Shown here one piece after another: positions 1 through 64,000 of a stretch of 64,000 bases of DNA. Source of the stretch: Sipunculus nudus (Eukaryota; Annelida; Sipuncula; Golfingiida; Sipunculidae); NCBI GenBank assembly GCA_026874595.1, contig CM049307.1:75738643-75802642 (forward strand), read 5' to 3'. A program made the translations under genes and the position numbers. The notes beneath the pieces were generated by a model. That model did not search any database, was not told the DNA's origin, and saw only the letters and a list, made by a program, of their open reading frames with translations. Each line of letters opens with the position of its first letter. The stretch's first letter is position 1.

Positions 1-496
1 CTATTACGATGTCACGGTGCGTTGTAGGCCATAGATTGCAAAGCCCACAAACCCTAACCAGCTGAGTCATGCTCTTGTGAGGGTTCGTTCTGTCCAGTGT
101 GCGGCAAAACTGCCATGTTTCAGTAGAATCCCAGTGGTTCACTCCAATGTCCTAATGACATAAGTTATTACATCTTGATTTTTCAAAGCTCCATGAATAT
201 CAAACCTGAAATCCAGTTAGCTTAATGACAATAACATATTATGATGTAACTGTACCAGGTGACCTTCTTACACTCTTAAGTATTCAGTGTGGTTGAATCA
301 CAAAATTGAATAATGTAACTCATTTACACATGAATGTCTGTCTGCCTACAAAATTTGCGTAAAAAAACCAGCTCTTTATAATATAAAGTCACTAAAAGAT
401 CTGATCATTCACTGTAGTCTGTCCATTTTTAATATAGTTCATACTGTAAAAGCTTAAATTTTTCATGCATGAATTACTTAAATTGGGTATGGTAAT
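1..496. other. Left-edge non-coding sequence, probably RARS2 intron
   Basis: No exon with splice sites and RARS2 similarity could be found here. The preceding part of the synthetase (its catalytic core) must lie left of the window, so this stretch is most likely intron. It is AT-rich with no obvious repeat. Confidence 0.45.
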
Positions 497-1960
497 TGTA
501 TCCGCCAAAACAAAGTTTAGCGGATACTATGTTTTTGACCGGGTTCCCCCGCCGCCGCCGCCGCGTTCGTTTCCGGAGAACTCCTGTGAGACTACTGGAC
601 AGATTTTTCCGAAACTTACACAAATTATCGGGTCACATGTGAACTGGTGCCTAACCAAGTGACCTTGACCTCTGACCTTTCGTCTCTGCCCAGCGTCCGT
701 TTGTGCGTCTGTTTCCACACATAAACCCATATATCTCGGGAACCGTTTGACTGATCCGGAAAAAAATTTTACACAAATGTAGCCCTGGGATAGCTTTATA
801 ACATACACAACAAAAGGTGGCGCCACCTGCAACCATGTTTGCACAGTGTCCATCTGTTCATCTGCCTGGGGTTAAAATCACTCATATCTCTGCAGTGGTT
901 TGACTAATTCACCTAAAATTCGGCATGCTTATACATCCTAGATAGCTTTCTCGATTTTATGACAGGTGGCGTCACCTACATTCACGTTAACGCTCCACAC
1001 ATAAACCCATATATCTTGGGAACCGTTTGACCGATCCGGAAAAAAAATTTACACAAATGTAGCCCTGGGATAGCTTTATAACATACACAACAAAAGGTGG
1101 CGCCACCTACAACCATGTTTGCACAGTGTCCATTTGTTCATCTGCCTGGGGTTAAAATCACTCATATCTCTGCAGTGGTTTGACTAATTCACCTAAAAAT
1201 CGGCATGCATATACATCCTAGATAGCTTTCTTGATTTTATGACAGGTGGCGCCACCTACATTCACGTTAACACTCCACACATAAACCCATATATCTCGGG
1301 AACCATTTGACCGATCTGGAAAAAATTTTTACACAAATGTAGCCCTGGGATAGCTTTATAACATACATAACAAAAGGTGGCGCCACCTGCAACCATGTTT
1401 GCACAGTGTCCATTTGTTCATCTGCCTGGGGTTAAAATCACTCATATCTCTGCAGTGGTTTGACCAAATTACCTGAAATTCAGCATGCTTATACATCCCG
1501 CATAGCTTTCTTGATTTTATGACAGGTGGCGCCACCTACATTCACGTTCACGACGAGACATCAATGCTTATATCTCCAGACTCATTCAACCAATCAGGAA
1601 AATTTTTTTTACACAAATGTAGCCCTTGGATAGCTTTATAACATGAACAAAAATGGTGGCGCCACCTGCAGCCATTTTTGCACAGCGTCCGTCTGTTTGT
1701 CTGCTGTGGGATAAAATCACTCATATCTCTGCAGTGGTTTGACTTTGCCACATGAAATTTTGCATGTGTATCTTGGATAGTTTCTCGTTCAAATAACAGG
1801 TGGCGCCACCTACAATCATGTTTATGTGGCAGAGATCCATTCTAATATTTAATACATGTAACTCTATATCCCCTTGCCACTCAATCCATGCCTCACTTCA
1901 CCTGTCCTTCTCTGATTTTGGCGGATACACGTAGTCGCTTGTCGACTACCCGTATTCTAG
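497..1960 (+). mobile_element. Helitron2/Helentron-like non-autonomous element, family A copy 1
   Basis: The element starts TGTATCCGCCAAAA (497-510). The exact inverted copy, TTTTGGCGGATACA, lies at 1916-1929, just inside a perfect hairpin GTAGTCG-cttgt-CGACTAC (1931-1949), and the element ends CTAG (1957-1960). Flanks are T on both sides with no target-site duplication visible. This layout (asymmetric terminal inverted repeats, 3' hairpin, T-T target) is that known for Helitron2/Helentron elements. The body holds a tandem unit of about 282 bp, three good copies and one diverged, each carrying GGTGGCGCCACC or a close variant. The 5' end can also fold on itself (TATCCGC...GCGGATA). No protein is encoded. 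It lies in a RARS2 intron. A second copy is at 47,697-49,450. Confidence 0.72.
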
Positions 1961-2092
1961 TTCCTCTTGGAGAGAATCATCTGTTGTGTTAGAGTAATGG
2001 TGCCACCTATAATTTCAATGAATTTTACACAAGTTTAGGATTGAATTTTTAGATGACTTCTTACTTGGAGTATACATATTTTTGTGATATAG

Positions 2093-5000
2093 GTGGATAA
2101 CGGCCAGCGTTTACACTTTCAACATCTGGTTGGGTCATTAAAGAAGCTAGGATATACCTGGGCAGACAGGTAGGACTGTGTTTGTTTGTGTGTGGATTTA
2201 AGTGTATGTATAAAGGTGTAAACTGACATTTTTATCTCAGCTGATTTTCAGTCATGTACATTAGATGCCCCCAGTCATTTTCCTATGTCCCAATTTTGGG
2301 CAGCTTGTGACAAAGTAAAACTGAAAATCAGCCTAGAAAGTTATAATTTATCATTAAAACAATTGGTAATGAAATCATGTGTGTGTGGGGGGGGGAGGAG
2401 GGGAGGCAAAATTGTAATCATAAGTAAGGCAAAATCTTGCCTGCTACTAAGATTGCTGGATATTGTTTTGTATTTAATGATAAATGTGCCATTTATATGT
2501 AGATGGATTTTTTGCAAAGCTTGAAAAGAATCAGTCAAACCAATTCTTCAGAAGCATCAGTGGCAGTAATGAAATTCAATGATCCAGTGTTCTTTTTACT
2601 GTTCACCCACTGCAGTGGGTTCAGAGATTGGGTATAAATTTGATATGATCAGTTAAAATTATAGCAGTCTTGTCAAAGCTAGCCTAGCCATCCATACCGT
2701 AGATCCCTTTTTTATTGCCGCAGCCATAAAATGAAACTTGAAAATCTGGACTTCATTGTAGGTTTATAGTCCTGCCTGTGATTGATAGTGTTCTTCCTGA
2801 TTTCAGGCCCATTACCGATTTTCACATTAAATTCGGGCTTGTGGAAGGGATGAGTACTCGTAAGGGGCAGGTCATCTTCCTGAAGGATATTCTGGATGAG
2901 GCCAAGCAGAAGATGCTGCAGCAGATGGAGGAGAAAGAGAGTGAGTTCAAACCACACCATGGATAACTTACATAAAACTTAAAACATTTATTAACAATAA
3001 AAAGACAAAAAGAAATGTAAATGGATTAAAATATTATGGCACTGAACCATGAAAATTAAAGACACACACTCAGGACATTGGGCCCGGGGTGGCACCAGGA
3101 TACAAAATAAACATAAAAAACTGAGTGCTACTACCCTGTCTCATACTGGCAGTCCCAAACTGAAATGGAACTCTGCAGACTTACATACCTAGATTAAGAA
3201 TCAGATAAGATAGCATAAAAAGAGTGAGGCAGATACCTCCACAAAAAAATCTTTAAAAAATAATAAAGATATAAGAGCACTAACCCATGAAAATTACAAA
3301 AAAAGATTTGCCAGGTTTCAGCTAATTTAGGAGCAAACTTTCAGATCCAGTCGTTTGAGAAATGTGTTATCACAAAGCAAAACTGATATACGTAAAGTTC
3401 CCCTTCAGACCTTTCAAAAATTTTTAAACCTCCTAGAAATGCCCACAAGGCATATTCCTCTTGAATATTTATATGACCTTGTGACCTCATGATTATATCC
3501 ATAGCAACTAAAGTGACCAAGGACCTGGAGGAGGTAGCAGACCAGCTCGGTGTGAGTGCTCTGGTTGTGCAGGACCTAAAAGAATACAGACAGAAAAACT
3601 ACAAGTTTAGCTGGGAGAGGGCGCTGCAGTTCAAGGGAGACACTGGTGTGTTCCTGCAGTACACCCACTCTCGTCTGTGTAGGTAGGTACAAATGCTAAT
3701 ATAAATCTTTTACAGTCATTTACAAACCCCAAGCTTTGTTTGTATCAGAGATGCCAAAACTTCTACTCTTATTAATTTTACAAGCCCCTAGTCTAGTGAA
3801 CTCCTCTCGCAGTGTTTATACACTGCAGTTGTTCCAGATCTCCTTCGTTTTAACCGCTGCTTGGTTTAGCATGTTTTTATTTGGGTTTCAACACTAGGGT
3901 TGGCACAGGGCCAAAAATGAGACCAATGAGAGTGGGGTGTCACAAGTTTAAACTTTGATACACAATGTGCATGGTACCATGTTCTCATTGGTCTGATTAC
4001 AATTCTTTGCTCTGTGCAAGCCCTGGTGGTGGAACCCGGATAAACTTGCTATGCAAACAGCAGTTAAAACAAAGGAGACTTATGTTGACTGCAGAATATA
4101 CTGTGGTTTGCTTCATATTTGCGAGGGTTAAATTTTCACGATACCATCATACAATAACTTACACAGAGTTTATCCATTATTACATGAATTAATTATATCA
4201 ATTAATATTTCTGCAAAATTTTAAAACAAATTGGACAGGAACCAGCTTTGATAGGATGTCCCATTGATAGAGTCTACAGTATGCACAGGGGTAGATGAAA
4301 TACCCTCTGCTGTGTCCTACCCCCATGATACCCATGCCTGTTATAGCAATCTTTTTGATCAGTTATAATATTACTTCAAATTTGCTCTCTTTAAACATAG
4401 GTACCATACATAGAACAATTGTATCTACCTTCCACCAAATATCCTGATTTGGTGTATCAAGGGTGCAGATAAGTATCAAGTCTTAAATAATTTCCTTTTG
4501 TATTGATCGATAATTTGATAGCTTTGCCAACCTTTAATTCAAAAGTCATTTTTTCTAGCCTAGAAGAAACATGTGGTGTGAGTCTAGCTCTGGATTGTGA
4601 CACGTCTTGTTTGAAGGAAGAAGCTGCTCAGAGACTCATCCTTCAGCTCACACAGTAAGTATTTGCTGTGTACAAACCATCAGTGACCTCATGTGGTTTT
4701 CATAACTGTTAAGTGCAGATATATTGTGCTTACAGTCATTATTCCCAGAGAGTGACCTACATGAGTACAGGTTTAATTCATAATTACCTTGTTTGATTTA
4801 ATGAGTGATAACATTTGAACCACTGAGTAATATTCCATGAAATTTTAAATTTGAAATTTTTATACCAATATTTCGGATAAGTTTGAAAACTGGTGACCTG
4901 AATCCTAATCTTCATGGTCCAATAAGCTAAAATAAAAAATAAAATTGTGAACCCCATGACTTTTGAAGCATTGCATATTTTTTCTTCAAATTTGATACAC

Positions 5001-7847
5001 AGGTTTTTTCAACAGTTTTCAGATGAGTTTGAAAAGTAGTGACATTGATCTTCAATTTCAAGGTCAAATTATCAGATAACTATAACTTTTGAACCACTCA
5101 ATCTATTTTCATGAAATTTGATACGCAAATTGTTTCTACGGAAGAGTTATAAACCGTTGACCTTGTCCTTTGTATTCAAGGTCAAATCAGCCAAAATATA
5201 AATTTTTTTAACTGCTCAATATATTTTCATGAAATTTGACTTCCATGTTGTTTCTACCAAGTTATTCGACCTGTTTGAAAATTAGTGACTATGACCTTCA
5301 TCATGGTTAAATCTTCGGGATTCTATGATTTTTGTGAACCACACAACTTTTGAAGTATTCCAAATTTTTACTCAAATTTGGGGATGGGGGTGGGCCTATA
5401 GAGAGAGGAGACACTGCAAAAACAAACTCATTTTATTTTGTTTTATTTTAGCCTTTTTTTCAGCTGTCCTAAAAGAAACTTTTTGAATCAACTGCAAAAG
5501 ATCACAGGCAGTTTCTATCACATGGCAGCCATTAAAATATAACCTCAGATTTGTGAATTAATAATTTCTTGTTTGTTTGAATACCAGTGGATGGTTTGCT
5601 GACATGTTTTTGTTTGCAGGTGGGATGAAGCTCTCCATGACAGCATCACTGACCTAGAACCGTGCCATGTAGTACAGTACCTGCTCAAACTGGGGTAAGC
5701 TCTACCAGTAGATATTTCACTACCTTGCTGAAATGCTTTCATAGAATTTAACAATTCTGTTTTAGGCAGTGATTTGTGAAAGGATATATCTTCTTAAAAG
5801 AGACTTAAAAAATTCTTATTTAATCTGCCATGGTGATATTCAAGCAGAATTTAGTACAGGTGCCCTGTAGACTAGCTTAGCTAATTAGTGGAATATATAT
5901 ATGAAAATCTAATAGCTTTCACCAAGAGGGTATCTGTTCATACCTGTTTGTAAGTTTGTGTGTGTGTGTGTTTGTGTGTGTGTGGTTATTGACTTATTGT
6001 CCACAATGTAACCACCACAATCAGGAATAGAATCATCAAGGAATATTCACACCTCACAATAGCCCCCCCCCCCCCCCCACTTGTGGAGCGTGTTGCCAAA
6101 ATGGTAGGGCGCTGGACTTGTGATCGCAAGGTTGTGGGTTTGCATCCCATTCTGACCGCAGCATGCGCTAAGACTCCTAGCCAAGGTCTTTACCACAAGG
6201 GTATGCTCTCTTGGCCCAGGAATGAATGAGTTCTGTTCTTTGGAGGAAGGCAAATGTAGAACAAATAACCTTCTAGCACCTGATATGGCTGCTTGGGTTG
6301 TATGCCCCCCAGGGAGCTGAGAAAAGCTACAAGAATGAACAGGCCCAAATGACCAGGAAGGCAAAGTGTAAAGTCAGATGATACTGACATTGTTGGTGAT
6401 ATCAGACTATAAACCCCCACCTTTACCTTTACCTTTTGGTGGAGCCTTGCATTCCATAGAATGCAGATTTCTAGATTTCACTTGTTATTGGTCTATCTGT
6501 GTCTGTCATGTCAGGAGCCATGATATCATATACTAATAGATAATACAATTGTAATAGTAATAAAGACTCAAGGTAAAAATGGAAAGTCAGATTGATCATT
6601 GCCTTCATGGACCACCAGTATAAACTGCTTCAGGGCACTAGTGAGGGTTTCTTTTTCATGAATATAAATGAACCACCAATGTCTGATCTAACAGGAGCCA
6701 CTTGGGTTTCTTGCATGACCGACCCCCCTTCATTGCTGTGAAGACTGATTCAAATCATGCTGCTCCGTCTGTATCAGTTACTGAATATACGCAATAAAGA
6801 GATCAAATGCAAATTGTCAGTCAGAACCAGATGGGTTAGGTCTATGTATATGCAAGAGCTTAGTTCATGGAATTCTGTGGTCAGTTCAACAGGAAAATGT
6901 TTGTATATAATACTGGTTGCCGAGGGCCTTCTGACAGAATGTTTCTTACCTTTACTTTTTTATTACTATACAGTTGTATTCTCTGATTTCACAGATTTAT
7001 TATCTGATTTCACAGGCCTGTGGTAATGTCTACCTGTCCATCTGTATGTAGAACTGTATATATGCTCACTGTGTGTCTCTTTATTCTTGTTGCTTAATAT
7101 ACATGTCATTTAACTCTGTATCTCTGTCACACAGATATGAGAATATATCTTCTCCTCATACCTTCAAATTTGTTCTCTTTTTTGTTTTCAGGAGATTAAC
7201 GAACACAGCTCTGGTACAGCTTCAGGTGAAAAATACAGAACCACAAAAAGCTCAGGTAGGGGTTACATTTAGCTCAGGTAGGGGTTACATTTAGCTCAGG
7301 TAGGGGTTACATTTAGCTCAGGTAGGGGTTACATTTAGCTCAGGTAGGGGTTACATTTAGCTCAGGTAGGGGTTACGTTTAGCTCAGGTAGGGGTTACAT
7401 TTAGCTCAGGTAGGGGTTAGATTAAAGTGGATAAAAAATATGAATACATGTCCCATCAGAAATTTATCTAAAAATACATTTCCCATTTTCAGAAAATTAT
7501 CTAAAAATTAAATGTAAAGTACATTAGCTTTTTTTTCTTGTCAAAACCAGGATCACAGGATTGCCAATTACTGAAGGTAGAAGGGATCAAGTGTGTCAAC
7601 TTAATTTAACCTGTTAAATATTGATAATATATGAGATAACCAAATATCCTATATTTTTGCATGGCACACAAGTGAACAACCATATATCTTCAGTAGTTTA
7701 CCATGACATGGTAGTTGTTTTATTTTCTGATTATACCTGTGTATTTATGTTCTCCTGCAGGCACGTCTTCTGTTGTTTCACTGCACACGGGTTGTCATGG
7801 CAACAGGACTCAAGATGATTGGTCTGAAGCCACTGAAGAAGATGTAG
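2093..7847 (+). CDS. RARS2: Arginyl-tRNA synthetase, mitochondrial, C-terminal part (seven exons)
   Basis: Class I synthetase charging mitochondrial tRNA(Arg) with arginine. Coding exons: 2093-2169, 2807-2940, 3505-3682, 4559-4654, 5620-5694, 7192-7255 and 7761-7847 (TAG stop). All introns are GT-AG and the seven lengths sum to 711 nt in one unbroken frame, giving 236 residues. Residues 40-46 (GMSTRKG) occupy the place of the KMSKS-like catalytic loop. [13 protein letters not shown] in exon 3 and the SLEE that follows match the conserved entry to the DALR anticodon-binding domain, which fills the rest and ends LGLKPLKKM-like, close to the vertebrate ending. The catalytic HIGH half lies upstream of the window; human RARS2 is about 578 residues, so roughly 40% is visible. 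Introns carry a family A element, a SINE and a minisatellite over one splice donor. The identification rests on recalled family sequence, not a search. Confidence 0.93.
4790..5420 (+). repeat. Diverged tandem/interspersed repeat, family F, in RARS2 intron
   Basis: A loosely repeated segment of about 110-130 bp built around 'ttttgaaccactcaat', 'ttcatgaaatttgat' and 'gaccttcaa..caaggtcaa' recurs four to five times. It ends in a G-rich stretch (ggggatgggggtgggcc, about 5381). Related sequence occurs in the opposite orientation near 25,560-25,750 and 53,290-53,540, so this is a dispersed family. No coding potential was seen. Confidence 0.6.
6060..6440 (+). mobile_element. tRNA-derived SINE
   Basis: After a run of C (about 6063-6079), the sequence tggtagggcgctggacttg resembles a tRNA A box region. 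About 35 bp later ggtttgcatccc resembles a B box (GGTTCGANNCC). A unique body follows and the element ends in a simple tail of ACCTTT repeats at about 6417-6436. This head-body-tail order is that of a tRNA-derived SINE. It lies in the fifth RARS2 intron in sense orientation. The exact 5' boundary is uncertain because of the C run. Confidence 0.65.
7250..7425 (+). repeat. 22-bp minisatellite made of RARS2 splice donors
   Basis: Eight consecutive 22-bp units, each containing CTCAGGTAGGGGTTACATTT. The first unit spans the last coding bases and 5' splice site of the RARS2 exon at 7192-7255 (GCTCAG|GTAGGG). The repeat therefore gives eight copies of the same donor at 22-bp steps (GT at 7256, 7278, 7300 and so on). 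Use of any donor but the first would add 22n bases, shift the frame and meet a stop in the second unit. Confidence 0.9.
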
Positions 7848-8539
7848 ACTGTGATGCTGACAGATGGACAGTAACAGTACAAGATTCTGTGGCCAGATTT
7901 ATCTTGGAATAAGGAGTATGTTTTTAGGCGTTCTTTTTGCTCAGCTGTCAGCTGTTGCAATGTTGGCTTTGAATACACAAATCACAAGGCATTTATAATG
8001 TGCTGATAGGGCCTACTCTGAGTTGTGATCCTAGTCATGTGGAAAACTGCACTGCAATGGCTCATCCATCTTGCTGCATTTATATCATTGTACAAAGTAA
8101 TATTGACATGAGGGATTTATTAACAACAAAGAAAACCTCTTTGTTAATCCTGTCTTGTTTTTATGATAAAATTACACCAATGACAGTTGAGAATCTTTGG
8201 TGAAAGATTTCTAAGAAAAGCACTTTATTTGTCACTTTTTGCACCTTGACAGTAACATCTTATCATGAACTTTTGAATTTGAGCAATATTAAACCTGAAT
8301 GTTTTAGACGATCCTTAACATTATTGGAAAGTGTAAAAAAAATTTGATCTTTTGAAAGTGTAATGACCATTTTTCTTCATTCTTTTGTACAAACAATTTT
8401 GGATGATTGTCTATAAAAATATACTGTACCTTTTATTAATTACATGATTAAAGAAGGTTACAGAATTATCTGTATACATGTATATCAGTTTGAGACATTG
8501 CTGTTTAATATGAAGATTACTTTTGCAATAAAATTTAAA
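7848..8539 (+). other. RARS2: RARS2 3' untranslated region
   Basis: This region follows the TAG stop and is AT-rich. A canonical AATAAA lies at 8527-8532 in 'ttttgcaataaaattt'. The region ends directly against the terminus of a family B element, eight bases after the signal. No long open frame of its own. Confidence 0.7.
8527..8532 (+). terminator. RARS2: Poly(A) signal AATAAA for RARS2
   Basis: A canonical hexamer about 680 bp after the RARS2 stop codon. It is the best candidate for 3' end formation. The cleavage site itself would fall at or inside the CTAG end of the family B element that begins at 8540. Confidence 0.65.
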
Positions 8540-9368
8540 CTAGATGTGTCGGTACGACACGAAAGCCCCCATCTGGGGCAAATTAGAAACATTTGTTAAA
8601 TTTTGTAAAATATGTTTAAGTTCAGGAGGTGTTGTATGGTCAAAAGTAGGTCAAGAAGGGCAAAATGCAAACTCGATCTGTAACGGTTCATTATCAAGGA
8701 ACACACCAAAAATCAGGCCAGTATGCAGGCATTGTGAAAAAAAGTCCATACATGTGCATTTTTCATAAAAATTTCTGTCTTTCATGAAATTTTCTATGTT
8801 CAGGATCTGTCATATGGTCAAAAATAGTTTAACTGGGACGAAACGGGAACTCGACCTGTAAGTGGTCATTATGCGCCCACAGACCAAACATTGGGCCAGT
8901 ATCTGTAAGCATTGCATTGCAAAACTAGAATATTAGAAAAAGCTGGTAATCAGTTATAAATTTAAATTGGAGAGGTATGTACCATGTTTTATAACAATCC
9001 ACCAAATGCTTCCTGAGAAATATCCCCCTAAGTTTTTTTTCTATACTAAGCTCTGCGACCTTGAAAAGTAGGTCAAGATCACCCAACTTTGAACCTGACC
9101 AAGATTTTGTAAATATGATGCAAAAGCACTGAAGTAATGAAGTTCCTTAGTTGAACACCTTTGGAGATATCCTGCACAAAGGCCAAAATTGAAAAATTTG
9201 ATAAAATTTCATTAAAAAATCAGAAATTGCAGGTGACGCCACCAAAATTGTGTAGCACGTACAGACCATCAGTCCAAATGATCATAGTAAGTTTTGTGAA
9301 AATCCACAAAATGGTTCCTGAGATATAAGCTTCTGAGTGTTTTTCTATAATCAGCTCTAAAATGTAGA

Positions 9369-10914
9369 ACAAGGGACCTATGGGTCACTGTGCTCAGCTG
9401 ACGTTAACCTTGAAGGTGAAAATCTAAAATAATATCTAATGGAGATAAAGTGTAAGAGGAAGAGGTAATAAAAGCCATGGTTGGTTTATATAATTGGTTT
9501 GTATTGATGTGCAAGAAATTGTTGCAAAAAATATTTTGTGACCTGACCATGTGTTTCCTAATGTTGAAACTAAAGCATGTGAGCAGTTTGTGAACATATG
9601 ATCTGTACTATTACCATGATCATTAGTTGGTTTTTCGATTAACTGTTGACATTTCAGTAGTTTACACATTTGTTCAATTGAATCTGTTTTTTTGTATAAT
9701 ATATATTATTGAATATATATGTATTTTATTTATGAAATGTATACAGTTGAAATATAGCTAATTAACAACATAAAACAGGGCAAACAAAGCCTGATCTCAA
9801 ATTCTGCTGAGGCAGGAAAATAATGAAGAAATGTTTGTATTAAATCCTGATTTTTTTATCACATCAATTATTTTCTAATTTAAGTTTATATTTCTATACA
9901 TTTCCAATTTAACATATATATCTGAATATAAAAGTTGATTCATAATTCTCAATTGCATCATCATGAATCTCAATCTTGTCAGATAACACCACATCATGCA
10001 TACAAATGTTTATTTATTTTTTACCACAAAAATATATCTTTTAAATCTGCAAAACAATAAATATCTAAAAATAATACTTGATTAAGATTTCACAATTTTT
10101 AATTGTGTCTTTATTTATCCATAATGTGCTTCATTTTTTATAATAATTTAAGCATACTGATGGGTTCCTTTATATTTGTTAAAATCATTTAAAAGAAAAT
10201 TGATTTCTTTAAAAATGCTACATTACACAACATTGCATCTTCTGGATTACACCTTGAATTATTTTTTCAAGGAAAATTTTTGCATATTGGAGTGGAAACA
10301 GCTTTACAATTAAGGAGATACAGTGAAAACAATAACAATTACTGCATAACACTTGGTGGGTTGGGTTTGGGGGGGGGGGGGGGGTGATTGGGGTGGTGAT
10401 ATGAGAATAACTGTACACCTGTCACAGCAGGGGATCTCCCCCAGTGACTGTAACAAATCAGAAACCCTGGCATAGCTGACTTCCAGTGACCTGGAGTGGG
10501 ACCCTGCATCTGTAATCAAAGCAAGTGACTACAGAAAAAAAATCAATAACTAGCTTAATTTTCAAGCTTTTATTTCCAAATTTCAGATTTAGACAAACTA
10601 AATATTTATGTTTACATGCTGTGAAAATTAAATCAATGGTGCTTACAGGAAAAAAACGTGCCATGGTCAAAGTTGGGCAAAATTTAAGGTACTGATTTTT
10701 TTTATGCTAATAACTTAAAAAATTTACAAAATTCAGATCTAATTTTGGGTAAACAATTTAATCTTGGGGACATCTAACATTATGCTGAATTTTGGATTCC
10801 TAGGTCTTACGGTTTCAAAACGTGCCACATCTACGGACGGACGGCACGACGGACGGACGACGGACAATGGACCACGACTATAGCTCAGATGACTTATAGT
10901 CAGCTGAGCTAAAA
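9369..10914 (-). mobile_element. Helitron-like element, family D copy 1, nested in family B
   Basis: The right end carries a long near-perfect hairpin, AGCTCAG-A-TGACT-tat-AGTCA-G-CTGAGCT (10,882-10,910), then AAAA. Read on the minus strand this is a 5' end beginning TTTTAGCTCAGCTGAC. The left end has the inverse GCTCAGCTGAC (about 9392-9402) next to a hairpin-forming GGGACCTATGGGTC and ends ACAAGGG. The middle (10,640-10,760) is shared with the family D copy at 13,402-14,570, including 'aaaaaacgtgccat' and 'cagatctaattttgggtaaacaat'. That shared core and shared end define the family. A G run and several short open frames are present, but nothing recognisable is encoded. Confidence 0.6.
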
Positions 10915-11149
10915 TGGGTCAAGGTCACCCATCTTCGAACTTGACCGAGATTTTATCGATATACATCTTCACTGATGAAATAAAATTCCAACGGTGAATC
11001 CTTTTAGAGATATCCCGCTCACAAGGTAAAAGTTAACAGACGCGGAACGGACGGACGGACACCCGACAGACAGATGGACGGATAGACGGACAGCTTGGGT
11101 GACGACAATAGCCCATCAGCCTATGAGCCGAGGGCTAAAAACGGCTGTA

Positions 11150-12240
11150 CATGTACATTTGTCATGAAAGTTTATATTTTTCATGAAATTTTCTATGTTT
11201 AGGAGCCGTAAAACAATCAAAAGTAGGTCAACCGGGACGAAACACGAACTCGATCTGTAACTGATCATTATCTGCATACACACCAAAAATCAGGCCAATA
11301 TCTGCAGGCATTGCGAAAAAAAGTCCGTACATGTGTATTTGTCATGAAAATTTCTATTTTTCATGAAATTTTCTAAGTTAAGGAGCCTTAATGGTCAAAA
11401 GTAGGTCAACGGGGAGGAAACACAAACTCGATCTGTAACTGGTCAATATCTGCATACACACCCAAAATCAGGCCAATATCTGCAGGCATTGCGAAAAAAA
11501 GTCTGTACATGTGTATTTGTCATGAAAATTTCTATTTTTCATGAAATTTTCTAAGTTAAGGAGCCGTAAAACGGTCAAAAGTAGGTCAACCGGGAGGAAA
11601 CGCTAACTCGATCTGTAACTGGTCAATATCTGCATACACACCCAAAATCAGGCCAATATCTGCAAGCATTGCGAAAAAAAGTCCGTACATGTGTATTTGT
11701 CATGAAAATTTCTATTTTTCATGAAATTTTATAAGTTAAGGAGCCGTAAAACGGTCAAAAGTAGGTCAACCGGGAGGAAACGCGAACTCGATCTGTAACT
11801 GGTCAATATCTGCTTACACACCCAAAATCAGGCCAATATCTGCAAGCATTGCGAAAAAAAGTCCGTACATGTGTATTTGTCATGAAAATTTCTATTTTTC
11901 ATGAAATTTTATAAGTTAAGGAGCCGTAAAACGGTCAAAAGTAGGTCAACTGGGAGGAAACGCGAACTCGATCTGTAACTGGTCAATATCTGCATACACA
12001 CCCAAAATCAGGCCAATATCTGCAAGCATTGCGAAAAAAAGTCCATACATGTGTATTTGTCATGAAAATTTCTATTTTTCATGAACTTTTCTAAGTTAAG
12101 GAGCCGTAAAACGGTCAAAAGTAGGTCAACTGGGAGGAAATGCGAACTCAATCTGTAACTGGTCATTATCTGCCCACACACCAAAAATCAGGCCAATATC
12201 TGCAGGCATTGCGAAAAAAAGTCCGTACAACTGTTTTATT
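11150..12240 (-). repeat. Tandem array of about 180-bp units inside family B element
   Basis: About six units with a period of 178-180 bp. The landmark 'gtccgtacatgtgtatttgt' or a variant falls near 11,323, 11,501, 11,681, 11,861, 12,041 and 12,221. Units are mostly over 90% identical by eye, so the array expanded recently. Older diverged copies lie at about 8570-8930. No open reading frame crosses units. Confidence 0.88.
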
Positions 12241-12639
12241 TCGGAAGGACAGAAGGACGGACATGGGTAAAACTATATGCCTGGGCCACTTTGTGGCGGG
12301 GGCATAAAAATCTGGTTGTACATGTACCTTATTTTATTGCTCTGTACCGGGTATTTGAATATACAGAATGTTCCAAATCTGTAAAAACTGGTGTGATATC
12401 TTTATAATTATAATGCAAATGGTGAAACAGAAGAAAGAAGCCGTTTATTAGCCTCAGACTGAGAGTTATGTCAATTACACTTGTGAATTGGGTGGTGTCA
12501 TAGTTAGGGCTCTGGACTTGACAGCAAGTTTGTGTCCCCTCCAGACTGTTTTTCCTGTAATGTTTGTTGATACTAGGGGGCACCCTCTTCACCCAGAAAT
12601 AACCAAGTACTGGTCCAGGGCAGCAGGAATATATTGAAC

Positions 12640-13335
12640 AAGCCAGAACAACACAAGTGTATGTGTGTATCTCCCATAATCTCACAGGAAACAAATGTCT
12701 CACACATAAACAAACTGGCAACATCTCAAACCTTATCTCCCAGGCAACAATATCTCATACCTGATCTACTAGGAATCAATTCCTATGTTATCTCACGACC
12801 AGTGATGTCTGACACCTGATCTCACTCACTGCCTGTGATGTTTCTCACCTAACTTCATTCTACCATTGATACTTCACACCTGAATTCATTCCTTCAGTGA
12901 TGTCTCATACCAGGTTTCACCCCACCTGTGATGTCTCACACAATTTTACTTCAGTGATGTCTCACACCCAATCTCACTTCTTTGTTGTTGTCTTGCACAC
13001 AATCTTACTTCTTCAGTGATGTCTCACATTCAATCTCCCTTCTTTGGTGTTGTCTCACACCTGATCTCTCCCCACTAGTGATGCATCATGTCTCACAACC
13101 TGATCTTACCCAACTAGTGATGTCTCACCTGATCTCACCCTATGAGTAATGTCTCACACCTGTTCTTTCCCCCGCCAGTGATGTCTCACCTGATCTCTCC
13201 CCATGAGTGATGTCTCGCACCTGATCTCACCCAACCAGTGATATCTGACTCTCACACCATTCTCTCATCATTCTGGTGATGCCTAACACCTGATCTCTTA
13301 GGCAAAATATCTCACACATGATCTCACTAACAGGC
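12640..13335 (+). repeat. Diverged satellite with roughly 40-bp unit
   Basis: The block repeats a degenerate unit close to 'agtgatgtctcacacctgatctcaccc' about 17 times with spacing near 40 bp. Short open frames on the minus strand are by-products of the repeat. It lies between the family B and second family D elements. Confidence 0.75.
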
Positions 13336-13401
13336 AACAATGTCTTATGCCTGAACTTAGTGTTCCTACAAGGAGCAGTCTGATCTGACATCCTCAAAAA
13401 C

Positions 13402-14570
13402 ACAAGGGACCTATGGTTCAAGGCGCTCAGCTGAAGTTTGAAATTTTTGCAAATGCAAAATATTCTATTGTAATGTTTTTCATTTATTTAAGCATATGAG
13501 AACCAAAGAGGAAAGGGGTCCTCCTACTTGGTTATATTAAAGTTCTAAATATATGATTGCAAACTAATACACTGACAAAATTTCATGAAGAAAAACAGTA
13601 AAAGTTTGGAGATACTGTGATGCATATGAAAAATTTACAGATGGACAGGCAAGTAGACAGAATGGACTATTACCTTTATTTCACTTTCAAGGGAATAATG
13701 CATTTAAGTTTATATATAAGCCTATTTTTTTTAGCATATCCACTTTTTCTAGTAATAGTTTTTATCTGATTCATTTTTTTTTTATTTACAAGTTTTATAA
13801 ATTTGTAAAAAAAAAAAAAAATGAAAATATAAGTTAAAATATTAGAATTCTAAGTTGCAATCATTATATATCCTGAGTGTAGCTCATATTGGGTCATATT
13901 ATGCATACACATATTTTATTATTTTTAAATCACAAATGTTTAAACTAAATTTAAAAGAAAATAATTAAATCAACATTGCTTACAGGGAAAAAACGTGCCA
14001 TTGCCAAAGTTGGACAAAATTCAAGGTATTAATTTTTTTTGCTAATAACTTGAAAAATTTGCAAAATTCAGATCTAATTTTGGGTAAACAATTGAATCTT
14101 GATTAAATAAAGTTATACTCCTGAAAAAAAGTCTCAAGCCTCAGCAATTCTCATGTTATGTGAGTAAATATATTTCCTGATTTTTTAAAAAATTGCATTA
14201 TATTTGGGCCCATAACTTCAAAATAATACCCAATACTGACCTAATTTTTGGTATGTTCATAGAAAATGTATGGAAAAATATGAATACTAAATATGATCAA
14301 AAACAGATCAGTGGTTTTGATATTAGGCAGCCCTGAAGTGTAACAATGGCTTTTTTATGGAAAACGGAGGTTTTTCCTTAATATCTCGAAGGAAAGAAGT
14401 CCTTATGACCCAATTTTTAGTATGGTAGGAGATTTTGGGGACATCTGATGTAATGCAAAATTTTGGATTCGTAGGTCTAATAGTTTTAAAATGTGCCCTG
14501 TTAACGGCCGGAGGACGGACAAAGGACCATGACTATAGCTCAGATGACTTATAGTCAGCTGAGCTAAAAA
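13402..14570 (-). mobile_element. Helitron-like element, family D copy 2
   Basis: Same ends as the copy at 9369-10,914: ACAAGGGACCTATGG and GCTCAGCTGA on the left, and a 29-bp hairpin ending GCTGAGCTAAAAA on the right (about 14,537-14,570). Internal similarity to copy 1 is clear around 13,980-14,110. Read on the minus strand, the 5' end is at 14,570. A poly-A/T rich interior and no coding sequence indicate a non-autonomous element. Confidence 0.6.
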
Positions 14571-16150
14571 TGGGTCAGTCAAACAAATGTTATACCACAA
14601 ACATCTGATAACAGTTCTTATTAGCAAGTTGGGATCTTTATGCCATCAGGTTACCACACATATTGGTACTAGGAATATACTGTGATCCACAAAACAGTAC
14701 AGAATTCAAAAGATAATTATTCATATTTTTATTACAAACATGACACTTGTGCATATGACAGAACACTAACAATGTTATAAAAAATATCACAGTATGAATG
14801 TTCACCAGGATTTACAAAACAAATGCTTGACATGAAATAATTAGATATAAAACATGAAATACAGTATATATCAGCTTGAAGCATCTCATTTAGCAGCATA
14901 ACTGAGATTTACTGTTATAATAACACCGTCAAAAATGGTGTAATGATAACAATATAATCAAGAAATGAAGCAGCAAATATAATAAATATTAGAAATGTTA
15001 CAAAATTATCCATTCATTTATAAACAATATTCTTATTAAACCTTTTTCATACTAATAAATATAATTTCTTTTTCTGACTGTTCATGATCTTCACTGCACA
15101 CATCACAGTTGTGTTTCAATCAGACTAGCTTATTGGACAACTAAATGAGATACTCTTATGTGAATGCCCCAGCCTTCCTTTTATGTGTGAATTAACAATG
15201 TCAAAACACATATTTAACTATATTAGAGTTCTGTCAGAATACAGGAAATACTGATTCAAACACAAAATGAATCATGTAATTGGGGAAAAAAATCAAATCC
15301 TTATTTGTTATTACATATATCCAACATGAATTCTGTATACATGTACACAATGCTGGTGATAAATGCACTATACAATGCCTGGTTTCAAACTTAAATGCCA
15401 ATCAGTCCTGAAGTCTGGTCAAATGACTGAAATCAACATTGTACAGACAAATTCATTAAATGTTTTCAGATTACAATGGGACCATATGTTTTCTTAACTA
15501 ACTATGATATCATTGTTGAATACAAAGGGAAGAATAAAGCAAATGAATACTTTCATATTCTGCTGCAAAATACAGTGACATCTCACTAACACAACTACCA
15601 AAGTGGTTGTCTTAGTGGGGTGGTCATGATGGCTGGGTGGTCATAAGACAAGACTTTACTGTATTTGAGATACCATTGTGAAAACAGTAATTGTCTTTAC
15701 AAACAATGTCTTTTTCACCATATTAAGTTAACTAAACCTTGCACAATACCTTCACAAACAAACAACAGTAGTGAAATATGGGGCTGTTGCTTTGGATTAT
15801 TTGAAGTTTAAGCCTTTTATGAAAAGTGTAACAAAGTGTGGTTTTGAAGTGACCCATAGGTCAGGATGCTTGGGTTACAAGTCTCACCTGTGACATTATA
15901 TCATAATATTCATAACTGAAACTCATATTTTGCAGAACTTTCTGATCTAATAATCTGACATGATAGCTGATCATTTACAAAGTCTGAAGATAAGCACTGA
16001 AACTGCTGGAGGTACCAGTAGTCCAGTATAATAATAATTATAATAATAATAATAATATATATATTTATATATATGTGTGTGTATGTGTGTGATAGTGTCA
16101 ATGAAAGCATAGTGACTTTTTTATTAATTGATTAAATTTAAATGTAATAG
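14571..16150. other. Intergenic AT-rich sequence
   Basis: No gene was recognised. At about 15,570-15,660 there is a MITE-like segment (tacagtgacatctcactaac...agtggttgtcttagtggggtggtcat); related wording recurs near 41,150-41,220. At 15,850 'gtgacccataggtc' resembles the 3' hairpin of family D without the rest of an element. An (AAT)n/(AT)n/(GT)n microsatellite lies at about 16,025-16,090. Confidence 0.5.
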
Positions 16151-16539
16151 TATTCCATGACAAAAATACAGAGGGGTGTAACCGGCAGTTGTACACTGCT
16201 GATGACTGAGCCCACTGCCAGGAAAAAACAGCCATTTTTCTCCTGGGGCAGGTTTGCTCAGTGGGTTGTCTGGACCCAACTTTCTTGGTTTTTGAGGATA
16301 CAAGCCAGTGAATGCAGGTAACTTTTATGAGAAATGTATGAGTGCTTCCTTTAGAGTCCTTTGACAGAGTTTTGATAACTTTTATTAAGTTCTTAGCTGT
16401 ATTTTCAATGTGAAATAAGTATCAGATTTTTGTATTAAAGTTTTATGCCATTTCTACATCATGTACCAAAGTTAAACTAGGTTTAACAAGCTTATAATTA
16501 CGAGAGGAGTGGTCAACCCAGCTATCAGAACTTCTGACA

Positions 16540-17245
16540 GGCAAGGTTTTGGACTGTTATTTTTGTTTATCTAGTAGTCAGTGTTTGGACCATGATGTTG
16601 TAAAAACAGCTTTGTTGACTCAATATGGTTACACAGAAGATGGTTTTAGGGGCAGATTAAGAGAATGTAAACCAGAGGACTCAGAAAATCCAGGTCAGTT
16701 TATTGTAAGACTTCAGGGTTATCTAAATAGATGGATAAGGCTATCTCACACAGAGTACTTCTAAGGAACTCTACTTATGAACTCTTCTCATTTCACAGTT
16801 CTCCTTTCACCAAGAAAAAAGAATCATTCAATATGTATCAGTCTGGTGATACAAATTATTACATGCTGAATGTGTGCACACAGATGTATGATGAAAATCG
16901 AAAGCTTTGGGCAGCTTCAGAGAGGTGCAGCAAACATGCGAGTCTGTACTGGAAAGTATTATACAAGTACCATGGACATGTGAAGAACACATGCTGATCA
17001 GAGAGCTTCCTGATATGGTGTCCAGCCGGTGTGGACAGTTTATGATAATGAAGTTAGATCTTAATGCTGAATAATGCATGCTCCCCCCCCCCCCCCCCCC
17101 CCCCCCGCCCCAGGACTAATGAGACCCCCATGGCGTAAGTCTGAAATCGCTAAAGTTCTCAAAGATAAAAATGACATTTGTCTGATATCATGTATCCCTA
17201 AAAAGGATCGGGATATTGATTTTTTTAAACCTGTGTTAACCATGA
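16540..17245 (+). pseudogene. Gag relic of a Gypsy-like LTR retrotransposon
   Basis: The frame at 16,549-16,764 includes LLTQYGYTEDGFRGRLRE followed by PGQFIVRLQGYLNRWI. This is the SCAN-like/Gag pattern 'L..fg.t..gFR..fR...p...e...qFv.RL..yl.kW' of many animal Gypsy-group elements. The frame then breaks; short related frames continue to about 17,050, and a C run of about 22 interrupts what follows. No LTRs, protease or polymerase can be tied to it here. It is a fragment and not expected to be active. Confidence 0.6.
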
Positions 17246-17284
17246 CATAACCACCTAAGTGATTTGTCAACTAAGACAGTCAAA

Positions 17285-20200
17285 CTTATCTGATGTACTA
17301 ACCAGTGGTATGAACTAGGCAACACAGGCTGGGAAGAAATGACTACTGTATGTGCTGAAAGACAATATATATCACGATACAGCATTACTTTCATCCTTTA
17401 AATGATAAATAATAAACTGGTGAAGTGCATTAACAGACCTAAGTCGTTTCCCTGCGATATTCCCTGGTAAGTATGAAGTCTTAAAAGGTTCAAAGACAGT
17501 TTAACGTACATCATAAACTGATACAGTCAAACTTCCTTCATACACTGACCAGTAGTATGAGCTAGGCAACATAGGCTGGGAAGAAATGAGCACTGTATGT
17601 GTTGAAAAACAAATATATCATGATATCATGATGCTTTATTACTTTTGTCCTTGAAATGATTAATATTAAATTGGTGACATGCGTTGACAGACCTAAGTCG
17701 TTTCCCTGCTATATTTCCTGGTAAGTATGAAGGGTCTTAAAAGGTTTCAAACAAAGATAGTTTAACATATATAATAAACATCATAAACTGAGCTAGTCAA
17801 ACTTTTTAACTTTTTAAACATATTTTATGAACATGATGAAGATCAAGAGATGATGTCCATAACCATGTGATCTGATCACATGACCTAAATCATATAATCT
17901 GATCATGTGACTGTGGGTTGATGAGAGCTACGACATGGAATAATTGAATTCTTCAGTCTAAATCACAATACAACATACAGTGTTGAGTTTCTGAAAGAAT
18001 TTTCAAACAAAGTCAAAGATATCCAATAATGTGATCTAATCATGTGAAAATAATCATGTGGTCTGATCATGTGACTAACAAATGAGAGCAAAGAAGTAAT
18101 AAAGATGACAAGGAAAAAGATTTGTGATTTGATCCTATCAGTATCCTAACTGAGAGATACAAAGAACTTTAAAGGCCATTTTGGTAATTTTTCTTGAGGT
18201 TTAGGTAGATCAATAATCCAAAAGATGATAAAGTTTTAAAACATATTCCTGAAAAGGATTCGATGTTGCTTGCATTGTAATGGAAGAATGTCCACCCAAC
18301 CACATTGTCGTGAATTGCAAGCAAATTATATTAAGTAAAATTGGTTAATGTCCATCAAGCAACACAATACCGTAGCCATGTTGGTTACATTCATGTCAGG
18401 ATTTTTATGATCGGTAAGTACAGAGTAGGACTTCAATATTAATACCAATATTTATACATTTTGATTGAAAGGTCTTTGTCCATTAACAAAGTCCTTCTCA
18501 GATGAGGCTTTTTGAAACACCTAAGCCAGTACCCAATTGTATTTTTTTATATGTAGTGAGTGTGTGAAACATGTTATGAATATGGTAAAACATGTTTTGT
18601 GAACATGCTCTCAAGATCACCTCCATAACCATGTGATCTCATCATATGACCATATATAATCATGTGATCTTACCATGTGACAAAGATCATCAGATCATGT
18701 GATGTGAACAGAACTTCAGCTAAGCAACATCTTAACCATGGTCAACGAAAACAAAGAAGAATATACAAGAGAGCTAAGAACATATACACTTTTTCGTCAG
18801 TCCTGTGGCCAAACGTATCTAGATAGGAAAGAAATAGGGACCAATCATATGTATAATTGTAACCAGGCAACAAATCACGGGAAGAAATGAATAGTATAAG
18901 TACTGAAAAACAGGAACATTTATCATGAAAGTATTAAAATTAGTTATTGCATCCTAAGAAAGATATAAAGAATTAAATGGTGATATGCTATCTGACACAT
19001 CTAAGCTAATACCTGGTTGTATTTTCTGGTTAGTATGAAATGTCTTAAAGAGGTTTCAGACTAAGAATCTAAAACTTATTTGATAAACATGATCTAGAGA
19101 TCATGCCCATAATCATGTCATAAGATCACATGACTGTCATGAGAACTTCTATTTTAATCTACTTGTACATATCCAGATGGCACCACAGACTAGGCAGCAA
19201 GCCTGAGTTAAGTTTAATGTGGTAAGCGACTCATAATGAACCTAAGGGGCAGTCACGTGGTTGATGGAGACTTGCTGGAGATTATACGTCTATATTTGTT
19301 GTCATTAAACTTGGATTGTGTGTGTGTGTTGCGACCCATGACAATGAACACTATTGTTTTCTAATGAAACTGAGTGTATAATAAAACATAAGAGCTTTGA
19401 CCCTGAACAGTGTGTGATCAGATAAAAAACTAGACAGAAACAGACATAGAAATAAAAGAATCAGTGATCTGTGGTATGAACGTTTAACTAGACGACACAG
19501 CATGAAAAGTAATGAATACTGTATGTGATGAAGAACAAAACCACAAAGGGCATTAATTAGCACTTCCATCCTTTAAAGCATAAATAATAAATCAGAGAAG
19601 TGAGTTGACAAACTTGAGTCGTTTCCCTGCTATATTTTTGGGTAAGTATGAAGTGTCTTAAAGGTGTTTAAAGAAACATAGTTTAATAATAAATATCACA
19701 GATATAAACTGAGGCAGTCAAACTTATCTGATATACTGACCAGTATGAACTGTTAAACTTGGAGAAATGAGTTGACAAACTTGAGTCGTTTCCCTGCTAT
19801 ATTTTCTGGTAAGTATAAAATGTCTCAAAGGTGTTTAAAAAAACAGTTTAATAATATACATCACAGATAAACTGAGGCAGTCAAACTTATCTGATATACT
19901 GACCAGTATGAACTGTTAAACTTGGAGAAATGAGTTGACAAACTTGAGTCGTTTCCCTGCTATATTTTCTGGTGAGTATGCAATGTCTTAAAGGTGTTTA
20001 AAAAAAACACAGTTTAATAATATATATCACAGATATGAAGGGCAGTCAAACTTATGTGATATACTGACCAGTATGAACTGTTAAACTTGGGAGAAATGAG
20101 TTGACAAACATAAAAGAGGTTTTGAACATATACAATTTAACATATATCATTAACATCATGAACTGATACTTGATATCCTGACCAGTGATATGAACTAAGC

Positions 20201-23200
20201 AACATAGGCTGGGAAGAAATGAGTATTGTATGTGCTGAAAGACAATATACATCACAAATCAGCATCATGATACATTTCATGTGACTGTAGTGTTAGGTAA
20301 CAGTGGCAAGGTAGGAAGATCTTTGTCATTGTTGAAGTTTTGTTATGGTCACTAAGTACACAAGAATACCTTTTTTAGCTTGGGACCTGTACATTCTATG
20401 GTCAGTACCTTAACTAGACAGAAATAAAAGAAAAAGTGACTAATGGTACAAACTTTTAACCAGGCAGCACAGCATGGGAAGATTTGAGTATCCTATGACC
20501 ACACCAATGTGATAAACAAACAATCACATATTCAGTACATCTAACACAACACTAGATCGTTTACTAGCTTATTGCACAAAAGAAAGGAGTTACATACACC
20601 GGCAATATTTCCTGGTAAGTACGAAAGGTCTAAAAGAGGTTTCAAAAGACTCTTTAACGAACATTATAAACTGAGGGAGTCACACTTATCTGATATACTA
20701 ACCAGTATGATTCGTTAACTTGGTGAAGTGAGTTGACAAACTTGAGTCGTTTCCCTGCTATATTTTCTGGTAAGTAAGATAAGGCCTTAAAGAGGTTTCA
20801 AACAAATACAGTTTAATGTATATCATTAACTCATTAATTGATATGGTCCAACTTATTTGATATCCTAACCAGTTATATGAACTAGGCAACATAGACTGGG
20901 AAGAAATGAGTACTGTATGTGCTGAAAGGCAATATATATCACGATACAGCATGATGACTTTCATCCTTTAAATGATGAATAATTAACAGGTGAAGTGCAT
21001 TGACAGATCTGAGTCGTTTCCCTGCGATATTTTTCTGGTAAGTATGACATGTCTTAAAGAGGTTTCAAACAAATACAGTTTAACATATATCATAATATCA
21101 TAAACTGATACAGTCTAACTTATTTGATATGCTGGCCAGTGGTATGAGCTAGGGAACATAGGCTGGGAAAATATGAGTATTGTATCTGCTGAATGACAAT
21201 ATATATCATGATACTGTAACTAATACCGGGCAGTATGCAAGAGCAGCCAGTGATCGGTGGCCCCTCGCAGGTGCGCCAAGCCGGGGTACGCTGCAAGTGG
21301 GCATTTAATGTCAGGTAAAAATTCATTGGAAATAATTAGGAATATTAATAATACCGTGACACCTGTCATGTGACCATAATATTGTGTCACCATCTTAGAT
21401 ATTTCACATGGTTGCATCAGGCTCTTACAGCCTTCTAAATCTGTATTGTATCAGATCCAAATATTTCACCACCCCATGCAAGGCAAGTCAAGTTAAAAAC
21501 TATAAAAGCGCCAAGGTTTCAGGGCAGTTGGGGGAAAAAGTGAGCAGTACTTGATGTATGAACTTTATGGTATACTATTATGGCTGAGATGATGCCATTG
21601 ATGGAGTAAGTCAAGAGAGTGAGGGGTTAGCTGGAACGGTATATGGAGTAAGAATAGAGATCAAGAAGGACTTGTACACTTGAAAGGTTTTTACTATTAT
21701 TGATGTTCATGGTACCACTGAACACATTACTATTGAGCTATTTTGGGATCAATGTTATAAAATGGACATTGAAAATGGAATAAAAATGAAATATTTCCCT
21801 ACACTGGATTTATTCATATTCCAGTCGTGACGTATAGGTAAAAAGAACCACAAGTAGCTCAAACGAGCTGCAACAACAATAACAACTTGTGGTACAGCAG
21901 GGAAATCAGGCTAGGTGGCTACTGCTGGGGCAGTATGCCTACTTGAAAAGCAGGGAGTTGAAAGGTATATAAGGGGCCAATGTCTTGCTAGGGCAGTTCA
22001 CTTCAATTCAGTTCACTTCACTCTTAGGATCTGGATTATCGTTTGATAATTGGGAAACCGTTTGATATTTGGATTACCTTTAGATAACTGGATCACCTTG
22101 TGATATTTGAAATATGTTTCTGGCACCTGGGGCTTGAATTACATATATTTAATTTCAGGAAGTGCAGCTTAGCATCGGCACCTCAGCCTCACCTGACTTA
22201 ACTTTGGTGGAGACTATGCCAGCAGCTTACAGTGCTGGCACAATTTTTGATCATTCAATGTAACTGTTCTCACCATATTAAATCTATTTTTATATAAAGA
22301 GATGTTAAAGTTTATGTATGCTATTAGCTCTGTATGTTAATTGGCATGCTTTGCAATGCCATACTTGGGCTGTTTCAGGGAGTGGAACCCTGATCCATCC
22401 CTTCTAACCACCTCCTGGTGTTACAATACAGCATTATAACTTTCATCCTTTAAATGATAAATAATTAACTGGTGAAGTGCATTGACAGATTTGAGTCGTT
22501 TCCATGCGATATTTGCTGGTAAGTATGAAGAGTCTTAAAGAGGTTTCAAACAAGGACAGTTTAATGTATATCATATACATAAGCTAGAGATAATAATCGT
22601 CGTGAAATCTGATCACACTGGTCACACAAGTGACTATTATCTCATGAAGAAAGGCATATCTCTCAAAATGTTCTTCCTGCTGTTGCAGGCCACAAGTAAT
22701 AATGTCAAACCAACAACTATAACACTGGGGTCATGTTCACAGCTCTCACAACTATGATGAAAAATGACCAATTACATTAATGTTAACTTAAAATGTGCTG
22801 CCCAAGTTCCATCTACTCCATATAGTAGGTGCGAATTACTTTCAAGTTAAGTAACTAGGCCTAGCAAGCAGTTTTCTTGGCACCAGACCAAATGTCACAA
22901 AGAGTCATGACAGCAAGAATGTAATAGACAGGAGAACAAGGAACGTTAAACCTCCAGAGATCTACATCTTTTGCTAGAGCAGGGAGTCAATGTACTCTGG
23001 GTATCTTATCGATATATTCTATTTATATATCTGTAAATTACTGATATTACATGTGTGTTGTTTAAAAATTTAAGAAATGAATTAAAAACTATGAGATATT
23101 ACAACTAAACAGAAGAACATACATCATAAACATCATTAACTAAGACCGTCAAACTTATTTGATATACTGACTATTGGTATGAATTAGGCGATATAGGCTG

Positions 23201-23560
23201 TTAAGAAACGTATACTGTATGTATGGAAAACAAATACATCTTGATAAGGCATTATTACTATTATTACTTCTTCCTATAAGGCTAAATAATAAACAAGTGA
23301 AGTGTGTTGACAGATCTGAGTCGTTTCCCTGCTATATTCTCTGGTAAGTATGAAATGTCTCAAACAGTTTCAAACAAGCACAGTTTAATAATATATATCA
23401 CAGACATAAACTGAGGCAGTCAAACTTATCTGATATATGGACCAGTATAAACTGGTCAACTTGGTGAAGTGAGTTGACAAACTTGAGTCATTTCCCTGCT
23501 ATATTTTCTGGTAAGTATAAATGGTCTTAAAGAAGTTTCAAACGAACACAGTTTAACATA
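17285..23560 (+). repeat. Array of exon-like units encoding LSRFPAIFxG
   Basis: A unit of roughly 160-250 bp recurs with insertions between copies. Its conserved core reads (gac/gat/aac) then Leu-Ser-Arg-Phe-Pro-Ala-Ile-Phe-x-G, directly followed by GTAAGT. Cores lie near 17,440, 17,692, 19,613, 19,783, 19,944, 20,743, 21,007, 22,491, 23,316 and 23,484, with diverged copies at about 19,005 and 20,600. Many cores are preceded by 'ttgacag' or 'ttaacag', giving a possible 30-nt exon between an AG acceptor and a GTAAGT donor. Leucine is written CTA, CTG or TTG; alanine GCT or GCG; phenylalanine TTC or TTT. Flanks share 'ccagtggtatgaactaggcaac' and 'gggaagaaatgag'. No complete gene was found. It may represent the exon upstream of a NACHT-type P-loop, which is inference. 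Confidence 0.6.
21215..22425 (+). mobile_element. Solo LTR of an LTR retrotransposon
   Basis: The 1,211-bp insertion begins TGTAAC and ends GTTACA, the usual TG...CA ends with a short inverted repeat. It is flanked by ATAC on both sides (21,211-21,214 and 22,426-22,429). Neighbouring copies of the host repeat read 'atcacgatacagcatta' uninterrupted, so the empty site is visible in this window. Inside are a TATA-like 'ggtatataagggg' (about 21,963) and AATAAA-like signals. No internal coding region or second LTR remains, so it most likely formed by LTR-LTR recombination. Confidence 0.78.
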
Positions 23561-23915
23561 TATCACAAACATCATAAACTGTGGTCAAACATATTCGATG
23601 AACATGATCCACAGTTCACATTCAGAAGCATACAAACACAAGATGGCTGAGGAGAAGGAGCATCTCATATTCTCCATAAAAGTGAATAGAGTGAAGTAAT
23701 GGTATATATTTATAGATACCAAAGGCTGAGGTCTACTGTGGCCAAGTCTGCTTTGTGAACAGACCAATGAGGTATTGATAATCACTATTATCACTCTAGC
23801 TCAGCTAATGAACGTAACTATGAACTACAGACCAGTAACTGTAAATCCTGTTGAACTTCCTATCAATAGGTAAAGGCGATACTGTTAATGTTCACTGAAG
23901 AGGGGGCAAGCTTTA

Positions 23916-23962
23916 TTCTGTAAACAGAATCATGTATTGTTCATAATAGATGGCCTCGATGA
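23916..23962 (+). CDS. Best-preserved Walker B mini-exon of the array (no stop)
   Basis: A candidate exon lies between 'ttctgtaaacag' and GTAAGT at about 23,963. In one frame it reads HVLFIIDGLDEVM with no stop. The four hydrophobic residues before DGLDE fit a Walker B strand, whose last acidic residue binds magnesium and activates water in STAND ATPases. Its neighbours in the array carry TAA where this copy has GTT. Whether it is spliced into any message is unknown; boundaries are inferred from sequence alone and the start is approximate. Confidence 0.4.
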
Positions 23963-25559
23963 AGTTATGGTAAGTACACAACACAATACAAAAGTAATTT
24001 TTATTATATGAGATGAGAACTTAAAAATGTAGCAGCAGTTTTAAAATAAAATACAGTACTCTGAAAATCCTGTTAATTTCTTGTCAACAGGTAAGGATTT
24101 GCTAGTTATCTCCACTGAAAAGGGAACAATCTTTTCTCTGTAAACAGAACAATATGCTAATAATATTTGATGGGTTGGACGAGTAAGGCGTGGTAAGTAC
24201 ACAGCATAATACAATTTTTTTCCCCTCTGGGCTGAGATATTAAAAATATTATCTAAAAATACAGACCAGTAACTGGTAAATGCAATTGAATTTCCTGTCA
24301 ACTGGTTTTAAGGAGTTACTGTCAATGTACAGTGAAAAGGGGCAATCTGTTGTCTCTAAACAGAACAATTGGCTATTTATATTTGACGGGTTGGACGAAT
24401 AAGGCATGGTAAGAACACAACAAAATACAACACATTTTTTTCAGTGGCTGAGAACTTCCATATGTAATTTTAAAATTAAAGACCAGTACTTTGAAAATCC
24501 TGTTGATCTTTCATCAACATGAGTTGCTCTTAATTTCCTGTAAAAAGGGGGCAATCTGTTTTCTGTAAACAGAACAAAGTGTTATTAATATTTGACGGTC
24601 TTGACGAGTAAAACATGGTAAGTATACAAAAGAAATATTTAACTTTGAAATAAAATATATAACTGGTAAATCCTGTTAAATCCTCTGTCAAAACTTCTAA
24701 AGTTACATGAAACAAGACTTATTAATGTGTTATTAATACTGGATGGTCTGGACGAATAAGTCCTGGTTAAGATAAAGGATTAAAACACTGAAGATAAGAC
24801 AATATTTTCCTTGTAAACAGGCTAAGAAATTAATTATGTTAGAAGGTTATGATGAGTAAGTGAAGGTAAGTAAAAAAAAAAAATTAAAAACAATGAACAA
24901 AATAGTTGGTCTGAGGGAAGACTAGTTTCAAAAATGTAATCCATCTTTTATGGAAACTGTCAACACTTATCAAGCATAAGATGGAAACCTGTTTTCCAGA
25001 TATATGCTTAGAGTACAGTGTACACACTCAGATCAGTGAAACAAGAGACACACAGCAGTCATTAAGTCAGTATCAACACACGAACAGAAGTCAACAAGAA
25101 GTCTAGTATACCATCAGCAGATATGGTATTTATTGTTAAGCTACCAACCTTGAATATAAACTAAGTGAAACCTAGACAACTACCAGTTAAGAAGATTGTA
25201 TCAGAAGACCTTTATATGTGATTATAACATAGTGTATCAACATCCAACATCTTGGACAATTATTATAACATTATGAGTGAAAAACCTTTTCTCTGTGAAC
25301 AAATTTGTGTTCTGATCATTTTCGATGTCCTGGACGAATAAATCATGGTAAGTACATAAAAATATTATTTTAAAATACAGACCTGCAATTTGTAAATCCT
25401 GTCCACAGGTTTAGGAGTTACTGGTAATGTTGGCAGAAAGGATCAACCTTTATTCTGTAAAATAGGTCTAGGTCCTCATCATACTTGATGGGCTGGATGA
25501 GTAAGTCATGGTAAGTAAACCACATAATGTAACAAGAATGAGCCTGTTTCTGCAGTCCC

Positions 25560-25750
25560 AAAAAAAACACAAAGATTCATGTCTCCCCTCTCTAAGAACA
25601 TCCCCATCCCCAAATTTGAGGAAAAAATATATGGACTACAGGTACTTTAAAAGATGTGGAGCTTGAATTTAGGAGATTGGACCTTGAAGATGAAGGTCAA
25701 GCTCAACAGTTTTCAAACTTGTTTGAGATATTGGTAGAATATGTTATTTA
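25560..25750 (-). repeat. Family F repeat fragment
   Basis: Reverse-strand relative of the repeat at 4790-5420. 'catccccatccccaaatttgagg' here is the inverse of 'ctcaaatttggggatggggg' there, followed by a 'gaccttgaagatgaaggtcaa' segment. It interrupts the Walker B array. Confidence 0.5.
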
Positions 25751-27780
25751 AAAATACAGGGCAGGAAGGCCAAAAAAAAGTATGGTTCTCAGGAACTTTT
25801 TTCAGAAACCAGTGCGGGCTGGTGATATTTCATTTTTTACCTTTTCTGTATGGTTAGTTAAAAATGTCATATGATCTGGGAAAAGCATGAACAATACCAG
25901 ACTTTTTTAGCTAAACAGGTAAAAGCTCTACATAACAAAGGAACTCTTATCAAAATTGTATTATTTTATCTTCTTAAAAGATGATAATCGAAATAAATTT
26001 TTTTTATGCGGTTTAAAATTGATGCGGGCATTGCCTAAAAAACATATCTTTTATTTTTTTGCCTATTTGATGAATCTTGTTGAATGTTTATGTAAATCTT
26101 TTTATGTAAACAGGTAAGGGAATTAATTGCAATGTATACTTGTACACTAAAAAGGGGGCAAATCTATTCTCTGTAAGCAAAGAGATTTGTTAAATTTTAG
26201 AGTGTCTAGATGAATAAGTTGTGGTAAGAACATAAAATAAATTAATCAACAAAAATAACTGTTCACCATTTGTGGAATATTGAAAATCCAGACCAGTAAT
26301 TATTAAATTTTGTTGAACTTCACCAGCAGGTACACATGTTTATGACAGTGGTTACAAATGGGTCCAATATACAGACCATGGTAACCTGGCCAGTGTAACA
26401 TTAATGAACAGAAAATTACTAAGTCTTCAGTACTTCTTGTATTGTAGGTTTTACATGTAACTCAGACGTATTACATGGGACCTTGTTCTATAGTGTCATG
26501 TAAGCATCTGCCATATCTGATAAACTGTGGATGCTTTATATTCACAAGGCCGAAATATTGCAACTTCTTCATTTTTTTTACGTTTTGTGAGGGTTTCATT
26601 TTTGCTATCTGTCCAGAACCTATAAAATCTTAGTACAGCAGTATTTATGTATATATATTATAAAATATGAATACCTCACACAGTAGTTCATTCACTTCTA
26701 CCACTATCATTATGTTATGATGTCACTTGTCACGGGAGACCAACAGTATAACCGCATGGTTTACCAAAATTTTAATGCATGTTTGGATGGGCCAAATCTG
26801 AAACCTTGCACATGGAGAGTGGCTGAGATTAATTAACAGTCATATTCTATGTTGGTGGGCCTGAGGGTTTCAATTTTGCGAGTATTTCCAAGATGTGAAT
26901 ATCATGAAATTAAAACCCAAGCAAAACAAGAAGGCAACCTCAGTATACAACACAGCAATTATCATACAGCAAGCCATCCCAAACTTGAAATATGCTCAAG
27001 TGGTTAAAAGACTTGATATTTGCATGAACATTTTAGAGAAAATAATTTTACAAGACTAGATCCAAGTAGATCATGTTGTATTGCATGTGCAAGAGTTCAA
27101 TGACAAAGGTTGCATAAATAATAGCATAAGTGCCATACTGACATCAATAAGATACTGATACCAAAACCAGTAAATCAAACATCAGGGAGAGAAGAATGCT
27201 TCACTGTATTCCCCAAAGATGACTGATTCAAACATTTTTAGCGGGACTTGGATTGGGAGGTAAGTACAAGTATCATACCACTGGTACAGAACAGTACAGT
27301 CTAGTACAGTACCAATTCAAAATAGACAACAAAGTGTGCATTGATGTTTTGTGGATTAATTAATTGTTCATCAAAGCCCTGGTAGAGAGAGAAATATAGA
27401 AAAAGACACATACACCACTTTTATTTATTTGGATCATGAATCTGGGAAAAAGTCATGATATGCAAGGTATTTGCAAAACAAAACAATGTCTGGAAGGAAA
27501 CTGCTATTACAGATATTCTAGAAATGCCTATATATGTACCTTAAAATCTGATCAAGTAGAGCTTAATGAATCATCTTAATATGATGTAAAGTTCACAAAT
27601 TGTGATAATAGTTTTGTTGGAAACTGCGAGATTCTATCTAAGGCTAAATACAGACAAGAGAGCCAAGGTAAGTATGGCCTCTAGCTAAAATTGAAACGTA
27701 TAGAAAAATTAATCCTGCGACAATCCCAGACAATCCTGAGAGGAAAAGTAAAAGATCTCCCAGTTATGATATTATCCTTT
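25751..27780. other. AT-rich spacer within the NTPase-motif array
   Basis: Apart from a diverged DGLDE-type unit at about 26,100-26,240 and an exon-like donor (gccaaggtaagt, about 27,662), nothing recognisable is seen. There is no open frame of note. Confidence 0.4.
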
Positions 27781-28699
27781 GAACATACCAATGTCCTAAT
27801 TATTGTAGACGGACTAGATGAGTAAGTCATGGTAAGTACAATATAACAGCAATAAACAAAAAGAGTTATTCATTGGGGATGGGGGGAGTTTTTAATATTG
27901 AACCCAGCTGTTATGGGAAAATTTAACAATGGGCAAGCTTAAAACGGAAGATGGAAACCTATTATCCTTATTCTGAGAAAGAAAAGGGAGACAACCCCCC
28001 ACCCCCACCTCTCTATGAACAGACCACTTAGCAACCTTCATTAATCTTTGATGGATTGGATGAATGCATAATGGTAACTACACATCATATAAGACAAAAA
28101 AAATTAGTTTTAAGGAGGAAAGAGTATTTATAAAAATGTAACTTTATAATATTGGCCTGTATCTGGTAAATTATGTCATTTGATTGTCAACAGGGAAAGG
28201 AGTACCTGGTAATGTACAAAGAAAAGGTGGCAACTTTTTCTCTGTGAACAGACCAGTGTTCTGTTCATTTTGGATGGTCTAGATGAATAAATCATGGTAA
28301 AAAGACAACAAAATAATAAATTTCAAGTCAGAAGGTTTGTGAATAAACATGGTAACCATGCAACGGCAAAGAAAATGTGGCCATGATGCTCAGCTGAATT
28401 TGGCATATTACTAAGCACATGAATATAGGTCACAGTGACTTAAGCTGAGGTCTCCCTGAAAATTTTAAGACAACCTATCTGCATGTAAAGTTTAAACTTC
28501 TAAAATTATACAAAGGTTAGCACCGATGCCCTGTGAAGGTTACTTCTGAACCTTTTTCTATGCCCACACTCAGAAAATATAGATCTTTTTCAATAACGCA
28601 CCAAGGGCAGAGACCTTGATTTGTATGACTGTGTGGGATATAACATAGCAGACATAAAGGTCAACAAATGATTTATAGTGAAGGGTAACTAAAAAGAAA

Positions 28700-31325
28700 C
28701 TTGCACAAAAACATATTTGGAAGGTTATAATGTTTAATTTGCATTAGACCAGCTGAGGCCTATCTATGTACTATGACATATAGAAGAGGGACTGGCATTA
28801 ACACTGATATTTTTAGAAGTTTATTATGAACAGATTAGAATGAGTAAAAGAACTTGCTCAGGCCTATTTATGTACTATAACACACAGATTAAGGGACTGG
28901 CATTAACATTGATATTTTTAGAAGGTTATGATGAATACATTAGGGTAAGTAGGATTTGTGGCCATATATGTACTATAAGACACAGACTAAGGGCCTGGTG
29001 TTAACACTCATATTTTTAGAAGGTTATGATGAATTATTTAAGGTAAGTAGAAGGATTTGTGGAGGCCATATATGTAATCTAACACACACAGTAAGGGACT
29101 GGCGTTAACACTCATATTTTTAGAAGGTTATGATGAATTATTTAAGGTAAGTAGAAGGATTTGTGGAGGCCATATATGTAATCTAACACACACAGTAAGG
29201 GACTGGCGTTAACACTCATATTTTTAGAAGGTTATGATGAATAAATTAAGGTAAGTAGGATTTGTGGAGGCCATATATATAATCTAACACACACAGTAAG
29301 GGACTGGTGTTAACACTCATATTTTTGGAAGGTTATGATGAATAAATTAGGGCAAGTGAAAGAACTTGCTCAGGCCTATCAATGAACTATAACATACATA
29401 TTAAGGGACTGGCGTTAACACTCATATTTTTAGAAGGTTATGATGAATAAATTAGGGTAAGTAGGATTTGTGGAGGCCATATATGTAATCTAACACACAC
29501 AGTAAGGGACTGGAGTTAACACTGACATTTTTGGAAGGTTATGATAAATAAATTAGGGTAAGTGGAAGAACTTGCTCAGGCCTATCAATGAACTATAACA
29601 TACATATTAAGGGACTGGCGTTAACACTCATATTTTTAGAAGGTTATGATGAATTATTTAGGGTAAGTAGAATGATTTGTGGAGGCCATATATGTTATCT
29701 AACACACATAGTTAAGGATTGGTTAACACTGACATTTTTGGAAGGTTATGATAAATAAATTAGGGTAAGTGAAAGAACTTGCTCAGGCCTATCAATGAAC
29801 TATAACATACATATAAAGGGACTGGCGTTAACACTCATATTTTTAGAAGGTTATGATGAATAAATTAGGGTAAGTAGGATTTGTGGAGGCCGAATATGTA
29901 ATCTAACACACATACTAGGGACTGGTGTTAACACTCATAGTTTTAGAAGGTTATGATGAATTATTTAAGGTAAGTAGAAGGATTTGTGGAGGCCATATAT
30001 GTAATCTAACACACATAGTAAAGGACTGGTGTTAACACTGACATTTTTGGAAGGTTATGATAAATAAATTAGGGTAAGTGAAAGAACTTGCTCAGGCCTA
30101 TCAATGAACTATAACATACATATTAAGGGACTGGCATTAACACTCATATTTTTAGAAGGTTATGATGAATAAATTAGGGTAAGTAAGATTGATGGAGGCC
30201 ATATATGTAATCTAACACACACAGTAAGGGACTGGCATTAACACTCATATTTTTAGAAGGTTATGATGAATAAATTAAGGTAAGTAGGATTTGTGGAGGC
30301 CATATATGTAATCAAATACACATAGTAAAGGACTGGTGTTAACACTGACATTTTTGGAAGGTTATGATAAATAAATTAGGGTAAGTGAAAGAACTTGCTC
30401 AGGCCTATCAATGAACTATAACATACATATAAAGGGACTGGCGTTAACACTCATATTTTTAGAAGGTTATGATGAATAAATTAGGGTAAGTAGGATTCGT
30501 GGAGGCCATATATGTAATCTAACACACATAGTAAAGGACTGGTGTTAACACTGACATTTTTGGAAGGTTATGATAAATAAATTAGGGTAAGTGAAAGAAC
30601 TTGCTCAGGCCTATCAATGAACTATAACATACATATTAAGGGACTGGCATTAACACTCATATTTTTAGAAGGTTATGATGAATAAATTAGGGTAAGTAAG
30701 ATTTGTGGAGGCCATATATGTAATCTAACACACACAGTAAGGGACTGGCATTAACACTCATATTTTTAGAAGGTTATGATGAATAAATTAAGGTAAGTAG
30801 GATTTGTGGAGGCCATATATGTAATCAAACACACATAGTAAAGGACTGGTGTTAACACTGACATTTTTGGAAGGTTATGATAAATAAATTAGGGTAAGTG
30901 AAAGAACTTGCTCAGGCCTATCAATGAACTATAACATACATATAAAGGGACTGGTGTTAACACTCATATTTTTAGAAGGTTATGATGAATAAATTAGGGT
31001 AAGTAGGATTCGTGGAGGCCATATATGTAATCTAACACACATAGTAAAGGACTGGTGTTAACACTGACATTTTTGGAAGGTTATGATAAATAAATTAGGG
31101 TAAGTGAAAGAACTTGCTCAGGCCTATCAATGAACTATAACATACATATTAAGGGACTGGTGTTAACACTCATATTTTTAGAAGGTTATGATGAATTATT
31201 TAGGGTAAGTAGAATGATTTGTGGAGGCCATATATGTAATCTAACACACATAGTAAAGGACTGGTGTTAACACTCATATTTTTAGAAGGTTATGATGAAT
31301 TATTTAGGTTAAGTAGAAGGATTTA
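28700..31325 (+). repeat. Higher-order array of exon-like units encoding TLIFLEGYDE
   Basis: About 26 copies of a unit of roughly 100-150 bp. The core 'acactcatatttttagaagg' then 'ttatgatgaa' reads T-L-I-F-L-E-G-Y-D-E, a Walker B-like motif. It is followed by TAA, then 'attagg' or a variant and GTAAGT. Two subtypes occur: one ends GYDE and is followed by 'gtaagtaggatttgtggagg'; the other has 'acatttttgg' for the strand, ends GYDK and is followed by 'gtaagtgaaagaacttgctc'. Larger blocks repeat at about 510 bp (compare about 30,113 and 30,625). Very high identity shows recent expansion. Units start with 'aagggactggcgtta', readable as KGLAL in the same frame. Confidence 0.75.
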
Positions 31326-31454
31326 ACTGTGGGTTCCCTGTCCAGGTGCACTGCTTTAAGACTTCTCATGCTTTGTTTAGTTAAGCTCAAGAGTCCTAAA
31401 ATCATAAGACGCCTAAATTGACTAAAAATGCATGTGAAACCCATCCAGACCGTT

Positions 31455-31640
31455 AAAAACTGACAATATTATAGGTTACCTGGTCTCAAGATACAGGATC
31501 CGGTAAAACAACTCTTGTCAACTAAGTATGGTAAGTATCTTTGGAAGATTATGATTAAAATGACAATATTAAGGGTCATGTGGTCACAAGGTATTGGCTC
31601 GGGTAAAATCACTCTGGTAAACTAGGTGAGGTAAGTACAT
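31455..31640 (+). repeat. Two exon-like units encoding a Walker A (P-loop) motif
   Basis: Two adjacent copies read VTWSQDTGSGKTTLVN-stop (about 31,474-31,524) and VMWSQGIGSGKITLVN-stop (about 31,574-31,625). GxGSGK(T) is the phosphate-binding loop of P-loop NTPases. Between copies the glycine, serine, leucine and valine codons differ at third positions (GGA TCC GGT against GGC TCG GGT; CTT GTC against CTG GTA). The stops differ too (TAA and TAG) but sit at the same place. Each is followed five bases later by GTAAGT. 'acaatatta' precedes both. Confidence 0.65.
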
Positions 31641-31706
31641 GGGGTTGGTTTTAGTAAAGAATAATCGATCTGAATAACCACACTTAAAATCTAAAACATT
31701 TTGCAG

Positions 31707-31787
31707 AAACTTAGTACTAGATCTGACAGCTCCAAAGCTAGAAGTACAATTATCAGAGAAGTTATATGAATACCAAGACAATATTTG
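31707..31787 (+). CDS. Candidate 81-nt exon beside the Walker A units
   Basis: A good acceptor (ttttgcag) and donor (gtaagc) bound an open stretch. In frame 2 it reads NLVLDLTAPKLEV and continues ...SEKLYEYQDNIW without a stop. The length is a multiple of three. It lies about 80 bp after the second P-loop unit. In NACHT/STAND proteins a strand of this type between Walker A and Walker B would be expected, but no family match is claimed. Unlike the neighbouring units it is single-copy in this window. Confidence 0.4.
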
Positions 31788-32079
31788 GTAAGCAAAACCA
31801 CATATAAAATACAATTTTAGTGCAAATTTACAGTGAAACTGCTTTTTCACTGAAATTTTCTCCAAAATCCAACATGTTAAATAACCATGCATGAAAAAAA
31901 AATTATAGAATATTAAAAGCACTTAAAATATTAAGAATATGAAAAAAATATGCTTAATGTTTAACTTAATTGTTTTGAAGAATGAGAAAATTTCAGATAT
32001 CTGAAAAGGAAACAACTATCTGAAAAATATAATGACAAATGTCAGAGCATATAAAATGAATATATGCTCAATAAATAAG

Positions 32080-32370
32080 TATGAATATCAATTGATTTGT
32101 CTTGAAGGGTACGACGAATAAAGTCTCTGTAAGTAAAATAATTAACACAATATTGTGATTTCAATTGGGAAGAGGTGAAATAATATCAATTACATTTTCC
32201 TAAAGGACAAGATGAGTTATTCTTAGTTATAATATGAAGAGTGAGGTTTTCATAAGAAATTGATAATAATGTTAAATTTCATGTAGTAAACATACAAGAC
32301 GCCTACTCTCATGCATGGAAACACTAATATATCTTGAAGGCTATGATGAGTAAGTGTTGGTAAGTAAAAT
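32080..32370 (+). repeat. Two further LEGYDE-type units
   Basis: Diverged copies at about 32,103 (LEGYDE then TAA, with 'gtaagtaaaa' downstream) and 32,325 (TLIYLEGYDE then TAA, 'gtgttg', GTAAGT). Another lies among the DGLDE units at about 24,840 (MLEGYDE, TAA). They differ from the 28.7-31.3 kb array at third codon positions and in flanks, so they are older duplicates. Confidence 0.5.
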
Positions 32371-33490
32371 AATAACAAACTAAATGATAACAACTATTAT
32401 TATTAACATTCAACTAGAAATCCTGCATATGTATAACTCACATCTACCTTGAGGGGTATGAACGTAGTGCTAAGTAAAAATGCAGTACTTGACAATTTAA
32501 ATTTAAAATGAATAAAATTATTAGAGCAGAATGACAAAAAAAGTATTAAAAGTGAGGAGTGCCATGGTCACGTCAAAGGATAAACTGAAATAGAATGAGA
32601 ACGACAAGGCTGATGAAATTCACTAATTGACACCACTAGAGTTGTTTTCAACACCAGATAATAAGTCAAGAATAATTAAACCAAGGCAAATCATAGGATG
32701 GTAAAACAAAGGCAAGAATACTGATCATGAGGCAATGCGAGAGAAGAAAAACTAGACTTAAGCAAACACCAGATGAATGTCAAGGGAACTTGAAGTTTGT
32801 AATAAACCAATTTCAGGAACATCAGAGCATAAAAAATGCAATCTTCATGTGATAATATATCAAGAATATATTCACCTGAAACTGAAGAAAGCATAAACAT
32901 AAAATAAATTACACTTTTGAATGTTTGTGCTGAAGGTTTAATGATTAAATGCAACTTAGTTAAACAGGGTATGTCACTTGTGTGTGGGTTCACATGTGTG
33001 TACACTTCATTTAGCTTAAAATAAGCAAAGCAACAGCCCCACATTATTACAACATACACAAATCCAACAAGACTCAGGTATCTATTTTCAAACTTGAGAA
33101 TAATACAATTTAAAAAAAAGTTTGATATAATGATAAAGTATACAGATTAGCCATTTAGTTAAGAATGCAATAATAAAGCTGTTTGCTTAATGTAAGAGCC
33201 ATTTTTTCTAAGGTGGTAGCTCAAACATATTTTCTTGAGTCGCATCATCCAATTGGTCAGACGGTCATATATGACTCTGGGACTAATCTGTAAGTTTTGA
33301 CCTATCAAACACCATCAAAGGTTGGCATTTCTGGTTTTCATATGAGTCCCAACATTTGATTGGATGAAGAAATGAAATCTCTGACCAGTCAAAAATGTTG
33401 GCACAATGAAAGGCTGTCAGAGGCATCACCTTTAAAAAATACAGTGATAAACACAGTTGTTGACAGCAGTATCTGAAGCAGCTTCTCACA
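32371..33490. other. Spacer with no recognised gene
   Basis: AT-rich sequence. A diverged unit 'cttgaggggtatgaacgtag' at about 32,450 resembles the LEGYDE core. The minus-strand open frames at 32,691-33,059 and 33,283-33,489 show no recognisable domain or splice context. Confidence 0.4.
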
Positions 33491-33522
33491 CAGCCTGCCA
33501 GGCCGCCTCAGTGCTGCTGCAG

Positions 33523-33595
33523 TCTGATCTTCAGAATACACATTTTAGACTCAGATATGAACTGATCAGACATAAACTGCTTATATGCTTGGATG
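33523..33595 (+). CDS. Candidate exon ending in a Walker B-like strand
   Basis: A strong acceptor (gtgctgctgcag) and donor (gtaaga) bound 73 nt open in one frame, ending ELIRHKLLICLD with a split G codon. 'LLICLDG' is the same strand type as the hhhhDG of the upstream array, so this may be the Walker B exon of a related NTPase gene whose remaining exons were not found. It is single-copy here. Assignment is inference. Confidence 0.35.
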
Positions 33596-34254
33596 GTAAG
33601 ACTTCATATTTCAAGAATATATGACGCTCTGTTTCTATCACACCTTGCTTTATATTGGATGGAAATATTAATAATAATAATACAGCAGATGATTTTATGT
33701 AAGTAATTTGTAAAATAAATAATCCCATTTTAATCTAACTAGTATTTGGCAAAAGAGCCATGTATAAACAGTATGAAGTCATATATACCAGTATTTATAA
33801 TATAAAATGCAAATTAATACTGATGAGATTATAATGAGATCTCACACAGTTGGTAATCACCAGGATGTGCACTGAGGGTAAATTTCAACTTATTTGTGTG
33901 AACTATGAACTAGGCACAAATTTGTCACATCACAATGAGATCCCCAAAGTATATTTACTAAAATTCATGCTAACGATAAATAATCTTATTTTCTAAGTTG
34001 GTATTTTGAAGAATGCAATTTGCAAAAATTGAATTCTCAATGATGTTCACGCTTGTTCATCCAATGAATACTGTAAACATTCAAATTTCTTTTTGTGAAA
34101 AGGAAAAAAGTAATATAATTAAAATATTAAGCTTTCCTGTGGTCAAGAAGACAGATGGAACCTCTGAATGGAAGATGGCAGTAACATGCTGGTGATCATG
34201 AGGTGATGATGTTCCTTGCAGGTTAAGTGTGTCTGTGAGATGTGAAGAGCTCTG

Positions 34255-37200
34255 TTACTGGCTGGTGAAGTGCCTGTCCTCCTCACTGATTCCGATGCTG
34301 GCCTCCAGCTCTGCCAGCTCAATGAGACAGCTCTGGTGCTGCTGGCGGATCTGTTCCATCACAGCATCATGACTTTTGCAGAAGGCTATCAGACCACACT
34401 GAAAAAGAAACATTAATTATTTTTATTAGAAAGCACTCAGAGACAGCACACCTCCACCAAAATCTGGGGTCACAATATCTGGAATAATACCAGGATCCTG
34501 ATCCAACCTCTATGTGGTATGTAAGCACAAGAACTACAATAATCCAAGACTAGAGAAATGTACCTCATGGTTCATCAACTCAATGTTTTGCATCACAGTT
34601 AAGCACTGTCTGCCAGAACAAGGGCAGTTAACTGTACTTAAGTGCCTTACATAACTGAAACTCTATAATGGAATTATATATAATATTCACTTGAATAAAC
34701 AAGTACAAATAATGTGTTAGTATTATTTTATGATTCATGAGTGCTGCCATATTAAACCCTGTTTGTCATAAGTCAAATGTCCAGATGTAACCCACGCATG
34801 GAAAAATGACAAAATGCAAGGGAGAGTAAAATACAATAAGGGAAATAACCCAAAAAGTGAAATTTCCCTAGACAGAACATTTTTCAACATTCTGTTCCCT
34901 GGTAGATGCTAAATCCTTACCAGATCTGCTGGTTCTTGCTTCTTATTCTTTTCCCGTTCTCTCCTGAAACAATAAGAATCCATAGTTAATATACAGGAAA
35001 ACTGCATTAAGCAAAAATGCTGAATAAGAAAATTCACTATTCTTCTGATAAAATGACTAATATTATTAAAAATATTTAGGTTTTCAATGAGAAGAAAATA
35101 TAGACATTAATTAGAAAGCAGTCACAGACCACATATATTATTACATATGCTACTACCAGGACCCTGATTGGACTTTTGTGTGTGCTATGCAAGTCCAGAG
35201 AAATGTGTCACAGTTTACCAACTTGATAGATGACCTGTCTGCCAAACAAAGCTGGGCTTAATACAAGTGAATAGCTCTAACCCCTAAGCCCAGATTAAAT
35301 AAATTGCCCTATCTCATAATTTTAAGAATCCTTGAAAGAAAACAATATTATTGTGATTTAGGTCAACTCTAAAATTAAGTGATTTGTTCCTTGTTGTTAC
35401 CCTAACTCCACCCAAATATCACCAAAATCAATTTATATATTTTTTTTAATAAAAACTAAAAGACAAACCAACTAACCAAGTAACCAACCAACTAACCAAG
35501 TAAGTAACCAACTAACCAACCAAGACAAAAACATAATGCCTCCTGATGAAGGTACTGATATACACTAAAAATAATTAAAAAATAGAATAAATCTTACTTC
35601 CACAACATCAAATCATAATGAATTTATCTGACAATCAAAAGTATGTCAAAATATGACTTGCCATCAACCTTGACTGAGAAAATTAAGATTTGAAAAATCT
35701 ATATTATATATGATTTATAGAAATGAATCAATTTCAAAATGTTTAACATGCTTTTACCATATGTGTAGCTGACATGGTTGATTGAGGTAGAGAACCAGGC
35801 TATAAGCTGGCTGCACCTACCCTTGTATGTAGGGTATCAGACTAACCTTTCAATCTCTTCAACCCTGGGAAGAGTTTTGTCGATCATACTCTGCAGTTCA
35901 TTAATTTCAGCCTGATACTGGGCAACGGATGATGAACCATCCATGGTACCAATACCTGTTAAAAACATAATTAACCACATCAACATCATTAACCACAAAA
36001 TATTCAGCTCTGTGCTCTGCAAATACATAAACACTTAACTAATTCTGTTCAGATTTAATTAAGATTTCAGAAAAAATACTGCCATTCTTCACAATTACAT
36101 TACATTATCTTGCTTAACTTTAATTGTATCTTCACAAAAATGTTAACAGTTACAGCAGAGAGTGTTTGCTTTAGGTTATTAGGAAACTTATTAAGTTTTA
36201 TGTGTATGTCTTTCCTGTTGAGAATTGTATGTGTAATTAATTACCTCTCAGCAGATTCTCCAGTTCCTCTATCTCCATTTTGACAACTGCAGCTGTACGG
36301 GGCCCTCTGGTTGTTCTATTTGTTAAACATAAATATCTTAAACATTAAATATAAAAAAAAAATTATGTGACATATACCAGTTACCAAAAGTAAACAATAG
36401 TGAATCCTGGGGTCATAATGTCCAAAATATAACTTAGACTTTCTTCCAGAATATCACTTTAAATTAATGTTACAAAATGACATTCATATGCTTAGGATAC
36501 TATATATGTTTGATATCATTCACATTCTTTATGGAGGATATTAACCAGATTACTGTCAATGAATTACAAGTTAAGTTACATGACCTAGAATCTACAACTA
36601 AGCTTATTGTATCTTACCCTGTGAAAATATACAGATACACTAATAAACATCTGGCAAATGCAGCAAATTTGTTCAATGACTTGACATTTTTAGTGGTTTA
36701 TGTGCAACTTTAAAGGTGCTCCAATTGTTTTCCAAAAAAGAAGGATGCCTATTGCCACTGCTATTCAACAAAAGGGTAACCATCAACTTGGTAGTTTTAT
36801 TAGCCTGAGATCACATCACAGCCTTTGCCTTCATATATATTTTACACTTACTGGTGCAGCAGTGCTCCATCTTCATCAAATATTCTGACTGGCTTCACTT
36901 TGCTGTGTTTACAAACCCAGTCCTCAACAGGGATCACCTTCTGTAAGTAAAAAAGTTCAGTGAACAGGGCTCAACATTAACTTGTAAAAGTACTGGCTCC
37001 ATCAGGCAAGTAATATTCAACTTTACTTGCCCTATGTAAATTTTCACTTCCCTGAAAAATTCAACAATCATGACCATGAACACAATGCGTGTTCCAAGTG
37101 TTTATTTGCATGTTTTATTTCAAATTAGATGGTACAAATGTTAATTTGATAATTATTCAACTTTGATATTCAAATACCACATACAGTTGATTTAAGATAA

Positions 37201-40200
37201 TGAGGTATTATCAATATTATCTTGTCACTTGAAGAAAGAATATGGTTAAGGTTTATATCTAATCAACTTGCCAAGTCAGGCAGGCAGGGGTGACTTTTGT
37301 TTTCCCTATCACATTAAAAAAAAATTTTTTAACTGCCCAGGGCAAGCAGTACACCATTTATGTCAAACTCTGTAAAAAGATAAATGATGAATAATTGTCA
37401 AGGATTTGTGGTCATAGGTTAAGATGGCATTAACAAAGTACAGGATTTAATCAAAGTCCAGTCAGAACCAGATCATAAGCAGGGAGCTGATTATAACTAC
37501 TATACATTATAAAATGAAAAAAAAAAAAACAAATGAATAAACCTTGTTTTTACTCATAACTATACACAGTCAGCACAATTTATGCATAAGTTGCAACACA
37601 ACAACCTTTGTCTATGTGCAACAAAATCTCAAACCAAATTTAATTAAATTTGAAACTTAAGTGACTGATTAAATATTACTAATACCTTTTTGTGACAATA
37701 TTTTAAGAGTGCAAACAAATTTAATGCAAATTAAGATTATAAATATACATTTTGAAAATCAAAATATGAAAAACTAGACATTTCTTGGCACCGCAGGTGC
37801 CAGAGTATCCCCAGACATAGTACGGCCCCCACCTTTAAGAATAGGCCCCCATTTTTAGCAGCATATACTGACACTTGGCAAGCAATTATTGTTTCTTCCA
37901 TCTATCAATCAACAATATTTTTGAAGATGTTGGTCCTGTGACCTTGACCTTTTGGCACATCACAAGGCTATCCAAGATCTTCTGTCACCTTGATTTTGGG
38001 ACCAATCCATGCAAACAATCTTGAGATATTTAAGAGTTTGTGTAATTTTCAGCAGAAATGGAAAAGGTCAAGGTCACTCTCTTAGCAAAGGTCATGACAA
38101 ATGCATCCACAATCTTTTTAAATATGTCCTGTGACCTTGACCCTTGACCTCATGGCCCCAAAATCAATTGGGGTCTTGCTTTTTCAATGGGACATATATA
38201 AGTCAAGTTTGAAATCTATACATCAATAAAAGCAGGAATTATCATCCAGAAACTAATTTTTTTGACAGATGGCTCCTGTGGCCTTGACCTCTGACCTTGT
38301 GACCCCAAAATTGATATGGATCATCCACTTTTATATATAAATCAATAGAGGTCTAGATTTACTGATGGGCCATATATCAGTCAGGTTTGAAATCCATATA
38401 TTAATCCAAGCTTGAATTATCATCTCAGGACAGATGGCTCCTGTGACCTTCACCTTTGACCTTGTGACCTGACAATTGACAGGCGTCTTCCTCTATTGGC
38501 AAGGGAACTGTATGTGCAAGATGAAATGTCTGAGATAAAATGTTAGGCTTAAAATGCATCCACAATCTTTTTAAAGATGTGTCCTGTGACCTTAACCTTT
38601 GACCTCATGACCCCAAAATCAATTCGGGTCTTGGTTTTCCAATGGGTCATATACAAGTCAAGTTTGAAATCCATACATCAATAAAAGCAGGAATTATCAT
38701 CCAGAAACTAATTTTTGGACAGATGGCTCCTGTGACCTTCACCTTTGACCTTGTGACCTCAAAATTGATAGGGGTCTTCCTCTATTGGCAGATGAACTAT
38801 ATGTGCAAGATGAAAGGTCTGAGATGAAATTTTTGGCTGAAAATGCATCCACATCTTTTTAAAGATGTGTCCTGTGACCTTGACCTTTGACCTCATGAAC
38901 CCAAAATCAATTTGGGTCTTGCTTTTCCAATGGGACATATACATGTCAAATTTGAAATCCATACATCAATAAAAGCAGGAATTATCATCCAGAAACTAAT
39001 TTTTGGACAGATGGCTCCTGTGACCTTTACCTTTGACCTCAAAATTGATAGGGGTCTTCCACTTTTGGCAGGTGAACTATATGTGCAAGATGAAAGATCT
39101 GAGATTAAATGTTTGGCTGAAAATGCATCCACAATCTTTTTAAAGATGTGTCCTGTGACCTTGAACTTTGACCTTATGACCCCAAAATCAATTCGGGTCT
39201 TGCTTTTCCAATGGGTCATATACAAGTCAAGTTTGAAATCCATACATCAATAAAAGCAGGAATTATCATCCAGAAACTAATTTTTGGACAGATGGCTCCT
39301 GTGACCTTCACCTTTGACCTTGTGACCTCAAAATTGATATGGGTCTTCCTCTATTGGCAGATGAACTATATGTGCAAGATGAAAGGTCTGAGATGAAATT
39401 TTTTGGCTGAAAATGCATCCAAAATCTTTTAAAGATGTGTCTTGTGACCTTGACCTTTGACGTCATGACCCCAAAATCAATTAGAGTCTTGCTTTTTCAA
39501 TGGGACATATATAAGTCAAGTTTGAAATCAACACATCAATAAAAGCAGAAATTATCATCCAGAAACTAATTTTTTGACAGATAGCTCCTGTGGCGTTGAC
39601 CTTTGACCTCAAAATTGATCTGGATCATCCACTATTGGCAAGTGAGCTATATATTCAAGATGGAAGACCTGGGATGAAAGTTTGGCTTAAAATGCATCCA
39701 CAGTATCTTTTAAGATGCGAGTTAAATGACCTTGACCTTTGACCTCATGACCCTAGAACCTATAGGGTTCTTACTTCAGTGGTGGGCCATACATAAGACA
39801 CGTTTGAAATCCATATGGCTATCAACACTGGAGATATCATAAGAGGTGTGTGATTTTCACCAAATATGGACATATTAAAGGTCAAGGCCACTCTCATGGT
39901 AAAGGTCATGACCGAAATGTAAATAGACCTCATCCCATAACCCATCTCTCTACATGTGCATAATTTGAAAGAAATTTGTCCATTAGTTTTTTACTTATAT
40001 TGCTTACAGTACTGTCAAGTGGCAATTATGGGGGTATTAAAAGGCGTAAAAACAAGAAAAGGATAATAGGTGGCGCCACCAGTTTCCGGTATATCACAAG
40101 GCTTTCCAAGATCTTCGGTCACCTTGATTTTTGGACCAGTCCATGCAAGCTTACTTGAGATATTTAAGAATTTGTGTTATTTTCAGCAAAAACGGACCTA

Positions 40201-43200
40201 TTCAAGGTCAAGGTCACTCTCCTAGTAGCATAGGTCATGACCCCATTTTAAATAGGCTTTGTCCCCTTACCTATATCTATACAAATGTAAAGTTTGAAAA
40301 AGATCAGTGAAATATTTTTTGAGTTATTCCGCTCACAAGGTTTTTCTGCGGGGGCGGCGGGACCGTCGTGAAACCATAGTATCCCGACTTTGTCTGGGGA
40401 TACAATTAAAATTCTCTGTCCTTTCTTACCTATACAAAAAGTCTGCAAATTATAACACTTATTAAAATATCTAACACTTATCAAAAATATTATCTAATAA
40501 GCAGAATTTTTAAAAATTCTGTTTACTTACAAATGGATGCTTGTACTTCTTAGGTTTCTGGAATAAGAAATGAAATATATCATAGCAATATTAAATACAG
40601 CTTTTACAGGATTTCTTGAGAAAGACTGTTCCAACATCTCATAGTTAGGTATGTTTCGGCCACACAAAAAATATTAATTCTTTAACGGACTCTGGAAACA
40701 AGAAAATACATATGGTGGAAGTGGACATCTTTTCTATTTTTTAAATTTACCAGTCAGGACAAAATATGTGGAGTTTCAAAAGCTTGCCTTGAGAAATATA
40801 AAGTTTGCTTCTAATCTTGATATGGTGCATATAATCAACACATAATCTTGTCCATTTTCTAAAATTTTAAGAAAACTTTTGTTCTCATTTGTAAAAAAAT
40901 TCCTTGAAAAATGGGAGCAGTGAGTATGTTGAACGTTTATTTTTTAGTTTGGCCTTATCCACCATTACCAACCCAAAATTTCAATGTAACTTTAAATTTC
41001 ATATTCACATTGATGCTAAATGAAAATTATTTTTCTCTTAATCAAAAAAAAGATATGGTTTTGATTTCTAGTATACTAGGCCAATGTCTCATTCCTTCAT
41101 TGCAGTTTACTTCTTGGAAGATAATGATTTATGAATGCTTTAGATACTACCCGTGGGACAGGCCAAAAGTGGTCTTAATTCACAAGTGGTTATAAGACAG
41201 GTGGTCATTGTGACAGGTTCCACAGTATTGCCAAATTTCAATAAGCACTCCTATATGGAACAGACTATGGTTGAAAGATTAGAATCTTACCCATGGCTTA
41301 GGTTCCTCAATTTTATTGATGTAAACAAGGTTATCTTCTGGTTTTTGTAATGGCGGCACAACAGGAAGTTCAGTGACATTCTGCAGAGAAGGCAAGAACA
41401 CAAGGCAGTTTTCTGGTGAAATGCCTATTAAATCAGCACAAATATCTTCTGTCAACCATGGTCGCAGGTTTTCAACGCATTTTGGCAACGGCTTCCTGCA
41501 AATGAACAGAAGATAGCTTTTCATCAGATAACTAAAAGATCATACTGAATGTCTATGACATCTAAACTATTATATCAAAATAGCCTGCATAATTAGTTCA
41601 TCAGAAAAGCCATGTTTACATGTTCTGCAAGACTGCAATATATTTTTTAAATATATGTGTATTATCAAAAATTAAACTTTTGACCTCAAGTACACATGTA
41701 GATGCACCATCAATTTGTGTGAATTTGAAGTCAAATGTAACCCTTTTTTTGCAGCTGGACAATCAACTATCCACTGCAGATGAACGTACAGTACAAGGGT
41801 TACAGAGTTTTAGTAAGATAATATGACTGCAGTCACTGACAGCTGCAGCTTAAATTACTTAATTTACATTAAACCCCCCCCCCCCTACTTCTCAACCATC
41901 TCAGGTGATTTTTTTTTTTCACAGAAGGTGAATACTATTTTGTACCATTTTGACTTTTTTCTATGCATGGTATCACAATTTTTTTCACTATGACAGTAAG
42001 ACCCAGTTGAATAAATTTGCAAGGGTTACCCATTAAATTTGCTGATAATTGTCTTCAAGAGTTCACATATTTTTTAAGACAACTAACAATAAGAATGGTT
42101 GAAATTGGTTACCAAATGTATATATTTATCATGCTAATGGAAACCAATGCAATAAACCATCTGTTACAGTTTAAAATCATGAATATTCAATCACAACATC
42201 AGTTACAGAATATATTCTTCATTTGATTATTTATATATTCACTGAAATATTGCTGCATAAAAAGAGTAATTTTATTTTACTCATCACAGATACAAACTTC
42301 AATAACCCCTCCCCCCCTATTTTAGTAAGAATTTATATGGTCTTGCAAGGTGCTTCTACCTATGTGCGAGTCCAAAAACTAAATGCAAAGCTCAGTGATT
42401 TATATGAGCAAGTGCTGCCACCTGCTGGCTGAATATGTAGCTAAAATGCAATGTACACCTTTTGAACTTTGTGCCCCAAAAGTTCTATAAATACTCAGAG
42501 AGTGCACTGATGGAGAGTCAAGAGTGGGTGTTTTTAATTAAGCTTATTAACTTACCCATTTGTGCTTGACTCCAAGGTTTCTTTGAGTTGAACTGGATCA
42601 TTTATTATAGCACCGTCATTTGTTAAGTCCGGCTCACTTCCAAACACTTGTCGCTGTGCTGTGTAGCCATAAACACTTGGTCTGACAATATAAGAGGCAT
42701 CTTCTGTATCAAAGTTTACACGAGAGACACATTTAGCGGAGTGAGGTCTGGTCCTTTTCTTGATAGCACCATTAGCTTGATCGCTGCATCCGAACATGTC
42801 GGAATCCTCATCTTTCTTACTGTGACTGACATATTTTGCTGACTGAGGTCGTTGGTTTTTATTTTTATTGCTACTTTGACTGTTGTCAGTAGGTTCAGGC
42901 TTCAAGACTGGAAGGTCCTGCCCTATTAAGTTATTTACTTTGACAAAACATTTGCGCTGATCAGTTTCTAGTTTGCTGTTTCTATTACTAGACCCCTGAC
43001 TTTGTAGATTCTCAAGGACATGATTTTTTTTCTTCACTTTTCCACTTGGTGGTCTGTGTTTAACTGAAATTTTAAACACAAATTGTCACAAAACACATTC
43101 ATGACTGTTTATTACTGAAATGTTAAACACAAAATACATGACTGTTTATTACTGAAATTTTAAGCACAAAATAAATGACTGTTTATTACTGAAATTTTAA

Positions 43201-44599
43201 ACACAAAATTCATGTCTTTTTATTACTGAAATTTTAAACATAAAATACAGAAATGTTTATTACTGAAATTTTAAACAAAAAAAATAAATATCCCTTTTTA
43301 TTAATTAGGATGTTTATGCAATGAAACTATCAAACTGAGTTAGGCTTGTATAATGTATTGCCTTACAACATAGGTAATGGGTGGAAATAGAAACAGGACT
43401 GAAAGTGAATTCAAACCCATGACCTTTGACACACTAGTCAGTCGATCTATCCAATTTACTCATAAAGTCAGCTTCAATAGCAAAGGCTTAGGAATGCTTT
43501 CATGTGCATAGTTACATTTAGTTACAGGCTGGTAATGCAAACATTTCTTATGTATTTGTTCTTTCTTGTTTGCATTACAGCACCTAAGATGGAGAGTTTA
43601 CCCTCTAAAGCTTGGTCAGATCTGAACAAAGTGGTTCAGACCATGATATTTGGTGTTTAGCCTGAGGACATACAACAACCACTACATATTACACATAATA
43701 CAGTTGGGTTGACTCAGTAAAGACATAAATTTTAACTTAATGTTCAGCATATATGAAAATATTGGCAGTTCCTCTCAAGAAAATCAGATGGGTATGTTCA
43801 GCTAATTTGCACAGATCATTCTTTTGATATGCATGAGATTACAGTTTTAGTTGTGTCAAATTAGAGGGGAACTCTCCCCAACAGGTGTTCAGACTCAATT
43901 CCTGAATGCAGTCTGACCCCCCCCCCCCCCCCCCCCCCGGGAATGTACAGATTATCCCGCGGTCACATACATAGACTGGGTGCCAAAATCCTGGTCCAAC
44001 CACGGTATATTTTACATTGTGAGGCTTTCAGCTCCCATTTCTGGTCTACCTCAATTTAGTCTTTAGTAATTTAGATGAACACCTTATATTTAATTAGATT
44101 TAAGAAAGGCACAAAACTTGTAAACCAGTACAATAAAACCACTATGATAAAAAAAACTGAACATTACAGACTCAATAATACTGCAAAGCTAACCTAAAGT
44201 ACAATAAAGTGAAAATTATGATACACCCTCGAACTTTCAAAGTGAAATTGTTCACTTTGATATTTCATAAAAAAATTATTTTTCAAGACTCTGAAAATCA
44301 AGTAACCCTCCATGCATGGGCTGCCACGTCACGTTCTGTCACTCACATACTGCTGCACAATGGTAGCTATGTACATGTACCCATTTTACTTCCGGATCTA
44401 AAAAAAAGTGAAAGGAAAAGTTTGAAACTTTGACTCTGGCTGGTGTCTGAGCTGTCATTTTTATGGGAAGACTATCACTTTTGAGGGAGTAACACTAGTA
44501 CAATCTGATGATATATAAAGCCACAGACGAGCTAAAGCACTAACCTTGCACTTGTTCGTCCGGGCATCCGTTACTTTGCATGGACTCTGCCCTCATCAT
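34255..44599 (-). CDS. Unrecognised 416-residue RPxSAK-motif, coiled-coil protein (nine coding exons)
   Basis: Coding exons on the minus strand, 5' to 3': 44599-44545, 43063-42556, 41495-41291, 40557-40531 (27-nt microexon, KPKKYKHPF), 36940-36852, 36315-36245, 35955-35847, 34963-34921 and 34398-34255 (TAA). All junctions are GT-AG and the phases join into one 1,251-nt frame, which strongly supports the model. Start is the first ATG of an ATG-ATG pair after CCGCC. The N-terminal third is polar and basic, with RPQSAK at residues 90-95 and RPHSAK at 124-129. A middle section (RPWLTEDICADLIGI, about 195-210) looks folded. About residues 305-400 are rich in E, Q, K and L, as expected of a coiled coil. 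No signal peptide or membrane segment. I do not recognise the family; RPxSA motifs occur in some ciliary proteins, but that is only a hint. Confidence 0.82.
34430..34690. repeat. Intronic interspersed repeat, family H copy 1
   Basis: 'agaaagcactcagagacagcacac', 'ccaggatcctgatcc' and 'agagaaatgt' followed by 'ctgtctgcca' recur in the same order in the next intron but one (35,110-35,310). Part of the wording (ggggtcacaatatctggaataa, accaggatcctg) echoes segments near 36,390 and 43,980. Confidence 0.5.
35110..35310. repeat. Intronic interspersed repeat, family H copy 2
   Basis: Second copy of the repeat at 34,430-34,690, same orientation, about 65-75% similar by eye. It is followed by a short AACC/AACT simple repeat at about 35,470-35,525. 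Confidence 0.5.
36965..37372. mobile_element. hAT-like non-autonomous element (MITE)
   Basis: Begins CAGGGCTCAACATTAAC and ends with the inverse of CAGAGTTTGACATAAA. These are diverged terminal inverted repeats of the CAGNG type seen in many hAT elements. An 8-bp target duplication is not recognisable. The interior has 'acttgccctatgtaaatttt' and 'ctgcccagggcaagcagt'. It lies in intron 4 of the unrecognised gene and encodes nothing. Confidence 0.5.
37774..40404 (-). mobile_element. Helitron2/Helentron-like element, family C
   Basis: Read on the minus strand it starts TGTATCCCCAGACA (40,404 downward). The inverse TGTCTGGGGATAC (37,805-37,817 on the plus strand as GTATCCCCAGACA) precedes a perfect hairpin TGGCACC-tgc-GGTGCCA (37,786-37,802) and a CTAG end at 37,774, with T on both flanks. 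The 13-bp inverted match is exact. The body is a tandem array of about 285-bp units. One GGTGGCGCCACC lies at about 40,069. The element sits in intron 4 of the unrecognised gene, in the same orientation. No transposase or Rep/helicase is encoded. Confidence 0.72.
38090..39720 (-). repeat. Tandem array of about 285-bp units in family C element
   Basis: The landmark 'gcatccacaatctttt' or a variant occurs near 38,103, 38,555, 38,843, 39,125, 39,413 and 39,693. Each unit carries two runs of TGACCT half-sites such as TGACCTTGACCTTTGACCT. Open frames of about 60-115 codons appear on both strands because the units are nearly identical; none is a credible gene. Confidence 0.85.
43058..43290 (-). repeat. 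37-bp minisatellite containing a splice acceptor
   Basis: Six copies of 'ctgaaattttaaacac' at 43,064, 43,114, 43,151, 43,189, 43,226 and 43,263. On the minus strand each reads GTTTAAAATTTCAG or a close variant, a usable 3' splice site. The copy at 43,064 is the real acceptor of the large second exon of the unrecognised gene. The other five lie upstream in the intron as possible decoys. Confidence 0.85.
43390..43480 (-). mobile_element. tRNA-derived SINE head (diverged)
   Basis: On the minus strand the sequence reads like a tRNA: 'agtaaattggatagatcgactgac', then 'ggtcatgggtttgaattcac', which resembles a B box. A similar minus-strand head lies at about 58,340-58,402. No clear tail was seen, so this is a fragment. 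Confidence 0.4.
43510..44010 (+). repeat. Interspersed repeat, family G copy 1
   Basis: Shares an ordered set of blocks with 57,720-58,280: 'taccctctaaagcttggtcag', 'gaggac.t.caacaacc.ctac', 'aataatacagtt', 'aactctccccaacaggt', and it ends at a long poly-C run (about 43,918-43,938). It lies in intron 1 of the unrecognised gene. No coding capacity was identified. Confidence 0.65.
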
Positions 44600-44958
44600 G
44601 GCGGGGAATGCTGAATTATCTGTAAAACAAATCTGTCAGGCGATCTGTCACAACACATCCGGATCCAAAAACAAAACCATCCCCAACCTCCATGCAGGGC
44701 CGTAAATTATGGGGACAGGCTTAAACGCGTGCACGCAACCGTGCACGCAGATTCGATTACCGAAACAAGTGCCTAAAAGGGTGCGACGGATTTGGCGGAC
44801 CACAACGTCTGGCCAGAAATAAATATTTTGTGGGGTGTTTGTTAAATTGATTGATGGGACTTAATATAATTTATGCGGGGGTTAACATGAGCCACAACTG
44901 GGTGTACATAAACAATAAATTTTCTCACTCTATATGGGAACATTAGATCATTAGAATT
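44600..44958. promoter_or_regulatory. Likely shared (bidirectional) promoter region
   Basis: This is the gap between the minus-strand start codon at 44,599 and a plus-strand ATG at 44,959. It is richer in G, C and CpG than its surroundings (for example acgcgtgcacgcaaccgtgcacgc, in which CGTGCACGC-like words repeat at 44,730-44,750). A possible acceptor lies at 44,620 on the minus strand, so an additional 5' non-coding exon is possible. No TATA box was found. Confidence 0.4.
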
Positions 44959-44994
44959 ATGTCTGAAATGACTAAATCCGGTGATAATGATTTG
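44959..44994 (+). CDS. Candidate first coding exon of a divergent gene
   Basis: ATG opens 12 codons reading MSEMTKSGDNDL, immediately followed by a perfect donor GTAAGT at 44,995. It starts 360 bp from the start codon of the oppositely oriented gene, a common head-to-head arrangement. No downstream exon could be identified in the following 12 kb, so it may be chance or belong to a non-coding transcript. Confidence 0.3.
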
Positions 44995-45000
44995 GTAAGT

Positions 45001-45350
45001 ATACGCGTTGCAGATAGCTTTTTGTGTTTAAAACTTGAAAAGAAAAAAAGATGTAAAGAATAAAAAGCAAGCAACACCATTCAAGTTTAGAAAAGCAGCT
45101 ATTTTGTAGTCCAGTGTAATTGGTCGATTGATTTTTCTACAAGTTTATTTCCTACCAATTAAGACAAGAATTTTAGGAATACTTTAAGGAATATTTTTTT
45201 TAATATTGTAATAATTTTACTCCTGTCATGGACAACAGGACTGGTACCAGTCTACATGATTAGGCTACTTTTCTCACTTGGGTGCCATTAATACTGGATT
45301 GTCGATCTACTAACTTGAAGCAACATAATCATACATACATACATACAAAC

Positions 45351-45412
<62 letters not shown>

Positions 45413-46640
45413 GTCATTATTATTAATAAAATTATTCCACATTGCATTTCCTAATGTGCTATTGGTAATCCAGTATCGGGTACTGAAAAAAGTTGATTCG
45501 TCACCTATGTAAATAGGGTACAGTTTTATAAAAATTTGTATTTCACATTCAAGTTCTGCAAATATTATATATCAGTATTCTTGGTTGTTACGTTGTGTAC
45601 ACAATTTGCTTTGGGATAATGGTGTTTACAAATCAAATTTTATATTCAAGGCCATATATAAATATTCTTGTCTGGCTAGTTTTTAGTGGGATTAGTACAA
45701 GACTTAGTAACTGGTTTGTTACAATATATTTCTCTTTTGTGTTCATTTTTATTTATTATATCACTGATGGTATTATTTATATATTGTGTTTTGTTGTATA
45801 TATAAATTCATTGAAACCAATATGTGCCTTCAGTTTACTTCTTCTAAATAATAATACCTAAGAAATATTATCAGTGATAATTAAATTATATTCTTTATAT
45901 GAATTTGAAGATCGGGCCAGCTTGTATAATATGATTGAAATTAAATGATTGGTAATTTCCTTTCTTCTCTCTCTTCTCTCTCATAGTGTCTTCTGTTGCG
46001 TTTAATAAAAATCACTAATGGGCCTGGAGTTTATGTTTTTTTAATGCGTTGAATATTTCGAGTAGTCTAAAAGAAATATGGTTACATATATGTATGACGA
46101 ACATCATCCGTAAAATCTGACCGCATGCTTTCTGGGCACTTCTTTAGGAAGGCGAACCTACGTGCATGCGTTTTAGGTAGTCCCTTAAATATGCGGCGTG
46201 GCCTCGTAGGTATATAGGTTCTTGGCACAGCGGATAGCAACGAAGCACGGAGAAAGGGAGAAAGCACGGGAGCTGGGGCTGGGCCAAGAGCTATGCGGCA
46301 AAAAAACATTGACATTGCTCGTAATTGTGTGGAGAATGGATCTCCACGAACTCTCCGTTACCCACGGAAATAAATATTTTACGGTTTTACTGTCCATTTC
46401 CAAAGTGACATATTATATTCAATGAAACTTATTGATTTTATAATCTGTAAAATCATAAAATCTAAATTGTTTTTTTAAGTGATATTCGATGGGTAACTTT
46501 CACTCAAAGTCTCTGCTCAAATGACATAATTTCTAGTCTGGTCTCTGTCTCCGATTTCTGACATAAATCGTTTTGTCATGCGTTCACCTAGCAACAGTAC
46601 TGATGTGGACCTACCACTTGATCCATGGCACAGAGTGCAA
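45001..46640. other. Intergenic sequence with microsatellite
   Basis: An (ACAT)n then (TA)n microsatellite lies at about 45,332-45,408. From 46,085 to 46,420 the base composition is more GC-rich and short frames open on both strands, but none shows a recognisable domain or paired splice sites. Otherwise nothing is recognised. Confidence 0.45.
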
Positions 46641-46662
46641 GCGCTACAGCGGATAAGGAATC

Positions 46663-46882
46663 CAGTGGCGGATCCAGGATTTAGGAAAAGGGTGGGTCCA
46701 AGCCTGGGGTACTTATGGAAAACCCTAAAAAAGGACACATGTCCGAAAAAGGGTAGGATCCAGGCCGCAAAAATTTGTCTAAAACCTTTAAAAAAAACTT
46801 GCCGCGGCTGGAAAAAAAAGCCCGGGGGGGGGGGGGGGGGAGGATCCGGACCCCCTGGTACCTCCCCCTGGATCCGCTTCTG
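46663..46882. mobile_element. hAT-like MITE with CAGTGGCGGATCCAGG ends
   Basis: The left end is CAGTGGCGGATCCAGG and the right end is the imperfect inverse CCTGGATCCGCTTCTG. This terminal pattern is widespread in small invertebrate hAT-type elements. The flanks share only 'gaatc', so an intact 8-bp target duplication is not seen. The 220-bp interior contains a G run of about 17 and no gene. Confidence 0.55.
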
Positions 46883-47696
46883 TGAATCGTTGGAAAGAAC
46901 TGTTCAAATACATTTGGGCGCATATTCTTTGTGTAGCATGAAGATATTCCAAATAACCCCTATATATACATATGGTGTTAACTATATATATTAATTCCTA
47001 TATTAATTCCTCTCCCCTACATACTGTCAATAATTATTACAGGTGTGAAACTCCGAGTTCATTAGGACAGAAATTATTGCCGAATGACCAGTATATCGGA
47101 AACATGCTCACTCACTGCAAAGAAAATGTGATGCTTCTTCTCCACGGGGCTTTTGATATCTTCCAGTTGTCACAGAGCAATAGGCTATTTTCAGAGATTT
47201 CACACAATTAGGCAATGAATCCACATTTGAGAATTTCTGTGACAAAACGCAGACTGGATGACGCGCGTTCAAGTTGATTTCCAGTTTTTCCACCTATATT
47301 TACATATAACATTATCAACAATTTTTATTTGCTTGGAATGGAACACGGAAACATTTTTTTGTAGCCCCAGTGGGCAAATTTCCTGTAATCAAACCAGGTG
47401 ACAATTGAACAACTTAAATTAGTCTTTTAGGATTCTAAAAGAAATGGAGAAAATGCTTCTTCTCTACTAGTTTCTTGATATCTTCCGGTTGTAACAGACC
47501 TTGAGCAATTTAAAATAGTAAATATTAAATGATTTATTTGTAGAATGGAGTTTTGTAGAAATATAACCTAGTAAATGTTCTTTAAGTTTTGCAACCTCAA
47601 CAGCCGTAACAGCCACGTTCGTGAAAAACCGAACAACAAGTATTACATAAAAGGCTTGCCATGACAAAGTTCATGCCGTTGATACTGATGACTTAT
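46883..47696. other. Intergenic sequence with a local duplication
   Basis: A segment at about 47,118-47,180 (gatgcttcttctccacgggg...gatatcttccagttgt) recurs in diverged form at about 47,450-47,495. The 55-codon open frame at about 47,040-47,211 falls in this repeat and is not treated as a gene. Confidence 0.4.
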
Positions 47697-49450
47697 TGTA
47701 TCCGCCAAAACGAAGTTTTGCGGATACTATGTTTTATACCGGGTTCCGCCGCCGCCGCCGCCGCCGCCGCGTTCGTTTCCGGAGAACTCCTCTGAGACTT
47801 CTGGACAGATTTTTCCGAAACTTACACAAATTATCGGGTCACATGTGAACTGGTGCCTAACCAAGTGACCTTGACCTCTGACCTTTCGTCTCTGCCCAGC
47901 GTCCGTTTGTGCGTCTGTTTCCACACATAAACCCATATATCTCGGGAACCGTTTGACCGATCCGGAAAAAAAATTTACACAAATGTAGCCCTGGGAAAGC
48001 TTTATAACATACACAACAAAAGGTGGCGCCACCTGCAACCATGTTTGCACAGTGTCCATCTGTTCATCTGCCTGGGGTTAAAATCACTAATATCTCTGCA
48101 GTGATTCGACTAATTCACCTAAAATTCGGCATGCATATACATCCTAGATAGCTTTCTCGATTTTGTGACAGGTGGCGCCACCTACATTCACGTTAACGCT
48201 CCACACATAATCCCATATATCTCGGGAACCGTTTGACCGATCCGGAAAAATTTTTTACACAAATGTAGCCCTGGGATAGCTTTATAACATACACAACAAA
48301 AGGTGGCGCCACCTGCAACCATGTTTGCACAGTGTCCATCTGTTCATCTGCCTGGGGTTAAAATCACTCATATCTCTGCAGTGGTTTGACTAATTCACCT
48401 AAAATTCGGCATGTGTATACATCCTAGATAGCTTTCTCGATTTTGTGACAGGTGGCGCCACCTTCATTCACGTTAACGCTCCACACATAATCCCATATAT
48501 CTCGGGAACCGTTTGACCAATCCGGAAAAATTTTTTACACAAATGTAGCCCTGGGATAGCTTTATTACATACACAACAAAAGGTGGCGCCACCTGCAACC
48601 ATGTTTGCACAGTGTCCATTTGTTCATCTGCCTGGGGTTAAAATCACTCATATCTCTGCAGTGGTTTGACTAATTCACCTAAAAATCAGCATGCATATAC
48701 ATCCTAGATAGCTTTCTTGATTTAATGACAGGTGGCGCCACCTACATTCACATTAACACTCCACACATAAATCCATATATCTCAGGAACCGTTTTACCGA
48801 TCCGGAAAATTTTTTTACACAAATGTAGCCCTGGGATAGCTTTATTACATACACAACAAAAGGTGGCGCCACCTGCAACCATGTTTGCACAGTGTCCATT
48901 TGTTAATCTGCCTTGGGTTAAAATCACTCATATCTCTGCAGTGGTTTGACTAATTCACCTAAAATTCGGCATGTGTATACATCCTAGATAGCTTTCTTGA
49001 TTTTATGACAGGTGGCGCCACCTACATTCACGTTTATGCTGCAGGCATCCAAGCTCATATCTCGGGAAATGTTTGACCAATCAGGAAAAAAACTTTACAC
49101 AAATGTAGCCCTTGGATAGCTTTATAACATGAACAAAAATGGTGGCGCCACCTGCAGCCATTTTTGCACAGCGTCCATCTGTTTGTCTGCTGTGGGATAA
49201 AATTACTCATATCTCTGCAGTGGTTTGACTTTTCCACATGAAATTTTGCATGTGTATATATCTTGGATAGTTTCTCGTTCAAATAACAGGTGGCGCCACC
49301 TACAATCATGTTTATGTGGCAGAGATCCATTCTAATATTTAACACATGTAACTCTATATCCCCTTGCCACTCAATCAATGCCTCACTTCACCCGTCCTTC
49401 TCTGATTTTGGCGGATACACGTAGTCGCTTGTCGACTACCCGTATTCTAG
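47697..49450 (+). mobile_element. Helitron2/Helentron-like element, family A copy 2
   Basis: Same termini as the copy at 497: TGTATCCGCCAAAA start, inverse just before the GTAGTCG...CGACTAC hairpin, CTAG end, T on both flanks. It is 290 bp longer because it holds four good 281-bp tandem units plus the diverged last unit. A CCG run near the start (about 47,748-47,770) is longer than in copy 1. Identity to copy 1 is very high, so both are recent. No coding sequence. Confidence 0.75.
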
Positions 49451-49479
49451 TTGACTATATAATTAAAGCAACAGTTAAG

Positions 49480-50800
49480 TCATGCAGAGACTAGTAAGAA
49501 CGCACCAAGCAAGTCAAAAGGTCACATTATTACGTGACACAGGAGCTATAGTCAGTAACTCTTGTTACAATAACATATTGGTCCTGCCTTTCCCCTTCTG
49601 CTATATTTATAGTTACACCATTGATAGTGTGTTACACAGGGGGATAGAGCTTGGATGTGTATAGAATTACCATTGTATGGCTTGTGGTTAATGGTGCAGG
49701 AACTTTAGGAGTGAATTATATTTTACCATAGAGAGTGTACCATATAAATTTGCTAGTTCATTTAACAATTTAGCCAGTGCTGTAGTATCGAGTGGACCTC
49801 AAATGATACATAAACCGGGGGCGGAAGGAAACGCTGCGCTTTCAGGGCAGGAATTAGGAGACTCATTCCCCGTCCCGTCTGTATCGTTACTTGTGCTATG
49901 CTCGCTAAAAAAGACATAAAAAAGGAGTCCGAGGAGAATTCCTTTAGAGAATGCAATTTGACTTGTTTGATAATTTCCCCCTACAAAACATAATACTATA
50001 GGACCGTTCATTAAAAGTAAGCCAGATAGACAATAAACTACTTTGTCCAAATCTCTTTCAGAGGAATCCTCTAAGGCGGTTTTCTATATAGTTCTTTAAA
50101 CGAAGCTAGGGTTAGCCAAAATGGGTTTGGTATGTCCCAAGTGATTTGACCAGAAGCTCTCTCTGATGTACATATTAAGAGTTATCTTAATTCAATTATG
50201 ACACCTGACATACTTTTCAAAGTTGATTCTAGTAAAGAGTGCTTGGTCGACCTACAATAAACAAATACAGAAACTCTCAGAGAATAAGCAGCTTTTAGAA
50301 GAAACTGATCTTGGCAACAGCTAAGTAGTTGGAGTGGATATCCAGACAATTCTTGTTGATCGAATTTGGGGTTATGTACAACATATTATTTCGCTATTCA
50401 TTAGATCTAAAACAATTAAACTTGCAACTGATTAATTTGACTGGACATGTAGGAATAAGAAAAACCAAAAGTCTTACAGCATGTTTATTGGTTGTTTCTG
50501 TTTCTTTAGTATTATCTCATATTAAAGAGTATATGCTGGATATTCCTAGAAAACAACTCTTTTTAAACATGTTAAGGATTTCAGAGTAAAAAAAAAACAG
50601 GAGACCTATGAACTTGCAAAATCATATACCTTCTTGGTGCAGATAAGAAAATGAAAGAAAGGTATGACAGAAAGCTGAAACTCACTCATTCTGTCCAGGG
50701 GGTAAATTATGCTTTTATCATCCTAGGCAATCTATCACCATTGCATAACTTGGCGAACTAAGATTAAACTGGAGCAGCTCACGTCTGTTGCACACGGGCT
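49480..50800 (+). pseudogene. Degenerate Gypsy-like pol fragments (protease, integrase)
   Basis: Short frames in order resemble parts of a Gypsy-group polyprotein. LLRDTGA at about 49,535 recalls the aspartic protease active-site region of this group. LTGHVGIRKTK at about 50,436-50,468 recalls the zinc-binding entry of integrase. KERYDRK at about 50,656-50,676 recalls the integrase C-terminal region. Stops and frameshifts separate them. The intervening reverse transcriptase is missing here; related RT fragments lie 2 kb downstream. Identification is by motif only. Confidence 0.5.
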
Positions 50801-50829
50801 GTTGACTACCAAAACCAATGCGAGAAAGT

Positions 50830-52110
50830 GAGAAAGTCAGTTCTGGTTTTGGTGCTGCTTTATCTCCCTTCTTCTTCTTTCCATTTTTATCCTTAAGGAT
50901 GGTCGTTCTTGGTATCTGTGAAAGAAGAATCAGGTTGGTTCACCATTTCCTCGATCTTTGTATGTTCTCTTGGATGATCTCTGTCACGGACATCATTGGA
51001 CAGTTCACCATACAGCGCAATCTTTGGTAGGCGATGATACTCCTTGCCCAACTCCCTTTAACAGCATGAAGAAACTCCAAACTGGGGTCCTCAGCAATGG
51101 TCATGAAGTCACTCTAATCGGTTTTGAAAATGGTGCTGAGATAGTTCTGGTGTCTTATATACGTGTTTGTCATTCCATGCCCTCTGTCAAATGTACGTTT
51201 TGCTTTGGCCAGTCTGTTTCCAATCGCTTTGTCGATTTTAGTATATGACGAGAAGGTGAAGCCTTGATAGCCGAACTGGCGGACTGACGTCCTGGTTCGC
51301 ATTCTGTCTCGCCAATGTTGATATGAGGGGCAGGCTGATGGAGAACAACTGTCTCTTTCAAGCTGACTTCCTCTCCGCACAGCTGAGCAGCCCCTGGGAA
51401 GCAGGACATAATATTTTGAAGGGGCTGTTTCTGTATTCTCAACAAAAACAGCACTCGTGTGAGTTGTGTCATTGTCTTGGAGTTGGCCTACAATCATCGC
51501 TGTTACAACAGGAGATATTGGATGTTAATGCCATCTTCATCGCCAAGGTCTCTTGTGATTTGTTGGAGCATCATGCTGAAGAAGATGATGAAAAGGGTAG
51601 GGGCGGGGACGTTGCCTTGTTTTACACCATTTTCAGTTTGGGAAGGGTTCTTATCGGTCATTGCCATATCTGTCATGTGCGCGCTGATCTTCATGTTTTT
51701 TTTTTTGGGGGGGGGGGGGGCATCATATTTGTTGCACGATTTGCCATAGACATTTCCTAGATTGACAAATGTCACATACATTTCTATGTCCTGAGACATA
51801 CAGTCTCATAAATCTACCTAAGAATGTGACAATGTCTCCGGTGCCCCCCCCCCCTCAATTAGCGTGAAGCTGCATTGGCTCTCGGGGTTCCTCTGTGATG
51901 ATGGTACCAGTCTGTTCAGGAGAACTCTCGCTTTTTTTCAGTAATGGAAAGCAGGTTTATTCCCTGAAAGAAGGAACAGTCTGACTTCTCTGCCTTCTTC
52001 TTGTATAAGGGAAATTATGACTGGGGCGATGAGGTCCTCTTAAATTTAAGGTTACCTTGTTCTATGTAGCAGGCAAGGAGCTCGGGGAGTCTGATATGAT
52101 GCGTAGTCAT
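50830..52110 (-). pseudogene. Broken LINE (non-LTR retrotransposon) reverse transcriptase
   Basis: Read on the minus strand, frames include RVLLNRLVPS with PESQCSF (about 51,950-51,870), then NGVKQGNVPAPTLFIIFFSM (about 51,640-51,570), then NRLAKAKRTFDR (about 51,220-51,190). These correspond in order to RT segments around the conserved 'NGVKQG' block and the thumb region of LINE elements common in invertebrates. Stops, frameshifts and a G run break the sequence. The YxDD catalytic block is not found intact. The family was not determined. Confidence 0.65.
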
Positions 52111-52559
52111 GGGAAAACTAATCGATTTGAACCACTCTTAATAGAACGCGAGATAACTGACTGTGCCAAATAAACATATCTAAAGCATAAAATAAAAGAA
52201 ACAATTCTTTTTACCTTTTTCAGACTATGTCAGTGAATATGGTACACTACAGACAGATGAACAGTCTGAATAAAAAATTAATGTTAAAAATGTAATCATA
52301 AAATAAGTCGACTCAAAATTATACAGGAAAATGACTGCGATTTTTCTTATTTAAATGGCCCACAACAGAATATATTGATTTGATTACCTCATAGTTTCGG
52401 GATGTTCACGGAAGTAAATCTGCTGCTGTACATACTTTGACTATAGAAATGCTGCTGCGATTAGACAACCATATCGAGTCAATACCTGCAACTAGAATGA
52501 ATTCATCATGAGATTATCTATATGTTAGAGAATCAGATTATCATTACTGGTCAATATGA

Positions 52560-53115
52560 ATGGAATAGTCCTATAGTTTAGGTTTAACCAAGCCGAATGG
52601 TTCATTTTGCCCAAATTAAAGAAAGAATACACCATCTCAGAAACTGATTCTTAACCTATTCTTAGGTTATATAATTACATATAGATAGAACTGGGCCTGC
52701 TAAATGGATTAGCAAATTTTATTTGTTGAATGTATCACCTACAGGAAATACCTCGGCTAATTCTGACCTTTGCTACGCCTGATGGGTTATATTAGTACCA
52801 GGTGATGCTATTTGGGCTAAAAAACGCACCCTAACATTCCAAGGAACCATGAATTATGTACTTACTACTTACGATGTAAAATTTGTGCTTGTAACATCGA
52901 TGATGAGATAGTATATATTTATAGTACAGATGTTACTAGTATAAGATATCTTCCAAAGGTTAAAACATTATAATAGCACTGACTAAAAAGGAAGCCTTAG
53001 TAAAGTATACTATCCCATGGCAAGCGTTCTTTTGCAAAAATTTGCAAGAACGGTTGGCTATTATACAAAGTTTGTGAAAACACCCTTTCCACTATTATTT
53101 TGCCACTAGCGTCGT
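52560..53115 (+). pseudogene. Degenerate Gypsy-like reverse transcriptase fragment
   Basis: Frames contain KWISKFYLLN (about 52,695-52,725), a segment like 'G..K.A...FQGTMNYVL' (about 52,810-52,865), IDDEIVYIYSTD (about 52,898-52,933) and, after a shift, LQKFARTVGYYTKF (about 53,033-53,075). This order matches the RT palm and the start of the connection/RNase H segment in Gypsy-group elements. The catalytic YxDD is altered and several stops are present. Inactive. Confidence 0.5.
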
Positions 53116-53289
53116 AGTTGAGAGAGAATGTTGAGTATATTATATTCAAGACACTTTTTAGTTTCAAAAGCATTCTTAAAAATTCTCCTGTTCTCAATCG
53201 CGTACTAAGCACACAATACCAGAAACCCACTATCAAGAACGCTTGTTGACCTTGACAGTTGACGGAACGCAATGAACAACAAACAAAAT

Positions 53290-53540
53290 AAGAAAACAGT
53301 TCAGCTGAGCCCCCACTCCCCATTCCCAAAACTGAGGAAAAATGTATTTTGACTTTGAGATTAGGGTCAAGGTCACCAGTTCTGAAATAATAAAAAAAAC
53401 GGGTTAAAATACATCGAAAGTTATGGTGTTCAGTGTTCACAATGAATTCTGTATTTGACCTTGAATTAATATCGAGGCCAAGTTCATGTTTCAAGCTCGT
53501 CTGGAATATTGGTTGAACAATTTGTATATCAAATTTGAGG
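53290..53540 (-). repeat. Family F repeat fragment
   Basis: 'ccccattcccaaaactgagg' followed by 'gagattagggtcaaggtcacc' and 'caagctcgtctggaatattgg' parallels the minus-strand copy at 25,560-25,750. Partial and diverged. Confidence 0.45.
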
Positions 53541-56940
<3,400 letters not shown>

Positions 56941-56954
56941 TTATGGTCTCAGTT

Positions 56955-57101
56955 AACCAATGAGATCACTTCCGGTTATGGCAGCCTCCTGTCAATTGTG
57001 CAGTGTCACAAGAAACGCAACCTGCCTGAATGCTGTCAGATCATAGAAGTGTCAGACAAACAATAAACACCAAACGCACGAAGAGGAAGGGAACAGTCGA
57101 A
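56955..57101 (+). promoter_or_regulatory. NPLOC4: NPLOC4 proximal promoter and 5' UTR
   Basis: A CCAAT box (56,957-56,961) and an ETS-type site CACTTCCGGT (56,967-56,976) lie 125-145 bp upstream of the start codon, a usual layout for housekeeping genes without TATA. The 5' UTR start is not defined by sequence. Confidence 0.5.
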
Positions 57102-60100
57102 ATGACGGGGCAGATAGTATGTTATGTCTGAGTTTAACTAGAAATTTTACTTTTTGCATTCTCTGTAACGATGATCAGTCTCTGCAATATTGACTATTGT
57201 GATTAAAATAATAATATTAATAAATATTTTAATTTAAATTTAATTGTTTAATCCGCAATTATTAAAAGTTACTCGAGGATTGAGTGATCATTCAAATCTG
57301 ATATGAATATTGGGAGCAAATATAGAATCCGGTCTACATGGACGAGGTTATGGGTGTATACGGACCGACGTAATGATGTTAAGGATTCATGTAAAGGAGA
57401 AGTAAGAGGCGTGTCGATGTCATATCATCAGGCATGTCATGGCTCATGTAGATTACTACTAATATGAGACGGTCAAGTCAGTTTAGATCCATCATTGGAA
57501 TGAAGACCAGATTCTATACTCGGGCCGAATATTGTATTTCATGTTAATGTCAATATGTAGGATTTTGGTGTCTTTATGGGAATGGTTTGGTATTTGGGAG
57601 GCTTGCAGAGTGTCCACAGGCACTCAAAATCATCAGTACCACTGGTCCACTTAGGAGTATTCAACAAAATCGGATCTACAATTTAGAGCATGAAAAAAAA
57701 ATTCATTGCTGATTAATGTTCTTGTAGCTACAGACCTGTAACGCAAACAATTCTTATTTAAATTAAAATTTTTCTTTCTTATTCTTTCTTTCTCCTGAGC
57801 TGGAACGTTTACCCTCTAAAGCTTGGTCAGATTTGACTGAATTGGTTCAAACCACAATATTTGGCGTTCAGCTTGAGGACGTGCAACAACCCCTACATAT
57901 TACGCATAATACAGTTGTGTTGATTCAGTTTGGATATAAATTGTAATGTAACTTAATGTTCAATATGTATGACAATATTGACACTTACTCTCAACTTCAG
58001 AAAACCAAATAATTGTTACCTCCATCAGCTCATTTACAGTTTGGCTAGGCATGATGGGAAGGCTTAGGAGGGTCTATTCTTGGGTGACATCATGGGGATC
58101 TATGAGGGAAATACCACCTATTGGGTATTTGTATAAATCTCCCTTTCAATATGCATTAGATTCCTGTTTGGGGTTGTGTCAAATCAGAGTTAAAACTCTC
58201 CCCCACAGGTTTTTGGACTCGATTCCTGATGGAGGCTGAATGATTGGGGTAATTTTCTTGTATTAAGCCCCCCCCCCCCATCAAAGTATTGCACCAAATC
58301 TATCATGCTAAAATGTATAAAGAAGACAAAATCACGAATTTAACCTTTGATCTCATGATCAGGAGTCCAACATACTAGTAATTGAGCTGTGTAAGATGAG
58401 ATAATAGCTGATGTGATTTTGGTTTATTTGTGGCCAGTTGTGAAATGCAATATTGAGTAACTGAGAAACCATTAATATTTTTGAATGTTGACCCCATGTA
58501 GGTGGGGAACCTGTGTTCCTCAGCCTCCTCCTCCTGTAATATAATGTACCAGAGATGTAGGGCTTGAGTCTGGATTTTTACTTGGGTCCATCTTCTAGTC
58601 CACTTTTTAGGGACTCGAAGGTCCTGGACTCTAGACTTGTACTCAGACTTGGAGAATTTTAAGGACCTGAGAAATCAGTATCTCTAGTCTAGTAGAAAAC
58701 AAAACTGTCACTTAATGTTAAGACTCAAAGAATCAAACATTCAAGTAAAAAGCATGTGTAAACCTACATAAACATACACATGATAATCTTAAATTTCTTC
58801 GATTAGCTTAAGATTTGCCTTGGACTAGGACCTGGGTTACAGATGATTTGAACCTTGAAGAAGGAGGACTTGTCGACACGAACCTCAAGGATATAGGCTC
58901 AAATGGCCTAAACTCAGAAAAGTTTGCACCTGGACCTGGGTTGTATGGCCTTGGCTACATAATTTGGGGGGAATTCATATATTGGGAATTTCTCTGGAAC
59001 ATAAATTTAATCACCATTTGTGAGGCAGCATTAACTAATGCTTCACCCATTTGGCATGGTGCAAATGAAGTCCCATATCTGAACACTGCAGATCTTGTAT
59101 AAAAGACCCATAGTTAAATATGTTGATAGAGTATGTGGTGAACAGTGTAGTCAGAAAATCATCAGCTGCCAACATATCACAGAGTAGCAATGATGACCTC
59201 TTGAAAACAGCCAGAATCTTTCTCAGATATTCTGATCAGCTCTTAAATAACTCTCAATTGTCCATCAACCAGATGCATTTAGTAGAGATGCAAGTCTTGA
59301 TTGCTTTTGTCATTCAAACTGAAGCTTATAAATGAGGGCTCTGTTGATCTTTCAGCAGCAGCTTGGGGTCATAGCTTTGAGATGAATACCCTTAGCCTTC
59401 TGTATTTTGCCCATGCTTGGAGTACTTATATCAGATTAGGAATGGTCCAGAGAAACACTTGTGCAGTCTTGCACACACACTCAGAGGACTAAGTACACTG
59501 GCCAACTCCTCTCTGTCTAGGGTTAGATAACAGATTTTAATAAGTATGACATTGACTGATTACAGATTCTGCGTGTTCAGTCCCCTGAGCATGGAACCAA
59601 GCGATTCCAGGTGAAATTAACAGACAGAGTGCAACAGTTCCTTGACCAGGTTAGTATGTCTAAATGTAAAAGTATATATTATATATATATATTCTGTTAT
59701 TCAGGGTAAAACATTACCTTTGTGCCACCTGCCAAATCAACTCCTCAAAAGTATTTGTTTTTACTTGATCAAATTATTACACTATTTACGGTTACTGTCC
59801 TTTGGACCAAGGGAATTTTAACAGGTCTTTGGGAGGAAAACATGATTTCCATTGAATTAATGGAGTAATCCAGCAATAATTGAAAAGAAACCAATACCAT
59901 GCCTTGCAGTAAATAAGAGTAATAAGATGTCATCATTGTTGATATGGGACTTAGAAACAGTCCATGACAGGATGATTGAAGTCAAAGGGGCAGTCACACC
60001 AGCCACATGCATAAACAATTTCATTTAAACGTTTAAGTCTGTGTCAGGCCAAAGACCTATAAATTAGGGATCATAACTGGAAATTCAGGAGCTATTAGAT

Positions 60101-61752
60101 GCTGCTTGTGATCTTGATAAAAAAACCTTGAACAAAGTGTAAAAGCTCTTTGGTCTGGCTACTGGCTCCTGTCAGTGGCATATCATCAATGATGTATCAC
60201 CATATTTTTGCAGATCCCCACAGTGTTGTTTTGCAACACTGGAATAAAAAACAATCAACTCCTGGATAATTACTCTTTTCAAAGAATTTATAAGATCTAA
60301 CTTGGTATGTTGTAATGACTAAATTAGCCTTTATTAGTCACTTTGTGGCAAGCACGGACTCGGATGCGATTTTGGGAAAAGCAGGGGAAAATGTATATAT
60401 AATCAAAATAGCACATTCATTAATTTATCATTTCAACCAACATTTAGTTTCCTTAAAAGTTGTACACAAAGAATTAGTGTCAATGCCATTCAGTGGCAAG
60501 CATATGAGCTCAGTTTTAGAAAAAAATAAATGATCAGTGAAGTCATGCTAACCATGCAGTACAGTTGGATATAATCATGTGTTACTTGCTATTATTCATA
60601 TTTACCAACAAAAATTACACTGTCTTGAATGGATCATGCTGAATGTGAATTTGGCAGGTACTTCACAGACAGGCAGGATGACCATGATACATACAAGAAG
60701 GATACAGCTGTGCACTGTGCCTTGATATGTTCTTTTTATTAAAGGACAAGGTTAAACTTATGCTTGCTTAACATTTAATAAATATTCCTGTGAACCATTC
60801 CTCACTTGCCTCAATAATCCAAAACAAAGACCCCACTTACACAACCTCTTTTAATATCAACACTGCTATTTTATTTATAGTTTTTATCAAGATCCTGTGT
60901 ATTTTTTCTTAAAGGTACAGAAGGAGTTCTCTCTGGGTGATATTGGGTGGGTGATTTGCCAGGGGAGAGACAAGACTGGTGAGATCAGGACCTCCAGGAG
61001 CAAGACTCTGAGTCATTACAAGCTCAAGTAAGTAAATATCTTCAGCTGGCTCCCAGAAAAAAATACCTCATTCTTTGTAAGCTCAACAACACAAAGTTTT
61101 GAAAGCTCCATCTTAAAGTTCAGAAATCAGCAAATCAAACTTAATACCCACAAGTTACAAAAATCAAAGGCATGTCCATTTCATATGTATAACTAACAAT
61201 TGTTCTGGGCTCTTTGTCTAAATTGTTAAAAGATGGTGTTATTGTTTGTATTTAAACAGAAATGGTGACATATTATACCTCTGTATATTTTATGGAAATG
61301 TAAATATACTGTACTTCCATATGTTAAATATGTTTATTTTTACAGAACTTGAAACATGTTGTACTATCTTGTGTTTTAACAATCGTAAACATACATGTTT
61401 GTATGTTATCAGACATAAAAATAATATTTTTATATGTTTGTATCACAAGAGACAGGATAATACATTTTTATTTGAATTTTATCAGATATTAAGACATGCT
61501 GTGCTTATTCATATTTTTCAGACATGGAGACATGCTGTACTTAGTTCCTACACAAAAAGGTGGCAGCTCTGGTGCACCGTCACCGATGCAGACTGACTCT
61601 GTCAGTGCTCCATCATTCCCTGAGGCGGCTCTATCATCTTCATCGTCAGCATCTGCTGGAGCAGCATCAGCAGCCAATGTTGTGGAGGACGAGGTTGACC
61701 AGATATTATCAAAGCAAGATGGCAGGATAGCCAGGGAACGCAATGAACAACT
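57102..61752 (+). CDS. NPLOC4: NPL4 homologue, ubiquitin-recognition cofactor of p97/VCP (N-terminal exons)
   Basis: NPL4 pairs with UFD1 to bring ubiquitinated substrates to the p97/VCP unfoldase in ER-associated and nuclear protein degradation. Coding exons: 57102-57116 (MTGQI), 59566-59649, 60915-61027, 61522-61752 and onward beyond the window. The 443 nt join in one frame, 147 residues plus a split codon. Residues 5-85 (ILRVQSP...DKTGEIRTS...LKHGDMLYLVP) form the ubiquitin-like UN_NPL4 domain that binds the p97 N domain. The later NVVEDEVDQILSKQDGRI matches the conserved segment just before the NPL4 zinc finger, whose exon (starting C-R-H-G in relatives) is not in the window. A Ser/Ala/Pro-rich linker of about 40 residues between them is longer than in human NPL4. 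The start is supported by position, frame and the short first exon. Confidence 0.93.
57720..58280 (+). repeat. Interspersed repeat, family G copy 2 (NPLOC4 intron 1)
   Basis: Same block order as the copy at 43,510-44,010, including 'accctctaaagcttggtcag', 'cataatacagtt' and 'actctcccccacaggt'. It too ends near a poly-C run (about 58,266-58,279). Divergence is roughly 20-25% by eye. Confidence 0.65.
58335..58405 (-). mobile_element. tRNA-derived SINE head
   Basis: On the minus strand the sequence 'agctcaattactagtatgtt', then 'ggactcctgatcatgagatc' and 'aaaggttaaattc' is laid out like a tRNA with A and B boxes. It lies directly beside the family G repeat, which may form its body in this orientation. 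Confidence 0.5.
59030..59490 (+). pseudogene. Possible coding relic in NPLOC4 intron 1
   Basis: Three successive open stretches in three different frames (about 59,028-59,102; 59,120-59,335; 59,301-59,492) look like one protein-coding sequence broken by frameshifts. The middle one includes DLLKTARIFLRYSDQLLNNS. No splice sites frame them and no family was identified. It may be a decayed retrocopy or part of a mobile element. Confidence 0.3.
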
Positions 61753-62578
61753 GTAAGCTTCATTACCATAATATTCATTATCTATATACATGCAGGATAT
61801 CCTGAAAATCCCAATGGTGCATTGTTAGTTGATTATCAATGTTAAAGCCAGCTATTCACCTGTCTTAACTGTAGAATTTTTGTGATTTCTGGCTTGCCCT
61901 GTATACTACATATGAATGAACTGCAGGTAATTCCTGCAAAGAAAGCTTGTTTATATTCAAGCTGTTAGTAACACAGTTGGTGTGCCAGTGTTGACAAACA
62001 GGAAAGCCATGGATGCAATTGAAGGTGGTTGGATGCATATGTGCAGAAGTTGAATAGGTCACTAGTTGCAAAAGGTCATTTGCAGAAAACTGGTTTGTCG
62101 GACCTGCCAGCAAATGTTCTTGTTGAATGTGTTTGGATTATTTTGGCAGGGCCCCCCACATGTTATAAACACCTTGATGTAAACAAAACAACCTGTTAAC
62201 CATTGGATTAGCATTTCATGGCTTATAAAAAGGTTCAGGAAGTTAACCTTAGTTAATAGATGTCAGATATCAGAATAGACACCTTTGAATTTATGTGCCT
62301 CAGTGCCAAATGATAGAATCTCAGTTGATCCTTAGAGGTCTTAATAAATGGTTACAACTTCTTTATTATTAATAGCCAATGTATGTAAATCCTTATATGC
62401 TGAAGTCTTAAATTTTAAAATACCATTCTTCTAAAATGGTTACTTTATTCTCATCCTAATGTTTGAAAAAAAAGGTATTTTGTATCTAAAACTAGCGATT
62501 TAATGATTCACTTCTTGTATTTATATCTCTTTATACTAACCATAACCATTAAATTTATTCATATATAAAAAATTCAGT
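61753..62578 (+). other. NPLOC4: NPLOC4 intron 4 sequence
   Basis: Begins with the donor GTAAGC at 61,753. No further exon with a zinc-finger signature (C-R-H-G) was found up to the window end, so the intron extends past 64,000. Otherwise AT-rich with no recognised feature. Confidence 0.6.
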
Positions 62579-64000
62579 TTTTAGCTCAGCTGACTGAAAG
62601 TCATCTGAGCTATAGCGATCACTCTTTGTCCGTCGTCCGTCTGTCTGTCCGTCTGTCTGTCTGTCTGTCTGTCCGTTAACCAGGCACAAATCGTAACCGC
62701 TAGAACTGGAATCTTCTTACTTGACATCCTAGGAGGTCCATGAAAAATCTCCTTGGAAACCAGAAATAAGGTCTCTGTTACCCATATCCTTCGAGCTATG
62801 GGGCCCCAAAGTACCCCCCAGAAAATGTCCAAAATTTCATACAAAAACTTCAATATCTCATTAACTACTTGACTGATGGTCATGATTTTTGGCATACATA
62901 TTGATCATGAGAGGTTCCATCAGTTCCTGAAGACTGGTGGCGCCACCTGTATTTTTCGATTTTTTACAAATTTTTTTCTCTATTTTTGAGACCTTTAAAA
63001 ATGTGAACATCTGTTAACAAGGCACAAATCGTAATGACTGGACTTAGAATCTTCATTCTCGACACACTGAGAGACCTATGAAAAGTCTCCATGGAAACCA
63101 GAAATTAGGTCTCTGTTACCCATATCCTTCCAGCTATGGGGCCCCAAACTACCCCCAAGAAAAGTAAAAAATTTCAAACAAAAACTTCAATATCTCATTA
63201 AATACTTGACTGATGGTCATGATTTTTGTCATACATATTGATCATGAGATGTTTCATCACTTCCTGCAGACTGGTGGCGCCACCTGTATCGTTCAATTTT
63301 TAAAAAAATTTTTTCTCTATTTTTGAGACCTTTTAAAATGTAAACATCTGTTAACAAGGCACAAATCGTAAAGACTGGACCTAGAATCTTCATTCTTGAC
63401 ACACTGAGAGACCTATGAAAAGTCTCCATGGAAACCAGAAATTAGGTCTCTGTTACCCATATTCTTCGAGCTATGGAGCCCCAAAGTCCCCCAAGAAAAG
63501 TAAAAAATTTCATACAAAAACTTCAATATCTCATTAACTACTTGACTGATGGTCATGATTTGTGGCATAACTATTGATCATGAGATGTGTCATCACTTCC
63601 TGTAGACTGGTGGTGCCACCTTTATTGTTCGATTTTTTACGATTTTTTCCTCTATTTTTGAGACCTTTAAGGATGCTGTCATCTGTTAGCATGGCACAAA
63701 TCGTAACGACTGGACCTAGAATCTTCATTCTTGACACACTGAGAGGTCCATGAAAAATATCCTTGGAAACCAGAAATCAGGTCTCTGTTAACCATATCCT
63801 TCGAGCTATGGGGCCCCAAAGTACCCCCCCCCCCCCCCCGAGTAGTCAAAAATTTCATACAAAAACTTCAATATCTCAATAACTACATCACTGATGGTCA
63901 TGATTTTTGGCATACATATTGATTATGAAAAGTTCCATCTGTTCCTGCAGACTTGTGGCGCCACCTGTATTGTTTGATTTTTTACGATTTTTTCCTCTAT
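62579..64000 (+). mobile_element. Helitron-like element, family D copy 3 (partial, runs off the window)
   Basis: Starts TTTAGCTCAGCTGACT and forms the same long terminal hairpin (62,583-62,611) as the family D copies at 10,882-10,910 and 14,537-14,565, here in plus orientation. Next comes a CTGT/CCGT-rich stretch, also present in the other copies as its inverse. The body is a tandem unit of about 337 bp (four copies starting near 62,674, 63,011, 63,350 and 63,684), each with a GGTGGCGCCACC-type palindrome. The 3' end is outside the window. It sits in an NPLOC4 intron. Confidence 0.62.

Follow-up and report, generated by a model that had tools for sequence, protein, structure and literature searches.

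We show that a locus of Sipunculus nudus consists of tiny exon-like units in tandem arrays. Each unit carries one signature motif of the NACHT domain and is recognizable by its motif, its splice donor and its tandem duplication. We also show that, after duplication, purifying selection acted on the encoded amino acids up to a stop codon and not beyond it. From these sequence features we propose, with a probability of roughly 0.4, that the units served as alternative terminal coding exons, part of them now in decay, whose use yields truncated chains with a NACHT motif.

Arrays of mini-exon-like units encoding NACHT motifs

In the window (the whole 64,000-nucleotide stretch analysed, positions 75,738,643 to 75,802,642 of contig CM049307.1), four families of mini-exon-like units occupy ~17.4-32.5 kb of the plus strand. 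Together they represent three hallmark NACHT motifs, and the majority of units terminate at a strong 5' splice site. The preliminary description had placed a single family at 23880..28320; the units there are real, but the phenomenon is wider and takes in two more motifs. The arrays lie downstream of an arginyl-tRNA-synthetase-like gene.

Family a, P-A-I-F motif, 12 copies, + strand
Family b, Walker B DGLDE, 11 copies, + strand
Family c, Walker B EGYDE/K, 27 copies, + strand
Family d, Walker A GSGK[T/I]TLVN, 2 copies, + strand

The individual units are as follows.

17437..23510, +, array a: 12 units LSRFPAIFS|G-gtaagt; exon ends 17466, 17720, 19028 (decayed), 19641, 19808, 19971, 20614 (decayed), 20769, 21037 (frame-shifted), 22518, 23343, 23510
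~18515-18560, extra decayed relative of array a: LSQYPIVFF
23928..23969, +, b1: 42-nt NHVLFIIDGLDEVM, DE ends 23963, reads DEVM without a stop, gtaagt donor
24148..24192, +, b2: 45-nt NNMLIIFDGLDE-TAA, DE ends 24183, gtaagt donor
24364..24408, +, b3: NNWLFIFDGLDE-TAA, DE ends 24399, gtaaga donor
24573..24617, +, b4: NKVLLIFDGLDE-TAA, DE ends 24608, gtaagt donor
24721..24765, +, b5: INVLLILDGLDE-TAA, DE ends 24756, gttaag donor, acceptor lost
24821..24865, +, c0: AKKLIMLEGYDE-TAA, EGYDE ends 24856, lies among b units, b-type acceptor tgtaaacag, gtaagt donor
25303..25347, +, b6: ICVLIIFDVLDE-TAA, DVLDE (G to V), DE ends 25338, acceptor AG lost, gtaagt donor
25466..25510, +, b7: V*VLIILDGLDE-TAA, in-frame TAG at second codon, DE ends 25501, gtaagt donor
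26179..26223, +, b8: decayed, internal stop, ECLDE-TAA, DE ends 26214, gtaaga donor
27787..27831, +, b9: TNVLIIVDGLDE-TAA, DE ends 27822, gtaagt donor, acceptor AG lost
28029..28073, +, b10: QPSLIFDGLDECIM, DECIM without a stop behind DE, DE ends 28064, gtaact donor, acceptor shifted
28252..28296, +, b11: TSVLFILDGLDE-TAA, DE ends 28287, gtaaaa donor
28762-28859, extra c unit: motif and donor lost
28787..31316, +, array c: 24 tandem units of 98-105 bp, LTLIFLEGYDE/K, then donor
31490..31530, +, d1: Walker A DTGSGKTTLVN-TAA, gtaagt donor
31590..31630, +, d2: Walker A GIGSGKITLVN-TAG, gtaagt donor
32083..32128, +, cA: old diverged EYQLICLEGYDE-TAA, gtaagt donor
32315..32359, +, cB: old diverged METLIYLEGYDE-TAA, gtaagt donor

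The description of family b as about eleven units of the hhhhDGLDE type, most with TAA right after DE and a GTAAGT-type donor shortly behind, is borne out. Eleven were located, with exact DGLDE in all except b6 and b8. TAA follows DE in nine (b1 and b10 lack it), GT lies six bases past the stop-codon position in ten and directly past VM in b1, and the donor reads GTAAG in eight and GTAAGT in six. The aaacag acceptors described earlier hold in part: AG stands at the exon start of six b units (aaacag/gaacag in five, aatag in b7), as also in c0, but has been lost or displaced in the remaining five. A stop likewise follows the motif in 20 of 27 c and both d units (where it varies between TAA and TAG and remains a stop), and in none of the 12 a units, which run open to the donor. 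An alternative reading, in which TAA belongs to an earlier GAG-TAAGT donor, was rejected because seven of the 11 b units read GAA, destroying the GT; five of these (b3, b5, b6, b8, b11) retain TAA. A micropeptide start codon was also dropped: an ATG stands in frame with the motif, no stop intervening, in four of 11 b units (b2, b3, b6, b9), at differing distances, and is thus not a shared feature.

The donors are concentrated at the locus. On the plus strand of the window, 45 of 46 GGTAAGT fall within 16-34 kb, 42 of them after an a, b, c or d unit, and the minus strand has one in total; genome-wide, 23 of 24 motif-plus-donor matches lie at the locus, to which the combination is nearly unique. 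Array c is a true tandem repeat with a period of ~101/105 bp, in which the codon after EGYDE/K is TAA in 17 units, TTA in six and TAC in one, and it looks like a recent satellite-like expansion. Recent c copies carry amino-acid replacements (E to K, I to T), so that the youngest units show no visible constraint, and one of 27 c-family matches above threshold with whole-unit profiles (28762-28859) is without the motif. If the cacacacag acceptor is used, introns between neighbouring c units measure 43-50 nt, a length that is, as a rule, too short for serial splicing. A worn EGYDE is also seen near 32440.

The suggested relation to NACHT/STAND proteins is supported by profile searches. The 40-aa b1 frame alone matched Pfam NACHT with E = 0.013, under the curated cut-off, and the 46-aa frame of b9 matched nothing in Pfam. 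Against a profile built from the genome's own NACHTs, the number of 5000 shuffles scoring as well was 0 for a, 1 for a second a unit and 25 for an old decayed one; 0 each for b2, b9 and c0; 3 for a tandem c unit and 4 for cB; and 0 for d1 and 3 for d2. By these scores the two Walker motifs and further motifs of the NACHT domain are all present. Array a aligns to profile positions 192-203, the old copy in the same register, and two other assignments were dropped on this ground: a sensor-1 motif (ITSRF..P) and the strand preceding Walker A, linked in phase with d. Along the plus strand the motifs run P, B, B', A, B', whereas a NACHT gene has A, B, P; no A-B-P series in one reading frame was found, the frames being closed by stops.

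Constant exons of a host gene were not recognised, either in 8-34 kb, where the NACHT profile gave nothing else convincing, or as flanking exons when this profile and a hexamer scan were applied to the window and 20 kb on each side. The 45 segments with the best hexamer scores include a single plus-strand stretch in 8-34 kb outside the arrays (11036-11146), and it looks repetitive.

Purifying selection ahead of the stop

There is strong support for the claim that the motif copies reflect protein-level selection and are not the product of DNA copying alone. Pairwise diversity in family b at codon positions 1, 2 and 3 is 0.216, 0.045 and 0.643, with 0.66 in the flanks (eight codons, all 11 units), and the third-position excess is significant over nine codons of all 11 units (Mann-Whitney p = 3.3e-5). 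With b8 left out because of its internal stop, 1 of 200,000 column permutations reached the observed excess, and a codon model over nine codons of the same ten units, for which IQ-TREE warned of more parameters than sites, gave a dN/dS estimate (omega) of 0.028 (lnL -170.5, versus -204.2 at a ratio of 1). Five chosen c units behave similarly (0.178/0.078/0.50, p = 0.0014), and the d pair differs at six of 10 third positions and one of 20 first plus second positions (p = 0.002).

The stop and donor are conserved as well. In ten b units (b1 left out), diversity is 0.0/0.2/0.2 in the stop columns and 0.0/0.0/0.2/0.0 in the GTAA of the donor, against a flank mean of 0.70, and none of 163 and 162 flank windows, respectively, is as conserved. 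The third-position pattern ceases past the stop, codon periodicity being confined to the exon. Upstream flanks of six b units are ~67% identical (33% mean difference) and alignable over most of their length, which indicates that these were duplicated as units; codon constraint therefore acted on copies mostly carrying the stop. Relative rates in the same six units are 0.64, 0.09 and 2.37 for positions 1, 2 and 3, 0.77 for the upstream flank and 1.48 for the downstream flank. Third positions are faster than flanks in this fit (2dlnL 11.4), although, given the noisy downstream alignment, we claim only that they are at least as fast.

As a check on ascertainment, a profile built only from the upstream flank, with no exon letters, found eight stretches at E <= 0.012, and all eight lead to a unit; six had built the profile, and b5 and the decayed b8 had not. 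Among weaker matches, 25277 leads into b6, and 26291, 36924 and one minus-strand stretch are without a motif. Six b units folded together with RNAalifold lack covarying structure (-5.8 kcal/mol, with a covariation term of +0.11 and a double change in one of 17 pairs), and an Rfam search of the window at gathering scores had no match.

Possible functions and origins of the units

The preliminary description left open a pool of alternative exons, poison exons or the remains of many NTPase genes. Alternative exons fit best, on condition that each carries a stop and is the last coding exon. On this reading the units would have acted in that way in an unannotated plus-strand transcript, and some may do so still; one unit would be spliced in and translation would stop right behind the motif. 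Since the stop lies only ~6 bases ahead of the donor, an intron in the 3' UTR would not necessarily set off nonsense-mediated decay, provided that no other intron follows. The products would be truncated chains with a Walker A or a Walker B peptide at their end; they could act on NLRs as decoys or dominant negatives, or reduce the output of a full form using the few stop-free units (b1, b10, the TTA/TAC c copies). Several units are now decaying. Speaking against last coding exons are the motif order, the acceptor AG gone or shifted in five of 11 b units, the stop-free array a, the absence of a recognised host exon, the youngest c units without visible constraint and the c unit that lost both motif and donor. 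It is tempting to go further and envisage a single-locus library of stop-terminated NACHT-motif exons, with the P-motif array alongside, kept by selection on the peptide, whose short or truncated products would bind into the genome's many NLRs and hold them down, but we regard this fuller version as unlikely.

A close rival is that the locus is a graveyard of tandem multi-exon NACHT genes, whose small-exon copies were constrained while alive and then lost most exons, only those with the strongest motifs staying recognisable and some being amplified in place. We consider this possible, if doubtful. Copies losing different exons would produce an odd motif order; d (31.5 kb) followed by cA/cB (32.1-32.4 kb) matches the correct protein order; decayed units occur (19028, 20614, 21037, 26214, the EGYDE near ~32440, 28762-28859); recent c copies look unconstrained; and the genome is rich in NACHTs (99 entries from 98 scored of 417 candidates). 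However, gene remains do not easily explain a stop that most b copies have in common after diverging under codon constraint and that is swapped for another stop in d, and three donors each directly behind a motif would be coincidence. Nor is a small-exon ancestor seen, because 97 of the 99 listed NACHTs are without an internal stop and most cover the whole domain in one open frame, in a search that favours unbroken domains and would miss small-exon genes.

Plain poison exons, stop cassettes lowering expression of an NLR-like gene with the peptide irrelevant, are quite unlikely. The combination of in-frame stop and splice sites is there, the b stop and donor are conserved and productive inclusion could fall to the few units without a stop, but the codon-position pattern and an omega of ~0.03 ahead of the stop would not be needed. 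Moreover, no productive host gene was recognised, and with a stop ~6 nt from the donor, decay would require a further junction downstream.

Plant miRNAs and phasiRNAs act on motif-coding sites of NLRs, and sense copies of conserved NLR stretches might by analogy regulate the family as a small-RNA source or sponge, a very improbable account here. Only hallmark motifs are present, their third positions are diverse, and ten b units are slightly nearer to 20 sampled NACHTs than synonym-shuffled versions (2000 shuffles), with 5.2 versus 6.0 mismatches of 24 from target to unit (p 0.009) and 4.9 versus 5.5 from unit to target (p 0.048). Yet near-perfect complementarity to NLR mRNAs was not found in either comparison made: the nearest sampled NACHTs are 4-7 mismatches of 24 from the ten b units, and 20-mers of b2, b3 and b4 occur at no other locus among 66 matches listed in the genome, which leaves these three without exact siRNA targets. 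The conserved stop and donor would also stay unexplained. Finally, satellite or chance resemblance to exons, suggested by the true tandem repeat of c and its unconstrained-looking young copies, is hardly tenable given the codon-position pattern in three families, profile matches that beat shuffles and the 23 of 24 motif-plus-donor matches within the locus.

Comparison with known systems

Like the NACHT domain of NLR-type (STAND) receptors, the units match the Walker A, Walker B and P-A-I/V-L motifs, with both DGLDE and EGYDE fitting (the latter variant occurs in two of 20 sampled NACHTs of this genome); unlike it, the locus has no complete domain and holds separate mini-units, out of order, with most b, c and d units stop-terminated. 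With poison exons coupled to nonsense-mediated decay they share the short cassette, the stop and the strong donor, and differ in the many diverged copies, the codon constraint ahead of the stop and a stop ~6 nt from the junction. Mutually exclusive exon arrays of the Dscam type (cf. PMC6071210) likewise have tandem homologous exons with their own splice sites (acceptor AG in only six of 11 b units here) under protein constraint, and the c introns are apparently too short for serial splicing, as in such arrays; here, in contrast, most copies carry a stop, a host gene was not recognised and six b units lack covarying structure. Plant NLR-targeting miRNA/phasiRNA loci (cf. PMC10575705) also involve only conserved NLR motif-coding stretches, whereas our units are on the sense strand, keep splice sites and stops, and have no exact targets for the three 20-mers checked.

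No comparable case appeared among the entries listed in searches of an open-access library, which is weak evidence of novelty. Codon-level selection ahead of a conserved stop in diverged 45-nt exon copies means that a truncated motif was long useful. If the units are still expressed, fragments of the receptors' own NTPase motifs would offer a means to control a large animal NLR repertoire; if they are regulators, they would form a dedicated family derived from the receptors' own catalytic motifs; and if they are relics, they would record a NACHT domain broken into amplified motif exons.

Four families of mini-exon-like units between two convergent genes

Splice donors of the form GGTAAGT are concentrated in one part of the window (C2:75738643-75802642, in an assembly of 1.43 Gb and 153 contigs), with 45 of the 46 plus-strand copies lying within 16-34 kb and a single minus-strand copy in the whole window. 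Read without requiring any motif, the sequence ahead of these donors falls into four families, a-d, a unit of which precedes 42 of the 45 GGTAAGT sites (exceptions at 18413, 27259 and 27667).

Features of the locus (^, junction with the donor)
3522-7849, plus strand: last exons of a RARS2-like gene, gene end ~7849
Before GGTAAGT, plus strand, family a: ..LSRFPAIFS^G
Before GGTAAGT, plus strand, family b: ..LLIFDGLDE-stop-NNN-NTG^
Before GGTAAGT, plus strand, family c: ..LIFLEGYDE-stop/LF/YI..^
Before GGTAAGT, plus strand, family d: ..GSGK[T/I]TLVN-stop..^
End near 34.2 kb, minus strand: gene seen as open frames only

Families b and c share an architecture, as an EGYDE motif at 24856 (unit c0) lies within b-type splice sites. 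From acceptor to donor, the exon measures 45 nt in b2-b4, b7, b11 and c0; that of b1 is 42 nt long. Several b units carry CTGTAAACAG at the acceptor, and several are preceded (24039-24150 and equivalents) by a palindromic CCTGTCAACAGG-like element that looks like an acceptor fused to a donor, CAG^GTAAG. A worn EGYDE-unit trace (31536-31558; weak profile hit, E = 2.1) lies immediately behind the d1 donor.

The arrays are bracketed by the two convergent genes. We take the upstream one to be a mitochondrial-type arginyl-tRNA synthetase from motifs in its exons, including ...GLKPLKKM; Pfam tRNA-synt_1d matched one 53-aa exon at E = 6e-4, below its cut-off. This gene contains eight copies of a 22-bp repeat (7249-7423) that starts at one exon's donor and repeats the AGCTCAGGTAGGGG junction. 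Four stretches of the minus-strand gene gave no Pfam match above cut-off. Between 8 and 34 kb, neither the NACHT profile described below nor a hexamer scan (45 best segments listed) recognised host-gene exons. A plus-strand open frame at 16540-16760 contains VKTALLTQYGYTEDGFRGRLRECKPEDSENPGQFIVRLQGYLNRW and resembles a retroelement gag-like region, and a 280-bp tandem repeat of nearly identical consensus occurs at 714-1744 and, ~47 kb away, at 47920-49312.

Codon-level constraint and the conserved stop

The synonymous variation reported in the preliminary description is borne out in family b. Across eight codons of all 11 units, diversity at codon positions 1/2/3 is 0.216/0.045/0.643, compared with 0.66 in the flanks, and sliding windows limit the pattern to the exon. 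With b8 left out of the codon tests for its internal stop, the third-position excess was reached in 1 of 200,000 column permutations, the proportion of sites that differ was 0.97 for synonymous and 0.11 for non-synonymous sites, and a codon model gave omega = 0.028, a rough value since parameters outnumber sites. For six b units, relative rates under an edge-proportional partition model were 0.64, 0.09 and 2.37 at positions 1, 2 and 3, and 0.77 and 1.48 in the upstream and downstream flanks. The upstream flanks of these six differ by 33% on average; the units are therefore duplicates on which constraint acted after duplication. Flank similarity of b5, b6, b9 and b10 to several other b units is weaker or undetectable. 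Five chosen c units show diversity of 0.178/0.078/0.50 (p = 0.0014), and the two d units diverge at 6 of 10 third positions and at 1 of the remaining 20 (p = 0.002), with 21 differences in the ungapped upstream 50 nt.

The TAA said to follow most b motifs is present in nine of 11 units but absent from two. Behind the motif, c units have TAA (20 of 27), TTA (six) or TAC (one), and d units one TAA and one TAG. In ten b units (b1 left out), diversity is 0.0/0.2/0.2 over the stop and 0.0/0.0/0.2/0.0 over the donor GTAA; the 165 flank columns average 0.70 (minimum 0.36) and contain no window as conserved as either. The third-position pattern is absent behind the stop. Because copies sharing the stop diverged under codon constraint, termination at this point probably belonged to the function, or was at any rate consistent with it, a view that convergent stop gain or patchy gene conversion would weaken.

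Correspondence of the motifs to the NACHT domain

NACHT proteins are numerous in this genome: a Pfam search in which 98 of 417 candidates were scored listed 99 matches. Among the matches listed, 97 lack an internal stop, in a search biased toward unbroken domains, and 55 lie on contig C17 by our count. The Walker B motif of 20 sampled loci is DGLDE, DGYDE, DGMDE, DGFDE or EGYDE (the last in two), followed by F, Y or L. Scored ungapped against a profile built from these loci, a units fall at positions 192-203 (E-L-x-x-L-S-x-x-P-A-I/V-L), b and c units in the Walker B region at 98-109 (a tandem c unit at 99-111) and d units in Walker A at 18-28. Of 5000 shuffles each, none reached the score of a, b2, b9, c0 or d1 (31490..31530); one did for a second a unit, three each for d2 (31590..31630) and the tandem c unit, four for the old diverged c unit cB (32315..32359), and 25 for an old, decayed a relative at 18.5 kb in the same register. 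Ordinary hmmsearch of 5843 open frames gave weak values only (best b1, E = 0.003), with array units filling the top eight places. In Pfam, b1 scores against NACHT at E = 0.013, below the curated cut-off, and b9 has no match. Given these placements, the plus-strand order is P-A-I-F, DGLDE, EGYDE, Walker A, EGYDE.

DNA similarity searches of the genome with b, c and d units, which omit very common words and score the best candidates only, matched this locus alone. DGLDE followed by TAA occurs nine times genome-wide, seven at the locus (reversed-pattern control, 1 and 3), and the motif with GTAAGT within 5-12 bases 24 times, 23 at the locus (control, 3 and 2). Among the titles and abstract openings listed by searches of an open-access library, none describes a comparable array.

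Possible readings: alternative last exons or remains of NACHT genes

Several units bear signs of decay: b6 (DVLDE), b7 (in-frame TAG), b8 (internal stop, ECLDE) and b10 (shifted start); a units at 19028, 20614 and 21037; and a further c unit, at 28762-28859 and additional to the 27 counted, that has lost motif and donor. The acceptor AG is missing or shifted in b5, b6, b8, b9 and b10, and seven of 27 c units read GYDK. The two main c types differ by two synonymous and three non-synonymous changes (our count), and their divergence looks unconstrained. That the arrays are remains of tandem multi-exon NACHT genes stays close behind our preferred reading, because the missing host exons, reversed motif order and lost acceptors are real weaknesses of the latter.

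We favour the reading that the units are alternative last coding exons. One unit would be included per transcript; the 43-50-nt introns within the tandem c array, if the cacacacag acceptor is used, disfavour serial splicing. Translation would terminate immediately behind the motif, and a 3' UTR intron would begin ~6 bases past the stop, so that decay need not follow. The resulting chains would terminate in the peptide of one of the two Walker motifs, A or B. They may act as decoys or dominant negatives of NLRs, or may reduce the amount of a productive form that includes b1, b10 or one of the TTA/TAC units.
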